This document shows, piece by piece, positions 1 through 64,000 of a stretch of DNA of 64,000 bases. Within the stretch, counting starts at the first letter, position 1. Every line of letters starts with the position of its first letter. The position numbers and the translations under genes were made by a program. This DNA is from Bordetella pseudohinzii (lineage in GTDB: Bacteria; Pseudomonadota; Gammaproteobacteria; Burkholderiales; Burkholderiaceae_B). The notes beneath the pieces were generated by a model. It was not told where the DNA came from, made no database searches, and saw nothing but the letters and a program-made list of their open reading frames with translations. Where the stretch lies: the NCBI RefSeq assembly GCF_000657795.2, contig NZ_JHEP02000008.1, positions 1 to 64,000 of the forward strand, given 5' to 3'.

Positions 1-55
1 AGGTGGCTCAGATTTACTTTGCGCGAAGTGGCTCATTATTACTTTGCGCGCAACA
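1..55. mobile_element. Terminus of an insertion sequence (IS21-like, partial)
   Basis: The first 55 bases carry two direct repeats and end in CA at 54-55. Beyond this point the minus strand reads as a conserved coding sequence that the repeats interrupt. Repeated terminal motifs and a CA-3' end are typical of IS21-family elements. The transposase genes would lie off the left edge, so the family is an inference from the end structure only. Confidence 0.55.
3..50. repeat. Two 23-bp imperfect direct repeats in the IS end
   Basis: Copies at 3-25 and 28-50 both start GTGGCTCA and end TTACTTTGCGCG. They differ only in three central bases (GAT versus TTA). The 25-bp period suits multiple transposase-binding sites at an IS terminus. 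Confidence 0.8.
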
Positions 56-261
56 TAGTACTTCTCTATCACCTCTGCAACATGATGGTGGGCGCAGACC
101 TGAATCATAAAATCGACGTCACCCGTGCGCATCAGCTCCAGGCCGGCAAAGAAGTCCTCGATGTAGATGATCTCTGTTTGGTTTAGGCCATGAAAAGCAA
201 TGTAGCGACGCGTGTTGAGGTCGTGGTTGCTGCCAGCCGGACCCAAGGTAGCAATTTTCAT
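56..261 (-). pseudogene. PDT-like small protein gene, 3' part replaced by IS
   Basis: From an ATG at 261, preceded by AGGAAGG, the minus strand reads MKIATLGPAGSNHD and continues for about 68 codons until the insertion-sequence end. It is clearly related to the intact gene starting at 3731: both share IATLGP-x-G-x-NH, an RY-x2-FH segment and a D(F/Y)-(M/I)-(I/L)-Q motif. The IATLGPxG start recalls the prephenate dehydratase periplasmic-binding-like fold. The family is usually about 200 residues, so roughly two thirds of the protein is lost. The frame runs on through the IS repeats to the window edge without a stop, so a short fusion peptide could still be made. The function is unknown. Confidence 0.7.
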
Positions 262-392
262 TTCCTTCCTCGCTTTCTGTGGTTAAGCGCGAAAAGTGTA
301 GGCAGAATTGTGGATATTGCCCTGTATCTAGAGATTCAGCTGCACCACAAATCTTCGGGCCGTGCGACTGCTCTCTACCCGATGGAAATGCC

Positions 393-1085
393 ATGAGCTC
401 CGAGCCAACCTTTGCCTCTTGGGATGCGTGCCTTCCTCACACCGCCCGATGGCTTTCAAATTCTGATATCGGTCAACGGAAGGTGGTTCCTGGCGGAACC
501 CGCCTGTATCAGCAGAGTGACATGCATCGGGATTTCTACTTGATTCGCAGCGGATTCGTCCAAACCGCGATGAACCACGAAAATGGTCGACGCTTGCTGC
601 TAGAAGTAATGGGGCCAGGATCAATGTTTGGCGAAGGAGCGGCCTTCGAACAAACTCCGCGATTCGTCGATGCTTGGACCGTTACCGCCTGCGAATTGTC
701 GATGTATGAACCTGCGGAAGTGACAAAAAGTCAGGATGCAGTCGAGTTGCTTGAAGATCTGATCAAGCTGATGGCGGCAAAGCAACGAATCTTGGCATTA
801 AAGCTGCTCCAATTCAGCAATGACGAACCTGAGCTAAGGCTTCGACATCTCATTGCGCGAGTGGTGGCTGTACAAGCGCGGTCAAAGAACACTTCCAATA
901 CACAGGTCAGTCAGATCTGGATCAGTCAGGAAAAATTGGGAGAAATGTGCGGCATGAGCCGCGTGAGCGCGGCTCGGTCGCTGCGTCGTATGGCTAAGGC
1001 AGGGCTGGTCGTGACCCATCCCAAGTACGTAGAGGTACTGGACGTCGATGGTTTATTGAACAATCAATCGCATCATCTGTACTAA
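393..1085 (+). CDS. Crp/Fnr-family transcriptional regulator
   Basis: A 230-residue protein with an N-terminal cyclic-nucleotide-binding-like beta-roll (about residues 25-130, with GSMFGEGAAF as the core turn). A helix-turn-helix follows at about 176-205, containing SQEKLGEMCGMSRVSAARSL. No N-terminal cysteine cluster of the FNR iron-sulfur type is obvious. The frame is open from 279, but the preceding residues resemble no family member, so I take the ATG at 393 (MSSEPTF), which has only a weak GGAAA ribosome site. It diverges from the IS-truncated gene at 261; the 130-bp gap is the likely shared control region. Ligand and targets are unknown. Confidence 0.82.
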   Translation: MSSEPTFASWDACLPHTARWLSNSDIGQRKVVPGGTRLYQQSDMHRDFYLIRSGFVQTAMNHENGRRLLLEVMGPGSMFGEGAAFEQTPRFVDAWTVTACELSMYEPAEVTKSQDAVELLEDLIKLMAAKQRILALKLLQFSNDEPELRLRHLIARVVAVQARSKNTSNTQVSQIWISQEKLGEMCGMSRVSAARSLRRMAKAGLVVTHPKYVEVLDVDGLLNNQSHHLY

Positions 1086-1171
1086 CGAGAACTACCGATC
1101 CCACAGCAGCATACTGGGAAGAGTTGATGTTGAAGTCAGCAAAACGACGAACCAGCACCCCGGGCAGCAGA

Positions 1172-1849
1172 TCAGTCCCGCAGAGAAAAAACGACCGAAA
1201 GGTACGAAACTGGCTTCTCCACAATGGACACGACGCCGTGTAGTGCTGTAGCGTCAAAAAGCAGAGTATCGCCAGGCCCCAGATCCATGCTTCGACGGCC
1301 GTATTGGTATTGAAGTCTGCCAGAGAGGATATAAATGAGCTTAATGCCGGGATGCTGAAACGTCGTATATGGCTCAGCTTCACTTTCCAAGACGACCTTG
1401 TACGGCTCAACAAACATGTTCCCTGACAGCTGATGACCTATCAATTCGTACGAATACCCGCGAATGACGCCTTCGCGTTCGATACGTAGGCCTTTCCCAG
1501 CAGGTACGTAAGAACAATCAGTCCGCTTCTCCTGATCCGTAAAAAAGCGCGACATTGGGACGTTCAACGCTTGCGATATGCGCTCCAGCGCTTCAATCGA
1601 CGGAGACGCCAATCCATGTTCAATTCTTGAAAGCATCGACCGAGAAACGCCGGAGGTACGACCTAACGCCGCTGCGGAAATGCCGCTGGCCATCCGCAAT
1701 GAGCGAATTTGAGGCCCAAGCTGGGCAGCTACGGAACTCCGTTTTTGAGCCGTTTCAGCGCGGAGGGGATTTAGAAGCTCTGTAAGTCGAGCGGGCGGCT
1801 TGAAAGGGCGAGCGGCCGGAAATGGAGAGTTCGTTTGCTTCGATTTCAA
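1172..1849 (-). CDS. XRE-family regulator with C-terminal cupin domain
   Basis: A 225-residue protein. Residues about 44-99 form a lambda-repressor-type HTH (IRSLRMASGISAAALGRTSG, then SRSMLSRIEHGLASPSIEAL). Residues about 155-210 form a cupin (HPGIKLIYILSGRL ... LGPGDTLLFDATALHG). This architecture is typical of regulators that sense small catabolic substrates. The frame has no ATG before the HTH; the best start is a TTG at 1849, so the N-terminus is uncertain. It is the last gene of a probable leftward operon after the PDT-like gene and the Bug receptor (79-bp gap to the latter), and may control that operon. Confidence 0.85.
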   Translation of the reverse strand: MKSKQTNSPFPAARPFKPPARLTELLNPLRAETAQKRSSVAAQLGPQIRSLRMASGISAAALGRTSGVSRSMLSRIEHGLASPSIEALERISQALNVPMSRFFTDQEKRTDCSYVPAGKGLRIEREGVIRGYSYELIGHQLSGNMFVEPYKVVLESEAEPYTTFQHPGIKLIYILSGRLQYQYGRRSMDLGPGDTLLFDATALHGVVSIVEKPVSYLSVVFSLRD

Positions 1850-1928
1850 CGTGCGCTACTCTTTCTTACTGGCTTAGACGGGTCTCCAAACGGGCAAACC
1901 CGATCCCGGCATTACATCTGTAGGGTGG

Positions 1929-2894
1929 CTACTTGTTCAGGCCCAGGGCATTCCGGAATGCAGCGTATTGCGCGGACTTGAGCTGAACAAACTCATCGGC
2001 TGTGCCGTATTTGGCCGGAACGACAGCCAAGCTTTCCATCCTAGCCATGAACTGCGGGTCCTTTTGCATGTCCCTCACCGCATTGCCAACCACCTCTGCG
2101 ATCGAAGATGGCAGCCCGGGTGGGCCTTGGAGCGCATACCATACCTTAGTGTCGAACTTTTGAAAATCCGGATACTCACTTAGGCTAGGTAGATCAGGCG
2201 TGATGGACGTACGCTGCGCATCTGTGGTCGCCAGTGCGATCAGTTGGCCATTTTGGATGTACGTAAGGGCTGACGGCAAGGCAAGGACAGCTACATCGAC
2301 GTTCTTGCCGATCAAGTCATTTATGATCTGGGGGGCGCTTTTATAGGGAACTCGCAGTGTCTCGATGCCTGCGGATTTCTCAAACATCAAGCCTGCCAAG
2401 AACAGGCTGGTGCCGGGACCAGATGTGGCGAGAGCCAGCTTGCCAGGGTTGGCCTTCGAGTATGCGATGAGGTCGCCGACCGATTTGAATCCCAAGTCTG
2501 GCCTTGCCACCAACACCATTGATTGCGTGCCAATAAGCGCTATGGGAGTTAGTGTGGAAGACTTCCCGGAGGGCATCGTTCCGCTGGCCATCTGTTGCAT
2601 TTCAAATTCCAAACCATTGCTGACTGCTAGAACGTAGCCATCGGCTGGCGAATTCATGGCTTTGTTCACAGCTATCGTTCCTCCGGCTCCGGGAATGTTC
2701 TCGATAATGACGCTCTGTTTAAGCCTGCTGGACAAACCCTCGGCAATGTACCGTGCCATGGTGTCCGTGCCGCCGCCGGCGCCGTAGGGCACAATGATTG
2801 TGATAGCTTTCGCGGGATACGCTTGTGACCAGGCAGTTCCCGTCGCGACAAAGAAAGCAAGAAAAGCAGCGATTCTTCTGAGATGCGAAATCAT
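1929..2894 (-). CDS. Bug-family (TctC-like) periplasmic solute receptor
   Basis: A 321-residue tripartite tricarboxylate transporter receptor. An N-terminal signal peptide ends near AWSQA. The family signature follows (YPAKAITIIVPYGAGGGTDT, then a pyroglutamate/carboxylate-binding lobe with ATSGPGTSLFLAG). Length is normal. The ATG at 2894 has AAGGGGAAC in the right place. No TctA or TctB membrane subunit is nearby, as is usual for Bordetella-type orphan Bug proteins, so it either feeds a remote TctAB or acts as a sensor. Neighbours are a PDT-like protein upstream and an XRE-cupin regulator downstream. The ligand cannot be read from the sequence; a carboxylate is most likely. Confidence 0.92.
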   Translation of the reverse strand: MISHLRRIAAFLAFFVATGTAWSQAYPAKAITIIVPYGAGGGTDTMARYIAEGLSSRLKQSVIIENIPGAGGTIAVNKAMNSPADGYVLAVSNGLEFEMQQMASGTMPSGKSSTLTPIALIGTQSMVLVARPDLGFKSVGDLIAYSKANPGKLALATSGPGTSLFLAGLMFEKSAGIETLRVPYKSAPQIINDLIGKNVDVAVLALPSALTYIQNGQLIALATTDAQRTSITPDLPSLSEYPDFQKFDTKVWYALQGPPGLPSSIAEVVGNAVRDMQKDPQFMARMESLAVVPAKYGTADEFVQLKSAQYAAFRNALGLNK

Positions 2895-3101
2895 GTGTTC
2901 CCCTTACGATTTATTGCCCGGTCCGGGCTATGGCTGATGCTCGACCCTACTTAGGGCCGGATGACGACTTTTTTGCGACGTATGAAGGTGAATCCGTTTT
3001 GAAACGTGGCTCCTGTAGCCGCACTGAATGATGTGGTGACCGGCGCCACTTGCCGGGCACAGTGCGTAGAGGGCGCGTGATCTGGACGCGTCTCTGGTCG
3101 C

Positions 3102-3731
3102 CTACCCGCGATTCCGAGCCGCTTCGCCCCTCAATATTTCAAGGTCCCGTGAAAACCCACTCTCCCTGGACCCTAAGATTTTTCCGTTGTAGGCTCGCGT
3201 TCTGCCATATACGATCCAGACATCATCAGGCGAACCGATGACTTCCTCGACTCGAACTTTGTCGGGATGCTTGTCCGCATAAGTGCGGTAAACGAGCCCA
3301 GAGTCGATCTCCCCAGCCAGGAGGCTCTCAAAAATCAGAGGCAATGATTTCATGGAAACTTTGGTTTCCCAACGCGTGAGGTCGCAGTAGCCCTCATTCG
3401 CCGGTAGCAGGGCTCCGATAGTTTTAGGGACCGTCACGTCAAGCCTGGTCAGGATCGCCAACTCTTGGCTATCTGAAATAAAACTGTCGATCGCAAAAAC
3501 GTCGCGAAAGTTCTCACCTAGCGTTTGAGGAGTTTCCGGGTGTACGGCACACTGAAGGATGTAATCGATGGAGCGTGCGCGTAACATTGCGATCGCCTCG
3601 CGGAACGAAACGACGAAATTAATCTCATACGATTTGACGTCATGAAACTCCATGTATCGCTTGCAGACCATTTCGTGATTGGTACCGCGGGGACCGAGCG
3701 TGGCAATTCGTACTGTGGGTTGCTGATTCAT
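3102..3731 (-). CDS. Small protein with prephenate-dehydratase-like N-terminus
   Basis: A 209-residue soluble protein without signal peptide. It begins VRIATLGPRGTNHE, like the first beta-loop of prephenate dehydratase/BacA-type domains. Later segments such as LTRWETKVSMKSLP and SLLAGEIDSGLVYRTYADK resemble a periplasmic-binding-protein-like two-lobe fold. It lacks an ACT domain and I cannot see the TRF motif needed for dehydratase activity, so enzyme function is not supported. It is the first gene of a probable operon with a Bug receptor (207-bp gap) and an XRE-cupin regulator. A paralogue disrupted by an IS starts at 261. A ligand-binding or isomerase-like role on the compound bound by the receptor is only a guess. 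Confidence 0.75.
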   Translation of the reverse strand: MNQQPTVRIATLGPRGTNHEMVCKRYMEFHDVKSYEINFVVSFREAIAMLRARSIDYILQCAVHPETPQTLGENFRDVFAIDSFISDSQELAILTRLDVTVPKTIGALLPANEGYCDLTRWETKVSMKSLPLIFESLLAGEIDSGLVYRTYADKHPDKVRVEEVIGSPDDVWIVYGRTRAYNGKILGSRESGFSRDLEILRGEAARNRG

Positions 3732-4119
3732 CGATGGAACCGGTAGTTGGTGGGACTTCTTCAGCCACAGTATTTAGGCAGACTTCTCAAACGGCAACCG
3801 GTTCATCCCATGCAAATGGCGCGAGAGGTCGTCGCCACGAGCTCACACTCTGTCGTTGCATGACATGCAATTGAGTGATGTCCGCACTTGGATCATCGAC
3901 GAGAACTCATTCACGCTGAGCGGGTCGCCATTGCGAGGGTGTATCGCTGTATACACACTCCTGGGAAGTCAGCCTGGATAAGTCACGCGGGAGACAACGA
4001 AGCGCACCCACCACTAGGCCCGGACTGCGGGCCTCTGCCACTGGGCTCACCGTCTACTCGGTACGGGCCCCCAGCGCAAACTGCCGATCGCCGAAATGGT
4101 CTCTCAAGGGGGGCGCCCG
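3732..4119. other. Intergenic region with inverted repeat at 3939-3956
   Basis: About 390 bp separate the start of the PDT-like gene from the end of the helicase gene. I see no convincing gene. It should hold the promoter for the leftward operon starting at 3731. A perfect 6-6-6 inverted repeat, GTGTAT-N6-ATACAC, sits at 3939-3956, about 210 bp upstream of that start, and could be an operator. A 7-bp GC-rich hairpin at 4016-4034 lacks a T-run. Confidence 0.4.
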
Positions 4120-5649
4120 TCAACGGACCTTGAAAAGGGGACTCGGATTGGATGTCGAAACCACCAATGTGAGCGACTTTTTTGCCCTGCTCAAGGCTAC
4201 ATACATCTTGGATTTGGCGTACAGGGTCGATGTGAACCGCGCCTTGTCGCAGGCCATCAGCATCGCGTGGTCGCACTCCAGGCCCTTCGCCTTGTGAATG
4301 CTGCTTAGCACCTTTGGGGGTAATGAAGGACGGGAATGGGAGCGCATACGCGACACCTCCGCAAATCCTTCGTCCGGATCTGCAAACTGGCCGATGCGCA
4401 CGGCATCCCGCAGTTCGGACCAGTGATCGATCTTCACGGTGTCAAAGCCCGCGGCGTTATCCTTCACCAGCGCAACGATTTTTGTGAGTGCGTTCGACAC
4501 GCCCGTATGCGAGGGATTGTTCAGGAGGCATCGTGCGACCGCCTGGATGTTGGCCGGCTTGCCCGTGGTGGGGCGCGCCGCCCTGGTACGAACTTCTTGC
4601 AAAAGTCGGTCACCGTGGCTGGACGAGCTGAATCCCGCTGCGACGCTTCCCATGAAGGAAATGAGACCCTGCGCCACCGTTTCTGGATCGCCATGACTGG
4701 TGCGTAGTGTCTGTACGAGCGTCCCTAGCGCATCACGCGTATGCCCTTCCCAGATCGGCACTGTCCGAAACCAAAAGGCCCGAAGGGCCGACACCAAGTC
4801 GTTCTGCGATGCGAGAACCATAAGCTGCGAGCTGCTTTTCAGCATCTTGTCGATCGGTACTCGATGCTCCTTGGACAGTTGGTAGCCCGTACGCATCTGC
4901 GCCGTGTTGTTTCCGACAAGCACCCTAACTGATGGAGGTAGCGCTCCGGTCAGGTCTATTGGAGATCCGCGTTCCAAGCTCTCCCGCGCCTCGATTACCC
5001 AAGCCCCCAACAGAGGACAACCGGTATTCCAGCGGTGAGGGGTGATCAGCTTCTCGCCCGCTCCCTGCGCCTTCAAAGCGTCCCAGCGGGCACGATCCTC
5101 GCGCGCGGCTTTGTCGGTCTTGGCGCCGTAAATCCGCTGCATGGGATCACCAAAGATCCGGACAGTTGCGCCAGCGGACAGTAAAGACATGACAACACTG
5201 TGCTGATCGACACTAGTGTCCTGGTGTTCATCGCACACGATGACTGGGTAGCGCTGGGCTAGTGCACGAGCGACCATTGGCTGATGGCGCAGAAATCCCG
5301 CGACTTTGGTTGCCATGATCTCAAAGCCTTGCCCTCCATCCCGCCAAGCCCAGGAAGTTAGATCGCGCGGAAGACCAAGTGGCTTGTGATACGCCAGCGC
5401 GATCTGCGCAATCAAGGCATCGATGGTCTTGATTTCGACGCGTGACCCGGCTTTCTTCGTGCGTTCTGCGAAGACAGAGCAAGCGGCGTGGGTGTGCGTC
5501 AGGATCAACAAGCGGCCATCACCGATCGCACCTACCACCTCCTGCGCGTACGCAGCGGCCTGATATGTCTTGCCGCAGCCCGCCGCAGCTTCAATGATGA
5601 CTAGCCGCTCGGGTGAGCGGAGAAGCTTGGCAACGGCGTGGTCGCTCAT
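4120..5649 (-). CDS. gajB: UvrD/PcrA-like helicase, Gabija GajB-like
   Basis: A 509-residue superfamily 1 helicase. Visible motifs in order: Walker A EAAAGCGKT (about residues 17-25), motif II VCDEHQDTS, motif III FGDPMQRIYG, motif V SSIHKAKGLE and motif VI YVALSRAKKS. This is shorter than UvrD (about 720) and close to GajB (about 490-500). The start at 5649 is set by a 4-base ATGA overlap with the stop of the upstream OLD-family nuclease, showing tight translational coupling. In Gabija, GajB partners the GajA nuclease in anti-phage defence. The open frame runs another 155 codons upstream, but that is a shadow of the nuclease gene. Confidence 0.85.
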   Translation of the reverse strand: MSDHAVAKLLRSPERLVIIEAAAGCGKTYQAAAYAQEVVGAIGDGRLLILTHTHAACSVFAERTKKAGSRVEIKTIDALIAQIALAYHKPLGLPRDLTSWAWRDGGQGFEIMATKVAGFLRHQPMVARALAQRYPVIVCDEHQDTSVDQHSVVMSLLSAGATVRIFGDPMQRIYGAKTDKAAREDRARWDALKAQGAGEKLITPHRWNTGCPLLGAWVIEARESLERGSPIDLTGALPPSVRVLVGNNTAQMRTGYQLSKEHRVPIDKMLKSSSQLMVLASQNDLVSALRAFWFRTVPIWEGHTRDALGTLVQTLRTSHGDPETVAQGLISFMGSVAAGFSSSSHGDRLLQEVRTRAARPTTGKPANIQAVARCLLNNPSHTGVSNALTKIVALVKDNAAGFDTVKIDHWSELRDAVRIGQFADPDEGFAEVSRMRSHSRPSLPPKVLSSIHKAKGLECDHAMLMACDKARFTSTLYAKSKMYVALSRAKKSLTLVVSTSNPSPLFKVR

Positions 5650-7403
5650 AGATCGAGCTCTTCCACCGTCTTGTGGCCCACGGCTGTCAGTACTGCGTTG
5701 ATCAACGGAAGCAACTGCGGCTGCATTTCCGCCCAAGCGCCTAACGCCACCATTTTCTGGGCCAACTCCTGCCCACCAGCGTTGGACTTGAACCATTGCT
5801 GGGAATGCTTCTTCCAAGCCTTTTCTTGGCCTGTGGGCGCGCCATCCTTGCTTCCGCTGGCGGCTGCGATAATCAAAGTGCGCCACGTTTTTCCGGAGGC
5901 TTTCAGCGCCGCATCTATCGCCTCGATGCTCTTGTCCTGAAGTCCCAGGCGCTCCGCTAAAGTCCGAAGGCGATAGCCATCCAGTTCGCCTTCTGCATCT
6001 TTCAGCAATGCGAGAAGATTTTCTTCGGGAATGGCCCCGATCACATGATCCTCGGTGCAGCCCTTGGACCACTGGTGCAATCGTTCTTTGAGCTTGTCCT
6101 TCAGCTTCTTCCACCGCTCAGGAGCCGTACCTTCGTCGTCAGCCAGGCCGGCAAATAGCAAACCGGAAGACGCGAGCGTCTCCAACAGATCCAAGGTCGC
6201 ATCGTTTCCCTGACCATCGCAGACTCGCACCCCGTGATCGAGCGGGTTGCCCTTAAAGGCCCTCTCTAATAGGTACTGTAAAAAGCCGACTTCGGTGGGC
6301 CCTTCTGCAATGACGGCCACACGCGCCAGAAATGTTTCAGGATCGCGTTTCTGCTGTGGCCCGATCTTGTCCCGAGGCAGCGCCCCGATGGCGCCCGCGC
6401 TGTCCAGATACCAGAGGTCCGCCTGCTCGGCACACGAAATGGCGATAGGGCTATGCGTCGTGAGGAAAATCTGTCCGTGTTGGTTGGCCAGGATATTGAT
6501 GAGCTTGCGCAGACGGTATGGCTCCAGCCCGCGCTCAATCTCATCGATGAGGGTAACGCTTGCTCCCTTGTCCGTTGACGATGCGATTTCGAGTGCAGCC
6601 ATACGTCTGGTGCCAGCACCCCAACTGTTCAGGGGCAACGCCACCCCATTCTCGGTCGCCACTAGCCCGATGAGCGCGCCGATGGACAACCCCTGGCTCG
6701 TCGTAAGACCGAGTTTCAAATTGCTGGGAAGCGCGGCACCTGCCATGCGCGCATCCAGCGATTCAATCGCCTCCTTACCCTTGTCATTGAGCGAATCGTG
6801 CAAATTGAGCCCTGCGACCTCCTTGCCGATACGTGCCCGCAATGCGCTATCGGCCAACAACCGATCCAGCGCCGAGCCATAGACAAGGCGCAGATCGCGA
6901 TCATTGCGCTCATCCGCGCTCATTCGAACCAAGCCGATACGCCGGCGAACGGCTGACGAAAAATGGGCCGATTCGTCATCGGGTTGCACGACCTCCCATG
7001 CGAGTTCCAATTCCGCGGTACCCCGTACCCGCACGCGATATACCGGCTCGCTCGGCGCGGCAGGGCCTTCTTCGTCGGCTGACGGAGGTATCGCATCCTG
7101 CCCGTTCCACGCCCACGGCCACGCAAAAGTGCTCTGCGAGCCGATGCCGGTCGTATCGGGTAGGGTCATGACGGCTTCGATGACGAATTCCTGCGCGCTG
7201 TCGCGCGCCCAATAATCGGCCTCAGAGATGACCGCAGTGTTCGATGGCGAAAGCAGCAACGCAATCGCTTCGAGGATGGTCGTTTTTCCGGCGTCACCCC
7301 CACCCAGGATGACGTTCATTCCTTTCGCAGGCCGCCATGTTAGGGAGTGGATGCCCCTGAAGCGTTGAATAGTTATTTTATGAATTCGTGCTGTTTGGGC
7401 CAT
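5646..7403 (-). CDS. gajA: OLD-family ATPase-TOPRIM nuclease, Gabija GajA-like
   Basis: A 585-residue protein. The N-terminal ABC-type ATPase has Walker A GGGDAGKTT (about 34-42), the signature NSWGAGTRRM, Walker B VTLIDEIERGLEP and the H-loop FLTTHSP. A C-terminal TOPRIM domain follows (AVIAEGPTEVGFL, then CDGQGND and GLADDEG). This is the layout of overcoming-lysogenization-defect nucleases and of GajA (about 580 residues). An ATG at 7433 is possible, but the one at 7403 has a good GAGGATGAC ribosome site. Its stop overlaps the helicase start by four bases, giving the two-gene Gabija layout. It sits next to radC and an integrase, a usual place for mobile defence genes. Confidence 0.86.
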   Translation of the reverse strand: MAQTARIHKITIQRFRGIHSLTWRPAKGMNVILGGGDAGKTTILEAIALLLSPSNTAVISEADYWARDSAQEFVIEAVMTLPDTTGIGSQSTFAWPWAWNGQDAIPPSADEEGPAAPSEPVYRVRVRGTAELELAWEVVQPDDESAHFSSAVRRRIGLVRMSADERNDRDLRLVYGSALDRLLADSALRARIGKEVAGLNLHDSLNDKGKEAIESLDARMAGAALPSNLKLGLTTSQGLSIGALIGLVATENGVALPLNSWGAGTRRMAALEIASSTDKGASVTLIDEIERGLEPYRLRKLINILANQHGQIFLTTHSPIAISCAEQADLWYLDSAGAIGALPRDKIGPQQKRDPETFLARVAVIAEGPTEVGFLQYLLERAFKGNPLDHGVRVCDGQGNDATLDLLETLASSGLLFAGLADDEGTAPERWKKLKDKLKERLHQWSKGCTEDHVIGAIPEENLLALLKDAEGELDGYRLRTLAERLGLQDKSIEAIDAALKASGKTWRTLIIAAASGSKDGAPTGQEKAWKKHSQQWFKSNAGGQELAQKMVALGAWAEMQPQLLPLINAVLTAVGHKTVEELDL

Positions 7404-8038
7404 GTCATCCTCAATTGCATGGAATAGGGGCATACCCAGAAACCCGTTCTCTTACGTCATTCAGGAGCGCGGGCTTCGGATACCGTCACCGGTTCACAAT
7501 CGCGCGCATTTCTTAATTGCAACAAAATGCTAAGAACATAGCTTAGCAGTACTCAATCCAGTGAGCATTCTTGGTATCAACTGTCTCTGCGAAAAAATGC
7601 AGACGACCGCTTTCGCGCTTCACTAGACATTGGCGCGCTACAAGTGATTTTCTGCTTCTTGGGCGCGGGCAGCCGTTGATGACGGGCCTTTTCCGTCCGG
7701 CGCGCGCACGGGCACGCTCCCTGGCGCAAAGGGGGGCAACGGTAGGCACTTTTGCGCGGGTCCCCAGTCGGACCGATGGAAGGTGAGATGGTCGAGAAGC
7801 AGCCGACATTCCCGGACAAGCGCGAAGTTGGCGAGGCTTTTCTCATCGTCAAGCAGTGGGATGCGCATGCGTGAGGTCAGTCCGGCAAGGGCACTGGCTT
7901 CTTTTGGTGGGCTCCAGATAATGACCATTGACCACTGACCACAGCCAACAGCGCATGGTGACGCCAGTTTCGACACCTTCCTTTGTTGACGACCGATCGC
8001 CAATGGTTGGTTGGCGACCCTCGCTTTTGGAGAGAGCA
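7404..8038. other. 635-bp gap between gajA and radC, no clear gene
   Basis: This stretch should contain the gajA promoter (leftward) and the radC promoter (rightward). Several overlapping frames are open on both strands, including a minus-strand one from 8039 to 7638, but none has a ribosome site or a recognisable domain. A 7-bp sequence repeats three times in tandem at 7922-7942 (TGACCAT, TGACCAC, TGACCAC). It may be a decayed remnant of island genes. Confidence 0.4.
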
Positions 8039-8578
8039 ATGCAACTAAGTTTCAGTAGTGCGTGGGCAGGAGAAAGGCGGGTGCAGGAAGATGTCCAAGA
8101 CGCACCAGTGGTACGCGAGGCGGGCGGCCTCTATCGAGCCGCAACCGCGGAAGAGCTGCTACGTGCGGCTGCGCAGCAATTGGAGGGGGCGCTGGGTAGT
8201 CGCTTGCCAGTGGCCAAGCCATCCGCCGCCATCGACTATATCGTGACGCGGCTGGCGCTGTCGGACGTTGAGGTGTTCGGCGTAATGTTCCTTGATGCGC
8301 AATTGAGAATGATCGCCTTCGAGGAAATGTTCAGAGGCACGCTGTCTGAGACGAGCGTGTATCCGCGCGAGGTCGTCAAGGCGGCTATTCGGCACAACGC
8401 GCATTCCATCTTGATTGCCCACAACCATCCCTCGGGTTCGTCGCAGCCAAGCAGGGCGGACGTTGAGGTTACGCGGCGCTTGAAGGAAGCAGTGGCTCTG
8501 GTGAATGTGACATTGGTCGACCACGTGATCGTGGCGGCAGGTAGCGGCCATTCCATGGCCAAGATGGGCTTGATCTAG
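8039..8578 (+). CDS. radC: RadC-like JAB/MPN domain protein
   Basis: A 179-residue protein of the short RadC class found on islands and integrative elements. The C-terminal JAMM metalloprotease-like fold shows the full zinc set: the upstream Glu in FEEMFRGT, the HNHPSG histidines, then Ser and Asp in PSRAD. The frame is open from 7928, but the ATG at 8039 has a GGAGAGAG site, and the resulting MQLSFSS start matches the short RadC family. The chromosomal helix-hairpin-helix N-terminal part is absent. It is followed by a strong terminator. The molecular role is unsettled; DNA repair was the historical name. Confidence 0.88.
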   Translation: MQLSFSSAWAGERRVQEDVQDAPVVREAGGLYRAATAEELLRAAAQQLEGALGSRLPVAKPSAAIDYIVTRLALSDVEVFGVMFLDAQLRMIAFEEMFRGTLSETSVYPREVVKAAIRHNAHSILIAHNHPSGSSQPSRADVEVTRRLKEAVALVNVTLVDHVIVAAGSGHSMAKMGLI

Positions 8579-8599
8579 GCTTGCCCGCCTGCGTCCAAC

Positions 8600-8631
8600 A
8601 GCCGAAGACCGAACGGTCTTCGGCTTTTTTT
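8600..8631 (+). terminator. Intrinsic terminator after radC
   Basis: An 11-bp stem (AGCCGAAGACC / GGTCTTCGGCT) with a GAAC tetraloop is followed by seven T residues. It lies 22 bp beyond the radC stop and overlaps the last codon of the convergent integrase gene. Confidence 0.9.
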
Positions 8632-10120
8632 ACGCCGCGAGTAGCTGCTTGGCGGTGAGCCGCTTTTGAAGCTCGGCTGGCGCCACGGTTCCCGACAGCA
8701 GTCTTTCCAAATATTCGCCGAGCTTCGCCCATGCTGCTTGCTTCTCGTCGGCGTAGTCGTAGAGTTGGTAGTGCCGCCTGACACGGTTCTTGCCCGTGTG
8801 AATGACGTGATTTTGGCAGCGGTCGATGATGTTTGGATCGATTCCCAGTGACTCCATGATGGTCGACCCCGTTCGCCGCAAATCATGAGGCGTCCAATTG
8901 CCGTTTTGGCCTTTGCCGAGCACCAGGGAGTTGTCCGAAGCGCGACGTGCTTTGGCCTTTCCGTTGAACATGGCTTGCCGATCTTTGATTTGCTTAGTAA
9001 AGGCCTGCTTGTACATCGGTTGGTCTACCCCCGCGTCATCATTGTCGCGCGAAGGTAGGAGCCAGCGGGATGATCCTGCCAGGCTGACCAGGGTCTCGAA
9101 ATGCTTGACTGCGAAGGGTGACAGAAAGACCAGGTGGTCGCGCTTCTGTGATTTTCTGCCCTTGACGTTCGCCTTGGGAATGAACCACGTACCTTCTCGG
9201 AGATCGAGATGCGAAATTTCGGTTAGGTGCAGTTCCCCTATCCGGCATAGCGTGCTCAAACAGATCCAGGAAACTGCCTGCAACGCCTTGGATGGAGGCT
9301 TCCTCTTTCGCTTGTCATCCGAAGCGAGATACTGCTCCTCCAACTCGCGGTATCGAGTCTGGAGTTCGACAATCTCAATAGGCGGGAGAACCCGTTCGCG
9401 CGCGTTATCCGGGTCGTAATCGTCCGCCAGGAGCACCCCGAGCTCAACCAGCTCAACCGGATTCCCTTCCGAAAGCAGCTTTCGCCATGGTTGGCGCTTT
9501 TCTGCCCAATGGAACATCTGGCCCAGTATTTGGTAGGTCACCTCGGCAAGCCGATTGCAACCGCGGCCGACAATCGAGCGGATCACTCGCTCAATATCCT
9601 TCTCGCGAATTGATCGCACGGGAGTATCACCGATCAAGGGAAGCACGTCTTTTTCAACGATGCGCTTCACTTCGGTGTTGCCATCTGCTCGCTTCACTCC
9701 CGATTCCAGCCAACTTTTATACATCTCTTGGAACGAAAGGGCGTCGGTCGTGGCCTCTTCTTCAGCGGCGGTTACAGCGGCAGATTCAGCTGCCATAGCT
9801 TCCCGCACCTGGGCTTTTTCCAAGTCGCGGACGGCTGACGGATTGCGGCCCGCCTTAATGTCCGCCCGCGCTTTGTTCCTGGCGGAGCGGATCTCGTCGA
9901 GTGTGCGCTCCGGCCATGAGCCGCAGTAGAATCTCTTTACCTTGTCGCCCATGCGATAGGCGTATCGCCACACCACGGCCATCGTGCCGCGCTGAATGCG
10001 GATCTCCCCACTCAGGCCGTCTCCATCGGCCAGGTGATCACCGACCCATTCCGCCGGTACCGCTTCCAGTTCTTTGACGGTCCACCGCGCACCTTTTCCG
10101 CGTTTTGGGTATCTCGTCAT
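8630..10120 (-). CDS. int: P4-type tyrosine site-specific integrase
   Basis: A 496-residue recombinase. The N-terminal arm-binding DUF4102-like region includes IRIQRGTMAVVWRYAYRMGD and the usual LDEIRSARNKARADIKAGRNP-type pattern. A SAM-like core-binding domain lies in the middle. The C-terminal catalytic domain has Arg in LCRIGELHL, His-x-x-Arg in TPHDLRRTG, and the tyrosine region RRHYQLYDY. A TTG start at 10153 is possible; the ATG at 10120 gives the more usual MTRYPKRG-type start with GAAGAAAT upstream. It is transcribed away from the tRNA-Pro fragment 180 bp upstream, so that fragment is its probable attachment site. It should excise and integrate the island. Confidence 0.93.
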   Translation of the reverse strand: MTRYPKRGKGARWTVKELEAVPAEWVGDHLADGDGLSGEIRIQRGTMAVVWRYAYRMGDKVKRFYCGSWPERTLDEIRSARNKARADIKAGRNPSAVRDLEKAQVREAMAAESAAVTAAEEEATTDALSFQEMYKSWLESGVKRADGNTEVKRIVEKDVLPLIGDTPVRSIREKDIERVIRSIVGRGCNRLAEVTYQILGQMFHWAEKRQPWRKLLSEGNPVELVELGVLLADDYDPDNARERVLPPIEIVELQTRYRELEEQYLASDDKRKRKPPSKALQAVSWICLSTLCRIGELHLTEISHLDLREGTWFIPKANVKGRKSQKRDHLVFLSPFAVKHFETLVSLAGSSRWLLPSRDNDDAGVDQPMYKQAFTKQIKDRQAMFNGKAKARRASDNSLVLGKGQNGNWTPHDLRRTGSTIMESLGIDPNIIDRCQNHVIHTGKNRVRRHYQLYDYADEKQAAWAKLGEYLERLLSGTVAPAELQKRLTAKQLLAA

Positions 10121-10157
10121 ATTTCTTCGAATCTCTCCGTTCTTCTGCCTCAAGCGC

Positions 10158-10184
10158 CATATGGGACAACATATGGGACAACAT
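10158..10184. repeat. Tandem 12-bp repeat upstream of the integrase
   Basis: CATATGGGACAA occurs twice in tandem (10158-10169, 10170-10181), followed by CAT. It lies in the integrase promoter region and could bind integrase or a repressor. Confidence 0.65.
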
Positions 10185-10264
10185 TTTTGCGGCTGTCAGC
10201 GTACATTAGCGAACGTCGACGAACAAGGAAATTTGGATAAAGCCTTACGAATCAGCTGGTTATT

Positions 10265-10292
10265 CGTTCGCTGACGTTCGCTGACGTTCGCG
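10265..10292. repeat. 10-bp tandem repeats beside the attachment site
   Basis: CGTTCGCTGA is repeated 2.8 times at 10265-10292, immediately before the tRNA-derived sequence. Related GCGAACGTC stretches lie at about 10209-10220. Short direct repeats next to a crossover site are typical arm-type binding sites of integrase or an excisionase. Confidence 0.7.
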
Positions 10293-10301
10293 CGTTTCTA
10301 A

Positions 10302-10346
10302 TTTGGGAGCAGAGGGTCGCGAGTTCGAATCCCGCCGCCCCGACCA
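10302..10346 (+). other. 3' half of tRNA-Pro(UGG): island attachment site
   Basis: The 45 bases begin at the anticodon loop TTTGGGA. They continue with the 3' anticodon stem GCAGA, variable region, T-arm with loop TTCGAAT, acceptor strand CGCCCCG, discriminator A and CCA. The 5' half is absent: upstream is island sequence with repeats, so this cannot make a tRNA. Together with the adjacent integrase this marks the island end produced by recombination into the tRNA 3' half. The intact tRNA-Pro(UGG) should lie at the other end of the island, outside this window. Confidence 0.88.
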
Positions 10347-10358
10347 AACAAATCAAAG

Positions 10359-10394
10359 GATAGGCTTGCTTCTGGCAAGCCTATCTTTTTTTTT
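10359..10394 (+). terminator. Intrinsic terminator of the original tRNA-Pro gene
   Basis: A perfect 11-bp stem (GATAGGCTTGC / GCAAGCCTATC) with loop TTCTG and nine T residues lies 12 bp after the CCA end. It belongs to the original chromosomal tRNA locus and marks the chromosome side of the junction. In the other direction it may also help end the fimbrial operon. Confidence 0.92.
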
Positions 10395-10403
10395 CGGGTC
10401 CGG

Positions 10404-11384
10404 TCAGTAATAAAGCGTCGCAACAATGGTGTCGCTATAGCTGCCGACGGCAAGATCCGGCTGCGCGGGCACTTCGCCATACACGGTGATGGCAACGGTG
10501 TTGCCGGCGACATCGGTGGTGCCCGCGGCCCTGTCTGTCTCGTCATCGTCGCCCCAGACGCGGGTATGCGCTTCGTCCAGATACAGCTGATAGCGCGCGG
10601 TGCCCGCGGGGCCGGCCATTCTGCGCATGGCGCCGTCAAAGTGCTGGCCATTGTTCAAACCGACTTTCCATGGCGTGCCGGGCGCGCACTGGACCCGGAT
10701 GGATCCGTGTTCGTGAATGGCTTGCTGGGGCGGGGGCGTGGCGCCGAAATTGATGTCCGTCGCCACGATCCAGCAGGCATTGTCATAGGTGGCCAGGACG
10801 CCGGAGGAGTGGAATGCGAGCGAGCCGCCGCCGCTGCCCCCGCTTGTGCAGTCCGCCGAGACGGGATAGTCCGTGTTGCTGTAGCGGTACCGCAGCGTGC
10901 CCTGGATGCCTTGTTCCTGGAAGTTCCGCGATGCGGACACGGCCTGCCCGGGATAGACCCAGCCGTAGATAGGCGCATGTGTCGATACGGGTGAGCCGGG
11001 CGTCACGGCGAGTTGCGTCTGGTAGACCGGGATCGAGCCAGGCGCGCCAATCAGCTGTGTGTGCGCGGGATCGGAGAACAGGTCGTACTTGAGGAATCCG
11101 CCGTTGTAGTTGGTCATGCGCCGCGTGGCCTGGCCCGCGCTCCAATCGCCCGGGCCGAGATAGAGGCATATCTGGTAGTACAGTGTCCGGCCGCCGGCGT
11201 AATCCGGCGCGCAGGTGTACTTCAGATTGCTGGTCGTGGCCCGGCCGGCCGCGGTGACCGTCCCGAAGTTCATCGAGAACGCGCCGTTGACATGGCAGGT
11301 CTGCGCCTGGGCGCTTGGGCTGGCGAGAAACAGCAGCCCCATGGCCATCAGTTGGCACAGGCCCAGGAGACGTCTTATCGGCAT
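10404..11384 (-). CDS. Spore coat U domain fimbrial tip protein (CsuE-like)
   Basis: A 326-residue secreted protein with a signal peptide ending at SAQA. Two spore-coat-protein-U (SCPU) domains follow, each opening with a cysteine-containing strand (residues about 29-165 and 195-326). The second ends in the SYSDTIVATLYY-type final strand. Two-domain SCPU proteins are tip adhesins in archaic (Csu-type) chaperone-usher pili. It is last in the leftward four-gene operon and overlaps the usher stop by 10 bp. The surface ligand is unknown. Confidence 0.85.
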   Translation of the reverse strand: MPIRRLLGLCQLMAMGLLFLASPSAQAQTCHVNGAFSMNFGTVTAAGRATTSNLKYTCAPDYAGGRTLYYQICLYLGPGDWSAGQATRRMTNYNGGFLKYDLFSDPAHTQLIGAPGSIPVYQTQLAVTPGSPVSTHAPIYGWVYPGQAVSASRNFQEQGIQGTLRYRYSNTDYPVSADCTSGGSGGGSLAFHSSGVLATYDNACWIVATDINFGATPPPQQAIHEHGSIRVQCAPGTPWKVGLNNGQHFDGAMRRMAGPAGTARYQLYLDEAHTRVWGDDDETDRAAGTTDVAGNTVAITVYGEVPAQPDLAVGSYSDTIVATLYY

Positions 11385-13780
11385 ATCAGCTCTCCAAGAT
11401 CAAACCGGCCATGCTGGGCGAGGCCCGTGGGAAGTTCGACCGCGCAACGCCCCCCCCGGTCGCGGACGGTGATCTTGGCGCCTTGCGGCGGGTCTTCGAC
11501 ATAGACCCGGCCGTCATAGCCGACCACGATCGTCCGGTCTCCCGGGCTCAGTTTCGCCACCGTGCCGGCGCGGACGAAGGCGCCGGAGGCATGGCGCAGC
11601 GCGAATTCAAGCGCCAGCGTCGTTTTCATGGGAAAGCGCGCGACCATCCCGCTGCCGGTGGCGGGCACCGCCTTCATGCGGACGCGCTCGACGCTCACGT
11701 CCGCGGGCAAGACCAAGGGGTCGACGGAAAGGTCGTTTTCCTGCCAGGAATTGAGCGGCGTGACCAGCAACAGGCCTTTGTCGTCGGTCGCGCCGACCAG
11801 GCGATTCTCCAGTTTGACGGGGACGTTCGCAATGCCATCGGTCGACACCAGGGCGAAGGAGTCATAGACGCGCCGCATGGGGAAGACGCTGCCCTTCATG
11901 AGCAAGATGCCTCCGGTCGCGCCGGCATAGCCGGTCGTGTTGCTTGGGGCATCCTGGTTGTGCCAATACTGGGTGCCGGCCCGCCATTCGCCGTAGCGGC
12001 TCAGTTGATTGATTTCGGCCTGTCCGCCGCCTTCCTGGCCCGCGCTGGCCTGCATCCGCCATCCCCAGCCGTCGGCGTCGCCGGGCAGGTTGCGGGCAAG
12101 CCCCGCGGTGGCGGTATTCCCATGGTTTTGATGTTCCATGCTGGTCCACGCCTGGAGCTTGTCGCCCAGCGGCAGGGTCCAGTAGGCGTACGCGCTGGTG
12201 CCGCCCTTGCCGTCCAGGTCGCGATTGGCGCCTATGCTCAGATGGCCGTATCGGCCCAGGGATTGCGACCAGCTGAGTCCGGCGTAGCTGGCGCGCGGGC
12301 TGTCGCGATAGTCTTGCCGGACATAGCTCGCGCCCAGCTGCCCGCCGCCTATGCTCCAACCCAGGAAGGCCTGGGAGGTGCGCAGCGGCAGCCGGGATCC
12401 CTGCAGCGTGCCGATGTCCCGGAATGAGGCGTCCCGGCGCACGGTGGAAAGATTTACGCTGATGTCATGGCCCTGCCACTGATAGCCGGCGCCGTACTGC
12501 TTGCCGCGCTGTGCATCCTGGTTGCTCGATGCGCCCGAGACGTTGACCACGCCGAGTTGGCCCAGTCTGAACAAGGCGCCCACGCCGCCCATGGTCAGGC
12601 CGCCGGCCGCCTCGCCATGCGCCTCCAGCGTGATGGTGTTGCTCAAACCGTAGCGGCCGCTGGCGCTGTACATGACCTCGTTCGCGTAGGAGAAAGAGCG
12701 CAGGCCATAGTCTTCGCGCAATTTCCCGACTTCGAACGACCAGTCTCCGAGACCCTGCTGCAGCAGCTGGGTGCTGTTGTAGATCGAAAAATTGACGACG
12801 CGGCGCTGCCCGGTAATGTCGGTGATGACCATCTGGGCCGTGCCCGCGCCGGTAATCACGGGAGTGCCGACGATCTGAAACTGGCCCGGCGGCACCTGGC
12901 TTTGCGCCTCCCGTATGCCGTTGACATAGAGATCCACCACGGAGGGCAGGGCGGTTTCGCCGACGAAGGACGCCAGTGGCACGGTCACGCGATAGGGCTG
13001 GAGATCGAAATTGCGCGAGATGCGCAATCCGCCAAAGCGCATGGTGCGGGTCCAGGACAGCGCGCTGTTGAAGGTGTCTCCCACGGTCGCCGTGATCATC
13101 GGGTCCGGGAAGTCCAGCTGCCAGGAGCTGTCCAGGCGCGTGCTGGTGAAGGTGTTTTCACCATGGTTGCCGCCCAACGATTGGACCAGGTTGCTCGTCT
13201 TCCATAGGCCCGGGCCCACCCCGAACATCCTGAACTCGGTCCAGCCGCTGACCATCCGGGCGCTCCGGTCTTTCTGGCCATAAAGATCGTAGTTGAGCAG
13301 CAATCCCGGCGCCTGGGCCGTGGGGTCCAGATGGGGCATCGCGGGCGTGCGATAGCCCAGTTCGGTTACCGGTCCGCTCAGCGAGCTGACGGGAGCGAGC
13401 AATATCAGCTGCTGGTCTGTCGCGTCATAGTCCTGCCGCAGGCCCGGCACGTCGTCCAGCTTGACCAGGCCGGAGGCCGATGCGGCGCCAGGCCAGGTCA
13501 GGCCCAGGTCCGTAAGCGTCGCCGCATCCGCCAGCAGCTGGCCGTCTCGCAATACGAAGTGCGCCACACGCCGCAAATGAACGCGGTTGAGCATGACCTC
13601 CAGATAGAGGTCTTCGTCCTGCCGGGAATCCGCGGCCTGGCCGGCCGGCGCTTCCTGGGGCTGGGGCCCCGGGTGTTCAACCGCCTGGGCGGCGCACCCG
13701 GGTTTCCCTATCCCGATTGCAAAGACAACGCTAGCGGCAAGTGCCTTCCAGGGGCACCGCTTGTGCGTCAGTGTCATCAT
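11375..13780 (-). CDS. Fimbrial outer-membrane usher (CsuD/FimD-like)
   Basis: An outer-membrane usher of about 800 residues. The N-terminal chaperone-binding domain contains DLYLEVMLNRVHLRRV after a signal peptide. The beta-barrel follows, with plug-region sequence such as FVGETALPSVVDLYVNG and VVNFSIYNSTQLLQQGLGDW. A C-terminal domain ends near FDLGELICR. The frame opens at a TTG (13801); I prefer the ATG at 13780 (MMTLTHKR), which still overlaps the chaperone gene by about 50 bp. It exports and polymerises the SCPU-domain pilins brought by the chaperone. Confidence 0.92.
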   Translation of the reverse strand: MMTLTHKRCPWKALAASVVFAIGIGKPGCAAQAVEHPGPQPQEAPAGQAADSRQDEDLYLEVMLNRVHLRRVAHFVLRDGQLLADAATLTDLGLTWPGAASASGLVKLDDVPGLRQDYDATDQQLILLAPVSSLSGPVTELGYRTPAMPHLDPTAQAPGLLLNYDLYGQKDRSARMVSGWTEFRMFGVGPGLWKTSNLVQSLGGNHGENTFTSTRLDSSWQLDFPDPMITATVGDTFNSALSWTRTMRFGGLRISRNFDLQPYRVTVPLASFVGETALPSVVDLYVNGIREAQSQVPPGQFQIVGTPVITGAGTAQMVITDITGQRRVVNFSIYNSTQLLQQGLGDWSFEVGKLREDYGLRSFSYANEVMYSASGRYGLSNTITLEAHGEAAGGLTMGGVGALFRLGQLGVVNVSGASSNQDAQRGKQYGAGYQWQGHDISVNLSTVRRDASFRDIGTLQGSRLPLRTSQAFLGWSIGGGQLGASYVRQDYRDSPRASYAGLSWSQSLGRYGHLSIGANRDLDGKGGTSAYAYWTLPLGDKLQAWTSMEHQNHGNTATAGLARNLPGDADGWGWRMQASAGQEGGGQAEINQLSRYGEWRAGTQYWHNQDAPSNTTGYAGATGGILLMKGSVFPMRRVYDSFALVSTDGIANVPVKLENRLVGATDDKGLLLVTPLNSWQENDLSVDPLVLPADVSVERVRMKAVPATGSGMVARFPMKTTLALEFALRHASGAFVRAGTVAKLSPGDRTIVVGYDGRVYVEDPPQGAKITVRDRGGRCAVELPTGLAQHGRFDLGELICR

Positions 13781-14549
13781 TGAATCGAGCTTTAAGCGCA
13801 AGGCCGGCGGTCAGCGGCGCGGGAGATTTGATCGCCCATCCCATTTGTTTCCCAGGCAGCACGTAGCCGAGCAGGCCGTCTTCGATAAGCTGTTGTTTCC
13901 CATCGGTCGATACGGCGGTCACCGAACTGATCCGCAGGGCGCGCGGACTGTTATTGCTGAAGCGCAATTCCGTGCCGCCGCCTCTGCGCGGCGTGAACTG
14001 GGCGCACACCCGGCTGAGGTCGGTCTTGTGCGGCGCTTGCGCGTCATCCGCGGGATCGGCCGGCTTGGCCGAACTCGCCGCGATAAAGACGGGTATGGAG
14101 TAGCGCAGCAGGATTTTCAGCCCCACCCCCTTGGCGGGCGTTTCCTGGGGCAGCTCGTCAATCAATACCCGATAGGTCTGTTCATCCGCGGCCGGGGTGG
14201 GCTTCAGGCGGACGATACGCACGGTCTGCCGGTTGCCCGGCGCCACCCGCATGATCGCCGGGCTGGCGACCACGTCGGTCGCGGGGATCAGGCGATCCGC
14301 GCCGCCTTCCTGCGTCCAGCGCATGACGCGCACCTGCGCTTCCAGGGGATTCTGGCCGCTGTTGAAGACTTGCAGCGCCTGCGCTGACTGGGCGGACTCG
14401 AATTGCAGACGCACGGGCGACACCTGAAGCACCGCCGCCTGCGCTGGCTGCAGGCTTCCGAACGCAAGCCAGGTCGCCATGGCGCCGATGAGGCCGGCGG
14501 CGGCATACAGACGCGGGCGACGGTATGCCGGATACTTGATCAAGCTCAT
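13731..14549 (-). CDS. Periplasmic fimbrial chaperone (CsuC/PapD-like)
   Basis: A 272-residue PapD-family chaperone with a signal peptide ending near AQAA. The first immunoglobulin-like domain has VSPVRLQFES and the G1 strand region (GVGLKILLRYSIPVFIA). The donor-strand and subunit-anchoring basic residues lie around VRIVRLKP. The second domain has LRFSNNSPRALRISSV. It is the second gene of the operon, 17 bp after the pilin gene. It stabilises pilin subunits in the periplasm and hands them to the usher. Confidence 0.92.
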   Translation of the reverse strand: MSLIKYPAYRRPRLYAAAGLIGAMATWLAFGSLQPAQAAVLQVSPVRLQFESAQSAQALQVFNSGQNPLEAQVRVMRWTQEGGADRLIPATDVVASPAIMRVAPGNRQTVRIVRLKPTPAADEQTYRVLIDELPQETPAKGVGLKILLRYSIPVFIAASSAKPADPADDAQAPHKTDLSRVCAQFTPRRGGGTELRFSNNSPRALRISSVTAVSTDGKQQLIEDGLLGYVLPGKQMGWAIKSPAPLTAGLALKARFNDDTDAQAVPLEGTCR

Positions 14550-14566
14550 AGTGGCCTCCAGATTTT

Positions 14567-15085
14567 TCAGTAAGTAATAGTGGCCGTGATGGTGTCGAGA
14601 TAGCTGCCGACAGGCTCGTTGCCGGCCAGCCTGGCTCTGGCGAATACCGTGAGCGCAATGTTGTAGGCCGGGCCTATGCCCTGCCCGATGCCCGAGTACC
14701 AGGAGGTGGAGTCATTGCCCCAGTTCTGCGTGCGCGCGGCGTCGTGCGTCAACTTGTAGCGGATGGAGGTGCCGGAGCTCGCATTGAGCATGGCCCGGTC
14801 GTCGGGATCCCGAGACGTCGTGCCGCCATCAAGGCCCAAGGTGAAGGGCAGGTCCTTGGTGCACTGGACCTGGATCGTGCCGGTCTCGTCGATGTCGAAA
14901 TTCGCGGCGGCGGGATGAGAACCAAACTCAACATCGCTGGCGGAGACAATCAGGCAAGTGCCTTGAATCGAAATCCGCACCTGGAAGGTCGTGTCCGTCG
15001 TCTGGCTCTGGGCCAGGGCGGTGCTTGATGTTCCGGCAATGACGCTGGCGGCCAATACCCGGGATAAGCGGCGAAAACTGTGCAT
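14567..15085 (-). CDS. Spore coat U domain major pilin (CsuA/B-like)
   Basis: A 172-residue pilin with a signal peptide (MHSFRRLSRVLAASVIAG ... ALAQ). A single SCPU domain follows: one early Cys in GTCLIVSASDVEFGS, a second in IQVQCTKDLPFTLGL, and the terminal strand GSYLDTITATITY. The frame is open from 15208, but the 41 extra residues precede the signal peptide. The ATG at 15085, with GGGATGA upstream, fits. As the first gene of the operon it is the likely main shaft subunit. Confidence 0.87.
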   Translation of the reverse strand: MHSFRRLSRVLAASVIAGTSSTALAQSQTTDTTFQVRISIQGTCLIVSASDVEFGSHPAAANFDIDETGTIQVQCTKDLPFTLGLDGGTTSRDPDDRAMLNASSGTSIRYKLTHDAARTQNWGNDSTSWYSGIGQGIGPAYNIALTVFARARLAGNEPVGSYLDTITATITY

Positions 15086-15684
15086 AAGATCATCCCAAAA
15101 ATGTGAATGCATCCATTGCGCGAACGTCGTCATGGTTCGAGTCAACTCGCAGATGAGCGATCCGCCCACCTGTGTCCAGGTGAGACAGCGGAGCGACGAC
15201 GGCATCATGCATGGATGAGTCAGGCCAAGCCTTTGGCAGGGTTATCAGGAAATGATGGCGGAGGGCGCCGATGTCGACGCATGTGCAGGAGACTGCGGGC
15301 TGCATGGTTCGATGCAGCGTCCCAGCAGAGACCGATAGGCACATGAAACGAGGAACCCATCACGCTCGGGAAAAGGCACGGATTTATTGATTCTGTAAGT
15401 GGGCGCCTTGAATGTGAGCGGTGACAGTGATATTGACGTTCGGGAGGCTAACCGGAAAGGCCGCGCCAGCCCATTAAGGCTTTCCCCTAGGGAATCCAGG
15501 CAGGCGCATCAGGCGGATTCTGTTACGAACGATGTTGGCTCGCGCCGCGGTTGTTCGGCGTGAATGGACGCCCCAGTGGGATCATCGCAAATACGCGATG
15601 TCCGCTTTCTGTGGAAAGAATTCCGTGGACATGGGCACTGTCGTGATGCGCTCGTTTCTTGCCGCCGCGCGGGCAGGGCGTGTT
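15086..15684. other. 599-bp region upstream of the fimbrial operon
   Basis: No credible gene is seen; open frames here are short or antisense. It should hold the promoter of the leftward pilus operon. Two symmetric elements stand out: GCTGCAT-N6-ATGCAGC at 15299-15318 and TTCCC-CTA-GGGAA at 15482-15494. Neither is followed by a T-run, so they are more likely protein-binding sites than terminators. Confidence 0.45.
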
Positions 15685-16581
15685 TCAGCAGGCGAGGGAG
15701 GCTTGCTGCCGCACCAGCAGCCGCACAAAGGTTTCGCATTCGGGGCGCAGGGGTTCGAAGGCCGAGTTGATGAGGTAGACGGCCACGGGAATGTCCAGGT
15801 CCACCGGGCGCACGGCCAGGCCGCTCCAGAGTTCTTCATCGACGCAGAATTGGTTGACGAGCGCGACTCCGATGCCCTCGTGGACCAGGGCGCAGGCCTG
15901 TTCGGAGCGGTTGATTTCCACCAGCGGGGTATCGTCGACGCCGGCGGCGCGCAGGCGTTCGCGGATGAGGGCGCCCATCGGCATCTCTTGTTGGTAGAGG
16001 ATGAGCGGCACGCCGGCCAGGTCGCCGAGCTTGATGGTCTTGCGCCGCGCCATGGGGTGGCTGCGCGGCACGGCCAGGCCGATTTTGCCGTCGAACAGCG
16101 GGGCGCAGTTCAGGTTGGGATGATCGATGGGCCAGATGGACAGCGCAAAATCGATGACCTTGCCCAGCAGATCGGCGGGCATCTCCTTGATGAGGCTGGT
16201 CCGGTAGGAGAAGGCCGCGGGCGGCTCGGTGGCGAGATAGCGTTTGATAGCCTTGGGAACGACGCGCAGGCCGAGGGCGGGGCTGCTTGAGAAGCTGATG
16301 CGTTGCTGGCGCTGCTCCTTGAGGTTGTCGACCAAGCCATCGATGCGGGCCGCGGCGCCATAGAGTTCGTCCACTTCCCGGAAGATCACGCGCGCATTCT
16401 CGGTGGGGCGGAGCGCGCCGTTCTTGCGGTCAAACAGCATGAGCCCGAGGCTGCGCTCGATATGGGCGAGGGTGCGGCTGATGACGGGCTGCGATACGAA
16501 CAGCATGCGCGCCGCGCCGCTGGCCGAACCGGTCAGCATGACGGCCCGAAAGACCTCCATATGTCGAAGCTTGAATTTCAC
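15685..16581 (-). CDS. LysR-family transcriptional regulator
   Basis: A 298-residue LysR protein. Residues about 5-63 form the winged HTH (LRHMEVFRAVMLTGSASGAA, then VSQPVISRTLAHIERSLG). The C-terminal part is the two-lobe co-inducer domain (SSPALGLRVVPKAIKRYL). It diverges from the gene at 16703 across a 121-bp gap, so it is the natural regulator of the carboxymuconolactone-decarboxylase/dehydrogenase/Bug operon. The inducer is unknown. Confidence 0.92.
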   Translation of the reverse strand: MKFKLRHMEVFRAVMLTGSASGAARMLFVSQPVISRTLAHIERSLGLMLFDRKNGALRPTENARVIFREVDELYGAAARIDGLVDNLKEQRQQRISFSSSPALGLRVVPKAIKRYLATEPPAAFSYRTSLIKEMPADLLGKVIDFALSIWPIDHPNLNCAPLFDGKIGLAVPRSHPMARRKTIKLGDLAGVPLILYQQEMPMGALIRERLRAAGVDDTPLVEINRSEQACALVHEGIGVALVNQFCVDEELWSGLAVRPVDLDIPVAVYLINSAFEPLRPECETFVRLLVRQQASLAC

Positions 16582-16702
16582 CTTGTCTCCTGGCGCTATG
16601 TCTTATGGCTATACCCGCCGCAGCATTCGCATATCCGCGACCGGGGCGGCCTTCCTAGAATAACTGGCAGCAGGCCGAAGGGTTCGGCCGCGACCAGGAG
16701 CC

Positions 16703-17092
16703 ATGATGATGAATGTGAAGGAGACCGGCCGGGCTGTCCTGCGCCGTGTGCTGGGGGAATCGTATTTCGAGAAGCGAGAAGCGGGCCGCAATGCGTTCAA
16801 CAACGACGCCCGCGAGTTGGTCGAAGCCTATTGCTTCGGCGCGATCTGGGGGCGTCCTGGCCTGCCCGACCGCACCCGCAGCCTGTTGGTGCTGGCGATG
16901 CTGACCGCGCTGGGCAAGGGCGCCGAGCTGAAGATGCATGTGGTGGGCGCGCTGAACAACGGCTGCACGGTCGATGAGATCAAGGAGACCTTGCTGCAGG
17001 CGATGGTGTATTGCGGCGTGCCGGCCGGGGTCGAGGCTTTCCGCGCGGCCGAAGAGGTGCTGGCCGCCCAAGACCGGATCGGGAAGGCCTGA
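16703..17092 (+). CDS. Carboxymuconolactone decarboxylase family protein
   Basis: A 129-residue all-helical protein of the CMD/AhpD-like family. It has the PcaC-type core: FGAIWGRPGLPDRTRSLLVL, ELKMHVVGALNNG and EIKETLLQAMVYCGVPAG. There is no CxxC pair, so it is the PcaC-like rather than the AhpD peroxidase type. An AGGAG site precedes the run of ATG codons at 16703. It is followed after one base by a dehydrogenase gene and then a Bug receptor. The substrate may be a lactone or keto acid; the exact reaction is not clear because other protocatechuate genes are missing here. Confidence 0.88.
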   Translation: MMMNVKETGRAVLRRVLGESYFEKREAGRNAFNNDARELVEAYCFGAIWGRPGLPDRTRSLLVLAMLTALGKGAELKMHVVGALNNGCTVDEIKETLLQAMVYCGVPAGVEAFRAAEEVLAAQDRIGKA

Positions 17093-17093
17093 C

Positions 17094-17975
17094 ATGGCGC
17101 GCATTGGATTCATCGGTCTGGGCGCCATGGGCCTGCCCATGGCGTGCAATCTGGTCAAGCGCGGCCACGAGGTGCTGGGCTTCGATTCGGCCGCGCGGCC
17201 GACCTTCACCGCCTCGGGCGGGCGCATGGCCGGTTCGGTGCGCGAGGTCGTCGATCATGCCGACACCCTCTTCACCATGCTGCCCAACGGTCCCATTGTG
17301 CTGGATGTCGTGGCCAGCCAGATCCTGCCGCATAGCCGTCCCGGGCAGCTGCTGGTGGACTGCTCGACCATCGGCGTGCCCAGCGCGCGCCAACTGCATG
17401 CCCTGGCCGCCGAGCGCGGCCTGGGCGTGCTGGATGCGCCGGTGACCGGCGGCGTGGGCGGCGCGCAGGCGGCGACCCTGACCATCATGGTCGGCGGCGA
17501 CGAGGCGGCCTTCGGCGCGGCGCGCGAACTGCTTTCGGCGATGGGATCCAAGCTGGTGTATGCCGGCGGGGCGGGCAATGGCCAGGCCGTGAAGATATGC
17601 AACAACATGGCCGCCGGCATCATCAAGATCGCCATCAGCGAGGCTTTTGTGCTGGCGCGTCAGCTTGGCGTGGATGAGCGCGTGTTCTTCGAGGTGGCCG
17701 CGGCCGGCAGCGCCCAGGCCTTCGCCTTGACCCGTACCTGCCCCGTGCCCGGGCTGGTGGAGAGTTCGCCCAGCAGCCGCGGCTACCAAAACGGTTTTGC
17801 CACGAGTTTGATGCTCAAGGACATGGTGTTGGCGCAGGAGGCGGCCATGGCCAGCGGGGCGGCGACCGTGCTGGGCGGCGCGGCCACGCATCTATACCAG
17901 CTGTGCGCCAATGCCGGCCTGGGTGAGCAAGACAACGGGATTGTTTATCAGTACTTGTCAGGACAGTCGGCTTGA
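17094..17975 (+). CDS. 3-hydroxyisobutyrate dehydrogenase-family oxidoreductase
   Basis: A 293-residue NAD(P)-dependent beta-hydroxyacid dehydrogenase. It has the N-terminal Rossmann motif GLGAMG in RIGFIGLGAMGLPMACNL, the substrate motif DAPVTGGVGGA, and the catalytic lysine in GNGQAVKICNNM, followed by the all-helical C-terminal domain. The start at 17094 is one base after the preceding stop; the open frame further upstream is a shadow. Members reduce tartronate semialdehyde or oxidise 3-hydroxyisobutyrate, 2-(hydroxymethyl)glutarate and similar acids; which one is not readable. It probably works with the CMD-like enzyme on the acid taken up by the next gene's receptor. Confidence 0.9.
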   Translation: MARIGFIGLGAMGLPMACNLVKRGHEVLGFDSAARPTFTASGGRMAGSVREVVDHADTLFTMLPNGPIVLDVVASQILPHSRPGQLLVDCSTIGVPSARQLHALAAERGLGVLDAPVTGGVGGAQAATLTIMVGGDEAAFGAARELLSAMGSKLVYAGGAGNGQAVKICNNMAAGIIKIAISEAFVLARQLGVDERVFFEVAAAGSAQAFALTRTCPVPGLVESSPSSRGYQNGFATSLMLKDMVLAQEAAMASGAATVLGGAATHLYQLCANAGLGEQDNGIVYQYLSGQSA

Positions 17976-17994
17976 GACCGGCGGAGGAGACATC

Positions 17995-18963
17995 ATGAAC
18001 TACATCAAGAATACGCTGGCCGCGGCATCGCTGGCTCTGGGGATGAGCCCGGCATGGGCCGCCGATACGTATCCTGCCCGGCCGGTTTCCATCGTCGTCG
18101 GATTCGCCGCGGGAGGCAGTACCGACTTGCTGGCCCGCACACTGGCCAAGGAACTGTCGGAACAGTTCAAGCAGACTTTTATTGTCGAGAACAAACCGGG
18201 CGCCAATAGCAATGTCGCCAATACCTTCGTGGCGCGCGCGGCTCCCGACGGCTATACGCTGTTGATGGTGCCCTTCGGGCTGGCGGTCAACCCTTATCTG
18301 TACAAGGGCTTGAAGGTCAGCGTGGACAACTTCGCGCCTATCGCCTTGGTGGCGCAGGTGCCCAATATGCTGGTGGCCAACAAAAACCTGCCGGTCGACA
18401 ACCTGAAGGCCTTCGTCGATTATTCCAAGGCCCATCCCAAGGCGGTGTCGTATGGCTCGCCGGGCGTGGGATCTTCCTTGCATCTGGGCGGCGAGCTGTT
18501 CCGGCAGGCGACGGGCGCCGAGATGCTGCATGTGCCTTTCAACGGCAGCGGCCCGGCGCTGGTCGCGGTGCGCTCGGGCGAGGTGACATCGGCCTTCGAC
18601 AATCTGTCGACGGTGGCGCCCTTGGTGCGCAGCGGCGATCTGAAAGCCCTGGCCGTTACGAGCGAGCGCCGTTCCGAGGCCTTTCCGGACGTGCCCACCG
18701 TGGCGGAATCCGGCTATCCGCAGTACGAGATATCCTCTTACTTCGGTCTGGCGGCGCCCGCCGGCACGCCGTCCGCGGTGGTCGAGGCGCTGAACCGGGC
18801 CGTCATGAAGGCCGTGGCCGGCCCGGCCGTCCAGGCCCAGTTCAAGACGCTGGGCGCTTACGCGACGCCGAACACGCCAGCCGATTTCTCGGCGTTTCTG
18901 CACAAGGAAAGCGAGAAGTGGCGCAAGGTCATCGCCACCTCGGGCATAGACTTGACGCCCTGA
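17995..18963 (+). CDS. Bug-family (TctC-like) periplasmic solute receptor
   Basis: A 322-residue receptor. A signal peptide ends at AWA. The signature is DTYPARPVSIVVGFAAGGST, followed by VENKPGANSNVA and SYGSPGVGSSLHLGGELF. GGAGGAGA eight bases before the ATG at 17995 fixes the start. It closes the LysR-linked operon with the CMD-like protein and the dehydrogenase, so its ligand is probably the substrate of those enzymes. No membrane subunits are adjacent. Confidence 0.93.
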   Translation: MNYIKNTLAAASLALGMSPAWAADTYPARPVSIVVGFAAGGSTDLLARTLAKELSEQFKQTFIVENKPGANSNVANTFVARAAPDGYTLLMVPFGLAVNPYLYKGLKVSVDNFAPIALVAQVPNMLVANKNLPVDNLKAFVDYSKAHPKAVSYGSPGVGSSLHLGGELFRQATGAEMLHVPFNGSGPALVAVRSGEVTSAFDNLSTVAPLVRSGDLKALAVTSERRSEAFPDVPTVAESGYPQYEISSYFGLAAPAGTPSAVVEALNRAVMKAVAGPAVQAQFKTLGAYATPNTPADFSAFLHKESEKWRKVIATSGIDLTP

Positions 18964-19030
18964 GGCGGGCAGGCTTTGCGCGCTCGGGGACTGAGGCAGG
19001 CCCTGAGCGCCGACGCGCTATTTGGTCCGG

Positions 19031-20503
19031 TCATGCGAACTTCAGGTTCACGTTCTTGGTGTAAGTGAACTCAAGCAGTTCGGCGAAGCATTCTTCGCGC
19101 CCGATGCCGGATTGTTTGACGCCGCCGAAGGGCGCGCCCAGGAAGTGCTGGCTGGCATTGTTGATCCAGACATAGCCTGTCTGCATGCGCTGGGCGGCCC
19201 GGTGCGCGGTGTCGAGATCCCGGGTCCAGATGGAGCCCGTCAGACCGAAGTCCACGCCGTTGACCGCCTGAAAGAGGCGGTCTTCGTCCGACCACTTGAA
19301 GACCGACATGATGGGGCCGAAGACTTCTTCTCGCGCCAGCCGCATCGACGGCCGCATATCGGCAAAGACCGTGGGTTCGTAGAAGAACCCTTCCCGCAGG
19401 GCGGGATCATCAGGGCGTTTGCCGCCGCAAACGAGTCTTGCGCCGTCTTCCAGGCCCATCGCCACGTAGCGCTCGACTTTTTCCAGCTGGGCCTGGCTGA
19501 CGAGTGAGCCCATGGTCGTGGCGGGGTCTATCGGGATGCCGGGTTTATGGCGCTGGGGTAGTGTCCGCGCGACGCGCGCCAGGACTTCGTCATGGATGGA
19601 TTCGTGCAGAAAGACCCGGCTGGTCGAACCGCAGCTCTGGCCCGACCAAGTGAAGTTCATGCCGCCGATGATGCCATCGACCAGGCGTTCGCGGTCGGCG
19701 TCGGGATAGGCGATCAGGGCGTTTTTTCCGCCGAGTTCGAGCAGCACGGGTTTGAGGCTGTCCGCCGCGGTTCTCATCACGGCGCGGCCGGTGGGCACGC
19801 CGCCTATCAAGGTGACTTTGCGCACCAGGGGGTGCCGGGCCAGGGCGTCGCCGCATTCGGCCGTGCCGCACAGGAAGTTGACCACGCCGGGCGGAAACAG
19901 CGGGCCGACCAGTTCCGCCAGCCTCAGGACGGACAGCGGCGCCTGGTCTGGCGCCTTGATGATGACGGTATTGCCCGCGGCCAGCGGCGCCGCCAGGCGC
20001 GCCGCCGCGAACATCAAGGGATGGTTGTAGGCGACGATGCGCGCGATCACGCCCAGCGGCTGCACGCTCGTGTAGTTGAGATTGCCCGGACCCATGGGGA
20101 TGGTCTCGCCCTTGATCTCGCTGGCGAGGCCGGCGAAATAGTCGAGGCAATCGGCGGCGAAGGCGGCGTCGTGCGCCAGCGCCGATACCGGGTTGCCATT
20201 GTTGAGCGAGTCCAGCTGGGCCAGCGGCATGGCGTGTTCGCGCAGGACGGACGCTGCTTTGCGCAGATAGCCGGCGCGCTCCCTGGGCGGCAGGGCGGAC
20301 CAGGCCGCAAAGGCCCCGTCCGCGGCCTGGACCGCGGCGTGCACGTCGGCCGCGTCGGCCAGCGGCGCGGCCATGATGACTTCGTTGTAGCAAGGATTGA
20401 TCGTGTCGGCGTAGCCGCCGGCCAGCGGGGCATGCCATTGGCCGCCGTAAAAGAGTTGGGCGTGGCTGGGCAGAATGCCGTGGGGGATGTCTTGGGTGCG
20501 CAT
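19031..20503 (-). CDS. NAD(P)-dependent aldehyde dehydrogenase
   Basis: A 490-residue ALDH. Cofactor and active-site motifs are in place: YNHPLMFAAARLAAPLAAG (oxyanion Asn region), KAPDQAPLSVL, the general base Glu in LLELGGKNALI, and the nucleophile Cys in WSGQSCGSTSR. Length is standard. The ATG at 20503 has AGGAAACACC upstream. It lies 34 bp after a ThDP-dependent decarboxylase-like gene on the same strand, which suggests oxidation of the aldehyde released by that enzyme, as in the mandelate pathway (benzoylformate to benzaldehyde to benzoate). The actual substrate is not shown by the sequence. Confidence 0.92.
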   Translation of the reverse strand: MRTQDIPHGILPSHAQLFYGGQWHAPLAGGYADTINPCYNEVIMAAPLADAADVHAAVQAADGAFAAWSALPPRERAGYLRKAASVLREHAMPLAQLDSLNNGNPVSALAHDAAFAADCLDYFAGLASEIKGETIPMGPGNLNYTSVQPLGVIARIVAYNHPLMFAAARLAAPLAAGNTVIIKAPDQAPLSVLRLAELVGPLFPPGVVNFLCGTAECGDALARHPLVRKVTLIGGVPTGRAVMRTAADSLKPVLLELGGKNALIAYPDADRERLVDGIIGGMNFTWSGQSCGSTSRVFLHESIHDEVLARVARTLPQRHKPGIPIDPATTMGSLVSQAQLEKVERYVAMGLEDGARLVCGGKRPDDPALREGFFYEPTVFADMRPSMRLAREEVFGPIMSVFKWSDEDRLFQAVNGVDFGLTGSIWTRDLDTAHRAAQRMQTGYVWINNASQHFLGAPFGGVKQSGIGREECFAELLEFTYTKNVNLKFA

Positions 20504-20537
20504 GGTGTTTCCTGTGTCGGGAAAGAGGGCCCGTCGG

Positions 20538-22322
20538 CTAGCTGTCAGAGCGGGTCAGGCCGGCGGTCATCGCGGGGCTGTAGCCGGTCTGTACGATGAC
20601 GTCCAGCACGATGGCCTGGCCGTTCTTGACCGCGTCGATGGCCGCCGGCAAGGCGCGCGAGAGTTCATCCAGGCTGTCGATGGGGCCTATGCCCGTCAGT
20701 CCCTGGGCGCGCGCCATGGCGGCCAAGTCCGGTTCCGGGTTGGCGATGCGTTGGCCTATCCAACGGTTTTCGACCGGACGATTGCGCTGCCGCGCCATGC
20801 GCTCCTGGTGCACTTCGTCATTGAAGAAGGAGCGGTTGTTGCAGACGATCATCAGCAGCGGGATTCCGGCATTGGCCGCGGTCCACAGGGCGTTGACGCC
20901 CATCAGATAGTCGCCGTCGCCAATGACGGCCACGGGCAGCCGGTCGGATCCCTTGAGCGCGAGCGCCGAGCCGATCGCCATGCCGGGGCCCGATCCGATC
21001 CCGCCGCCGCCGTCGTAACCCAGAAAATCCAGCGGATGCCGGAAATCCCACATCTCGCCGCTCCAGCTCAGGGGCAGGCGCATGAGGCAGGTTTTCTGGC
21101 CGCCGATGGCATGGCGCAGCGCGGCGGCCACGGTGGCGACGGTCAGCGTCTCCTGGGCAAGGCCATTGGCGGCGGCCTGGGGCGCGCGGGCGGGGGGGCG
21201 GGCGGCGCGGGCACGCACGCGCGGGTTGAGCAGTTCAACCGCGGCTTCGGGTTCGCTCAGCAGGAATACATCCACCGGGGGCAGGCCCTGGTGATCCATG
21301 CTCCAGCCATTGTGGCTGTAGTGGTCGACGGATACCTGGATGATCTTGCTGGCTATCGCTTCGTCTTCCCAAGCCTGCTTGAGGGTGCCGGCCAGGTCCA
21401 GCCAGTCGAGGCTTAGCACCACGTCGGCGTCGCGCAGCACTTCCCTGGCGCGGGCGCTCAGAAAATGACCGGCGGGCGCGGCATGCAGACGGTGGTCGGT
21501 GGGAAAGGCGCAGCCGACTTTCAGATCGGTCAGGACTTCGGCATTCAGGGTTTCCGCCAGCTGGATGCGCTGTTGCCAGCCCCTCTCATCCCGGCTGACG
21601 CGCCCGGCGAGGATGACGGGTCGCCGCGCGCCGGACAGCAGCGCCGCCGCCTGCGCGATCACCTCATCCGAGGGCCGCGCCGGCGGCGGAGGCAAGTAGC
21701 GCGAAGGATCCAGCCGGGCGGGCTGCTGGGCGAGCCGGGACTCTTGCAGCGCGGCGTCGAAGCACACATAGACCGGGCCTTGCGGCGCGGTGGAGGCGAT
21801 CTGCCGCGCGCGCAGAATGGCTTCCTGCGCCGCGCCGATGGATGCCGGCTGCGCATCCCATTTGATGAAGTGGCGCACCAGGGCCGCCTGGTCCTGCGCG
21901 GTATGAATCCAGTCTATCCAAGGACGGCGCTTGGCCGCGTCCACCGGCCCGGTGGCGCCGAAGACCAGCACGGGAACGCGATCCACCCAGGCGTCGAAGA
22001 TCGCCATCGAGCCATGCATGAGTCCAACATTGCTGTGCAGGATGGCCGCCAGCGGCTTGCCATGGACTTTGGCATAGCCGTGCGCGATCGCCACGGCATG
22101 TTCTTCGTGCAGCACCACGATCATCTGCGGCCGCTCATTGCCCAGGTGATTGACGATGCTGTCGTGCAGCCCACGGAAGCTGGCCCCGGGATTGAGCAGG
22201 ACATAGGGGATATCCAGTCCGCGCAGGATGTCGGCGATCGCATCGCTGCACCAGATGGTCGAGTCGGGCGAACTGGGTTGCGGGATGTCGCGGCGCACCG
22301 CGGCGTTGGAAAGTGCGGTCAT
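20538..22322 (-). CDS. Thiamine-diphosphate-dependent decarboxylase/acetolactate synthase-like enzyme
   Basis: A 594-residue ThDP enzyme. The N-terminal Pyr domain has the catalytic Glu in VVLHEEHAVAIAHGYAK (about residues 69-85), and the C-terminal PP domain has the cofactor motif GDGDYLMG ... MIVCNN. Candidates are a benzoylformate-decarboxylase-like 2-oxoacid decarboxylase or a catabolic acetolactate-synthase-like lyase. The frame is open from 22367; I take the ATG at 22322 (MTALSNAAV) with GGAG upstream. Flanking genes for an aldehyde dehydrogenase and a Bug receptor on the same strand favour decarboxylation of an imported 2-oxoacid followed by aldehyde oxidation. Confidence 0.85.
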   Translation of the reverse strand: MTALSNAAVRRDIPQPSSPDSTIWCSDAIADILRGLDIPYVLLNPGASFRGLHDSIVNHLGNERPQMIVVLHEEHAVAIAHGYAKVHGKPLAAILHSNVGLMHGSMAIFDAWVDRVPVLVFGATGPVDAAKRRPWIDWIHTAQDQAALVRHFIKWDAQPASIGAAQEAILRARQIASTAPQGPVYVCFDAALQESRLAQQPARLDPSRYLPPPPARPSDEVIAQAAALLSGARRPVILAGRVSRDERGWQQRIQLAETLNAEVLTDLKVGCAFPTDHRLHAAPAGHFLSARAREVLRDADVVLSLDWLDLAGTLKQAWEDEAIASKIIQVSVDHYSHNGWSMDHQGLPPVDVFLLSEPEAAVELLNPRVRARAARPPARAPQAAANGLAQETLTVATVAAALRHAIGGQKTCLMRLPLSWSGEMWDFRHPLDFLGYDGGGGIGSGPGMAIGSALALKGSDRLPVAVIGDGDYLMGVNALWTAANAGIPLLMIVCNNRSFFNDEVHQERMARQRNRPVENRWIGQRIANPEPDLAAMARAQGLTGIGPIDSLDELSRALPAAIDAVKNGQAIVLDVIVQTGYSPAMTAGLTRSDS

Positions 22323-22388
22323 GAAGGCTCCGGCAAGGGGGTATGGAAAACGGGGCCCGGCCGGCATGGCGGCGCGGGCCGGCGCCGA

Positions 22389-23369
22389 TCAATCGGGGCG
22401 GATGTGAGCGGTCTTGATCACTTCGGCCCAGCGCTTTTGATCCTCGGCGATGAGTGTGTTGAAGGCGGCGGCGGTGCTGCTTTCGGGCAAGATGCCTTGC
22501 TCGGCCAGTTTTTCCCTGACATCGGGCAAGTCCAGGGCCCGCCGCAGTTCGGCGTTCAGCGCCGCGATGATCGGCGCGGGTGTCTGGGACGGGGCGATCA
22601 TGCCTATCCAGATATCGCTTTCGAAGCCCGGCACGGTTTCGGCGATGGCCGGCAGTTCGGGCAGCAGCGCCAGGCGCGACGTGCCGGTCGATCCCAGGGC
22701 CCGCAGCTTGCCGCTGCGGATATGCGGCAGGGCGGAATTCAGGGGGCAGAAAAAGAGATCGACATTGCCCGAGAGCACATCGACCAGCGCCGGCGCACTC
22801 CCCTTGTAGGGCACGTGGACCAGCTTGACGCCGGTCATCGACTTGAAGACTTCGGCGGCCATGTGTTGCGGACTTCCGGCGCCCGCCGATGCGTAGGTGA
22901 GCGCATCGGGGTTGGCTTTTGCCAAGGCGATGAGTTCGGCGACCGAAGAGACCTGGATTTTCGGGGCGACCACCAGCACCATGGGCACCCGCCCCAGCAG
23001 CGTCACGCCTTGCACATCCTTGATGACGTCGAAGGGCAGCTTGGGGTAGAGCACGGGATTTACCGCCACGGTCTGGTTGGGGGCGATCGCGATGGTGTAG
23101 CCATCGGGCTCGGATCTCGCCAGATAGTCGGTGGCGATATTGCCCGCCGCGCCCGGTTTGTTCTCCACGATGACGGGCTGCCCGAAAGTTTCCGACATCT
23201 TCTGGGCGAGTATGCGCGCCAGCACATCGTTCGAGCCTCCGGGCGGCAGGGGGACGATGATGCGTATCGGCTTGGCCGGATAGGCCTGGGCGCGCGCCGG
23301 CGTGGACAGCGCCGAGGCCAGCGCGGCGGAAAGCAGGGTTGCAACGAAAGTGCGGCGGCCGTCTTGCAT
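22389..23369 (-). CDS. Bug-family (TctC-like) periplasmic solute receptor
   Basis: A 326-residue receptor with signal peptide (cleaved near ARAQA) and the family start AYPAKPIRIIVPLPPGGSND. VENKPGAAGNIATDYLARSE and YASAGAGSPQHMAAEVF follow. GGGAGACAAGC precedes the ATG at 23369. It is the first gene of the group that continues into the ThDP enzyme and aldehyde dehydrogenase (67-bp gap). It probably binds the carboxylate those enzymes use. No TctAB partner is in view. Confidence 0.93.
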   Translation of the reverse strand: MQDGRRTFVATLLSAALASALSTPARAQAYPAKPIRIIVPLPPGGSNDVLARILAQKMSETFGQPVIVENKPGAAGNIATDYLARSEPDGYTIAIAPNQTVAVNPVLYPKLPFDVIKDVQGVTLLGRVPMVLVVAPKIQVSSVAELIALAKANPDALTYASAGAGSPQHMAAEVFKSMTGVKLVHVPYKGSAPALVDVLSGNVDLFFCPLNSALPHIRSGKLRALGSTGTSRLALLPELPAIAETVPGFESDIWIGMIAPSQTPAPIIAALNAELRRALDLPDVREKLAEQGILPESSTAAAFNTLIAEDQKRWAEVIKTAHIRPD

Positions 23370-23491
23370 GCTTGTCTCCCTTGGATTGTCGTTGTCAGCG
23401 CATCCTAGGGAGATATGACGGGTGCTTCAATCTTGAACATTGAATCAACCTGAACCGGCGGCCTATCCTGCCGGCGGGCCCGCGGCGTCCC

Positions 23492-24799
23492 TCAGCGAGC
23501 CGGCCCGCCGGCGACGAATTTCGCGCGTGGACGCAAAAGCATGCTGGTCGCGCGCTGTTCCTGCACATGGGCGATCCAGCCGGCGATGCGCGCGAGCGCG
23601 AACAGGGCCGGGGCGGCCTGTGGCGCGAGCCGCAGCGCGCGCGTCACCACGACGACGGCGAGTTCCTGCCTGGGCCGCAGGCCGGTGATGCGCTGCACCT
23701 CGTCAAGAAAGCGAAAAATCGCCCGCAGCTCGCGCGTGAGCGTCGCGCGCCTGCGTATCATGTCCAGAAGCAGCGCCGCGCGGGGGTCGCCGGCCGGGTA
23801 GAGCGGATGGTGAAAGCCCGGGATGGCATGGCCTTGCTCCAGCAGCTGGCAGGCGCGCCGCACCAGGGTCAGGCGCCTGGCGCCCTTGCCGATGAGTTTC
23901 TCGACCCGACCATACATTCTGCCGAGCTCTACGCCCGAGGTCGCGCACAGCGCCGACGCCAGGCAGCTTTGCAAGGAGCCGCCCGCCGAGGCCACCACGC
24001 GGGCGCTCAGCGTCCCCGGGGGCAATTCGTGGTCGGCCAGGAGTATCAGTAGCGCGCGCAAGGTCTCGGTGTTTTCGGCCGTGGCGCTCATGCCCAAGGA
24101 GGCAGTCAGCGCCTGCAGCAGGGTTTCGCGCGCCTGCATGGGGCGGTAGGCGCGTCCAGGCCCGATAAAACCGCAGAAAGCCACCATGGCCTGCATGATT
24201 TCGCGTCCCGCGGCCAGCGTGCCGCCGCGGGCGAGCCGCTGTTCCGTCGAACCATGATCGATGCCCAGCAGGAGCGTCGCCATGGCGAAGACTTCCAGTA
24301 TGTTGTCGGCCGGGGCGGAGGCCGCCAGCGAGCGCGCCAGGGTGAGGAGCCCTGGCGCGGGCTGGCGCACTCGCCAGCGCGGCGCTTGGGCGGGCAGCCT
24401 GCCGGTCCAGAGCAGTTCCGACACCGCTTCCACCGAGGTTCCGGCCCTGACCAGCTCGGCGGCCGGATGGCCCCGGTAGGCGGGGCCCCGCGCGGTGATC
24501 TCGGTGATGGAGGTGGGCAGGATGGGCTGTCCCCAATCCATGGCGGCGGCGGCCACGGCGCCATGCCCCGCCCGGGCCTCGGAGCGCTTCCTGAGGCGCT
24601 CCACATCCCCGCTGTGATAGCGCTTGGCCTTTTTCCCTGGCTGGGCGACGCTGCGTATCCAGCCGCGGCTGACATAGGCATAGAGCGTCTGCGCGCGCAC
24701 CTTCAGCAGCTGCATGGCCGTGGCGGCGTCGATATAGTCGCTGTGCGAACCCGGGGGAGGGGCGTCGCGGGCGGTGTTTTCCGGTTCGGGTATCAGCAC
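23492..24799 (-). CDS. Citrate synthase-like protein with N-terminal HTH domain
   Basis: A 435-residue protein. Residues about 22-70 are a MerR-type HTH (YIDAATAMQLLKVRAQTLYA, then KRYHSGDVERLRKR). The rest is a citrate-synthase fold: LLADHELPPGTLSARVVAS holds the first catalytic His, and FHHPLYPAGDPRA the second. Where the third catalytic residue, Asp, is expected (NVDF in related enzymes) the sequence reads RQELAVVVV, so Asp appears to be Glu. GTG at 24799 is the best start. It may be a CoA-ester condensing enzyme, a CoA-binding regulator, or both. It lies upstream of the Bug/ThDP/ALDH genes on the same strand. Confidence 0.83.
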   Translation of the reverse strand: MLIPEPENTARDAPPPGSHSDYIDAATAMQLLKVRAQTLYAYVSRGWIRSVAQPGKKAKRYHSGDVERLRKRSEARAGHGAVAAAAMDWGQPILPTSITEITARGPAYRGHPAAELVRAGTSVEAVSELLWTGRLPAQAPRWRVRQPAPGLLTLARSLAASAPADNILEVFAMATLLLGIDHGSTEQRLARGGTLAAGREIMQAMVAFCGFIGPGRAYRPMQARETLLQALTASLGMSATAENTETLRALLILLADHELPPGTLSARVVASAGGSLQSCLASALCATSGVELGRMYGRVEKLIGKGARRLTLVRRACQLLEQGHAIPGFHHPLYPAGDPRAALLLDMIRRRATLTRELRAIFRFLDEVQRITGLRPRQELAVVVVTRALRLAPQAAPALFALARIAGWIAHVQEQRATSMLLRPRAKFVAGGPAR

Positions 24800-25050
24800 G
24801 CTCGATGGCGGTCCGGTGGGGCCCGCATGTCCGCGTCCACGGGCTAGTCAAGCGTGCATTATCGGAAGCCTGCCGCGGGTTTGCCAATAAAGAATGCGTA
24901 TCGGATATATGGTTTTTCGTATGCCGTCCGGCATTGATGGACAGGCGGGCGCCCCCTGGGCGCCGCCGCCATCTCCTTGTCCCCGGCGCGTGGCGGCCAT
25001 CGCATCCCGGGCCAGGCGGCCGGGATGAACAAGCAATTCAGACGCCACGG

Positions 25051-26562
25051 CTAGGCGGCGCGCAGCGCCTTCTTGTCGACTTTGTTGGCGCCGGTATAGG
25101 GCAAGGCGTCGAGGATGCAGATGACCGCGGGTACCTTGTAACGCGCCAAGTTGGACTGGCAGTGCGCGATCAGGCCGGCTTCGTCGACCGCCGCGCCCGG
25201 CCGCAGGACCACAAAGGCGCGGATGACTTCGCCGCGGTAACTGTCCGGCCACCCCACCGCCGCCGCTTCGGCCACGTCCGGGTGCAGGAATAGCACCTCA
25301 TCGACCTCGCGCGGGTAGATGTTGTAGCCGCCCGAGATCACCAGGTCTTTCTTGCGGTCGCGGATGTATAAAAAACCGTCTTGCGCGAACTCGCCGATGT
25401 CGCCTGTGTATAGCCAGCCGTCCCGCAGCGCTTCGGCGGTGGCGTCCGGCCTCTCCAGGTAGCCCTGCATGATCTGCGGTCCGCGCGCGCGGATTTCACC
25501 GCGCTGGCCGGGCGGCAGCACCGTCGTGCCCGACGCCAGATCGACCACCTGCACCTCGGTCCCCGCGACCGGCATCCCCACGGAGCCGTGCCGGGTTCCC
25601 GCCGGGCCGTTGTAGGTGAGGATGGGGCCCGCTTCGGTCTGACCATAGCCTTCGTATATCGGCGCGCCCACCGCGGCCTCCCAGCGCCGATGCACTTCTT
25701 CGGCCAGGGGCGCGGAGCCGGAATAGCAGGCGCGCAGGCTGGACCAGTCGGTGTGCGCGAAGCGCGCATGGCCCAGCAGGCCGGTGTAGATGGTGGGGCT
25801 CCCGGGAAACAAGGTGATGCGTTCGCGTTCAATGGCATCGAAGACATCGTCGGGCCGGTAGCGCGGCAGCAGCACCAGCGTCGCGGCCGCGCTGACGGCC
25901 AGGAACAGACCCATGGCCATGCCATAGGAATGGAATAGCGGCATGGCGCAAAGCACGCTGTCGGCGCCATAGCGGGTGGGCAAGACCAGCTCCCTTTGCC
26001 GCACATTGGTGGCGATGGCGTCGCGCCCGAGGATGACGCCCTTGGGCTGTCCGGTCGTGCCGCCGGTGTACTGCAATAAGGCCGGCGCCTGGGCCTCGGC
26101 GTCGTCCATGGGGGTGTCCGGCCCGCCTGGCCCGGCTTCCATCCAGGAGCGCGCCTCCTGCTCCATGACCAGCCGTATGCCCAGCGCCGTCGCCAGTGGG
26201 GCGGCCACGGCGGCGGATGCATCATCGGCGACCAGCAGCGCGGGCCGCGCGTCACGCAGGATGAATTCCAGTTCGCGCGCGGTGTAGAGCGGATTGAGCG
26301 GAACATGCTGCTTGCCGGCGCATTGCAGCGCCAGCGTCATCACGCAAGCCAGGTCGGAGTTGCCCAGCAACGTGGCCACCCGGTCGTTCAGGCGCGTGGC
26401 CTCGCGCAGGCGGCTGGCCGTGGCCCGGATCTGCCGCGCATAACGCTGGTAGCCGATACGATGCGTGCCGCAGACCAGGGCAGCGCGTTCGGGATAGTCG
26501 CGGGCCGCGCGCGCCAGCAGCGCGGGAATGCGCGGCGGCTTGTCCAGGCTGGCGCCGCTCAT
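25051..26562 (-). CDS. AMP-dependent acyl-CoA ligase
   Basis: A 503-residue ANL-superfamily ligase. It has the P-loop YTGGTTGQPKGV, the motif YEGYGQTEAG, the hinge region LYTGDIGEFAQDGFLYIRDR, and the C-terminal lysine in NKVDKKALR. The start at 26562 is fixed by an ATGA overlap with the thiolase stop. It activates a carboxylic acid to its CoA thioester. With the upstream thiolase and a branched-chain-type periplasmic receptor it forms an uptake-and-activation operon. Substrate length or aromaticity cannot be judged. Confidence 0.91.
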   Translation of the reverse strand: MSGASLDKPPRIPALLARAARDYPERAALVCGTHRIGYQRYARQIRATASRLREATRLNDRVATLLGNSDLACVMTLALQCAGKQHVPLNPLYTARELEFILRDARPALLVADDASAAVAAPLATALGIRLVMEQEARSWMEAGPGGPDTPMDDAEAQAPALLQYTGGTTGQPKGVILGRDAIATNVRQRELVLPTRYGADSVLCAMPLFHSYGMAMGLFLAVSAAATLVLLPRYRPDDVFDAIERERITLFPGSPTIYTGLLGHARFAHTDWSSLRACYSGSAPLAEEVHRRWEAAVGAPIYEGYGQTEAGPILTYNGPAGTRHGSVGMPVAGTEVQVVDLASGTTVLPPGQRGEIRARGPQIMQGYLERPDATAEALRDGWLYTGDIGEFAQDGFLYIRDRKKDLVISGGYNIYPREVDEVLFLHPDVAEAAAVGWPDSYRGEVIRAFVVLRPGAAVDEAGLIAHCQSNLARYKVPAVICILDALPYTGANKVDKKALRAA

Positions 26563-27770
26563 CGCGAGCCTCCCGAGTCCACCCGCAACACCACCGCCAT
26601 GGCGCTGTCGCCGGCCGCGCAGCCGGTGAACAGGCCCAGGCCGCCGCCGCGTTCGGCCAATTCCTCGATGAGTTCGATGACGGATCTCAGCCCGGTCGGG
26701 CTTTGAGGATGGCCCCACACCAGGGAGCAGCCATTGTTGTTCATGGCCATGACGTCGAACCCCGTGGCGCGCGCCAATGCGATGTCCGAAACTACGAAGG
26801 GATTGTGGGTCTTGACGGCATGCAGGTCGGCGACCGCCAGGCCCGCGCGCGCCAGCGCGCGGCTGGCGGCCTCGATGGGCGCTTGAGGCATGTAGCCCAT
26901 TTCGGTGCGCGACTGGCCAAAGGCCAGGATCTGGATGCCGATCTCGGGACGGCGCGAGAGTGCGCGGGCGCGTTCGGCGGTCGCCAGGATCATGCCCGCG
27001 TTGCCGTCGGCCGGATGCGTCTGGCCGCCGTAGGTGATGGTGCCGCCAGTCAGCACCGGGGCCAGGCGCGCCAGACCGTCCGCCGTGGTGGCGTGGATGC
27101 CTTCGTCGCCCTCCATCACCGACGCGATCTTGGCGTAACGCGCATCGGGGACTTCGAAGGGCAGTGTCATGTAGCGCTTCTGGAAGCGGCGCCCATCGGC
27201 GCAGGCCTGCGCGTATTGCTCGTAGCGGCGCAATGTGACGGCATTCTGTTCGGCGGTGGAAATGCCATGGCGCTCCGCCACGCGCTCGCCGGTCTGCAGC
27301 ATGGACAGGCCGCTCCAGGGGTCATGCGAGAAATTGTCCAGCACCCAGTTCTCATGCGCGCCGGACCCCCCGGGCCCGGCCGGGTCGGGATAGTAGAGTT
27401 GCGGGCCATTGGAGACGCGGTCGGCCATCAGGACCAGCGTAGTCTCGGCGTTGCCGAGCATGAGTTCGGCCGCGGCGGTCGCCAGGCCGCGCACGGAGGT
27501 GGCGCAGGCCTGCGCCACCACGGGGCCCGCCAAGTGGGGCGCGCCGAGCATGCCGGTCACCCAGGGCAGGCCGTAGAACCCTCCTTGCTGCGGCACCGAG
27601 CAGCCCAGCACCGCGCTCTGCAGCGCCGCGGGCGCGATGCCGCGGCGTTCCAGTTCGCGGCGCGCGGTCCAGGCCAGCAGACGCAGGCTGTGCAGGCGGG
27701 ACAGGCTGCCCTGCCAACGGGAAAACGGGGTGCTCCAATACACGCCATAGGGAATGTGTACGCCGGTCAT
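26559..27770 (-). CDS. Thiolase-family acetyl-CoA acyltransferase
   Basis: A 403-residue thiolase. The acylated Cys lies in VAQACATSVRGLATAAAEL, the catalytic His in VWGHPQSPTG, and the second Cys in GLFTGCAAGDSAMA. The usual NVNGGAIALGHP-type sequence reads NNNGCSLVWGHP, a variant. A further unusual point is KTHNPFVVSDIALARATG, as in thiolase-like enzymes for non-fatty acids. GGAGTCCGC precedes the ATG at 27770. It should cleave or form a beta-ketoacyl-CoA made by the neighbouring ligase pathway. Confidence 0.88.
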   Translation of the reverse strand: MTGVHIPYGVYWSTPFSRWQGSLSRLHSLRLLAWTARRELERRGIAPAALQSAVLGCSVPQQGGFYGLPWVTGMLGAPHLAGPVVAQACATSVRGLATAAAELMLGNAETTLVLMADRVSNGPQLYYPDPAGPGGSGAHENWVLDNFSHDPWSGLSMLQTGERVAERHGISTAEQNAVTLRRYEQYAQACADGRRFQKRYMTLPFEVPDARYAKIASVMEGDEGIHATTADGLARLAPVLTGGTITYGGQTHPADGNAGMILATAERARALSRRPEIGIQILAFGQSRTEMGYMPQAPIEAASRALARAGLAVADLHAVKTHNPFVVSDIALARATGFDVMAMNNNGCSLVWGHPQSPTGLRSVIELIEELAERGGGLGLFTGCAAGDSAMAVVLRVDSGGSR

Positions 27771-27795
27771 GCGGACTCCTGCTGGAAAAGGAAGG

Positions 27796-28929
27796 TCAGG
27801 GCAGGAACTGCCATGCGCCGGAACGGGCCTGCATCAACACGACGCCGCGCTCGTCCAGGCCGTTGTGGTTGGCGGGCGACATCACATAGATGCCCTGGGT
27901 GCCCACCGTGCCGTGCAGGCTTTCCAGCGCGTCGCGCAATGCCTGGCGAAAGGCCGGGGTGCCGGCCGGGGTGGCGGTGGGAATCTTGGCCACCGCGGCG
28001 TCCAGCAGCAGGTAGGCATCGTAGGTGTAGGGCGCGAAGGCGTTGCGTGCGTCGGCGCCATAGCTTGATTCGTACAGCTGGGCGTAGCGGCCGGCCACGG
28101 GCTTGATCGGGCTGTCATCAGGCAGCTGCTCCACCACTTGCACGGGACCGCTGGGCACGATCACGCCATCCACGCCTTTGCCGCCCAGCTTCAGGAAGTC
28201 CTTGTTGATGACGCCGTGGGTGTTGTATTGCACGCCTTTGTAGCCGCGCTCGCGCAGCGAAAGATGGGGCAGGGCGCCCGGCGTTCCCGACCCGCCGACC
28301 AGCACCGCATCCGGCGTGAGCGCGACCATCTTCAGCACCTGGGCCGTGACCGAGTTGTCGGTGCGCGCATAACGCTCGTTGCTGAGCACCCTGATGCCGC
28401 GCTTGGCGGCGGATGCCTGCAGCGCGCGGTACACCGCGTCGCCCCAGGCATCCGAAAAGCCGATGTATGCCACGGTTTTCACGCCGCGCTTGACCATGTC
28501 GGCGGTCAGCGAATCCACCATCAGATCGATGCTGTGCGCGATCACGAAAATCCATTCGGCGCGGTCGGGGCTGACCGCGATGGGCGCCAGCGACAACTGG
28601 GGGGTGCGCGCTTCGCGAGCGACTTCGGTGACCGCCAGCGAGGTCGGCACATTGCTCGGGCCGATGATGGCGTCGACCTTGTCTTCGGTGATGAGCTTGC
28701 GCGCGGTCTTGACCGCCGAAGATGGGTCGGTCGCATCGTCCAGGGCGATGTATTCCACGGCCCGGCCGCCCAGCGTCTTGGGCAGCAGCTGCACGGTGCT
28801 GCGATATAGCGAACCCATGGAAGCCCCGGGCCCCGTGCTGCTGGCGATCACGCCGATGCGGATATCGGCGAGGGCGGCGCTAGGCGCCAGGGCGCAGGCC
28901 AGCGCCAGGGCGGCAAGACGACGATACAT
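27796..28929 (-). CDS. Branched-chain amino acid-type ABC receptor (LivJ-like)
   Basis: A 377-residue periplasmic receptor of type I fold. The signal peptide MYRRLAALALACALAPSAAL is followed by DIRIGVIASSTGPGASMG and the hinge sequence DKVDAIIGPSNVPTSLAVTE. AAGGGGAATAGCC before the ATG at 28929 fixes the start. No LivHMGF permease or ATPase is next to it, so it must share a remote transporter. It heads the operon with thiolase and acyl-CoA ligase. Such orphan receptors in catabolic clusters often bind aromatic acids. Confidence 0.9.
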   Translation of the reverse strand: MYRRLAALALACALAPSAALADIRIGVIASSTGPGASMGSLYRSTVQLLPKTLGGRAVEYIALDDATDPSSAVKTARKLITEDKVDAIIGPSNVPTSLAVTEVAREARTPQLSLAPIAVSPDRAEWIFVIAHSIDLMVDSLTADMVKRGVKTVAYIGFSDAWGDAVYRALQASAAKRGIRVLSNERYARTDNSVTAQVLKMVALTPDAVLVGGSGTPGALPHLSLRERGYKGVQYNTHGVINKDFLKLGGKGVDGVIVPSGPVQVVEQLPDDSPIKPVAGRYAQLYESSYGADARNAFAPYTYDAYLLLDAAVAKIPTATPAGTPAFRQALRDALESLHGTVGTQGIYVMSPANHNGLDERGVVLMQARSGAWQFLP

Positions 28930-28991
28930 GGCTATTCCCCTTTTTTGGATATGGCCCGGCGAGCGGGATGACCCTAGTATGGAGGTGTGGG

Positions 28992-29030
28992 CGATAACTG
29001 GATAATTGCGTTTCCTTATCAATCGATAAC
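28992..29030. promoter_or_regulatory. Probable LysR operator between divergent genes
   Basis: The 120-bp gap between the leftward receptor gene and the rightward lysR gene holds the palindrome TTATC-AATC-GATAA (29016-29029). The heptamer CGATAAC also occurs twice, at 28992 and 29024, exactly 32 bp (three helical turns) apart. This matches the usual layout of LysR recognition and activation sites. Confidence 0.6.
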
Positions 29031-29049
29031 CAGATTTCGGGTGTCGCCC

Positions 29050-29988
29050 ATGCCGGAATTCCCCACGCTGCAGCAATTGCGCTCACGCCTGCGTATCCGT
29101 CACCTGGTGCTGTTGGACGAGTTGGGGCGGGTAGGCAACCTGCATCGCGCGGCCGAGGCGATGCATCTGAGCCAACCGGCGGCAAGCAAGCTGCTGGGCG
29201 AGGCCGAGGGGCTGGCCGGGCAGGCTTTGTTCGAGCGCTCACATCATGGCGTCGCGCCGACGGCGCTGGGCCTGTTGATGATCGACCGCGCCCGCCTGCT
29301 GCTCAACGAATTGGATGCGACCCATGCCGAGCTCGCGGCCGCGGCCAAGGGCGCGACGGGCAAGGTGCGGGCGGGCATTTTCCCGGTGGTGGCTCATCTG
29401 CTGGTTCCCTTGGCGGTCGAGCGCCTGCAAGCGACTCACCCGGCTTTGCGCATCGAATTATCCGAGGGACTGGAGAAGCAGCTGCTGCCTGCCTTGCGCG
29501 CGGGCGAACTGGATTGCGTCGTGGGCCGACTGGGGGTGGAGGGCGCGGACGCGGATCTGCAATGCGAGATCCTGTATGACGAGGCGACCGCCGTCGTCTG
29601 CGGGCCGGCACATCCCTTGGCGTCGCGCAGCCGCTTGAGCGGCGCGGCCCTGGACCGTTATCGCTGGGTGCTGCCGTCGCGCAACGCCGCGCTCTACAGC
29701 ATGGTCGCGGCCGCCGTTTCGGCGCGAGGCGCGGGTTTCCCGCAGGTCGCCATCGAATCCAGCGCCATGCTGACCATCGTCTCGCTGCTGCAGCGGACCT
29801 CGCTGCTATCGGCCATCCCCTTGCGCGTGGCGCGGGCCCTGGCGGACAACGGCCAGGTGGCGATCCTGCCGCTGGCATTGCAGGCGAGGCTGCATCCGGT
29901 GGGGATCATGACCCGGCGGGGGGCGCACCTGGCGGCCACCGTTTCCTTGCTCCTGGAGGCGCTGCGCGAGGCGGCTGCCGCGATCTGA
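29050..29988 (+). CDS. LysR-family transcriptional regulator
   Basis: A 312-residue regulator of the GbpR/CbbR-like branch: LRIRHLVLLDELGRVGNLHR, then AMHLSQPAASKLLGEAE for the HTH (residues about 14-66). The co-inducer domain starts at KVRAGIFPVVAHLLVPLAV. The frame is open from 28987; the ATG at 29050 (MPEFPTL) matches family starts, though its ribosome site is weak. It is divergent from the receptor/thiolase/ligase operon, which it probably controls. Confidence 0.88.
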   Translation: MPEFPTLQQLRSRLRIRHLVLLDELGRVGNLHRAAEAMHLSQPAASKLLGEAEGLAGQALFERSHHGVAPTALGLLMIDRARLLLNELDATHAELAAAAKGATGKVRAGIFPVVAHLLVPLAVERLQATHPALRIELSEGLEKQLLPALRAGELDCVVGRLGVEGADADLQCEILYDEATAVVCGPAHPLASRSRLSGAALDRYRWVLPSRNAALYSMVAAAVSARGAGFPQVAIESSAMLTIVSLLQRTSLLSAIPLRVARALADNGQVAILPLALQARLHPVGIMTRRGAHLAATVSLLLEALREAAAAI

Positions 29989-30031
29989 AGGCCCGGAGCG
30001 TGGCCCTTGCGCGGCCGCGCCGCGTGGCGGC

Positions 30032-30538
30032 CTAGAGAAGCAGCTGTATGGCCGGCAGACTGGCATCGGCGTTCAGCAGATGGACTTTCTTCATTTGCAG
30101 CCGCAAGCGGCCTGGCCCGCCTTCGAGGGTGTGATAGGCCGTGGCAGCCAGGATTCTCTGGCTGTCGCCTTGGGTCTCGACATAAAGAAAGGGCGTGCGC
30201 ATCTGGTGGAGTCCCGCCGCGGGGTCGCTCGACATTATCTGTGGGGCCTGCAGGATGCGCAGTCCGCGCACGGCCGGATGCAGGGAATGGGCCCGGGGAT
30301 TGGCGTAGCGCTGGATACGAAGCCGCAATAGCAGGAGATCCTCGTACAGCAGGGATGGCGCTTCATCGCCGGGCGGCTGGTCCGGCGACAAGGGCATCCA
30401 GTACAGACCCGATTCGGCGTAGAGCGCAAGCCATTCGTCATAGCGCCTGGTGTCCAGGAGCATGGCCTCGTGGTACACGAAGGCCGCCAGTTCTGCCTCG
30501 AAGGATGCCGCGGTCTTGTCCATCGACACAGGGTTCAC
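30032..30538 (-). CDS. Aromatic-ring-hydroxylating dioxygenase beta subunit
   Basis: A 168-residue protein of the NTF2-like small subunit family: FVYHEAMLLDTRRYDEWLAL near the N-terminus, then GLYWMPLSPDQPP and DLLLLRLRIQRYANPRAHS. I place the start at the GTG at 30538: it overlaps the alpha-subunit stop as GTGA and has GGGAGAAAG seven bases upstream. The first ATG (30523) has no ribosome site. It supports the hexameric structure of the oxygenase with the preceding gene. It is last in a leftward operon with a peptide-type ABC importer. Confidence 0.85.
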   Translation of the reverse strand: MNPVSMDKTAASFEAELAAFVYHEAMLLDTRRYDEWLALYAESGLYWMPLSPDQPPGDEAPSLLYEDLLLLRLRIQRYANPRAHSLHPAVRGLRILQAPQIMSSDPAAGLHQMRTPFLYVETQGDSQRILAATAYHTLEGGPGRLRLQMKKVHLLNADASLPAIQLLL

Positions 30539-31848
30539 GCGCTTTCTCCCATCAGTTCGAGCCAGCCGCGGTGCTGATTGCGGATGACCCATTCATTGTT
30601 GCCGCTGTCCATGGAGGCCGAGGCCTGGCGGGTCTCCCCGTCCTTGTAGCCTCGATGCAGGCTGAGCCACTCATTGCCCGAGCACAGCAGCCCGCGCTGT
30701 TGGCTTTCGAAGAGGTGCACGTCGTCGTGCGCGACCACCGACATGGGCGAGAAGACCAGCCGCGCGTAGGAGGCCGCCCGCTGCCGCAGGCGAGCGGGGG
30801 CGTTGCTGGGCGCGAAGGCCCAGATCTCGACCAGGGTGCGATCCACCGCCAGGGGGCGCAGGACGCGCAGCACCATGGGCGATGCCTTGGCCGCCAGGCT
30901 GGGGTAGAGCACCGTATTCTGCGGGGAAAATCGCAGGATCTCCTGCGCGGCCTCCTGGCCGTGGCGCGCTTCGAGTTCGCGCTGGTAGTCCGGCAATGGC
31001 GCATAGCCCGTATGGATGCTGAACTTGGTGCCCAGCACGCTGTGTCCATGCGGCAGCACGCGCGCGCCCATTTCCGAATAGAAGCTGTAGCCGGCCCCGA
31101 AGGGCAGCAGTTGCTCCATGGCCAGTACGGTATCGCTATTCTCCGGCAGGGTTTGCGCGACTTCCTTTGCGGCGGCGGCGGCCGATTCGTGCGTGGAAAT
31201 CGGATGCACCGTGTCGTTGACGTTCTCCAGGTAGAGCTTCCAATTGCAGTCGATGAGACTGCGCAAGGGCTGGCCCAGCACGGATAGCTGGCCATCCGGC
31301 GCCCTGGCGACCATATTGTCCAGCGTGCCCAGGGCTTCGCCGAAGTAGGTCATGAAGTCAGGGCCTTCCGCGTCGATCCGGGCAAACACAAACCCCTTGT
31401 AGTTCATGCTGGCGCCGGGCGATGACAGGCCTTTGCCCGAGGGGCAGGAAGACAGCCCGGTGCCTTCGTAATCGTTTTTCAAGGGGATGGACAGCAGGGA
31501 GCCGTCCAGGCGGTAAGTCCAGGCGTGATAGGGGCAGCGCAGCATCTTGCCGCAATTGCCCTCGCGTTCATGCAGGAGCTGGCTGCCCTTGTGGGCGCAG
31601 CGGTTCATCAGCACCGCCACTTCCGTCGGGCTCTTGCGCAGCATGATCAGCGATTGCCCGGCGATCTGGGTGGTGTAGTAGTCGCCCACGGCGGGCGTCT
31701 GGCTCTCGTGGCCGACGTAAACCCAGGCGCGCTTCCACAGCCTCGCCTGTTCGCTGGCGTAGACGCCGGGGTCGGTGTACAGGTCCCGATGCACGCGGTC
31801 CGGGCCCACCAGGTGCCGGAAGCCTTCCGGGGAAGTTTCGCCTGTCAT
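30535..31848 (-). CDS. Rieske non-heme iron dioxygenase alpha subunit
   Basis: A 437-residue oxygenase large subunit. The Rieske [2Fe-2S] ligands are CAH (residues 84-86) and CPYH (105-108). The catalytic iron motif ENVNDTVHPISTH keeps the bridging Asp and both His. The frame is open far upstream, but GGAGACAAT before the ATG at 31848 fixes the start. It introduces O2 into an aromatic or similar substrate using electrons from a reductase. No ferredoxin or reductase gene is next to it. It follows a dipeptide-type ABC transporter by 29 bp in the same operon, so the transporter probably imports the dioxygenase substrate. Confidence 0.9.
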   Translation of the reverse strand: MTGETSPEGFRHLVGPDRVHRDLYTDPGVYASEQARLWKRAWVYVGHESQTPAVGDYYTTQIAGQSLIMLRKSPTEVAVLMNRCAHKGSQLLHEREGNCGKMLRCPYHAWTYRLDGSLLSIPLKNDYEGTGLSSCPSGKGLSSPGASMNYKGFVFARIDAEGPDFMTYFGEALGTLDNMVARAPDGQLSVLGQPLRSLIDCNWKLYLENVNDTVHPISTHESAAAAAKEVAQTLPENSDTVLAMEQLLPFGAGYSFYSEMGARVLPHGHSVLGTKFSIHTGYAPLPDYQRELEARHGQEAAQEILRFSPQNTVLYPSLAAKASPMVLRVLRPLAVDRTLVEIWAFAPSNAPARLRQRAASYARLVFSPMSVVAHDDVHLFESQQRGLLCSGNEWLSLHRGYKDGETRQASASMDSGNNEWVIRNQHRGWLELMGESA

Positions 31849-31877
31849 ATTGTCTCCAATGCGTTTCATGGGCCGCT

Positions 31878-33758
31878 TTACGCCGCGGCGGCGCAGGGCG
31901 GCCCCGGCGCCCAGGCCTGGCCGGCGGAATCGGGCGGAACGGCCGCGATCAGGGCACGGGTATAGGCATGCCGGGGCTGCTCGAACACCTGGTCGACCGG
32001 TCCTTGTTCGACGATGCATCCCTGGTGCAGGACGAGCACGCGCGAGCACAGATAGCGGACCACGGCCAGATCGTGCGATACGAAGACCAGCGCGATGCCT
32101 AGTTCCTGTTTGAGCCGCAGCAGCAGGTTCAGGATCAGCGCCTGCACCGACACGTCCAGGCCCGATACGATTTCGTCCGCGACGATCAGGCGGGGCGTGA
32201 CGCACAGGGCGCGCGCAATGTTCACGCGCTGTTTCTGGCCTCCCGACAATTGCGAGGGCAGGCGGTCCACGGCTTCGGGCGGCAGGCCGACGGATGCCAG
32301 CAGCTGCCGGGCAATTTCCCGGCGCCGCGCCGGCGCCGAGCCCGCTTGGGCGGCGAAGGCGCCGGACTCCAGGATCTGGGTTACCAGCGCGCCCACGCGC
32401 CGCCGCGGATTCAAGGCCGAGTCGGGGTTCTGGAACACCAGCTGCACGTCTCGCGGGTCGGACGTGCGGGGCGCCGCCGCCTGGGAGCCGGGATAGACGA
32501 TGCGTCCCGCGCTGGGCGCGACCATGCCGGCGATCAGGCGCGCCAGGCTGGTCTTGCCGCTGCCGCTTTCGCCGACAATGCCGAGGAATTCGCCGCGCTG
32601 GACCGATAGGGACAGCGGCTGGAGGATCTGCTTTCTGGGCCGGGCCCGGAACAGACGGGCCTGGCCGGGGTAGCTCAGCGCCACGTCCGTCAGCGTGACG
32701 ACGGGCGGCTCGTCCGCCGCGGCGGGCGCGGCCCGCATGGCCTGGAACGCCGCGCGGTCACCGCCTTGCGGCGCGTCCAGCGCCGGAATGGACGGCAGGC
32801 AACGGGCGGCGCGCTCGCCGCCGCGCGGCAGCAAGGGGACTTCCTGTTCGTCGCAGGCCGCCTGGCGCGAAGGGCAGCGGGAGGCGAACCGGCAGCCGCG
32901 CAGCCTTGCGAAATCACCCAGGCCCGGCATGAAGTCGGGCAGGGTGCGCAGGGCCTGCACCGGCGCGTCCATCCCTGGGGCGGATTCTTTCAGGCTGCGC
33001 GTATAGGGATGCAGGGGGGTGTCCAGCACCTGCCGCGCGGGGCCGAATTCCACCACTTCGCCGGCATAGAGCACGGCGATCGCATCGCAGACATGGGCCG
33101 CCAGCCGGAGGTCGTGCGTGACCAGCGCCACGGCGGTCCGGTGGCGCCGCTGCTGGTCGGCCAGCACGCGCATGATCTGGGCCTGGGTGATCACGTCCAG
33201 TGCGGTGGTGGGTTCGTCGGCGAAGATCAGTGCCGGATCGCCGCAGAACGCCATGGCGATCAAGATGCGCTGGCATTGTCCGCCCGACATCTGGTGCGGA
33301 TAGCGCGCCAGCATGCCCTGGGCATCCGTCAGGCCGACCTCCCGCAGGCGCGCGCAGGCGTAGGCTTCCCATTGCGCGGCGGGTATGCCGACGTGCCGCA
33401 GATGCTCGAACAACTGCTGGCGCACCGTCATCGCGGGGTTCAGGCCCGACAAAGGCTCCTGGGGAATGAAGGCGATCTGGCGGCCCAGCATCCCGCGGCG
33501 CCGCGCCGGGCTCATCTGGTTCAGATCCTCGCCGCGGAATTGGATGGCGCCGGCGGTGATGCGAAAGCCAGGCGGCAGGGTGCCCGATATCATGCGGCCC
33601 AGCATGCTTTTGCCGGCGCCCGACTCGCCCACCAGGCCCAGCATGCGGCCTTCGGGGATGTCCAGGTCGATGCCGCGAAGCACATCGGCGGGCAGGCGTT
33701 GGCCGCCGGCGGCCACGTCCGTGGTCAGGGTAAGCTTGCGCAAGCTCAGTAGCGACAT
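31878..33758 (-). CDS. Peptide-type ABC transporter, fused double ATPase (DppDF-like)
   Basis: A 626-residue fusion of two ABC ATPases. The first half has Walker A GESGAGKS, signature MSGGQCQRI and Walker B ALIFADEPT. The second has GESGSGKT, LSGGQKQRV and RLIVADEIV. After the first domain comes the oligopeptide-family zinc or [4Fe-4S]-like region with spaced cysteines (GCRFASRCPSRQAACDEQ). DppD and DppF are usually separate proteins; the fused form is known in proteobacteria. It powers the two permeases encoded immediately upstream. Confidence 0.93.
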   Translation of the reverse strand: MSLLSLRKLTLTTDVAAGGQRLPADVLRGIDLDIPEGRMLGLVGESGAGKSMLGRMISGTLPPGFRITAGAIQFRGEDLNQMSPARRRGMLGRQIAFIPQEPLSGLNPAMTVRQQLFEHLRHVGIPAAQWEAYACARLREVGLTDAQGMLARYPHQMSGGQCQRILIAMAFCGDPALIFADEPTTALDVITQAQIMRVLADQQRRHRTAVALVTHDLRLAAHVCDAIAVLYAGEVVEFGPARQVLDTPLHPYTRSLKESAPGMDAPVQALRTLPDFMPGLGDFARLRGCRFASRCPSRQAACDEQEVPLLPRGGERAARCLPSIPALDAPQGGDRAAFQAMRAAPAAADEPPVVTLTDVALSYPGQARLFRARPRKQILQPLSLSVQRGEFLGIVGESGSGKTSLARLIAGMVAPSAGRIVYPGSQAAAPRTSDPRDVQLVFQNPDSALNPRRRVGALVTQILESGAFAAQAGSAPARRREIARQLLASVGLPPEAVDRLPSQLSGGQKQRVNIARALCVTPRLIVADEIVSGLDVSVQALILNLLLRLKQELGIALVFVSHDLAVVRYLCSRVLVLHQGCIVEQGPVDQVFEQPRHAYTRALIAAVPPDSAGQAWAPGPPCAAAA

Positions 33759-33762
33759 GGGC

Positions 33763-34659
33763 TCAATTCCTTCCGCGTTTGCGCGGGTCCAGCAGCTGGC
33801 GCATGCCGTCGCTGAGAAGATTGAATCCGAAGACCGTCAGCACGATGCCCGTCACCGGCGCGACCATGGTCCAGATGGCTTCCTGCATGGTGCTGCGCGC
33901 GTCGGCGATCATCACCCCCCAGGCGACCACGTCGGCGGGAACGGACAGGCCGACAAAGCTGAGGATGGCCTCGACGATGATGGCAATCCCTATCTGCAGG
34001 CTGAACAGCGTCAGGATCAGCGGCAGCAGTCCCGGGAGCATCTCGCGCAGCATGACGCGCATGTGGCCGAAGCCCATCAGCCGGGCCGCCGTGACGTAGT
34101 CATTGCGGCGGATCTTGAGGGCCTCGGCGCGCACCACCCGGCAAAAGCGGGTCCAGTCCACCAGCACGATGGCCAGGATCACATTGCCTACGCCAGTGCC
34201 CAGGCCCACCATCAGGATCAGCGAGAGCACCACTGGCGGGAAGGACATCCACAGGTCGACCAGATAGCCGATGCCCTTGTCCACCGCCCCGCCGAAGTAG
34301 GCGGCGATCAAGGCGAGCGCGGTGCCCGCCAGCATGGCGCCCATCGCGGCGCATAGCCCCACCCATAAGGCCACCCGCGTGCCGAAGATCAGCCGGGACA
34401 GCACGCAGCGGCCCAGACTGTCCGTGCCTAGCGGATACTGGGCCAGCCCGTCGGCCGCCCAGGCGGGCGGCAGCAGCGGCGACAGCAGGTCCTGCGCCAG
34501 CGGGTCATTGGGCGCGATGGCGGGCGCGAAGACCGCCAGCGCCACCAGCGCCAGCACGATGGCGCTTCCCAGGGCGGCCTTGGGCGAGGCGCGCAAGGCC
34601 GCCCACCAGGCCGACACGCGCAAGGCGGCGGGTGCGGCGGGTGCGTTCAGCGTCGTCAT
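33763..34659 (-). CDS. Peptide-type ABC permease (DppC-like)
   Basis: A 298-residue inner-membrane permease with about six hydrophobic segments, an N-terminal DppC-type extension (FAPAIAPNDPLAQD) and the EAA loop ARLMGFGHMRVMLREMLPGL. The start at 34659 is set by a TGATG overlap with the previous stop. It forms the translocation pathway with the DppB-like protein. Confidence 0.92.
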   Translation of the reverse strand: MTTLNAPAAPAALRVSAWWAALRASPKAALGSAIVLALVALAVFAPAIAPNDPLAQDLLSPLLPPAWAADGLAQYPLGTDSLGRCVLSRLIFGTRVALWVGLCAAMGAMLAGTALALIAAYFGGAVDKGIGYLVDLWMSFPPVVLSLILMVGLGTGVGNVILAIVLVDWTRFCRVVRAEALKIRRNDYVTAARLMGFGHMRVMLREMLPGLLPLILTLFSLQIGIAIIVEAILSFVGLSVPADVVAWGVMIADARSTMQEAIWTMVAPVTGIVLTVFGFNLLSDGMRQLLDPRKRGRN

Positions 34660-35675
34660 CAGGAGTCTCTCAAGCGGGGGTCGATTACGGCGTACAGACA
34701 ATCCACGCTCGCATTGATCAGCAGGATCACGGCGCAGAAGACCAGTGAAATTCCCTGGATCAAGGGCAGGTCGTGATTGCGCACGGCCTGGACCATCAGG
34801 TTGCCGAGCCCAGGGAAGGAAAAAATCATCTCGATCAGCAGGGTCCCGCCGAACAGAAAGCCGAATTGCACGCCGATCAGCGTCAAGGTCGGCAGGAAGG
34901 CGTTGCGCAGCATATGCCGCAGGATCACGCGGCGTTCAGGCTGTCCGCGCAGCCGCGCGACCGTTACATACTGTTCGTGGCTGGTCTCCAGCAGGCTGGC
35001 GCGCAGCACCCGCGCAATCAGGGGGCTGAAGCCCAGCGCCAGCGCGAGGGCGGGCAGCACCAGGTGCGAGGCGGCGTCTAGCCAGTCCCGCCAACGGCCC
35101 TGCAATAGGAAGTCCAGGAGGACGAAGCCGGTGTATCCGGACGCGGAGACATCCGAGCTGAAGCGGCCGGAAAAGGGCAGGACGGGCCAATGCACGCCAA
35201 AGCCCAGCATCAGGAAGATGCCCCATAGAAAGCCGGGGATGGAGATCAGCAGCACCAGGCCGATATCCGCGGCCAGTTCACCGCGGCGGTCGTGCAGCAC
35301 GTAAAGCAGCAGGCCGCCCGGAATGCTGATCGCCAGCGCCATGACGAGGGCCACGAAGGACAATTCCAGCGTGGCGGGCAAGGTCGTCGCGATCAACTGG
35401 GTGACGGGCGCACCGGCGCTGACGGAACTGCCCAGGTCGCCCTGAAGCACATGGCCCAGCCAGATGCCGTACTGCGCGATCAGCGAGCGGTCGAGCCCCA
35501 TGGCGTGGCGCAAGGCCTCGACTTCGGCTCGGGTCGCGCTGGGCGGCAGCATCATGCCCAGGGGATCCGCCGGCAGCAGCCTCAGCACCACGAAGACGAC
35601 GACGGACAGCGCCAGCATGGTCGGCACGGCCACCGCCAGGCGGCGCATGAAATGCGAGGCCAGCGACGCCCACAT
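34659..35675 (-). CDS. Peptide-type ABC permease (DppB-like)
   Basis: A 338-residue permease. The family N-terminus is RRLAVAVPTMLALSVVVFVV, then LPADPLG and the long periplasmic segment. The EAA loop is VTVARLRGQPERRVILRHML. The frame is open far upstream, but the ATG at 35675 overlaps the preceding stop (TGATG), and MWASLASHF leads straight into the first membrane helix. Confidence 0.92.
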   Translation of the reverse strand: MWASLASHFMRRLAVAVPTMLALSVVVFVVLRLLPADPLGMMLPPSATRAEVEALRHAMGLDRSLIAQYGIWLGHVLQGDLGSSVSAGAPVTQLIATTLPATLELSFVALVMALAISIPGGLLLYVLHDRRGELAADIGLVLLISIPGFLWGIFLMLGFGVHWPVLPFSGRFSSDVSASGYTGFVLLDFLLQGRWRDWLDAASHLVLPALALALGFSPLIARVLRASLLETSHEQYVTVARLRGQPERRVILRHMLRNAFLPTLTLIGVQFGFLFGGTLLIEMIFSFPGLGNLMVQAVRNHDLPLIQGISLVFCAVILLINASVDCLYAVIDPRLRDS

Positions 35676-37231
35676 CAGCGGCTCCAGCGATAGACCGCGG
35701 GCAGGATGTAGCCGGTCTGGTAGACCTGCATGTCCACCGCCTTCTTGGATGCCACCGTCGCGACCGACTGCAGCAGCGGCAGGCTCCATGCGTGCTCTGT
35801 CGCCTGGCGGGCCAGCTCGCGATAGCCGTCGTAGCGCTTGGCGGGGTCGCCTTGCGCGGCCAGGGCGTCTATCGTCTTGGCGAGTTCCGGTTCCTTCCAG
35901 GTCGAGAAGCGCAGGCGCGGATCCAGGATCTTGCCGGCGAAAATCTCCGGATCGCCGGTCGCGTTCGCCCAGCTGTAGAGCATGACGCCCGGCACCTTGG
36001 ACGAATGGCTGAGGTCCAGATACTTGGCCAGCGTGATTTCCTGCAGATTGGCCTGGACGCCGATCTGCGACCACATCTGCACGATGGCGCGCGCCATTTC
36101 GTAGTCGCTGGGGAAGGTGTTGTTGGTCGACAGGAACTGGATCTTCAGCGGCTTGTCCGGCCCGTATCCCGCCTTGGCCAGCTCGGCCTGGGCGGCGGCC
36201 TTGTCATAGGCGTAGCTAAAGCCCGCCACGTCGCCGGGAGAACCGGGCGTGGCCAGCACGGAAATCGGCTTGGCCACGTTGGCGTAGAAAGCCTTGGAGA
36301 TGGCCTGCTTGTTGATCGCCAGGTGCAGGGCGCGCCGCACATGCTCGTTCTGGAACTCCGGAACATAGCTGGGGAGCTGCAGAATGAAGATCTCGCTGTA
36401 GGGATAGACCTCGGCCTTCAGCGCGGGAATCTTGTTCAGCCGGTTGACTTCGCGCAGCGGGATCTGCACCGCCACGTCGGCCCGGGCCGATTCCAGCATC
36501 GCCACGCGCGCCGAGGCATCGGGAACGAATTCGAACACCACCCGCTTGATCGCGGGTTTGTCGCCCCAGTACTTGTCGAAGGCTTCCAGCACCACGCGCG
36601 AGCCGCGCTCGTAGCGCACGATCTTGTACGGACCGGCGCCGATGGGCGCCGCCTGGAATCCGTCCTCGCCCACTTTTTCCATATAGGCCTTGGGCAGGAT
36701 GTAGGAGGTCAGGAAGCCCAGATAGTTGGGCGCGGTCGGCGTCGGGGTGGAGAACACCATGACGGCCTGGGTCGGGCTGGAGATTTCGATATCCTGCAGC
36801 CCGCCGAAAAAGCCGTTGATGGCAAGGCGCTTTTCCTTCTTCGGGCGGTCGAGGAAGCTGAACTTGAAGTCTTCAGTCGTCAGCTTGGAGCCGTCATGGA
36901 AGGTCAGGCCCTCGCGCAGCTCGATGGCCAGTCGCATATTCTTGTCGTCCAGCCAGCGCCAGCTCTTGACCAGCGCGGGCTGCAGCTTCAGGTCGCCGTC
37001 AATGAACAGCGGCGAATCGAACACGGCCTTGTACAGCGATTGCCCCGCGGGAAACGTGACAGCGGTGGGATCCCAGGAGGGCACGTCCACCGGATAGGCG
37101 ATTTTCAGCTCGCCCGGCTCGGGCGCCGGCGTGTCTGCCTGGGCCAGCGCGGCCGCCCAGCCGCCGCATAGCAACAAAAGACAGGATGCCAGGACCCTGC
37201 CCAACCACCGTATCCACCATGCACTGATCAT
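35675..37231 (-). CDS. Peptide-type ABC substrate-binding protein (DppA-like)
   Basis: A 518-residue family 5 periplasmic receptor. A signal peptide ends near ALAQA. Family landmarks include LREGLTFHDGSKLTTEDFKF and YKIVRYERGSRVVLEAFDKY. GGAGG eight bases before the ATG at 37231 fixes the start. It heads the leftward operon receptor-permease-permease-ATPase-dioxygenase alpha-beta. Its ligand is more likely the dioxygenase substrate than a peptide. Two 16-bp palindromes lie upstream in the shared control region. Confidence 0.92.
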   Translation of the reverse strand: MISAWWIRWLGRVLASCLLLLCGGWAAALAQADTPAPEPGELKIAYPVDVPSWDPTAVTFPAGQSLYKAVFDSPLFIDGDLKLQPALVKSWRWLDDKNMRLAIELREGLTFHDGSKLTTEDFKFSFLDRPKKEKRLAINGFFGGLQDIEISSPTQAVMVFSTPTPTAPNYLGFLTSYILPKAYMEKVGEDGFQAAPIGAGPYKIVRYERGSRVVLEAFDKYWGDKPAIKRVVFEFVPDASARVAMLESARADVAVQIPLREVNRLNKIPALKAEVYPYSEIFILQLPSYVPEFQNEHVRRALHLAINKQAISKAFYANVAKPISVLATPGSPGDVAGFSYAYDKAAAQAELAKAGYGPDKPLKIQFLSTNNTFPSDYEMARAIVQMWSQIGVQANLQEITLAKYLDLSHSSKVPGVMLYSWANATGDPEIFAGKILDPRLRFSTWKEPELAKTIDALAAQGDPAKRYDGYRELARQATEHAWSLPLLQSVATVASKKAVDMQVYQTGYILPAVYRWSR

Positions 37232-37284
37232 GAACGGCCTCCGATCGCGGAATCGTTGCGCACGCATGCGGCCTGGCAGCGTGC

Positions 37285-37300
37285 AAACAGTATACTGTTT
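37285..37300. promoter_or_regulatory. 16-bp palindromic operator, copy 1
   Basis: AAACAGTATACTGTTT is perfectly self-complementary. It lies 54 bp upstream of the ABC receptor start. With copy 2 (GAACAATATATTGTTC) it defines a consensus RAACARTATAYTGTTY, consistent with a dimeric GntR/FCD-type repressor, most simply the one encoded at 37992. Confidence 0.75.
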
Positions 37301-37344
37301 ATGATTTAAGCATTAAAACTTCAGGATTAAACTAATTAATAACC

Positions 37345-37354
37345 CTGATATCAG
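37345..37354. promoter_or_regulatory. 10-bp palindrome between the two operators
   Basis: CTGATATCAG lies midway between the two 16-bp palindromes in an AT-rich stretch that should contain the divergent promoters. Its role is not clear. Confidence 0.35.
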
Positions 37355-37371
37355 TGGCTTATGCTTGTATA

Positions 37372-37387
37372 GAACAATATATTGTTC
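37372..37387. promoter_or_regulatory. 16-bp palindromic operator, copy 2
   Basis: GAACAATATATTGTTC is perfectly self-complementary, 60 bp before the V4R-domain gene. Its centre is 87 bp from that of copy 1. Having one copy near each divergent start suggests joint control, possibly by looping. Confidence 0.75.
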
Positions 37388-37447
37388 AGGGATAACCCTA
37401 GCCGATTCTCCTCGGCCCGCCACCCCGCCTTCACAGGAGCGGATTGA

Positions 37448-37945
37448 ATGGGACTGCTGCAACAACGCTTGAAATGGGATGCGCCCGCGGGCGCCATCCT
37501 GGATGCGGACCGCCGCTATGTCATGCTGCGCGCCGACGTCCTGATGGGGCTGTTCGCCGCCTTGCCGCCCGGGCAGCGCGCCCAGGCGCTGGACAGCCTG
37601 CAAGCCTCGGTGCGCACGTATGGCGGCGCCTCCGCCCGCGCCTACCAGGCCAGCGGCGCGGCCGATCTTGCCGCATTCTTGCGGGTAATGGCCGAATCGG
37701 CCGCCGACCTGGGGTGGGGCGCCTGGCGCTTCGAACCGGACCACGGGGCAGGGTTGAGGCTCTCGGTGCGGAACAGCCCCTTCGCGATGGCGGCCGGCCC
37801 CGGCGACCGGCCGGTCTGCCACGCGATAACAGGTATGCTGGAAGCCGTCAGCGCGCTGGTGACGGGGGCGTCCAGGACGTTTCGGGAAACCCGGTGCGCC
37901 AGCATGGGCGCGTCCTGTTGTGAATTCCAGGCGCAGAACGAATGA
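37448..37945 (+). CDS. V4R-domain small-molecule-sensing protein
   Basis: A 165-residue soluble protein. The C-terminal half fits the V4R (4-vinyl reductase-like) domain: GMLEAVSALVTGAS, then ETRCASMGASCCEFQ, which supplies the conserved Cys pattern. V4R domains act as ligand sensors, for example in the N-terminal part of aromatic-catabolism activators. Here the domain stands alone, without AAA+ or DNA-binding parts. AGGAGCGGATTGA precedes the ATG at 37448. It is followed by a GntR gene and diverges from the importer-dioxygenase operon; a role in sensing or binding the substrate is plausible but unproven. Confidence 0.75.
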   Translation: MGLLQQRLKWDAPAGAILDADRRYVMLRADVLMGLFAALPPGQRAQALDSLQASVRTYGGASARAYQASGAADLAAFLRVMAESAADLGWGAWRFEPDHGAGLRLSVRNSPFAMAAGPGDRPVCHAITGMLEAVSALVTGASRTFRETRCASMGASCCEFQAQNE

Positions 37946-37991
37946 GGCCAGGCCGGTGGAGCAGACGGTTAATAAAAACAGAAGGACGAGC

Positions 37992-38669
37992 GTGGCGGCG
38001 CGCAAACCCAATTTGCGCGAACGGGTGTACAGCATCATCCGCGAACGCATACAGACGGGCCTGATCCGCCTGGAAGACCGCCTGGTGGATCACGATATCG
38101 CGCAGGAACTGCACGTCTCCCGCATGCCGGTGCGCGAAGCGCTCATGCAGCTCAAGAACGAAGGGGTGCTCGAAGGCACGGCGCGCGGTTTCGTGCTGCG
38201 CCGGTTCACGCTGGCCGAAATGAACGAGATCTTCGAGATCCGCACCCTGCTCGAACCCTCGGCCGCCGCCTCCGCATCCTTGCATGCCGATCCCAGGAGC
38301 CTGGCCGAGATGAAGGCGGCTCTTGAACAGGCCGAAAGCGCCAACCTGCGCACCGACCTGGACGATTTCATGCGCAGCAACGCGCGCTTCCGGCTGATCT
38401 GGCTTGCCATGGTCCCCAATCGTGAGCTGGCCGGCGCGATTGCGCGCTACATCGATCATGTGCAAGTCGTGCGCCTGGTGACCATGGACGACCAGCAGGT
38501 CCGCGACATCATCCTGGACGGCATGCGGGGCTTGTATGAAGCCTTCCTGTCCGGCGACACCGAGCTTGTCCGCATCCGCATGCTGGGCCATGCGCGGGCC
38601 GCGGCGGCCTGCTACTACGACGCCTACCAGAAGACCTTCGAGTCAGAGAATGCGCGGCGGCAAGCCTAG
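37992..38669 (+). CDS. GntR-family regulator with FCD domain
   Basis: About 225 residues. The winged HTH reads LRERVYSIIRERIQTGLIRL, then VSRMPVREALMQLKNEG. The C-terminal all-helical FCD domain starts at FEIRTLLEPSAAASAS and has the metal/ligand-binding residues typical of the family. Start choice: the frame opens at GTG 37920, but the GTG at 37992 has AAGGACGAGC before it. It is co-directional with the V4R gene. It probably binds the twin palindromes upstream and represses the ABC/dioxygenase operon. Its last four bases overlap the convergent permease gene. Confidence 0.87.
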   Translation: MAARKPNLRERVYSIIRERIQTGLIRLEDRLVDHDIAQELHVSRMPVREALMQLKNEGVLEGTARGFVLRRFTLAEMNEIFEIRTLLEPSAAASASLHADPRSLAEMKAALEQAESANLRTDLDDFMRSNARFRLIWLAMVPNRELAGAIARYIDHVQVVRLVTMDDQQVRDIILDGMRGLYEAFLSGDTELVRIRMLGHARAAAACYYDAYQKTFESENARRQA

Positions 38670-39490
38670 CCCTTGACGGCGCCCGCCGTCAGCCCGGTGA
38701 TGATCTGCCGCGCCGCGACAAAGGTGAATATCAGCGGCGGGATGGCGATAAGGCTGCCCATGGCCATGACACGTCCCCAGTCCACCCCCAGGTCGGTGAT
38801 GTAGAGCGAGGCGGCCACGGGCAGGGTGCGTGTTTCGCGGTCGGTGAGCACGAGGGCGAGGATGAACTCGTTCCAGGCGATCCGGAAGGTGAAGATGGCG
38901 GCCGCGGCCAGGCCGGGCGCCATCAGGGGGAGGAACACCTTGGTGAACACGCCGACCGGGCCGCAGCCGTCGATGGCGGCGGCTTCTTCCAGTTCGATGG
39001 GCACTTGCAGCACGAAGCCGTAGAGCAGCCAGATGGTAAAGGGCAGGTTGACGGCGACGTAGAGCAGGACGAGCCCCGCCAGGCTGTTGATCAACCCCCA
39101 TTGGCTCCAGATCATGAAGACGGGGATCGCCAGCACCGCCAGGGGCACGGTGCGCAGCAGCAGCGTGGCATAGGCCACGGCGGCGCGCCCCTTGAAACGG
39201 AAGCGCGCGAGTCCATAGGCCGCCATGCAGCCCAGCACCAGGGTGATGAGGGTCGAGCACAGGCCTACGAGCAGGCTGTTGGCCAGGTAGCGGCCGAACT
39301 GGTCTTCCTCCAGGACGGCGCGGTAGTTCTCCAGGGTGGGGACGAACAGGAAGTTCAGCGGTTCGGCGAAGATGTCCACCTGCTGGCGCAGGCTGGTGGC
39401 GAAGATGATGGCGATGGGCGCCACGCACAGCAGGGCCAGCGCGATGAGCACGGCGTAGTGCAGGCCGCCCCGGATGAGGGAGGGTTTCAT
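38666..39490 (-). CDS. Sugar ABC permease (MalG/UgpE-like)
   Basis: A 274-residue inner-membrane protein with six hydrophobic segments. The EAA loop lies around ELEEAAAIDGCGPVGVFTKV, followed by LPLMAPGLAA. It is the partner of the MalF-like permease 7 bp upstream. It is the end of the long leftward sugar/sugar-acid locus. Confidence 0.92.
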   Translation of the reverse strand: MKPSLIRGGLHYAVLIALALLCVAPIAIIFATSLRQQVDIFAEPLNFLFVPTLENYRAVLEEDQFGRYLANSLLVGLCSTLITLVLGCMAAYGLARFRFKGRAAVAYATLLLRTVPLAVLAIPVFMIWSQWGLINSLAGLVLLYVAVNLPFTIWLLYGFVLQVPIELEEAAAIDGCGPVGVFTKVFLPLMAPGLAAAAIFTFRIAWNEFILALVLTDRETRTLPVAASLYITDLGVDWGRVMAMGSLIAIPPLIFTFVAARQIITGLTAGAVKG

Positions 39491-39497
39491 GGCGGGT

Positions 39498-40373
39498 TCA
39501 GTGATCCGTTTTCAAGGGGTTGGACAGGCGCAGGGCCCCCCAGGACAGCAGCGCCACGATCGCCAGCAGCAGGACCGAGATCGCCGCCGCGAGGCCCAGG
39601 TGCTGGCCGACGAAAGCGGTCTTGTAGATATGCAGGGAGAGGATCTCGGTGGCGTCGCCCGGCCCGCCGAAGGTCAGCACATAGATGACTTCCAGCACCC
39701 GGAAGGCGTCGATCAGGCGCATCATGAGCGTGATGGCGAGCACGTGCGCGATCATGGGCAGCTTGACGAGCAAGGTCATCTGCCACCAGCGCGCCCCGTC
39801 GATGCGCGAGGCTTCGATGACGGCGCTGTCCACATTGGCCAGCGCGGCGGCCACCATGATGAAGACGAAGGGCGTCCATTGCCAGATGTCGGCGATGACG
39901 ATGGCGATGAAGGCCAGCGCGGGGTCCGCCAGCCAGGCCAGGGGCGCGATGTCCAGGCGGGCCAGCACTTCGTTGACCAGGCCGAATTGCGCGTCGAAGA
40001 TGTAGCGCCAGACCAGGCCGACGGCAATCGGCGCAATCATCATGGGCAGGATGAACACGGTGCGGAAGAAGGCCGTGCCGCGCACGCGCCGCTCCAGGGC
40101 CAGCGCCAGGGCGATGCCGAGGAGCATTTCGGCGCCGACGCAGACGGCGGCAAACAGCAGCGTGGTCCAGAGCGATGACCAGACGCGCGGGTTGGCGAAG
40201 GCGGACAGGAAATTGTCCAGGCCGACCCAGCGCGCCTCGCTCCAGGGCGTGCCGGCGCTCCAGTCGAAGAGCCCCAGCTGGAAGGCCGAGATGACGGGAT
40301 AGAGACAGGCGGCGGCCATGACGAGCACGGCCGGGCCGAGATAGAGGGCGGGGGCCCAGGCGGAGGTGCGCAT
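39498..40373 (-). CDS. Sugar ABC permease (MalF/UgpA-like)
   Basis: A 291-residue permease. It starts MRTSAWAPALYLGPAVLVM and has the EAA loop IEASRIDGARWWQMTLLVKL, then PMIAHV. The longer open frame upstream is antisense-like shadow sequence. AAGGGCACC precedes the ATG at 40373. It works with the MalG-like permease, the CUT1 receptor and the MalK-like ATPase of the same operon. Confidence 0.92.
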   Translation of the reverse strand: MRTSAWAPALYLGPAVLVMAAACLYPVISAFQLGLFDWSAGTPWSEARWVGLDNFLSAFANPRVWSSLWTTLLFAAVCVGAEMLLGIALALALERRVRGTAFFRTVFILPMMIAPIAVGLVWRYIFDAQFGLVNEVLARLDIAPLAWLADPALAFIAIVIADIWQWTPFVFIMVAAALANVDSAVIEASRIDGARWWQMTLLVKLPMIAHVLAITLMMRLIDAFRVLEVIYVLTFGGPGDATEILSLHIYKTAFVGQHLGLAAAISVLLLAIVALLSWGALRLSNPLKTDH

Positions 40374-40384
40374 GGTGGTGCCCT

Positions 40385-41716
40385 TCAGATGGCGTAGCCG
40401 GCCGCGCGCATGATCTGCGTCACGGGCGCGACCGTGTCGTTCAGGGCCGCTTCGGCGGTCTTCTTGCCGATCAGGGCCTCGGAGATGGCCACGCCCAGGG
40501 CCTGGACGTTGATCTTGTCCCAGACAGCGATGAGGGGGCGCCAATCGGGGTTGGCGTGCCTCAGCGCCTCCTTGAAGGTGGCGAATTCCGGGTAGCGGCG
40601 CAGCAGGTCGGGGTCGTCGAAGGTCGAGTTGCGGATGGGCGCGCCGCCGGCCGCCGCGACCGCCTGATCCTGCGTTTTGCACGTCAGCCATTGCATGAGC
40701 AAGAACGCTGCATCGGGGTGTTGCGCGTTCTTGGGGATGGCCAGCCCCAGCCCGCCCGACTGGGAGGCGTGGCGCGTGCCCATGGGGTGCGGGGCCCAGC
40801 CCACCTTGCCGGCGATGCGCGATCTGGCGGGGTTGTCGACCTGGCCGGACAGGGTGGTGGAGTCCAGGTACATGGCCGCCTTGCCTTGCAGGAAGGCCGT
40901 GATGCTTTCTCCCTGTCCATAACCCGGGATGCCGGCCGGGCCGGTGGCGACGACTTCTTGCAGGAATTGCAGGGCCCGCACGCCCGCCGCGTCGTTAAAG
41001 CGCGGGCGCCACTGCTCGTCGAAGACGCTGCCGCCCAGCGGATTCAGGTGCAGCAGCCAGGCGTGCACGGCCTGGTGGCCGGCCTGGCCGCGCGAGGTCA
41101 GCGCGCCCATGCCCGCCTTGTCCTTGATCTGGCGCAGCAGCGCGGCCAGCTCGGTGTAGTTGGCGGGCGGCTGGAAACCGTGCTTGGCGAAAATATCGCG
41201 GCGGTAGGCCAGCACCGAGGTCTCCGCGCCGTAGGGCAGGCCATAGAGCTTGGCGCCCGGGCCGGCGAGATAGCCCTTGGGGCCGCCGACCAGGCCGATG
41301 TTCTCCAGGTAGATCGGCACGATGTCATCGAGGTCATAGGCGGGGTCGGCCAGGGCGGCATTGAGCAGGAAGGGATCCAGCGGCCGGATGAGATCCTTGG
41401 CGACGTATTCTCCCTTCCAGGTCACCACATAGGACACCAGGTCGTAGTCGCCCTGGGGCTTGGCCATCTCCAGCAGCTGCTTGTCCTTCATGCGCCCGAT
41501 GGCGAGCTTGTCGACTTCCACCCGTATGCCGGTTTCCCGCGTGAACTGCGGCAGGATCTTCAGCATGGCGTCGAAGTGCGGGTGCGCCGGGATGCTGAAG
41601 ACGACTTTTTGCCCGGCATATTTGGCATGACGGTCCTGGGCCCTGGCGCCGCGCAGCGGCAGGCCGGCGCCAAAGATCGAAATGACGCCGGCTTTGAGGA
41701 AATCGCGTCTTTGCAT
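40385..41716 (-). CDS. Sugar ABC substrate-binding protein (CUT1 type)
   Basis: A 443-residue extracytoplasmic receptor. The N-terminus MQRRDFLKAGVISIFGAGLP has an RRDFLK twin-arginine-like motif, so export may be by Tat. Typical family 1 segments follow (FTRETGIRVEVDKLA, then GLPYGAETSVLAYRRDIFAK). AAGGAGACAACCC precedes the ATG at 41716. Four CUT1 transporter genes are contiguous here. The ligand is probably an oligosaccharide, sugar acid or polyol. Confidence 0.9.
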   Translation of the reverse strand: MQRRDFLKAGVISIFGAGLPLRGARAQDRHAKYAGQKVVFSIPAHPHFDAMLKILPQFTRETGIRVEVDKLAIGRMKDKQLLEMAKPQGDYDLVSYVVTWKGEYVAKDLIRPLDPFLLNAALADPAYDLDDIVPIYLENIGLVGGPKGYLAGPGAKLYGLPYGAETSVLAYRRDIFAKHGFQPPANYTELAALLRQIKDKAGMGALTSRGQAGHQAVHAWLLHLNPLGGSVFDEQWRPRFNDAAGVRALQFLQEVVATGPAGIPGYGQGESITAFLQGKAAMYLDSTTLSGQVDNPARSRIAGKVGWAPHPMGTRHASQSGGLGLAIPKNAQHPDAAFLLMQWLTCKTQDQAVAAAGGAPIRNSTFDDPDLLRRYPEFATFKEALRHANPDWRPLIAVWDKINVQALGVAISEALIGKKTAEAALNDTVAPVTQIMRAAGYAI

Positions 41717-41749
41717 GGGTTGTCTCCTTTGGGGGCGAGGCGGGTTGGG

Positions 41750-42838
41750 CTAGGGGCGCAGGCTTGCGCCGGTCGTGGCGTCGAAGACGTGCAGGTCCTC
41801 GCTGTCGAACTGCAGCGCCAGGGTCTGCCGCCGCAGGCCCTGCGCGTTGCCGGCCAGCATGGCCGACAGGCGCTGCCCGCCGGGCTGGCCCAATCGGCCA
41901 GTCACCTGGCTCTCGGTGCCCAGGTATTCGACGCTGTCGACCGTCATGTCCAGCGGCACCAGGGGCGTGTCGGCGGCCGGGCGCAGGTGTTGGGCGCGCA
42001 GGCCCAGGACCACGGCCTGGTCATCGGCGGCGGCCAGCCAGGACGGGGCCGGCCAGGCAAAGCCCTCGCCCACCAGCCGCGCGCGTCCGTGCCGGCTGTC
42101 GCAGCGCGCGTTGAAGAAATTCATGGTGGGGGTGCCGATGAAACCCGCCACGAAGAGATTGGCTGGCCGGTTGAAGATCTCCGAGGGCGTGGCGACCTGC
42201 TGGATGCGGCCTTTGTCGAAAACGACGATGCGCGAGGCCAGGGTCATCGCCTCGACCTGGTCGTGGGTGACGTAGACCGTGGTCTTGCCCAGCTGCGCGT
42301 GCAGGGCGGCCAGCTCGGCGCGCATATGCCCGCGCAGCTTGGCGTCCAGATTGGACAGCGGTTCGTCGAACAGGAAGACCTCGGGCTCCCGGACGATGGC
42401 CCGGCCTATCGCCACGCGCTGGCGTTGTCCCCCGGACAGGTCCCGCGGCTTGCGGTCCAGCAGATGCTGGATGTTGAGCACCTTGGCGGCGGCCCGCAGC
42501 TTGGCGTCGATCTCGTCGTGGGGCCGCCTGGCCAGGCGCAGCGAGAACGACATGTTCTCGGCCACGGACATATGCGGGTAGAGAGCGTAGTTCTGGAACA
42601 CCATGGCGATGTCCCTGTCCATCGGCGGCAGGCGGGTCACGTCCTTGCCGCCGATGAAGATGCTGCCTTCGGTGACATCTTCCAGGCCGGCGATCATGCG
42701 CAGCGTGGTGCTCTTGCCGCAGCCTGATTCGCCCAGCAGCACCGTGAACTCGCCCTCGCGGATCGAGAGATTCATTTGCTGCACGACGGTGACGTCGCCG
42801 AAGCGCTTGACGACATTGCGCAATTCAAGTCCGGACAT
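41750..42838 (-). CDS. Sugar ABC transporter ATPase (MalK/UgpC-like)
   Basis: A 362-residue ATPase with Walker A GESGCGKST, signature LSGGQRQRV, Walker B VFLFDEPLSNLDA and the H-loop YVTHDQ. The C-terminal TOBE-type regulatory domain is about residues 240-362. GGAGACAGC precedes the ATG at 42838. It energises the CUT1 permeases downstream. Confidence 0.95.
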   Translation of the reverse strand: MSGLELRNVVKRFGDVTVVQQMNLSIREGEFTVLLGESGCGKSTTLRMIAGLEDVTEGSIFIGGKDVTRLPPMDRDIAMVFQNYALYPHMSVAENMSFSLRLARRPHDEIDAKLRAAAKVLNIQHLLDRKPRDLSGGQRQRVAIGRAIVREPEVFLFDEPLSNLDAKLRGHMRAELAALHAQLGKTTVYVTHDQVEAMTLASRIVVFDKGRIQQVATPSEIFNRPANLFVAGFIGTPTMNFFNARCDSRHGRARLVGEGFAWPAPSWLAAADDQAVVLGLRAQHLRPAADTPLVPLDMTVDSVEYLGTESQVTGRLGQPGGQRLSAMLAGNAQGLRRQTLALQFDSEDLHVFDATTGASLRP

Positions 42839-42853
42839 GCTGTCTCCAGATGG

Positions 42854-43606
42854 CTAAGTGTTTTTGTTGTCGAGCCCCGGCCCCTGGCGCCAGGATTCGG
42901 CGGTGTAGCGGCGCACGCCCCAGCCCACCGGCGCGATCCGGTTGCCGGGATGCCGCGGATCCGGGCCCCAGATGGCCTGGTAGGTATCCACGCAGCGGCC
43001 GCGCCTTTGCAGGCGGACAAAGCAGGCGGCCAGGCCGGCCCACCAGAGCGCCAGCGCCACGCCCATCCAGCGGGGGGCGTCGGCGGCCAACAGCCCAATG
43101 GCGATGGTCGGCACCGCCGCCACGATGCCCAGCCATCCCGCGGCCTTGTGGAAGCGTTCGAAGCACAGCCGCCTGCGCGTCATGTCGTAGTGATCGCCGC
43201 GCATCCGGCGGTCGCCCGGGCCGCCCTTGCTGCCGCGCAGCAGGCCGGATGCCGCCTGCAGCCATCCGGTCAGGCAGAGCAGCCAGCCGAACAGGGCATG
43301 AAGGGAGGCGGCCGCGCCGTCCGCCGAGACTGTCATGAGCGCCAGCGCCAGACCCGCCGTCATGCAGGCTACCGCGCTGCCCTGCAGCCAGAGATGCGCA
43401 CGCCACCAGGCCTGGTTGTCCAGGGTCCGCGGCCATGCCTGGCGGGGCAGGATCTTGTAGTAGCGCGCGGCCAATGCGCCCAGCGGAGACAGCATGCCCC
43501 AGGACAGCACCATCAGCCTGGCATGCCAGGCCGTCGCCATCGCGATGTCGTGCGTGGCCGCGCCTGACAAGGGCGTCAGGAGCCAGGTGACGACGGCTTC
43601 GACCAT
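42854..43606 (-). CDS. Cytochrome b561-domain membrane protein
   Basis: A 250-residue membrane protein with about five to six hydrophobic segments. Four histidines in helices (ATAWHARLMV, WWRAHLWLQG, ASLHALFGWL, FERFHKAAGW) match the two-heme b561 pattern. The C-terminal soluble tail includes DTYQAIWGPDPRHPGNR. It sits between a semialdehyde dehydrogenase and the sugar ABC ATPase, 18 bp after the former, so it is in the same operon. It may carry electrons from a periplasmic sugar or alcohol oxidation, but no partner dehydrogenase is seen nearby. Confidence 0.8.
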   Translation of the reverse strand: MVEAVVTWLLTPLSGAATHDIAMATAWHARLMVLSWGMLSPLGALAARYYKILPRQAWPRTLDNQAWWRAHLWLQGSAVACMTAGLALALMTVSADGAAASLHALFGWLLCLTGWLQAASGLLRGSKGGPGDRRMRGDHYDMTRRRLCFERFHKAAGWLGIVAAVPTIAIGLLAADAPRWMGVALALWWAGLAACFVRLQRRGRCVDTYQAIWGPDPRHPGNRIAPVGWGVRRYTAESWRQGPGLDNKNT

Positions 43607-43624
43607 GGGCGGCGCCGGGCTGGG

Positions 43625-45115
43625 CTATACCGGCCGGCCCGCGCGCGCCGTCAGCCATCGCGGGGCGTCCTGCAGGCAGACCGGGCGCAGGAAACGCTCC
43701 AGCGCGGCGTCGCCGACAGAAGTGCTTTCCGGGCGTGTGCTGCTCGGCCAGGGGCCGCCATGCTGCTGCGCCCGGGTCACGGCCACGCCCGTGGGCACGC
43801 CGCTGAACAGCACCCGGCCGGCGATGGCCATGGCCGCCGCGACCAGCTGCCTGCCGAGGTCGTCGTCCTCGTCGGCGCCCCATAAGGTGACGGTCAGGCT
43901 GCCGCCTATTGCCTCCAGGACGCGCAGGGCCTGCGCTGGATCGCTGGCGCGGACCACCATGCACGCCGGGCCGAAGACTTCTTCGCGCAGGATGCCGTGC
44001 TCGATGAATTGCGTGGCCGTCGCCTGGGCCAGCACCGGCCTGGGCGCGCGCGGCTCGGCGGCCGGATCGTGCAGCAGCATCTGGGCGCCGGCTTCCTGCC
44101 AGCGCGCGACCCCGGCGTCCAGGGCCTGGCGCATGGCGTCGTTCAGCATGGGGTGCGGCCGCTGTTCGCCCAGCGCCAGCGCCAGTTGCGCGACAAAGGC
44201 GTCGTTGCTGGCCTTGGCGCCGGTTCGCAGCTCGTCGATCAGGACCAGCACGCCCGGGCTGGTGCAGAACTGCCCGCAGCCCATGGTGATGGAGGCGGCC
44301 AGCGCGCCGGCCAATGCCTGGCCTTCGGCGGCCAGTTTCCAGGGCAGCGCGACGATGGGGTTGATGGAACCCAGCTCGCCGTAGAAGGGGATGGGCCGGG
44401 CGCGGCCGGCGGCCTCGGCGGCCAGCGCAGCGCCGCCCCTGACCGAACCCGTGAATGCGCCGGCCGCGATGGCCGGATGGCGTATCAGGCGCAACCCCGC
44501 TTCGTGGCCCTGCTCCTGTATCAGCCCCAGCAGGCCGGTGGGCAGTTCCAGGGCCGCGATGGCTTGGCTGGCCAGCTCGAAGACGCGCCGGCTGGTCAGC
44601 AGATGGCTGGGGTGGGCCTTGACCACGACCGGGCATCCCGCCGCCAGCGCCGCCGCGGTGTCGCCGCCCAGCACCGAAAAGGCAAAGGGGAAATTGCTTG
44701 CCGCGTACATGGCGACCGGGCCCAGGGGCAGGCGCCAGCGCTGCATGGCGGGATGGCCCGCGGGCGGCGCGCCGGGCGCTTGCGGATCATCGATGACGGC
44801 ATAGGGTACGCCGCCCTCGGCGAGATCGGCAAAGCGGCGCAGCTGGAAGGCCGTGCGGTCCAGCTCGCCGTTGAGCCGGGCGCCGCCCAGCGCGGTTTCC
44901 GCGTCAGCCAGGCCGACGAGGGATTCGCGGTCCGCCTCCAGCGCGTCGGCCAGGGCGCGCAGCAGGGATGCGCGTTGCGCGCCGCTGCTGGCGCGCCACA
45001 GCGGGAAGGCGGACAGGGCGGCGTCGCAGGCGCTGTCGACCTCGGCGGGCGAGGTGGCCGCCAATGTTGCGAGAACGTGGCCCGTGCGGGCGTCCAAGGA
45101 AGGGATCATGTTCAT
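43625..45115 (-). CDS. 2-oxoglutarate semialdehyde dehydrogenase-like ALDH
   Basis: A 496-residue ALDH of the KGSADH branch. It has AMYAASNFPFAFSVLGGDTA, KAHPSHLLTSRRVFELA and the nucleophile Cys in TMGCGQFCTSPGVLV, a form typical of 2,5-dioxovalerate dehydrogenases. It would oxidise 2-oxoglutarate semialdehyde to 2-oxoglutarate. Directly upstream on the same strand is a DHDPS-family gene of the keto-deoxy-sugar-acid dehydratase kind, and then an enolase-superfamily dehydratase, which are the other steps of the non-phosphorylative pathway. Confidence 0.9.
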   Translation of the reverse strand: MNMIPSLDARTGHVLATLAATSPAEVDSACDAALSAFPLWRASSGAQRASLLRALADALEADRESLVGLADAETALGGARLNGELDRTAFQLRRFADLAEGGVPYAVIDDPQAPGAPPAGHPAMQRWRLPLGPVAMYAASNFPFAFSVLGGDTAAALAAGCPVVVKAHPSHLLTSRRVFELASQAIAALELPTGLLGLIQEQGHEAGLRLIRHPAIAAGAFTGSVRGGAALAAEAAGRARPIPFYGELGSINPIVALPWKLAAEGQALAGALAASITMGCGQFCTSPGVLVLIDELRTGAKASNDAFVAQLALALGEQRPHPMLNDAMRQALDAGVARWQEAGAQMLLHDPAAEPRAPRPVLAQATATQFIEHGILREEVFGPACMVVRASDPAQALRVLEAIGGSLTVTLWGADEDDDLGRQLVAAAMAIAGRVLFSGVPTGVAVTRAQQHGGPWPSSTRPESTSVGDAALERFLRPVCLQDAPRWLTARAGRPV

Positions 45116-45124
45116 GTCGGAATC

Positions 45125-46042
45125 TCAGCGGGCCCAGCGCAGTACCAGGGGATCCAGGCGCCGGGCCGCGTCCAGCAGGCCGGCGCGGACGGGGGCGGGC
45201 ATGGCGGGGAAGGGGTGGCGCGGCGCGTCGCAGGCGATCACGCCGCCTTCTTTCATGAGCGCCTTGGCGGTGAGGATGCCGCCTTGGCGGTTTTCGTAGT
45301 TGATGAGCGGCAGCCAGCGCTCGTACTGCGCGGCCGCCGTCTCGCGGTCGCCGGCGGCGTAGGCGTCGAAGATGCGGCGGATGCCGTCCGGATAGCCGCC
45401 GCCGCACATGGCGCCGGTGGCGCCGGCGTCCAGGTCCGCCAGCAGGGTGATGGCTTCTTCGCCATCCCAGGGGCCCTCGATGGCCTTGCCGCCCAGCGCG
45501 ATCAGCTCGCGCAGCTTGCTGGCCGCGCCGGCCGTTTCGATCTTGAAGTAGGCGACCTGCTCGATCTCCCGCGCCATGCGGGCCAGCAGCGCGGCCGGCA
45601 GGACGGTGCCGCTGGCCGGCGCGTCCTGGATCATGATGGGGATGTCGATGGCGTCGGAAACCTGGCGGTAGAAGGCCTCGATGCCGGCGGGTTCGACACG
45701 GAAAGTGGCGCCATGGTAGGGCGGCATCACCATGACCATGGCCGCGCCCATGGCCTGGGCCTGACGGCTGCGCGCCGCGCAGATGCGGGACGCATAATGA
45801 CTCGTGGTGACGATGACCGGCACCCGGCCGGCCACGTGCTCCAGCGCGGTGCGCGTCAGATGCTCGCGTTCCGCGTCTGATAGGGAGAACTGCTCGGAGA
45901 AGTTGGCCAGGAGGCAGAGCCCGGTGGCGCCGGCATCGATCATGAAATCCAGACAGCGCTTCTGGCTGTCCAGGTCGAGTTCGCCGGTTTCGGTGAAGGT
46001 GGTGGGCACCACCGGAAAGACGCCTTGGTAGGGTCGCTTCAT
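45125..46042 (-). CDS. DHDPS-family keto-deoxy sugar acid dehydratase/aldolase
   Basis: A 305-residue TIM-barrel protein of the dihydrodipicolinate synthase family. Schiff-base lysine lies in VAYFKIETAGAA, preceded by MIQDAPASGTVLPAAL. The start at 46042 has GAGGAGACG upstream; the open frame begins 24 bases earlier. The relatives most often found with KGSADH and a sugar-acid dehydratase are L-2-keto-3-deoxyarabonate dehydratases, which yield 2-oxoglutarate semialdehyde. An aldolase cannot be excluded from sequence alone. Confidence 0.87.
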   Translation of the reverse strand: MKRPYQGVFPVVPTTFTETGELDLDSQKRCLDFMIDAGATGLCLLANFSEQFSLSDAEREHLTRTALEHVAGRVPVIVTTSHYASRICAARSRQAQAMGAAMVMVMPPYHGATFRVEPAGIEAFYRQVSDAIDIPIMIQDAPASGTVLPAALLARMAREIEQVAYFKIETAGAASKLRELIALGGKAIEGPWDGEEAITLLADLDAGATGAMCGGGYPDGIRRIFDAYAAGDRETAAAQYERWLPLINYENRQGGILTAKALMKEGGVIACDAPRHPFPAMPAPVRAGLLDAARRLDPLVLRWAR

Positions 46043-46052
46043 CGACGTCTCC

Positions 46053-47249
46053 TCACTCGATGACACGGAACTGGTCCAGGTAGTCGGTCTTCAGGGTCAG
46101 GCCCAGGCCGGGGACGTCGTCGCGCAGCTGCAGAAAGCCGTTTTCGGCCGCCGGCTCGCCATCGAAGAGGTAGTAGAAGAGTTCGTTGCCGATCTCCACG
46201 TCGTGGACGGGGAAGTACTCGCTCATGGGGCAGTTCAGGCTGCTCATGGTGAGGTGGTAGTTGTGCATCTGGCCGGCATGGGGAATGACGGGCACGCTAT
46301 AGGCTTCGCACAGCGCGTTGATCTTGTGCGCCATGGTGATGCCGCCCACCCGGTTGGTGTCGTACTGCACGACGCTGACGGCCTTGCGGTCGAGCAGTTG
46401 CTTGAAGCCGTACAGGCTGAATTCATGCTCGCCGCCGGAGATGGGGATGGAGGTCAGCCGGTTGAGCTCGGCATAGCCGTCGATGTCGTCGGCGATGACC
46501 GGCTCTTCCAGCCATCGCGGCTGGAATTTCTCCAGCTTGGGCAGGATGCGTTTGGCGTACTCCAGGTTCCAGCCCATATAGCATTCCAGCATCAGGTCGT
46601 TGTCGTAGCCGATCACTTCCCGCACGGCCTCGACCGATCGGAGGTTTTCGGCCACGCCGTCCTGGCCGTGCTGCGGGCCGTAGCCGAAGCGCATCTTGAA
46701 GGCCCGGAAACCTTGGTCCAGGAAGCGCTGCGCCTCGGCCTGCATGGCTTTCAGGTCCGTGTGGTAGAGCTTGCTGTAGTAGCAGGGGATTTTTTCCTTG
46801 GTGCGTCCGCCCAGCAGCTTGAAGACAGGCTGGCCGGTGCTTTTGCCCAGAATGTCCCAGAGGGCGATGTCCAGCGCCGAGATCGCGGCCATGCCCACGC
46901 CCTTGCGGCCCCAGGCGTGCGTGGCGCGGTACATGCGTTGGTTCAGGTACTCGTAGTCCCAGGGGTCCTGGCCGATCAGCAGCGGGGCGAGGTAGTCGTC
47001 GATGATGGCCTTGGCGATGCGCGGCGCCAGCGCCGCGTTGCCCAGGCCCACGATGCCCTTGTCCGTCTCTACCTCGACTACGGTCCAGCCATGGAAGCGG
47101 AAGGTGCTCATGGTGTCGCGGCCGCAAGCATGCGCGCTGGCGCCGTTGTCATAGACCAGGTCCATGGCGTTGGCGCAGAAATTGCCTTGGGGGGGAACCG
47201 TCTTGCCCTGCCATTCGAATACGCGGGCGCGAACCGATTTGATTTTCAT
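46053..47249 (-). CDS. Enolase-superfamily sugar acid dehydratase (RhmD-like)
   Basis: A 398-residue mandelate racemase/muconate lactonizing-type enzyme. Metal ligands and barrel motifs: [22 protein letters not shown] and [10 protein letters not shown]. The catalytic His region is [13 protein letters not shown]. The second-strand motif is [12 protein letters not shown], resembling the L-rhamnonate dehydratase subgroup rather than the KxK group. It would dehydrate an aldonic acid to a 2-keto-3-deoxy acid. It lies between the PdxA2-like gene (9-bp gap) and the keto-acid dehydratase gene (10-bp gap). Confidence 0.88.
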
Positions 47250-47258
47250 GTGCGGACC

Positions 47259-48326
47259 TCAGGAGGTGTGGGAAGCGGAGCCGAAGGGCGACAGGCCGGC
47301 GCGGTAGGCGCGGCCCATGCGGCAGGCGATCCGGAAGGCATTGGCCGTGGCGTTGACGTCGGCGCGGCCCAGCCCCGCGATGTCATAGGCCGTGCCGTGG
47401 GCGGGCGTGGTGATGGGGATGGGCAGGCCGCCTTGCACCGTGACGCCCTGGGAAAAACCCATCAGCTTGATGGCGATCTGCCCCTGGTCGTGGTACATGG
47501 TGACCACGGCGTCCAGGTCGCCGTCGCGCGCCTTCAGGAAAATCGTGTCGGCCGGGAAAGGCCCGGCCACCGGCAGCCCCGCCGCATTGAGTTCGCGCAC
47601 CGCCGGTTCGATGATGTCGATCTCTTCGCGCCCGCAGATGCCGCCATCGCCGTTATGGGGATTGAGGCCCGCGACGGCGACCTTGGGGTGATCCACCCCG
47701 TTGGCCTGCAAGGAGCGGTAGATCAGCGTGGCGGCCTCGATGATGCGGGTTTTTTCGATGTAGCTGGGCGCGTCCCGGAGCGGCACATGGGACGACACAC
47801 GGGAGGTCCACAGCCGGCCCAGGGTGTTGAACTCGCAGAAATAGCCCTGCACGCCCAGATACTGGGCAAAGTGGTGCAGCTCGTCTTCGTGCTTCAGGCC
47901 GCCTTGCTTCATGGCGTGCTTGTTCAGCGGCGCAAAGCAGATGGCATCGATGTCGCGCCTGAGCGCGGCGTCCATGCAATGGTCGAGCACGCGCAATACC
48001 GAGGCCCCGCCGGCCGCGTCGGCGCGCGCGCGGCGCACGTCCCGCGGCCGCACGGTATCCATGGCCAGGAAGGCTGGCGTGGCCGGGCTCGGCCGGCCAC
48101 GGGCTTCGGCCAGCGAGCGCAGGGGCGCCAGGGGCACGGCCAGACCGGCCTCGCGCTGGCCTTGTTCCCATAGCCAGGGGTCGCCGACCAGCACGACATT
48201 GGCCTGCGCCATCAGGTCGGCGCGGGCCAGCAGCCGGGCCATCAATTCGGGGCCGATGCCGGCCGGGTCGCCCAGCGTCAGCGCGACGACGGGCAGATCC
48301 GCCGCGGAAGAGGTGGTGTCAGTCAT
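47259..48326 (-). CDS. PdxA2-like 4-phospho-threonate/erythronate-type dehydrogenase
   Basis: A 355-residue PdxA-family oxidoreductase with the metal-binding His residues in FAPLNKHAMKQGGLKHEDEL, VTMYHDQGQIAIKLMGF and TPAHGTAYDIAG. In this context it is probably a catabolic PdxA2, which acts on 4-phosphorylated C4 sugar acids, rather than the vitamin B6 enzyme. The DUF1537-type kinase that normally makes its substrate is not present nearby, so its place in this pathway is unclear. Confidence 0.88.
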   Translation of the reverse strand: MTDTTSSAADLPVVALTLGDPAGIGPELMARLLARADLMAQANVVLVGDPWLWEQGQREAGLAVPLAPLRSLAEARGRPSPATPAFLAMDTVRPRDVRRARADAAGGASVLRVLDHCMDAALRRDIDAICFAPLNKHAMKQGGLKHEDELHHFAQYLGVQGYFCEFNTLGRLWTSRVSSHVPLRDAPSYIEKTRIIEAATLIYRSLQANGVDHPKVAVAGLNPHNGDGGICGREEIDIIEPAVRELNAAGLPVAGPFPADTIFLKARDGDLDAVVTMYHDQGQIAIKLMGFSQGVTVQGGLPIPITTPAHGTAYDIAGLGRADVNATANAFRIACRMGRAYRAGLSPFGSASHTS

Positions 48327-48369
48327 GAGGGTGTCGTCGTGAGTGAGTGATCCTGGCCTCGGGCGCCGC

Positions 48370-49470
48370 CTATCTGCCCCAGATGGCCTTGTAGTGGTCC
48401 CGATAGCCGTTGTCCGGGTCGTAGCGGTTGTCCGCGCCGCCGTCGCGCGCCACGTTGTCGGGCGTGACCAGATGCACTTTCGGCGTGTAGCCGGACCACG
48501 GCGCTTGCGCGAACGCGCGGTTCAGTTCGTCCACGATCTGCCAGCCTTGCAGGTTCAGCGGCTCCGACACCGTCCCGGCCTGATGGCGCTTGCGGCGTAT
48601 CCGCTGGTAGGCGGCTTCGGAGCCGTCGCCGGCGGACACGCCCTTGGGGCGGTCGCCGCCTTTTTTGCCCGCCGCCGACAGCGAGGGCGCCATGAAATCG
48701 AAATACGAGTCGTTGATGGCCAGCGTATGTGTCCACTTGTCGCCATGGCGCTGCAGCAGCGCGGTGGTGAGCTGGGGCATGCGGGTGGCGGTTTCGGCGA
48801 TGGGGCTGTCCTCGATGCCCAGCACGGTGCAGCCGCCGCACTGGCGGATGACGGCCTCCATGGCGCGCGCCTTGTAGATGGCGATGGCGTACTGCGAATC
48901 GGTGAGGATGACGACGCCGGCCTTGCCGTCGGCGTCCGCCACCGCCCAGAGGGCGGCCGTTTCCGCGACATCGTCGGCCGGGGTGGTGACATTGGCGAAA
49001 AGCCCGGCCTCTGGGTTGGGTCCGGGTTTTTCGCCGGCGTGCCATCCCACCAGGGGCAGGCCCAGGCTGGCCGCGTTCGACAGGGCGGCTTTTTGTTCGG
49101 TGGTGTCGAAGCCGCCCACGACGATGCCATCGGGTTGTTGCGCCAGCGCCTGGTTCAAGGCGGCGGTGCGGCCGCTCACGCTGCCCTGGCCGTCGATGAC
49201 GCGGACTTGCCAGCCTATGGCCCGTGCGGCTTCTTCCACCCCCTTGGCCACGCCCAGGATGCCGCCATTTTTGAGGTCGGCCGCCACGAAGACGATGCGC
49301 TTGCCCGCGGCGGCGCGCGGGCCGGAGCGGGGGCCATCCCAGTGGCCGGCCGGCGTCGTGGCCTGCGCCACGCGGCGCCTGGCCTGGTCCAGGAAATCAT
49401 CCGCCTGGGCGGGGCTGGCGATGAGCAGCGCCGCGCCGAGCAGGCAGGGGCTGACAAGAAAGCGCATCAT
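48370..49470 (-). CDS. Ribose-type ABC sugar-binding protein (RbsB-like)
   Basis: A 366-residue periplasmic receptor of the pentose family. Signal peptide MMRFLVSPCLLGAALLIASP leads to cleavage near AQA. Then come RIVFVAADLKNGGILGVAKG and PDGIVVGGFDTTEQ. It is longer than RbsB (about 296), with an extra C-terminal part (YDPDNGYRDHYKAIWG). AGGGAGC precedes the double ATG at 49470. It belongs with the permease and ATPase encoded just upstream. Confidence 0.9.
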   Translation of the reverse strand: MMRFLVSPCLLGAALLIASPAQADDFLDQARRRVAQATTPAGHWDGPRSGPRAAAGKRIVFVAADLKNGGILGVAKGVEEAARAIGWQVRVIDGQGSVSGRTAALNQALAQQPDGIVVGGFDTTEQKAALSNAASLGLPLVGWHAGEKPGPNPEAGLFANVTTPADDVAETAALWAVADADGKAGVVILTDSQYAIAIYKARAMEAVIRQCGGCTVLGIEDSPIAETATRMPQLTTALLQRHGDKWTHTLAINDSYFDFMAPSLSAAGKKGGDRPKGVSAGDGSEAAYQRIRRKRHQAGTVSEPLNLQGWQIVDELNRAFAQAPWSGYTPKVHLVTPDNVARDGGADNRYDPDNGYRDHYKAIWGR

Positions 49471-49516
49471 GGGTTTGCTCCCTGGGTAATGCATGGGGTG
49501 TAAGGACAGCCGGGGG

Positions 49517-50596
49517 TCAGGGCCGGGGCGCGGGTTGCGCCGGCGACAGCTGCCGCTCGGCAATACGGCGTTTGATGGACAGGTTGCGCCGCTGCTGGGC
49601 CCAGCCCGCGATGCCGATGGACACCAGGAGGGTCAGCCCGTTGAACAGGGGCTCGACGTAGAAGGCGCCGCCGAGCTGCTGTATGCCCGATATGCCGATG
49701 GCGAGAATGGCCACGCCGATCAGCGTGCCCCAGACGTTGACGCGGCCGGGACGCAGGGTGGTCGAGCCGAGGAAGGCCCCGACCAGCGCGGGCAGCAGGA
49801 ACTCCAGGCCGACGCTGGCCTGCCCGATCTGCAGCCGCGAGGCCAGCAGCACGCCGGCCAGGCCGGACAAGACGCCCGATGCCACGAAGGCCGCCATGAC
49901 ATGGCCGCGCACATTGATGCCGTTGAGCTCGGCCGCCTTGGGATTGGCGCCGATGACGTACAGGGCCCTGCCCAGCGGCGTGTACTCCGTGATCAGCCAC
50001 AAGACGAGGCCGATCGCCAGCACATAGAAGGCGCCGATGGGCAGGCCAAGGAGCTGGGCGCCGGCGATATCGACAAAGCCGTCGGGCAGTTCTCCCACCA
50101 CCTGGCGGCCGCCGCTATGCCATAGGGCCAGGGCGTAGATCACCGTGCCGGTGCCCAGGGTGGCGATGAAGGAGTCGATCTGGGCCACCTCGACCAGCCA
50201 TCCGTTGATCGCGCCGAACAGGGCGGCGCAGAGAATGACAAGGGCCACGGCCGCGGGCCAGGGCAGGCCCATCTGGGTTTGGAGACTGATGGCCAGGATG
50301 TGCCACAGCACGATGCCATAGCCTACCGTCAGGTCGATCTTGCCCGTGATCATGGGAATCGTGGCGGCCAGCGCCAGCAGCGCGATCACGGACTTGTCCG
50401 CCAGGATGGCGCGCAGGTTGAACAGCGTCGGGAAGGTGTCCGGCAGCAGTATCGAGAACAAGGCCACCAGGACCAGGCAGAGCAGCGGCAGCCCATAGAC
50501 GGGTAGGGCCCGGCCCAGGCGCTGCGCGAAGGTGATGGCTTGTCCGTCCAGCGAGGGCTCCGGTTCGAGGGCGGTCGACTTGATGGACGCGGTCAT
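49517..50596 (-). CDS. Ribose-type ABC permease (RbsC-like)
   Basis: A 359-residue permease with 8-10 hydrophobic segments. The family signatures are MITGKIDLTVGYGIVLWHIL and YVIGANPKAAELNGINVR. The ATG at 50596 overlaps the ATPase stop as ATGA; the far longer open frame upstream is a shadow. It imports the ligand of the RbsB-like receptor. Confidence 0.93.
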   Translation of the reverse strand: MTASIKSTALEPEPSLDGQAITFAQRLGRALPVYGLPLLCLVLVALFSILLPDTFPTLFNLRAILADKSVIALLALAATIPMITGKIDLTVGYGIVLWHILAISLQTQMGLPWPAAVALVILCAALFGAINGWLVEVAQIDSFIATLGTGTVIYALALWHSGGRQVVGELPDGFVDIAGAQLLGLPIGAFYVLAIGLVLWLITEYTPLGRALYVIGANPKAAELNGINVRGHVMAAFVASGVLSGLAGVLLASRLQIGQASVGLEFLLPALVGAFLGSTTLRPGRVNVWGTLIGVAILAIGISGIQQLGGAFYVEPLFNGLTLLVSIGIAGWAQQRRNLSIKRRIAERQLSPAQPAPRP

Positions 50597-52149
50597 GCGC
50601 TTGTCTCCAGGACTTTGGTGGGGGATAGGGGCTGGGCGGGGCGGCCCGCGGCCTGTTCCAGCAGGGTTTCGATGGTGATGTCCGCGCCGCTCAGTTCGGC
50701 CGCGATCTGGCCATCGCGGAACACGAGCACGCGGTTGCAGACGGCGGCCACCTCTTCGAAGTCGGTGGAGACGACGATCAGGGCGGCGCCCGCTTCGGCC
50801 CGCTGGCGCAGGACGTCGTAGATTTGCCGCTTGGCGCCCACGTCCACGCCGGCGGTGGGTTCTTCGAGCACCACCAGGGGCTGGTCCAGGTGGAACCAGC
50901 GCGCCAGCACCACTTTTTGCTGATTGCCTCCGGACAGCTGCTGGACTTCGGCGGCGGCCGACGGCGGATTGATGTCGAACTGCCGGATCAGCGCAAGCGC
51001 CGCGTCTGCCTCGGCGCGGCGGCGCTTCAAGGAGATGCCGCGCGCGCCATGCAGGGCAGGGTGGGGGAAGAGGTTTTCCTGGACGCTCATCGAGCCGGCC
51101 AGGTTTTCTTCCAGCCTTTCGCTGGCGACATAGGCCACGCCGGCGCGGATGGCATCGGCGCAATGGCGCAAGTCCACGGCCTGGCCTTGCAGCTCCATGC
51201 GCCCCGCCGCCAGGGGTTCGCGCCCGAACAAGGCCCGGCTGATGGATTCGTGGCCGGCGCCGCGCAGGCCGACCAGCCCCAGGACCTCGCCCCGATGCGC
51301 GTCGAAACTGACCGGACCGGCGTTGCCGCTGGCGGCGCCCGCCAGGCGCAGCACGGCCGCCGGAGCATCCGGCTCGCGGGCCTTGGCGACGCCGCTGGAC
51401 AAGGGCTTGCCCACGATCAGGCGCACCAGGTCTTCCTGGGTGGCCTGCGCGGTGCGCAGGGTCTGCACCAGCCGGCCATCGCGCATCACGACCGCGCGGT
51501 CGGAGATCGCCAGGATCTCGTCCAGCCGATGCGATACGTAGATCATCGCCATGCCCTGGTCGCGCAGACGCCGCAGCACCTCGAACAGGCTTTGCACATC
51601 GGCCATGGGCAGGCAGGCGGAGGGCTCGTCCAGCACCAGCACGCGGGCCTGCACCTCCAGCGCCCGGCCGATGGCGAGCAGCGATTTCTCGGCCCGGCTG
51701 AGCGAGAAGACGCGGCGGTCGGGGTCCAGCTCGCAACCCACGCGGGCCATGACGCGGCGAGCCGCTTGGCGCGCGGCCGCCCAATCGATCAGGCCGAAGC
51801 GGCGGCGATAGCCCATGCCCAGCGCAATGTTTTCGGCGACCGTCATCCATTCCACCAGCCCCAGGTCCTGGTGGATGAAGGCCACGGGCTGGCGCGAGCG
51901 TTGCTTGGGACGCCAGCTGGCCTCGGGCAGTCCGTCCAGGCGGATGTCGCCCGCATCGGCCTTGTGCACCCCGGCCAGCAGTTTGATCAGGGTGGATTTT
52001 CCCGCGCCGTTCTCGCCCAGCAGGGCGACGATTTCGCCCCGGTCGACATCGAAGCTGACGGCGTCCACGGCCTGGGTGCCGCCGAAGCGCTTGCTCACGC
52101 CGTCAAAGCGCAGCAGGGGTTCGCCGGAGGAGGGAGGCCGCGCGCTCAC
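50593..52149 (-). CDS. Ribose-type ABC ATPase, two domains (RbsA/MglA-like)
   Basis: A 518-residue protein with two ABC modules. The first has Walker A GENGAGKST and Walker B VLVLDEPSACL. The second has a degenerate Walker A region (GLRGAGHES), the signature LSGGNQQKV and VVLEEPTAGVDV. Degeneration of the second P-loop is normal in this family. The GTG start at 52149 overlaps the preceding stop as GTGA. Confidence 0.94.
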   Translation of the reverse strand: MSARPPSSGEPLLRFDGVSKRFGGTQAVDAVSFDVDRGEIVALLGENGAGKSTLIKLLAGVHKADAGDIRLDGLPEASWRPKQRSRQPVAFIHQDLGLVEWMTVAENIALGMGYRRRFGLIDWAAARQAARRVMARVGCELDPDRRVFSLSRAEKSLLAIGRALEVQARVLVLDEPSACLPMADVQSLFEVLRRLRDQGMAMIYVSHRLDEILAISDRAVVMRDGRLVQTLRTAQATQEDLVRLIVGKPLSSGVAKAREPDAPAAVLRLAGAASGNAGPVSFDAHRGEVLGLVGLRGAGHESISRALFGREPLAAGRMELQGQAVDLRHCADAIRAGVAYVASERLEENLAGSMSVQENLFPHPALHGARGISLKRRRAEADAALALIRQFDINPPSAAAEVQQLSGGNQQKVVLARWFHLDQPLVVLEEPTAGVDVGAKRQIYDVLRQRAEAGAALIVVSTDFEEVAAVCNRVLVFRDGQIAAELSGADITIETLLEQAAGRPAQPLSPTKVLETSA

Positions 52150-53090
52150 AGGATCACGACCTTGGAGACGTCGGGTTCGCGCTGCGTGGCGATATCGCGC
52201 TCGAACCGGCAGGTATCCACGTTGAACACGCTGACCCGGTCGTCATCGAGCGAGACATAGGCCAGGGGCTGGACGGGATGAAACGACAGGGCGATGGCGC
52301 GCGCGCCGGTCGGCACATGGGCCAGCTCGCGCAGGGTCAGCGGATCGACGATGGACAGGCTGCGCTCGCCGTAGTTGGTCACCAGCAGGCGGCCGTCGCG
52401 GTATCGGTACAGGCGCGTGGCGTCATCGCGCGACGGCGCTGTCCGGGTGACCGTCATGGTGGCCGTGTCGATGCTGGCCAGGGTATTGCTCCAGCGATTG
52501 GTGACATAAAGGGTTTTTTCGTCTTCGCTCAGGCAATAGCCCTCGGGCTTTTGGCCGGGATGACAGAGCACGGGCGCGGCCAGGGGATCCCAGGGGCGGA
52601 CCTTGGCGACCGTATGGGACAGCAGGTTCATGCAGTAGGCGGTCTGCCCGTCGCGGGTCAGCGCAAAGAGGTGGCTTTTGACGCCGCCGCTGGACACGGC
52701 GCGACGGGGCGCCGTGTCCGAGCGCGGCGCGTCCAGGACCAGGAGCGTGGATTTTTCTTCGCTCAGTGCGTAGAGCCGGTCCTGGGCATCCATCTGCAGG
52801 CCATGGATGCGATTGAAGGGCAACAGGTCTATAGACCGTACCAGTTTGGACGCGCGTATATCGATCTGGAAGATGGAATGGCCCCCCGGATCGGTGATGC
52901 CGGAGTGCTCCACGCCGTAATGGCCCACGTAGGCGTACTGGCAGGCGCTGTCGGTCACGAATTCATGCGGGTAGTCGGGCAGGGGAACCGAGGCGATGCG
53001 CGCTCCGGAGGCCAGGTCGTAGGTGCTGAAACAGTGGCTGCATTTCTCGACCAGCAGCAGGACTTCGCGGTCTTGGGTGGGGGCGGTCAT
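52146..53090 (-). CDS. Beta-propeller (YncE/YVTN-like) protein
   Basis: A 314-residue repeat protein without signal peptide, built of about seven blades: repeated patterns such as HEFVTDSACQYAYVGHYG, TLYVTNRWSNTLASIDTA and RLLVTNYGERSLSIVDPL. A CSHC pair sits at about residues 17-20, near the start of the first blade. The ATG at 53090 overlaps the lactonase stop (ATGA) and has GAGGG upstream; an ATG at 53096 is also possible. Folding is like lactonases of the 3-carboxymuconate type, but I see no catalytic set. It lies between the lactonase and the transporter ATPase and is co-transcribed with both. Confidence 0.8.
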   Translation of the reverse strand: MTAPTQDREVLLLVEKCSHCFSTYDLASGARIASVPLPDYPHEFVTDSACQYAYVGHYGVEHSGITDPGGHSIFQIDIRASKLVRSIDLLPFNRIHGLQMDAQDRLYALSEEKSTLLVLDAPRSDTAPRRAVSSGGVKSHLFALTRDGQTAYCMNLLSHTVAKVRPWDPLAAPVLCHPGQKPEGYCLSEDEKTLYVTNRWSNTLASIDTATMTVTRTAPSRDDATRLYRYRDGRLLVTNYGERSLSIVDPLTLRELAHVPTGARAIALSFHPVQPLAYVSLDDDRVSVFNVDTCRFERDIATQREPDVSKVVIL

Positions 53091-54007
53091 GGGCATCCCT
53101 CGGTATTGAGCGTGAGGCGGTACAGCGAGGTGCTGGCGCAGATGAAGAGCTGGTTTCGGCCCGGGCCGCCGAAGGTCAGGTTGCCGACTTTTTCAGGCAC
53201 CGGGATCTTGGCCAGCCGCGCGCCGTCGGGGCCGTAGACCTGGACGCTGTCGGCGCTGCTGGTGTAGAGCCAGCCCTGCGCGTCGACGCGAAAGCCATCG
53301 GCCAGCCCGGGCTGGATTTGCGCGAACACCCGGGGATGGGCCAGCTGGCGGCCGCCGATGACGTCGAAGGCCACGATGTGGTGGTTGCCGCCGCCGTCTT
53401 GCCGCAGCGCCGCCGAGGTGTCGGAGACGTAAAGCAGGGATTCGTCAGGCGAGAAGGCCAGGCCGTTGGGCTCTTCGATGGCATCGCTGACGATGTCGAG
53501 GCGGCCGCTGGCCGGGTCGAAACGGAATACGAAGTTGTCGCCCAGTTCGGAGTCGGCCTTGTGCCCTTCGGCGTCGGAGAGGATGCCGTAGGGCGGATCC
53601 GTAAACCAGATCGTGCCATCTGATTTGACGACGATGTCGTTGGGCGAATTGAGCCGCTTGCCCTGGTAGCGATCGACGACGATCTCGTCGTCAAGGGGCT
53701 GGCCTTGCGGGCCGAAGCGCGTGCGCACGATGGCGCGCCGGCCGTGCGAGCAGTGCAGCAGGGAGCCATCGGCCTCCAGGGTATGGCCGTTGCTGAAGTC
53801 GGCGGGATGGCGCCAGACGCTGGCGCCTTCGTCGGCGCGCCAGCGCATCATGCGGTTGTTGGGGATGTCGCTCCACAGGAGGTAGCCGCCTTGCGGGATC
53901 CAGACAGGGCCTTCGTTCCAGCGGCAGCCGCCCGCGAGCTTCTCCAGTTTGGCGCCGGCGGGCAGCAGCGCCGCGGCGCGGCGGTCGTAGATTTCCAGGC
54001 CTTCCAT
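53087..54007 (-). CDS. SMP-30/gluconolactonase-family lactonase
   Basis: A 306-residue six-bladed propeller enzyme. It has metal-ligand motifs EGPVWIPQGGYLLWSDI (Glu), LNSPNDIVVKSDGTIWFTDP (Asn) and FSPDESLLYVSDTS (Asp). Members open sugar lactones to aldonic acids. It is the first enzyme after the GntR gene, one base beyond that gene's stop. Its product would be the substrate of the enolase-superfamily dehydratase further down. The earlier open frame (to 54232) is antisense to the regulator's own codons and is rejected. Confidence 0.9.
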   Translation of the reverse strand: MEGLEIYDRRAAALLPAGAKLEKLAGGCRWNEGPVWIPQGGYLLWSDIPNNRMMRWRADEGASVWRHPADFSNGHTLEADGSLLHCSHGRRAIVRTRFGPQGQPLDDEIVVDRYQGKRLNSPNDIVVKSDGTIWFTDPPYGILSDAEGHKADSELGDNFVFRFDPASGRLDIVSDAIEEPNGLAFSPDESLLYVSDTSAALRQDGGGNHHIVAFDVIGGRQLAHPRVFAQIQPGLADGFRVDAQGWLYTSSADSVQVYGPDGARLAKIPVPEKVGNLTFGGPGRNQLFICASTSLYRLTLNTEGCP

Positions 54008-54008
54008 C

Positions 54009-54731
54009 TCAGTAACCCATTTCGTCCTGGGTGGTCTTGCGGACCTGGTCGAGGTGACGCTGCATCGCCTGGACGGCCAGTTCCGGCTGGCGGGTCTTGA
54101 GCGCCTCGAGGATGGCGCGGTGTTCTTTGACGCTGCGCCCGATGGCGCCCTTGCGCAGCAGCACGCGGCGGCGGAACTCCAGCGCATAGCCGTAGAAGTC
54201 GGACACCACGTCGGCCAGGAGGTTGTTGCCACAGGCCCGGTAAAGCGTGCTGTGGAATTCCTGGTCGGAGATCTGGAAGCGGACCGGATCGTCGAGCATG
54301 GTCTCCTGCTCGCGGATGAGGGCTTCCAGGCGCTGCAGCTGCGCGGCGCTGATGCGCCGGGCGGCCAGGTGGATCACCTGCACTTCGACGGCGGCGCGGG
54401 CTTCGGCGACTTCCTGGAGGGAGCGGTGCCGGAGGTCTTTCAAGGCGCTGACGGACTCGTGCAGCCGGAAGGACCCCGTGCCCAGCACCCGCGTGCGCGC
54501 GCCCTGGCTGACCTCGATCATGCGCCGCTCTTGCAGCGTGCCGATGGCCGCCCTCACGGTTTCGCGCGACACGCCCAGGGTGCTGGCCAGCTGGCGCTCC
54601 GAGGGCAATTCGTCGCCCGGCCGCAGCAGGCCGGAATGGATCATGTAGGCAATCTTGTCGCTGATCTGGTCTTTGAGGGCCTGCTTGCCCAGCGGGGCTT
54701 TCTGCCCCGGGATGCGATCGATGAGTTCCAT
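54009..54731 (-). CDS. FadR-type GntR regulator of the sugar-acid locus
   Basis: A 240-residue regulator. The N-terminal winged HTH reads LKDQISDKIAYMIHSGLL, then GVSRETVRAAIGTLQERRMI. The C-terminal FCD domain runs from about residue 95 (EVAEARAAVEVQVIHLAARR). The ATG at 54731 (MELIDRI) is chosen over the further upstream ATG at 54788, because a palindromic operator lies between them. It is the first gene of a leftward run that continues through the lactonase, transporter and catabolic genes, so it is very likely autoregulated together with them. Confidence 0.88.
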   Translation of the reverse strand: MELIDRIPGQKAPLGKQALKDQISDKIAYMIHSGLLRPGDELPSERQLASTLGVSRETVRAAIGTLQERRMIEVSQGARTRVLGTGSFRLHESVSALKDLRHRSLQEVAEARAAVEVQVIHLAARRISAAQLQRLEALIREQETMLDDPVRFQISDQEFHSTLYRACGNNLLADVVSDFYGYALEFRRRVLLRKGAIGRSVKEHRAILEALKTRQPELAVQAMQRHLDQVRKTTQDEMGY

Positions 54732-54752
54732 GCCGGATAGGGGGGTGATGAG

Positions 54753-54775
54753 ACTGGTACGGAATATAGACCAGT
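54753..54775. promoter_or_regulatory. FadR-like inverted repeat upstream of the GntR gene
   Basis: ACTGGT-N11-ACCAGT lies 22-44 bp before the GntR start codon. The half-sites are those of the FadR operator family but are more widely spaced than in Escherichia coli FadR sites. This suggests autoregulation of the sugar-acid locus. Confidence 0.6.
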
Positions 54776-54922
54776 GCTCCCGGCGCACGATTCCGGGTAT
54801 TCCCTAGCGGGAGACAGGGCAGGGGGCGGCTGCGCGGGGCTTTTCCCGGCGAGGACGGCGCGCCGCGCCAGCCGGGCGCGGCGCGGAAAAATAAGACGGT
54901 TCTAATTGCGCATGGCGCATGC

Positions 54923-55843
54923 CTATCGAGAGGCCGCCGCCGCGCCCATCCTGGCCTGCTGGAAGCTGAGCGCATGCTGGATGACGTGCTCGATCAGGCG
55001 GCTGGTGGGGCCGGCGGCGCGGGCCAGCGCGATGCCGACCTGGAACCCGGGCGGATTGTCGGTCAGCCGCAGGCATTTGACGCCCCGGGGCTGCACCAGG
55101 CGGGAGACGCCGGCCACCAGGCCCACGCCCAGGCCAGAGGCCACGAGGCTCATGATGGTCTGCACTTGCATTGCTTCCTGGGCGACCTGGGGCGTGAAGC
55201 CTGAGAACTCGCAGCGCATGCGCGCCAGGGCCGAGAGGCTGGGCACTTTGTCGCGCGGATACATGATGAAGGGTTCGTCCGCGGCTTCGCTGAGCGCGAT
55301 CGCGTCGCGCGCGGCCAGGGGGCTGCCGGCGTTGACCGCGAGCATGAAGTCGTCGCGGTCCATGGGCACGAGGACGCAGCCGCTGTCTTCCAGCACCGGG
55401 TAGCGCAGCAGGCCCATGTCGAGTTCGCGGCCGCGCAGGCCGGCCAGGATTTCCGAGGAGGTGGCTTCGTTGAACTCCAGCGCGACCTTGGGGTAGCGCT
55501 CGCGCAGCGAAGGGATGAGCCGCGGCATGAGGTCATAGGTGGCCGAGCCGATGAAGCCCAGCCGCAGCCGTCCGCCTTCGCCGTCGCGCACGTCGCGCAC
55601 GGCCTGGCGGCATTTCTCCGCGTGCAGGAGGGCGGCGCGGGCATCGGCCAGCATGGCCTGGCCGGCCGGGGTGAGGAAGACGCCGGTGCTGGTGCGCTCG
55701 AACAGCGCGCTGCCGACTTCGGTCTCCAGCTTGCGGATGGAGATCGACAACGGCGGCTGCGCCATATGGAGCTGGGCCGCCGCCCGGTGGAAGTTGCCGG
55801 TTTCGGCCAGCGCGATGAATTGGCTAAGTTGTCGCAGGTTCAT
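54923..55843 (-). CDS. LysR-family transcriptional regulator
   Basis: A 306-residue regulator of the CatM/BenM-like branch: MNLRQLSQFIALAETGNFHR, then MAQPPLSISIRKLETEVG for the HTH. The inducer domain starts at GRLRLGFIGSATYDLMPRLI. It diverges from the Bug/CoA-transferase operon at 55971 over a 127-bp gap with palindromic elements, and is its probable activator. Confidence 0.93.
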   Translation of the reverse strand: MNLRQLSQFIALAETGNFHRAAAQLHMAQPPLSISIRKLETEVGSALFERTSTGVFLTPAGQAMLADARAALLHAEKCRQAVRDVRDGEGGRLRLGFIGSATYDLMPRLIPSLRERYPKVALEFNEATSSEILAGLRGRELDMGLLRYPVLEDSGCVLVPMDRDDFMLAVNAGSPLAARDAIALSEAADEPFIMYPRDKVPSLSALARMRCEFSGFTPQVAQEAMQVQTIMSLVASGLGVGLVAGVSRLVQPRGVKCLRLTDNPPGFQVGIALARAAGPTSRLIEHVIQHALSFQQARMGAAAASR

Positions 55844-55865
55844 TTGATATCAAACCAATATCAAA
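55843..55865. promoter_or_regulatory. Probable LysR operator at the divergent promoter
   Basis: The perfect 12-bp palindrome TTTGATATCAAA (55843-55854) abuts the LysR start codon. Its ATATCAAA half repeats 11 bp away (55858-55865), one helical turn. This fits paired LysR binding sites and autoregulation. Confidence 0.6.
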
Positions 55866-55970
55866 ATCTAAATTCTTAATATTAGACAGCATGATGCCAT
55901 GCGCATAGAGTCTGGGACACACGGCAGGGCGCCGCCAGAGCGTCCGGACCCGTCCACCCAAGGAGACACT

Positions 55971-56951
55971 ATGTTGCATCGCAGACAATTGCTGGCGGCC
56001 CTCCTGGCCGCCGCAAGCGTCGGCGCGGCCGGCCACCAGGCCGAGGCGCGCGCCGAGACTTTTCCCTCGCATCCGATCAAGTTCGTCGTGCCTTTCGGGC
56101 CGGGCAGCGGCACCGACACCTCGGCGCGCTATTTTGCCCGCCAGCTGCAGACGCTCACCGGCCAGCCGGTGGTGGTGGAGAACAAGCCGGGCGCCAATGG
56201 TTTCATCGCGGTCAAGAGCGTGCTGTCGGCGCCGGCCGATGGCTACACCGTCTTTATCGGCAGCAATTCCACGCTGGCGGTCAATGCGGCGCTGTTCAAG
56301 GCGCTGCCCTATGACCCGGTGAAGGATTTCGCGCCCCTGACGATGATGATGCGTTCGCCGGCGATGCTGGCCGTCAGCCCCAAGGCGCCGTACAGCACGC
56401 TGAAAGATCTCATCGCCTACGGGCGGGCCAATCCGGGCAAGGTGAATTTCGGCGCCGGCTCGGCGGGCTATCAGCTGATGGGCGAATTGCTCAATGACGC
56501 GGCCGGGCTGAAAGCCGTGCACGTGCCCTTCAAGGGCGCCAGCGACGCGATCACCGCGGTGGCGTCGGGCACGGTGGATTACACCTTCGCCGAGGTCACG
56601 GCGGTGCAGGAGCTGGCCAAGGACGGCCGCGTGAAGGTGGTGGCGGTGGCTTCGGACCAGCGGGTGGGCACCTCGCCCGATGTGCCCACGGCGACCGAGG
56701 CCGGCCTGCCGGGTTTCGAGGCCTACACCTGGGTCGGCGCCATGGTGAGCGCCAAGACGCCGCCGGCCGAGACCGCCCGGCTGGCCGAATTGTTCACCCA
56801 GATCTCCAAGATGCCCGACACCCGCGCCTTTTATGAGCGTCTTGGGGCCACGCCCATGACCGGCGGTCCATCGCAGATGCAGGAGTTCCAGAAGAACGAG
56901 ATCGCGCTGTGGCAGCGCATCGTCAAGAAAGCCGGGGTCCCCCAGCAATGA
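55971..56951 (+). CDS. Bug-family (TctC-like) periplasmic solute receptor
   Basis: A 326-residue receptor. The N-terminus MLHRRQLLAALLAAASVGAA is followed by a cleavage region near ARA, then TFPSHPIKFVVPFGPGSGTD and VENKPGANGFIAVKSVL. AGGAGACACT before the ATG at 55971 fixes the start. It is the first gene of the LysR-linked acyl-CoA operon, so its ligand is probably the organic acid that the CoA transferase activates. Confidence 0.93.
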   Translation: MLHRRQLLAALLAAASVGAAGHQAEARAETFPSHPIKFVVPFGPGSGTDTSARYFARQLQTLTGQPVVVENKPGANGFIAVKSVLSAPADGYTVFIGSNSTLAVNAALFKALPYDPVKDFAPLTMMMRSPAMLAVSPKAPYSTLKDLIAYGRANPGKVNFGAGSAGYQLMGELLNDAAGLKAVHVPFKGASDAITAVASGTVDYTFAEVTAVQELAKDGRVKVVAVASDQRVGTSPDVPTATEAGLPGFEAYTWVGAMVSAKTPPAETARLAELFTQISKMPDTRAFYERLGATPMTGGPSQMQEFQKNEIALWQRIVKKAGVPQQ

Positions 56952-56965
56952 AGGAAGAGGCCGTC

Positions 56966-58195
56966 ATGACGGGGTGCGCCCTGCAGCATGTGAAGGTGCT
57001 GGATCTGTCGCGCGTGCTTGCCGGCCCCTGGGCCGCGCAGACGCTGGGCGATCTGGGCGCCGAGGTGATCAAGGTGGAGCGCCCGGGCACGGGCGACGAT
57101 ACCCGGGCCTGGGGGCCGCCCTATGTGACGGACCCGGCCGGCCAGCCCACGGGGGAGTCGGCCTATTACATGTGCGCCAACCGCAACAAGCTGTCGGTCA
57201 CCATCGACTTCACCCAGCCCGAGGGGCAGGCGCTGGTGCGCCAGCTGGCCGGGCAATGCGATGTGCTGATCGAGAACTTCAAGACAGGCGGCCTGGCGCA
57301 GTACGGCCTGGACTATGCCAGCCTGAGCGCGCTCAATCCGCGCCTGGTGTACTGCTCGGTGACCGGCTTTGGCCAGGACGGCCCGTATGCGCATCGCGCG
57401 GGCTATGACTTCCTGATCCAGGGCATGGGCGGGCTGATGAGCATCACCGGCCAGCCCGACGGCGCGCCCGGCGCCGGGCCGATGAAGGTAGGCGTGGCGC
57501 TGACCGACATCCTCACCGGCCTGTACGCCAGCACGGCCATCCTGGCGGCCTTGCAGGCGCGCGAACATACCGGCCGCGGCCAGCATATCGACCTGGCCCT
57601 GCTCGATGTGGGCGTGGCCTGCCTGGGCAATCAGGCCATGAACTATCTCTACAGCCAGACGGCGCCGCGCCGCATGGGCAATGGGCATCCGAATACGGCG
57701 CCCTACCAGGATTTCCCGACCGCGGACGGTCACATGATTCTTGCCGTGGGCAATGACGGGCAGTTCGCCCGCCTGTGCGCGGCCATCGGCCGGCCGGAAT
57801 GGGCCAGCGATCCGCGCTTTGCCGCCAATGCCGCGCGCCTGGCCAACCGCCAGGAGCTGATCGAGGGCCTGCTGGCCATCACCGTGACGCGCGGCACGCG
57901 CGAATGGATCAGCCTGCTGGAGCAGCACGGCGTGCCTTGCGGTCCCATCAACAATGTGGCCGAGGTGTTCGCCGACCCGCAGGTCCAGGCGCGCGGCATG
58001 CGCATCGCCATGACGCATCCGCAGGCCGGCGAAGTCCCCCTGGTCGCCAGCCCCATCCGGCTGTCGGACACGCCGGTGAGCTACCGCCACGCTCCGCCGC
58101 AGCTGGGCCAGCACACCGATGCCGTGCTGGCCGCCTATCTGGGCCTGAGCGCCGAGGCCCTGCACCACTATCGAAGCCATGGAGTCCTGGGATGA
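56966..58195 (+). CDS. CaiB/BaiF family CoA transferase
   Basis: A 409-residue class III CoA transferase: VLDLSRVLAGPWAAQTLGDL at the N-terminus, then AEVIKVERPGTGDDTRAWGP. The catalytic Asp lies in the region following IENFKTGGLAQYGL (YDFLIQGMGGLMSITG). I prefer the ATG at 56966 (AAGGAAGAGG upstream); an ATG at 56948 overlaps the receptor stop as ATGA. It moves CoA from a donor thioester to the imported acid, starting the beta-oxidation-like sequence encoded downstream. Confidence 0.91.
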   Translation: MTGCALQHVKVLDLSRVLAGPWAAQTLGDLGAEVIKVERPGTGDDTRAWGPPYVTDPAGQPTGESAYYMCANRNKLSVTIDFTQPEGQALVRQLAGQCDVLIENFKTGGLAQYGLDYASLSALNPRLVYCSVTGFGQDGPYAHRAGYDFLIQGMGGLMSITGQPDGAPGAGPMKVGVALTDILTGLYASTAILAALQAREHTGRGQHIDLALLDVGVACLGNQAMNYLYSQTAPRRMGNGHPNTAPYQDFPTADGHMILAVGNDGQFARLCAAIGRPEWASDPRFAANAARLANRQELIEGLLAITVTRGTREWISLLEQHGVPCGPINNVAEVFADPQVQARGMRIAMTHPQAGEVPLVASPIRLSDTPVSYRHAPPQLGQHTDAVLAAYLGLSAEALHHYRSHGVLG

Positions 58196-59355
58196 CGGCC
58201 CTTAGCACGCTTTCGCTCGCGCCCACGCGCATTCCGCCCGAGGACGAGGCCTTGCGCGCCGACGTCCGGGCTTTCCTGCAGCAGGCCACACGCGAGATGC
58301 CGGCCCATGTGCGGGCACGCTCCTGGGGCGGCTACGACACGGACTTCAGCCGCCGCATCGGCGCCAAGGGCTGGATAGGCCTGACCTTGCCGCCCGAATA
58401 CGGCGGGGGCGGGCGCAGCGCCTTCGCGCGCTATGTGCTGGTCGAGGAGTACCTGAATGCCGGCGCCCCGGTGGGGTCGCACTGGATCGCCGACCGCCAG
58501 AGCGCGCCGCTCATCCTGAAATACGGCACGGAGGCGCAAAAACGCTTTCACATCCCGCGCATCTGCCGCGGCGAGTCCTTTTTCTGCATCGGCATGAGCG
58601 AGCCGAACGCCGGCTCGGATCTTGCCAGCGTGCGCACCCGCGCCGTGCCCAATGAGCGGGGCTGGCTGCTCAACGGACAGAAAATCTGGACCACCAACGC
58701 CCATCATTGCCAGTACATGATCGCGCTGGTGCGCACTTCGGGCGAGGCGCAGGACAGGCATCAGGGCCTGTCGCAGCTCATCGTCGACCTGTCCTTGCCC
58801 GGCGTGACCGTGCGGCCGATCGAGGACCTCTCGGGCGACAGCCATTTCTGCGAGGTGTTTTTCGAGAATGTGCAATTGGCCGAGGATGCCCTGATCGGCC
58901 GCGAAGGCCAGGGCTGGGAACAGGTCACGGCGGAACTGGCCTTCGAGCGCAGCGGGCCGGAGCGCCTGTTCTCCAGCATTGTGCTGTTCGACCAGTGGCT
59001 GCAGTATGCGCGCCTGCCGGCCCACCGCACGGCCTCGGCCACGCGGCTGGCGGGCAAGGTGCTGACCCAGCTCGCGCCGCTGCGCGCCATGTCGGTGGCC
59101 GTGCAGGAAAAACTCACGCGCGGCGCAAGCCCCATCATCGAGGCGGCGCTGGTCAAGGAGCTGGGCACCACGCTGGAGCAGGCCATCCCCGCCGAGATCG
59201 CGCAGGATCTGTTCTCGCGTCCGGCCGAGGATGTCCCGGTGGAGCTGTTGATGACGCTGAAGTACGTGACCGAGGCCTCGCCCTCGTTTTCCCTGCGTGG
59301 CGGCACCCGCGACATCCTGCGCGGCATGATCGCGCGCGGCCTTGGCCTGCGGTGA
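58192..59355 (+). CDS. Acyl-CoA dehydrogenase, first of a pair
   Basis: A 387-residue flavoprotein of the ACAD fold. It has SEPNAGSDLASVRTRAV (FAD/substrate loop), WLLNGQKIWTTNAHH and GREGQGWEQVTAEL, and ends with LRGGTRDILRGMIARGLG. The ATG at 58192 overlaps the CoA transferase stop (ATGA); the much longer open frame is a shadow. It is followed at once by a second, shorter ACAD gene, so the two may form a mixed complex. Confidence 0.9.
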   Translation: MTALSTLSLAPTRIPPEDEALRADVRAFLQQATREMPAHVRARSWGGYDTDFSRRIGAKGWIGLTLPPEYGGGGRSAFARYVLVEEYLNAGAPVGSHWIADRQSAPLILKYGTEAQKRFHIPRICRGESFFCIGMSEPNAGSDLASVRTRAVPNERGWLLNGQKIWTTNAHHCQYMIALVRTSGEAQDRHQGLSQLIVDLSLPGVTVRPIEDLSGDSHFCEVFFENVQLAEDALIGREGQGWEQVTAELAFERSGPERLFSSIVLFDQWLQYARLPAHRTASATRLAGKVLTQLAPLRAMSVAVQEKLTRGASPIIEAALVKELGTTLEQAIPAEIAQDLFSRPAEDVPVELLMTLKYVTEASPSFSLRGGTRDILRGMIARGLGLR

Positions 59356-59364
59356 GGTAAGAAG

Positions 59365-60369
59365 ATGAACGACAACGATCTGTACGCTGACGCCGCGCGC
59401 GATGTGCTGGCCGACCACTGCACCCCGCGGGCGGTGCGCGATATCGAAGCGGGCGGCCCGTCGGCCGGCCCGCTGTGGGAGCAGCTGGAGGCCGCGGGCC
59501 TGGCCGATGCCCTGGTCAGCGAGGAAGCGGGCGGCTCCGGCCTGGGGCTGAGCCAGGTATACGGGGTGCTGGAGCAGTGCGGGGCGCACGCCTTGCCCCT
59601 GCCGCTGGGCGAGACCATGGTGGCGCGGGCCTTGTTGCCGGCGCGACCGGCGGGCAGCATCGCGCTGGCCCGGGGACAGCGTCTGGCCGACGGCGCCTGG
59701 CATTGCGCCCTGGTGCGCGGCGGCCGGGCGGCGGCCCACGTCCTGAGCCAGGCAGAGGGGGAGTGGCGTCTGCTCGCGGCGGCCGATGCGCGTTGCCAGC
59801 CCCATGCCCTGCCGCTGGATGCGGCGATGAGCTGGACGGCGGAGAAAGCCGGGTCGGCGATCGCCATCGCGGGCGCCGACAGCGGCCTGGACGTCTGGAC
59901 CCTGCAGGCGGCCGTGGCCGCGGCCCAGATGGCCGGCGCCCTGGGCTGGGTGCTGGAGCGTACGCTGCAATACGCCAACGAGCGCCAGCAGTTCGGCCGG
60001 CCCATCGGCAAGTTCCAGGCCATCCAGCATCAGCTGGCGGTCATGAGCGAGCATGTGTGCGCGGCCCGCATGGCGGCGCAGCTGGGTTGCAGCGGCGAGG
60101 GCGCGCTGCCGGATCGCCTGCGGGTCGCCACGGCCAAGGCGCGCTGCAGCGAGGCGGCCCTGGCCGTGGCCGAGTTGGCGCATGCCATCCACGGCGCCAT
60201 CGGCTTTACCGAGGAATACGACCTGCAGCTCTACACGCGCCGCCTGCACGCCTGGCGCCAGACGGCGGGCAGTGAAGCCTATTGGCAGGAGGTCGCCGGC
60301 CAGGCCCTGCTCGCGCATGAGGGGCTGACGCTCGATCTCGTGCGCCGTATCACCGATGTCCCGGCCTGA
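59365..60369 (+). CDS. Acyl-CoA dehydrogenase, second (shorter) of a pair
   Basis: A 334-residue ACAD-fold protein, about 50 residues shorter than usual. The N-terminal helical domain reads LWEQLEAAGLADALVSEEAG. The C-terminal domain has ERTLQYANERQQFGRPIGKF, IQHQLAVMSEHVC and HAIHGAIGFTEEYDLQLYTR. The middle beta domain is short and lacks the SEP-x-AGSD motif of its neighbour. It starts nine bases after that gene. Adjacent full and reduced ACADs are known to form heterotetramers in steroid and related catabolism, and the same may hold here. Confidence 0.87.
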   Translation: MNDNDLYADAARDVLADHCTPRAVRDIEAGGPSAGPLWEQLEAAGLADALVSEEAGGSGLGLSQVYGVLEQCGAHALPLPLGETMVARALLPARPAGSIALARGQRLADGAWHCALVRGGRAAAHVLSQAEGEWRLLAAADARCQPHALPLDAAMSWTAEKAGSAIAIAGADSGLDVWTLQAAVAAAQMAGALGWVLERTLQYANERQQFGRPIGKFQAIQHQLAVMSEHVCAARMAAQLGCSGEGALPDRLRVATAKARCSEAALAVAELAHAIHGAIGFTEEYDLQLYTRRLHAWRQTAGSEAYWQEVAGQALLAHEGLTLDLVRRITDVPA

Positions 60370-60394
60370 GCGGGACCTCAAGGAGAATCACACC

Positions 60395-61180
60395 ATGGCA
60401 TTCCTGCAAATCGAACGCGACGGCGGCATCGTGACCGCGACCATGAACCAGCCGGAAACGCGCAATGCGCTGACCGGCAACACCGCCGTCGAAGAATTCG
60501 TGGCGCTGTGCGCCGACATCCGCCGCGATGCGACGGTCAAGGTGCTCATCATCACCGCGGCCGGCCCGATCTTCAGCTCCGGCGGCAATGTGAAGGACAT
60601 GCGGCGCTTTTTCGATGAGGCGCTGACGCCGGAAAGCATTTGCGAAGAGTATCGCCAGGGCATCCAGCGCATCCCGCTGGCCTTGCACGCGCTGGATGTG
60701 CCGGTCATCGCCGCCGTCAACGGGCCGGCCATCGGCGCCGGCCTGGACCTGGCGTGCATGTGCGATATCCGGATCGCCGCCGATAGCGCGACCTTCGCCG
60801 AAAGCTTCGTGCGCGTGGGCATCGTGCCCGGCGACGGCGGCGCCTGGCTGCTGCCGCGCGCGGTGGGCATGGCCCGCGCCTGCGAGATGGCCTTCACCGG
60901 CGAGGCCATCGACGCGGCCGAGGCGCTGGCTTGCGGGCTGATCAGCCGCGCCGTGCCGGCCGAGGCGCTCATGCCGACGGCCAGGACGCTGGCCGCGAAG
61001 ATCGCCGCCAATCCCGGGCCGGTCATGCGCATGACCAAGCGTCTTCTGCGCGAGGGGCAGCAGGCCAGCCTGGCCTCCCTGCTGGAGCTGTCGGCCAGCT
61101 ACCAGGCGCTGGCGCACAAGACGGCCGAGCATCGCGAGGCGGTGACGGCCTTCATCGAGAAGCGGGCGCCGAAGTTCTGA
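60395..61180 (+). CDS. Enoyl-CoA hydratase/isomerase family protein
   Basis: A 261-residue crotonase-fold protein. The oxyanion-hole motifs are IFSSGGNVKDMR and AAVNGPAIGAGLDLACMCDI. The following FAESFVRVGIVPGDGGAWLL holds one of the usual catalytic positions. AAGGAGAATCACACC precedes the ATG at 60395. It is last in the LysR-linked operon and would hydrate the enoyl-CoA made by the dehydrogenase pair. Confidence 0.92.
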   Translation: MAFLQIERDGGIVTATMNQPETRNALTGNTAVEEFVALCADIRRDATVKVLIITAAGPIFSSGGNVKDMRRFFDEALTPESICEEYRQGIQRIPLALHALDVPVIAAVNGPAIGAGLDLACMCDIRIAADSATFAESFVRVGIVPGDGGAWLLPRAVGMARACEMAFTGEAIDAAEALACGLISRAVPAEALMPTARTLAAKIAANPGPVMRMTKRLLREGQQASLASLLELSASYQALAHKTAEHREAVTAFIEKRAPKF

Positions 61181-61344
61181 GGGGCCGGGCGCGGCCTGTG
61201 CGGGCGGGCTCGGGCTGCGGGCCATCCATGCGGATATCGCCGCCGCCCGGCCGCCCCGGATATTCAAACGGCGTGTTTCATGCGGCCGCCGTTATCGAGG
61301 ATTTTTCGCGGCGGATATTTTCCGGCTTTTTAATGATTGAAATA

Positions 61345-61365
61345 AAAACGGATTATTTCCGTTTT
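61345..61365 (+). terminator. Intrinsic terminator after the acyl-CoA operon
   Basis: An 8-bp stem AAAACGGA / TCCGTTTT with loop TTATT and a terminal T-run. It is symmetric enough to work in both directions. It lies 165 bp beyond the enoyl-CoA hydratase stop. Confidence 0.6.
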
Positions 61366-61367
61366 AG

Positions 61368-61411
61368 AAAAAGCGCTGGCGGGATGCTCGTTTTTTTGCA
61401 AGCGCTTTTTT
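61368..61411 (+). terminator. Second hairpin with T-run (terminator or attenuator)
   Basis: AAAAAGCGCT (61368-61377) pairs with AGCGCTTTTT (61401-61410) around a 23-base loop that itself has seven T residues. The right arm ends in six T residues. It could be a back-up terminator or an attenuator ahead of the exopolysaccharide genes. Confidence 0.5.
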
Positions 61412-61513
61412 GACAAGCACGGTCAATTTTCATTTTCCGGCGGGGTTTTTTCATCTGCCCCGGACTCTCCGGTAAAATCGGCGGTCACGTCACGCTGAAT
61501 TTAATATCCCGCC

Positions 61514-62884
61514 GTGAGCTCCGAATACAGTCTGCTATCGTTGAATCAGGTATGGGCGATGCTTGTGGCGCGCGCCCGGCTTGTGGCATGGGTGGCCCTG
61601 GGAACCCTGCTGCTGACCTGTCTGCTCATATTGGTGTTGCCGCGGGTGTGGACCGCCACCTCGGATGTCTTCATCGACTACCGGGAAAACGATCCCATCA
61701 ACGGCCGCTCGTTCTCGCCGCTGCTGGACGAGAGCTATATGCAGACGCAGATCGACATGATCCGCAGCCAGACGGTGGCCGACCATGTGATCGCGAGCCT
61801 GGGCTTGCTGACGGGAGAGGATGCCGCCGCGGGGTCCAAGGCGCGCAATGAGCTGCTGGCCTATATCAAGCGCCACCTGGAGGTCGACAAGCAGCAGAAC
61901 AGCCGCGTGCTGGCGATTGCTTTCTCCGCCGATACGCCCCAGAAGGCGCGCGAGTTCACCAATGCGGTGGTCAATTCCTATATTGCGGTCAGCCAGGGTG
62001 TCGCCTCGGCGGCCGCCCGGGCGCGCACCGAACAATACACCGCCCAGCTGGAGCAGCTGCGCGGCGAACTCGACGCCATCCAGGACAAGCTGACGCGCTA
62101 TCAGCAGGAGACCGGCATTGTCGATACCCTGCAGGCGGGCGACGATATCGATGCCCGCCGGCTCAATGACATGGCCACCGCGATGCTGGCGCTGGAGTCC
62201 CAGCTGGAGGCCGCGCGGGCCCGCAAGGCCACCACGGCCAGTCTGCTGGCCGGCGGCATGCGGCCGGAGGATCTGCCCGAGGTGGGCCTGATCGCGCCCA
62301 TCAACGACTTGCGCAATGGTTTGACGGTGGTCGAGCACCAGCTGGGCCAGCTGCGCGGCGCGCTGGGGCCCAAGCATCCCAGCGTGGCCGGCCTGCTGGC
62401 CCAGCGCGCGCAGATGCAGGCCGAGATCGCCCGCCAGGCCAAGGCGGCGGTGCAAGCGCAGGACAGCGAGGTGCAGCGCCTGGAGGCGCAGCGGGCAGCC
62501 CTGCAGCGCGATATGGAGGCGCAGCGCGCCAAGGTGCTGGACCAGATGGCCAAGCGCGACCGCATTGCCGCCTACCGGCGCCAGTTCGCCGGCGTTGAGC
62601 AGGTCTACCAGACCGCCCTGCAGAAATACGATGGCATCCTGATGGCCAGCAATATTTCCCTGCCCAGCCTGGCCGTGCTGCGCGCCGCCGAGTTGCCGGC
62701 CTCGCCCTCGCGGCCCAAGGTGCGCAGCAGCCTGGTGCTGGGCCTGTTGGTCGGCATCCTGGCCGGCCTGGCCCTGGCGCTGCTGCTGGAACTGAGCCGC
62801 CGCCGCATCCGCTGCCTGGATGACCTGGAGCGCAATACTGCCCTGCCTGTCCTGGGCCGCGTGGGCCGGATGGCCGCATCATGA
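61514..62884 (+). CDS. Exopolysaccharide chain-length determinant (EpsF/Wzz-like)
   Basis: A 456-residue polysaccharide co-polymerase. N-terminal membrane helix (about 20-40, ARLVAWVALGTLLLTCLLIL), Wzz domain, then a long periplasmic coiled-coil region (about 160-380, rich in Gln, Glu, Ala and Arg: EQLRGELDAIQDKLTRYQQE). The second membrane helix is near the C-terminus (SSLVLGLLVGILAGLALALL). The start is a GTG at 61514 with a weak ribosome site. The gene downstream overlaps by four bases and encodes the kinase-like partner, so this is the EpsF half of the EpsF-EpsG pair. Confidence 0.88.
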   Translation: MSSEYSLLSLNQVWAMLVARARLVAWVALGTLLLTCLLILVLPRVWTATSDVFIDYRENDPINGRSFSPLLDESYMQTQIDMIRSQTVADHVIASLGLLTGEDAAAGSKARNELLAYIKRHLEVDKQQNSRVLAIAFSADTPQKAREFTNAVVNSYIAVSQGVASAAARARTEQYTAQLEQLRGELDAIQDKLTRYQQETGIVDTLQAGDDIDARRLNDMATAMLALESQLEAARARKATTASLLAGGMRPEDLPEVGLIAPINDLRNGLTVVEHQLGQLRGALGPKHPSVAGLLAQRAQMQAEIARQAKAAVQAQDSEVQRLEAQRAALQRDMEAQRAKVLDQMAKRDRIAAYRRQFAGVEQVYQTALQKYDGILMASNISLPSLAVLRAAELPASPSRPKVRSSLVLGLLVGILAGLALALLLELSRRRIRCLDDLERNTALPVLGRVGRMAAS

Positions 62885-63837
62885 GCGATTCCACCATGCG
62901 CCCCCTGTTCGACCGCCTGAACCAGCAAGCCGGCCAGGACGCCGCCGCGTCCGGCGACAAGATGGGCGAGCGTTTTGTGCGGCTGGGCCTGCTGACCGAG
63001 GAGCAGGTCGCGCGCGTGGTCCAGCTGCAGCAGGCCGAGCGCCTGCGCTTCGGGCAGGCGGCCGTCAAGCTGGGGTTTGTCTCCGAGGCGCGCGTGCAGT
63101 CGGTGCTGGCCGAACAATACCGCTACGACTATGCGTCGGCGCAGCACGCCGAGATCAAGCTGCCTATCGCGGCCATGCCATTTGGCCGCGAGGCCGAGGC
63201 CATCCGCCAGCTGCGGGCCGAGATCTCGATCCGCCTGGAGGATTTGCCGCGCATCGCCGTGGCGGTGGTGAGCCCGCAGGATGGCGAAGGGCGCAGCTAT
63301 CTGGCGGCCAGCCTGGCGGTTGCCTTCGCCCAGACCGGGCGGCGCACGCTGCTGGTCAATGCCAATCTGCGTGCCAGCGGGCAGCAGGACCTCCTGGGCG
63401 GCGGCGGCGGAGCGGGCCTGTCGTCCATCCTGGCCGGCCGCGCGGCGTCGGGCGAGAGCCGCGCGGTGGCGGGCTTTCCGGCCCTGGGCGTGCTCGATGC
63501 CGGGCCGCAGCCTCCCAATCCGGCCGAGCTGTTGCGCGAGCCGGCGCTGCGCCGGGTGCTGGAGGCCTATGCCGGACAGTACGAGATCTTTATCGTCGAT
63601 ACGCCGGCGGCGGCGCAGTCGCCGGATGCGCAGAGCATTGCGCGCCAGGTGGACGCCTGCCTGCTGGTGGCGCGCAAGGATGTGACCGCGCTGGGCGAAT
63701 TGACGCGCACGGCCGAGCAGCTGGAGACGGCTGGCGCGCGCGTGCTGGGCACGGTCTATAACGAATACGACCCCGAGCGGGGCCGCGGTTGGCGGGACTG
63801 GCTGCGCGCACTCGTGCCGGCGCGCCTGCGCCGCTGA
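62881..63837 (+). CDS. EpsG-like tyrosine-kinase homologue, degenerate active site
   Basis: A 318-residue protein. Residues about 28-95 resemble the small N-terminal domain of EpsG and of type II secretion ATPases (FVRLGLLTEEQVARVVQLQQ, then FGQAAVKLGFVSEARVQ). The rest is a bacterial tyrosine kinase-type P-loop domain. Walker A is SPQDGEGRS (residues 131-139), with Arg in the Lys position, as is common in EpsG. The Walker A' motif reads VNANLR (159-164), so both aspartates of the usual DxD are Asn. Walker B IFIVDTP is intact. There is no C-terminal tyrosine cluster. ATPase or kinase activity is therefore doubtful; it may work as a structural regulator of EpsF. Confidence 0.86.
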   Translation: MSDSTMRPLFDRLNQQAGQDAAASGDKMGERFVRLGLLTEEQVARVVQLQQAERLRFGQAAVKLGFVSEARVQSVLAEQYRYDYASAQHAEIKLPIAAMPFGREAEAIRQLRAEISIRLEDLPRIAVAVVSPQDGEGRSYLAASLAVAFAQTGRRTLLVNANLRASGQQDLLGGGGGAGLSSILAGRAASGESRAVAGFPALGVLDAGPQPPNPAELLREPALRRVLEAYAGQYEIFIVDTPAAAQSPDAQSIARQVDACLLVARKDVTALGELTRTAEQLETAGARVLGTVYNEYDPERGRGWRDWLRALVPARLRR

Positions 63838-63848
63838 GGGCCGGGGCC

Positions 63849-64000
63849 ATGGGCGCGCAGACCGTCCTTCCGGTCGCCGACGGACAGAGCCGCGGCAGCC
63901 GTTGGGCCGTATGGCTGCTGGTGGGCCTGAGCCTGCTGTTCGCCATCGTGCCGGATACGCTGTCGGTCGGCGAGCTGGGCCCGCAGGCCACGCATACGGT
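63849..64000 (+). CDS. Membrane protein of the exopolysaccharide operon (partial)
   Basis: From the ATG at 63849, 11 bp after the kinase-like gene, the frame reads about 50 residues to the window edge. A polar start (MGAQTVLPVADGQS) is followed by a hydrophobic helix (WAVWLLVGLSLLFAIV). The position suggests an exosortase-like, polymerase or ligase-type membrane protein, but too little is visible to decide. It is cut by the window end. Confidence 0.6.
   Translation, partial: MGAQTVLPVADGQSRGSRWAVWLLVGLSLLFAIVPDTLSVGELGPQATHT

Follow-up and report, generated by a model that had tools for sequence, protein, structure and literature searches.

The gene pair at positions 4120-7403 of the window, the 64,000 nucleotides of Bordetella pseudohinzii DNA analysed here, is very probably a Gabija system whose class 2 OLD protein belongs to a divergent branch. 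Gene order, lengths, overlap, profile matches, predicted folds and conserved pairing all point in this direction. The pair is detected by existing PADLOC models and hence is a member of a known Gabija kind. Judged from the sequences, the branch is well supported, mostly proteobacterial and far from the Gabija of Bacillus cereus, the one compared among tested systems that also include those from Pseudomonas aeruginosa PA14, Providencia stuartii and Ligilactobacillus salivarius. Gabija has been reported in more than 15% of sequenced genomes (PMC10781630).

Both genes lie on the reverse strand. The upstream gene (5646-7403) encodes a predicted GajA-like class 2 OLD ATPase/Toprim nuclease of 585 amino acids, and the downstream gene (4120-5649) a GajB-like UvrD/Rep-type SF1 protein of 509 amino acids with helicase motifs I, Ia, II, III, IV, V and VI. 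The first frame has two candidate starts, an ATG at 7433, which would give 595 amino acids, and an ATG at 7403. The latter is the better start because relatives have their start codons nearby and GAGG is found five bases ahead of it. This agrees with the original prediction, in which the pair spanned 4120-7403, and both frames were found there. Residues are numbered here from the ATG at 7433 (the 595-residue frame). The end of the GajA-like gene and the start of the GajB-like gene share the four bases ATGA at 5646-5649 on the reverse strand; the overlap described earlier thus exists, but the genes overlap and are not fused.

In the PADLOC defence library the best model for the first protein was GajA PDLC04168 (251.7 bits, E 3.8e-75, residues 15-582) and for the second GajB PDLC04173 (190.7 bits, E 1.1e-56, residues 16-500), which answers the comparison with GajA and GajB profiles proposed in the original prediction. 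Pfam models above cut-off were AAA_21, AAA_15 and OLD-like_TOPRIM (25.8 bits; cut-off 23.2) for the GajA-like protein and UvrD-helicase and UvrD_C for the GajB-like protein. The GajA and GajB matches are not due to chance because of the PADLOC E values together with the Pfam scores above cut-off. PADLOC, Pfam and the frame lengths agree with the early description of an OLD-family ATPase with a TOPRIM domain and a UvrD-like helicase of GajA and GajB sizes. None of the NCBIfam models listed, 18 per protein with repair enzymes included, reached its cut-off; the repair models RecF (52.4 bits; cut-off 172), UvrD (25.6; 1144) and RecB (44.6; 696) all fell below. A best match to an unrelated OLD/helicase pair or to a repair gene, named beforehand as the outcome that would speak against Gabija, did not occur.

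Similarity to solved GajA structures is seen with profiles but hardly with the single sequence. When the sequence alone was searched, solved GajA chains appeared at E 0.36-0.86, after retron, Septu PtuA and other proteins. With a profile of the GajA-like family (36 rows, the window's protein among them) B. cereus GajA was first among the solved structures (E 5.3e-17), followed by PtuA (1.6e-14), a retron ATPase and then class 1 TsOLD (2.1e-12). The predicted fold matches OLD and GajA structures across the ATPase and Toprim domains, including both domains of the class 1 OLD of Thermus scotoductus (6p74). For the second protein, UvrD ranks first both by structure and by profile, the helicase-family profile placing UvrD (7e-24) narrowly before GajB (1e-21). 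GajB chains are absent among the 50 structural matches listed for the predicted model, a listing that speaks neither for nor against GajB.

Septu and retron PtuA pair with the HNH-type partner PtuB. This identity is ruled out here by the UvrD-like partner and by the NCBIfam PtuA model, which scored 44.9 bits where its cut-off is 500. PARIS consists of AriA and its partner AriB, and is ruled out by an AriA score of 72.7 bits over residues 39-329 only, below the 251.7 bits for GajA, and by the helicase-like partner. A class 1 OLD, encoded by a stand-alone gene, is ruled out by the helicase gene that follows. Class 1 genes are reported to occur alone and to be shorter on average (PMC6755086), unlike the present gene with its conserved helicase partner.

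Every solved Gabija structure with a source named in the search results comes from B. cereus VD045, in which GajA has 578 and GajB 494 amino acids (PDB chain length; 8sm3, 8jqb, 8u7i). The present pair shares with it the gene order, the sizes, the combination of an ATPase-Toprim protein with a UvrD-like partner, the E-x3-E motif, the first DxD aspartate and the overall fold, and the early reading that order, lengths and motifs match Gabija is supported by the same features as the assignment itself. Unlike B. cereus GajA, it carries DxE and not DxD. The class 2 protein BpOLD (594 amino acids) is similar in its tandem helicase gene, which often overlaps, and in its two-metal Toprim site, which here is predicted (PMC6755086).

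A scan of genome contigs gave 64 related loci, many of them metagenome assemblies and most, according to record titles, from alpha-, beta- and gammaproteobacteria. The remaining loci come from a few Acidobacteriota, from Gemmatimonadota, Verrucomicrobiota and Planctomycetota with a single locus apiece and, as two far relatives, from Actinomycetota and Bacillota. The helicase gene directly follows the OLD gene in 57 of the 64. The seven exceptions are L067, with its first gene interrupted, and six loci without the helicase, in all of which the first gene is truncated or cut off, three times within 33 bases of a sequence end. Overlaps in the 67 measurable pairs, drawn from 73 loci with the window and plasmids included, were of 4 bases (43 pairs), 1 base (10), 8 bases (5), 11 bases (4) or other lengths (5). 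Among 72,556 plasmid records 313 gave a match. In 21 of these it covers 80% of the protein or more, and no match reaches 60% identity. Some match was present in 31 of 268 same-family genomes. Five genomes have a copy at 78% identity or above, which in one case is that of the window itself, in three is 91% identical and in one 78%. Carriage by phages found no support: none of 50,697 phage records matched, and a pattern scan of viral contigs confirmed no relative.

In a tree made with a quick method, with several long branches and no tested GajA among its rows, the 58 branch members group together (SH-aLRT 100), a sister group adjoins them (SH-aLRT 99) and long branches part both from 28 other OLD proteins that are linked to a helicase. 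In the sister group, all 13 fetched loci have a GajB-like helicase frame next to the OLD gene, following it. PDLC04168, the best-scoring known model for the window's protein, gives three sister-group members 630-781 bits versus 252 bits for the protein itself. In the available text of the literature on Gabija, GajA and GajB, including work on subtypes, phylogeny and DxE Toprim sites, no description of this branch was found.

The ATPase residues of Walker A, Walker B and the H loop (K50, D297, E298 and H327) are kept in all 58 full-length branch members, a number that includes identical rows (L043-L045; L079 and L080). The same holds for Toprim residues E377, E381 and G401, and D432 and K549 are each kept in 57. 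The DxD motif reads D432-x-E434, with glutamate as its second acidic residue in 53 of the 58 members and aspartate in the other 5. E461 is kept in 56, and C459, two residues before it, is C in 49. The original prediction that the TOPRIM acidic residues and all helicase motifs are present therefore holds for most of the acidic residues and for motifs I-VI, but not for the second DxD aspartate, which is glutamate E434. At this position all 13 sister-group proteins have D, unlike the branch, and in the 28 other OLD proteins with a linked helicase the residue is D (20), E (4), Q (3) or K (1). DxE as a signature unique to the branch is ruled out by those 4 of 28, and as a label for the branch it requires at least three changes on the tree.

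The residues published for GajA are E379, E383, D432, D434, D511, D513 and K541, with E400, E404, D455, D457, T506, E508 and roughly K562 as BpOLD equivalents (PMC10822852; PMC10781630). The HMMER alignment pairs position 434 with D434 of GajA and ends short of D511, D513 and K541. E461 would correspond to the ligand E508 of BpOLD and C459 to T506, and K549 is the presumed counterpart of the catalytic lysine K541 of GajA. Unlike BpOLD, the protein would thus have E434 in place of D457 and, by this mapping, C459 in place of T506 (PMC6755086). The six BpOLD metal ligands have been termed absolutely conserved across class 2 OLD proteins, and yet the single changes D457A and T506A are reported to have no discernible effect on BpOLD cleavage (PMC6755086). 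Because of these single changes, DxE need not mean lost activity.

Comparison of the window's first 16,000 bases with 67 loci showed common DNA in 28, with all matches inside 4016-7614, and in three same-family genomes the common stretch is exactly 4121-7556, at 91%. Since the shared DNA never passes 4016-7614, the pair travels without radC and int. On this sequence evidence the shared unit is the two genes with about 150 bases upstream, and radC and int are peculiar to this island. The shared DNA thus marks off a clean cassette of 3.4 kb. Its conserved upstream stretch (7404-7556, reverse strand), also 91% shared with the three genomes, probably carries a promoter. TGCTA and TTAGCAT-N-TTGTTGCA are kept here in all five aligned sequences, and in the window they make up the inverted repeat TGCTAAG-N7-CTTAGCA at 7528-7548, upstream of the GajA-like gene. 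This repeat is possibly an operator or promoter element.

The G+C content is 0.52-0.60 over positions 1-11,000 of the window and 0.60-0.74 beyond. Outside the cassette are a RadC-like JAB-domain gene (7928-8578, forward strand) and the tyrosine integrase gene of the island, int (8630-10153, reverse strand). A 209-residue island ORF (3105-3731, reverse strand) has no Pfam match at E 0.001. A 25-base repeat at 10158-10182 (forward strand), probably an arm or attachment repeat, has an identical counterpart on contig C5 of the same genome, next to the intact tRNA-Pro. A genome search identified the 3' half of tRNA-Pro (UGG) with CCA at 10302-10346 (forward strand), the probable right attachment site; an assignment to tRNA-Arg, read from the loop, is thereby ruled out. 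ARAGORN found no whole tRNA in the window, and Rfam gave a single sub-threshold tmRNA match (12.8 bits) over the tRNA half within positions 1-16000. The pair had been placed in a tRNA-integrated island beside radC and int; both genes are present, but of the tRNA there is only the 3' half. Fimbrial-looking genes, as read from ORFs, adjoin the island end at 10404-14549, and this region has a DNA stretch 78% alike on contig C1 of the genome (330176-333592), while among 40 relatives no listed match past the tRNA part is longer than 163 bases.

The intact tRNA-Pro (UGG) is found at C5:14523-14599 and is 93% alike over 58 bases. C5:1-14,000 has a G+C content of 0.54-0.62, and the window starts at the first base of its contig. 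The likeliest reading of these sequences is one island split between contigs C5 and C47. The probable other end carries a Dsr1-type SIR2 defence gene at L010 (G000:C5) 5127-8960 on the forward strand (PADLOC PDLC02183, 2256 bits). A 976-residue ResIII/DEAD helicase with weak type IV restriction matches adjoins Dsr1 (9184-12114, reverse strand). In a search for an empty site at four same-genus tRNA-Pro loci (blastn E 1e-10), the flanks match neither island side beyond the tRNA, the matches covering the tRNA plus up to about 50 bases after and 21 before. Because the four flanks share nothing past the tRNA region, the join of C5 and C47 is inferred.

The neighbourhoods of related pairs show a trend towards defence genes. 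Mechanical calling gave 207 neighbour ORFs, of which 98 were picked by hand; at E 1e-20 these match 132 PADLOC models, retron reverse transcriptases among them, figures which count models and give no rate. The 33 window ORFs examined from outside the island match one PADLOC model, a generic ABC. Pfam matches in the 98 neighbours include ResIII (4/98), integrases, resolvases, HsdR and N6 methylase, and also ordinary metabolic genes. On a Rhizobium gallicum plasmid a Shedu gene (L002, 4494-5900, reverse strand) directly adjoins a related pair. A further defence gene of the window, Mad3, was ruled out, since its model gives 260 matches in the genome, on many of the ABC ATPases, and hits in 14 of 14 control genomes.

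A mechanism can be proposed by analogy with other Gabija and OLD proteins, as regards assembly, trigger, DNA target, the roles of single residues and protection. The Gabija complex is described as a ring built from GajA and GajB, with four copies of each (PMC10822852). The GajA-like protein would likewise assemble via its ATPase domain, and GajB-like subunits would dock on this assembly. According to a review, GajA cutting is inhibited by nucleotides, and nucleotide depletion is an abortive route (PMC10568477). The Gabija of P. aeruginosa PA14 is reported to interfere with linear DNA left unhandled by RecBCD, a finding that argues against depletion as the model (PMC12407980). The present complex may be idle as long as nucleotides are at normal levels or host enzymes of end repair act on DNA ends, and be triggered by a fall in nucleotides or by injected linear phage DNA that these enzymes do not handle. 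The triggered Toprim site would then nick or degrade phage DNA and the infection would stop. Two metals would be held by E377, E381, D432, E434 and E461, with K549 as catalytic lysine. A search of the host genome for RecBCD gave no RecB above cut-off. A 1130-residue frame on contig C5 has several RecB-like stretches and may be AddA.

The UvrD-like character of the second protein, for which UvrD is the best match in structure and profile, and the occurrence of relatives on conjugative plasmids would suit a pair that processes DNA ends in repair or stabilises plasmids and islands, with no anti-phage role. This is improbable, since RecF, UvrD and RecB are all below cut-off, and the patchy occurrence and defence neighbours fit defence better than housekeeping. 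Still less probable is a separate OLD/helicase defence system that has the parts list of Gabija but an independent origin and a trigger and active site peculiar to it. This would accord with the low identity to B. cereus GajA, the DxE motif with C459, and the long branches parting the branch and its sister group from the 28 other helicase-linked OLD proteins; yet the best profiles are GajA and GajB, and the group joined to the branch at 99% SH-aLRT scores 630-781 bits on PDLC04168 in three members, although the tree, with no tested GajA row, does not decide between the two readings.

Replacement of the second DxD aspartate by E434 might also be taken as the loss of one metal ligand in a decayed or inactive Gabija. 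This can hardly be credited, because both frames are open, E is kept in 53 of 58 members and the other supposed ligands and the lysine in 56-58, which looks like selection and not decay, and D457A alone had no discernible effect on BpOLD cleavage (PMC6755086). The preferred reading thus remains a divergent Gabija system.

Within that reading it is possible, though unlikely, that the branch represents a subtype of Gabija in which the two-metal site is rebuilt, with DxE plus a cysteine at the position of BpOLD T506, and which is kept by selection and spread over proteobacteria and a few other phyla. Its nuclease may then differ from B. cereus GajA in cutting mode, metal or trigger, a contrast drawn with the B. 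cereus system alone. If its behaviour equals that of other Gabija systems, the branch is simply one more case. The branch keeps the gene pairing and swaps a ligand published as absolutely conserved, and would thereby offer a direct test of what the Toprim residues contribute to nicking, degradation and protection.
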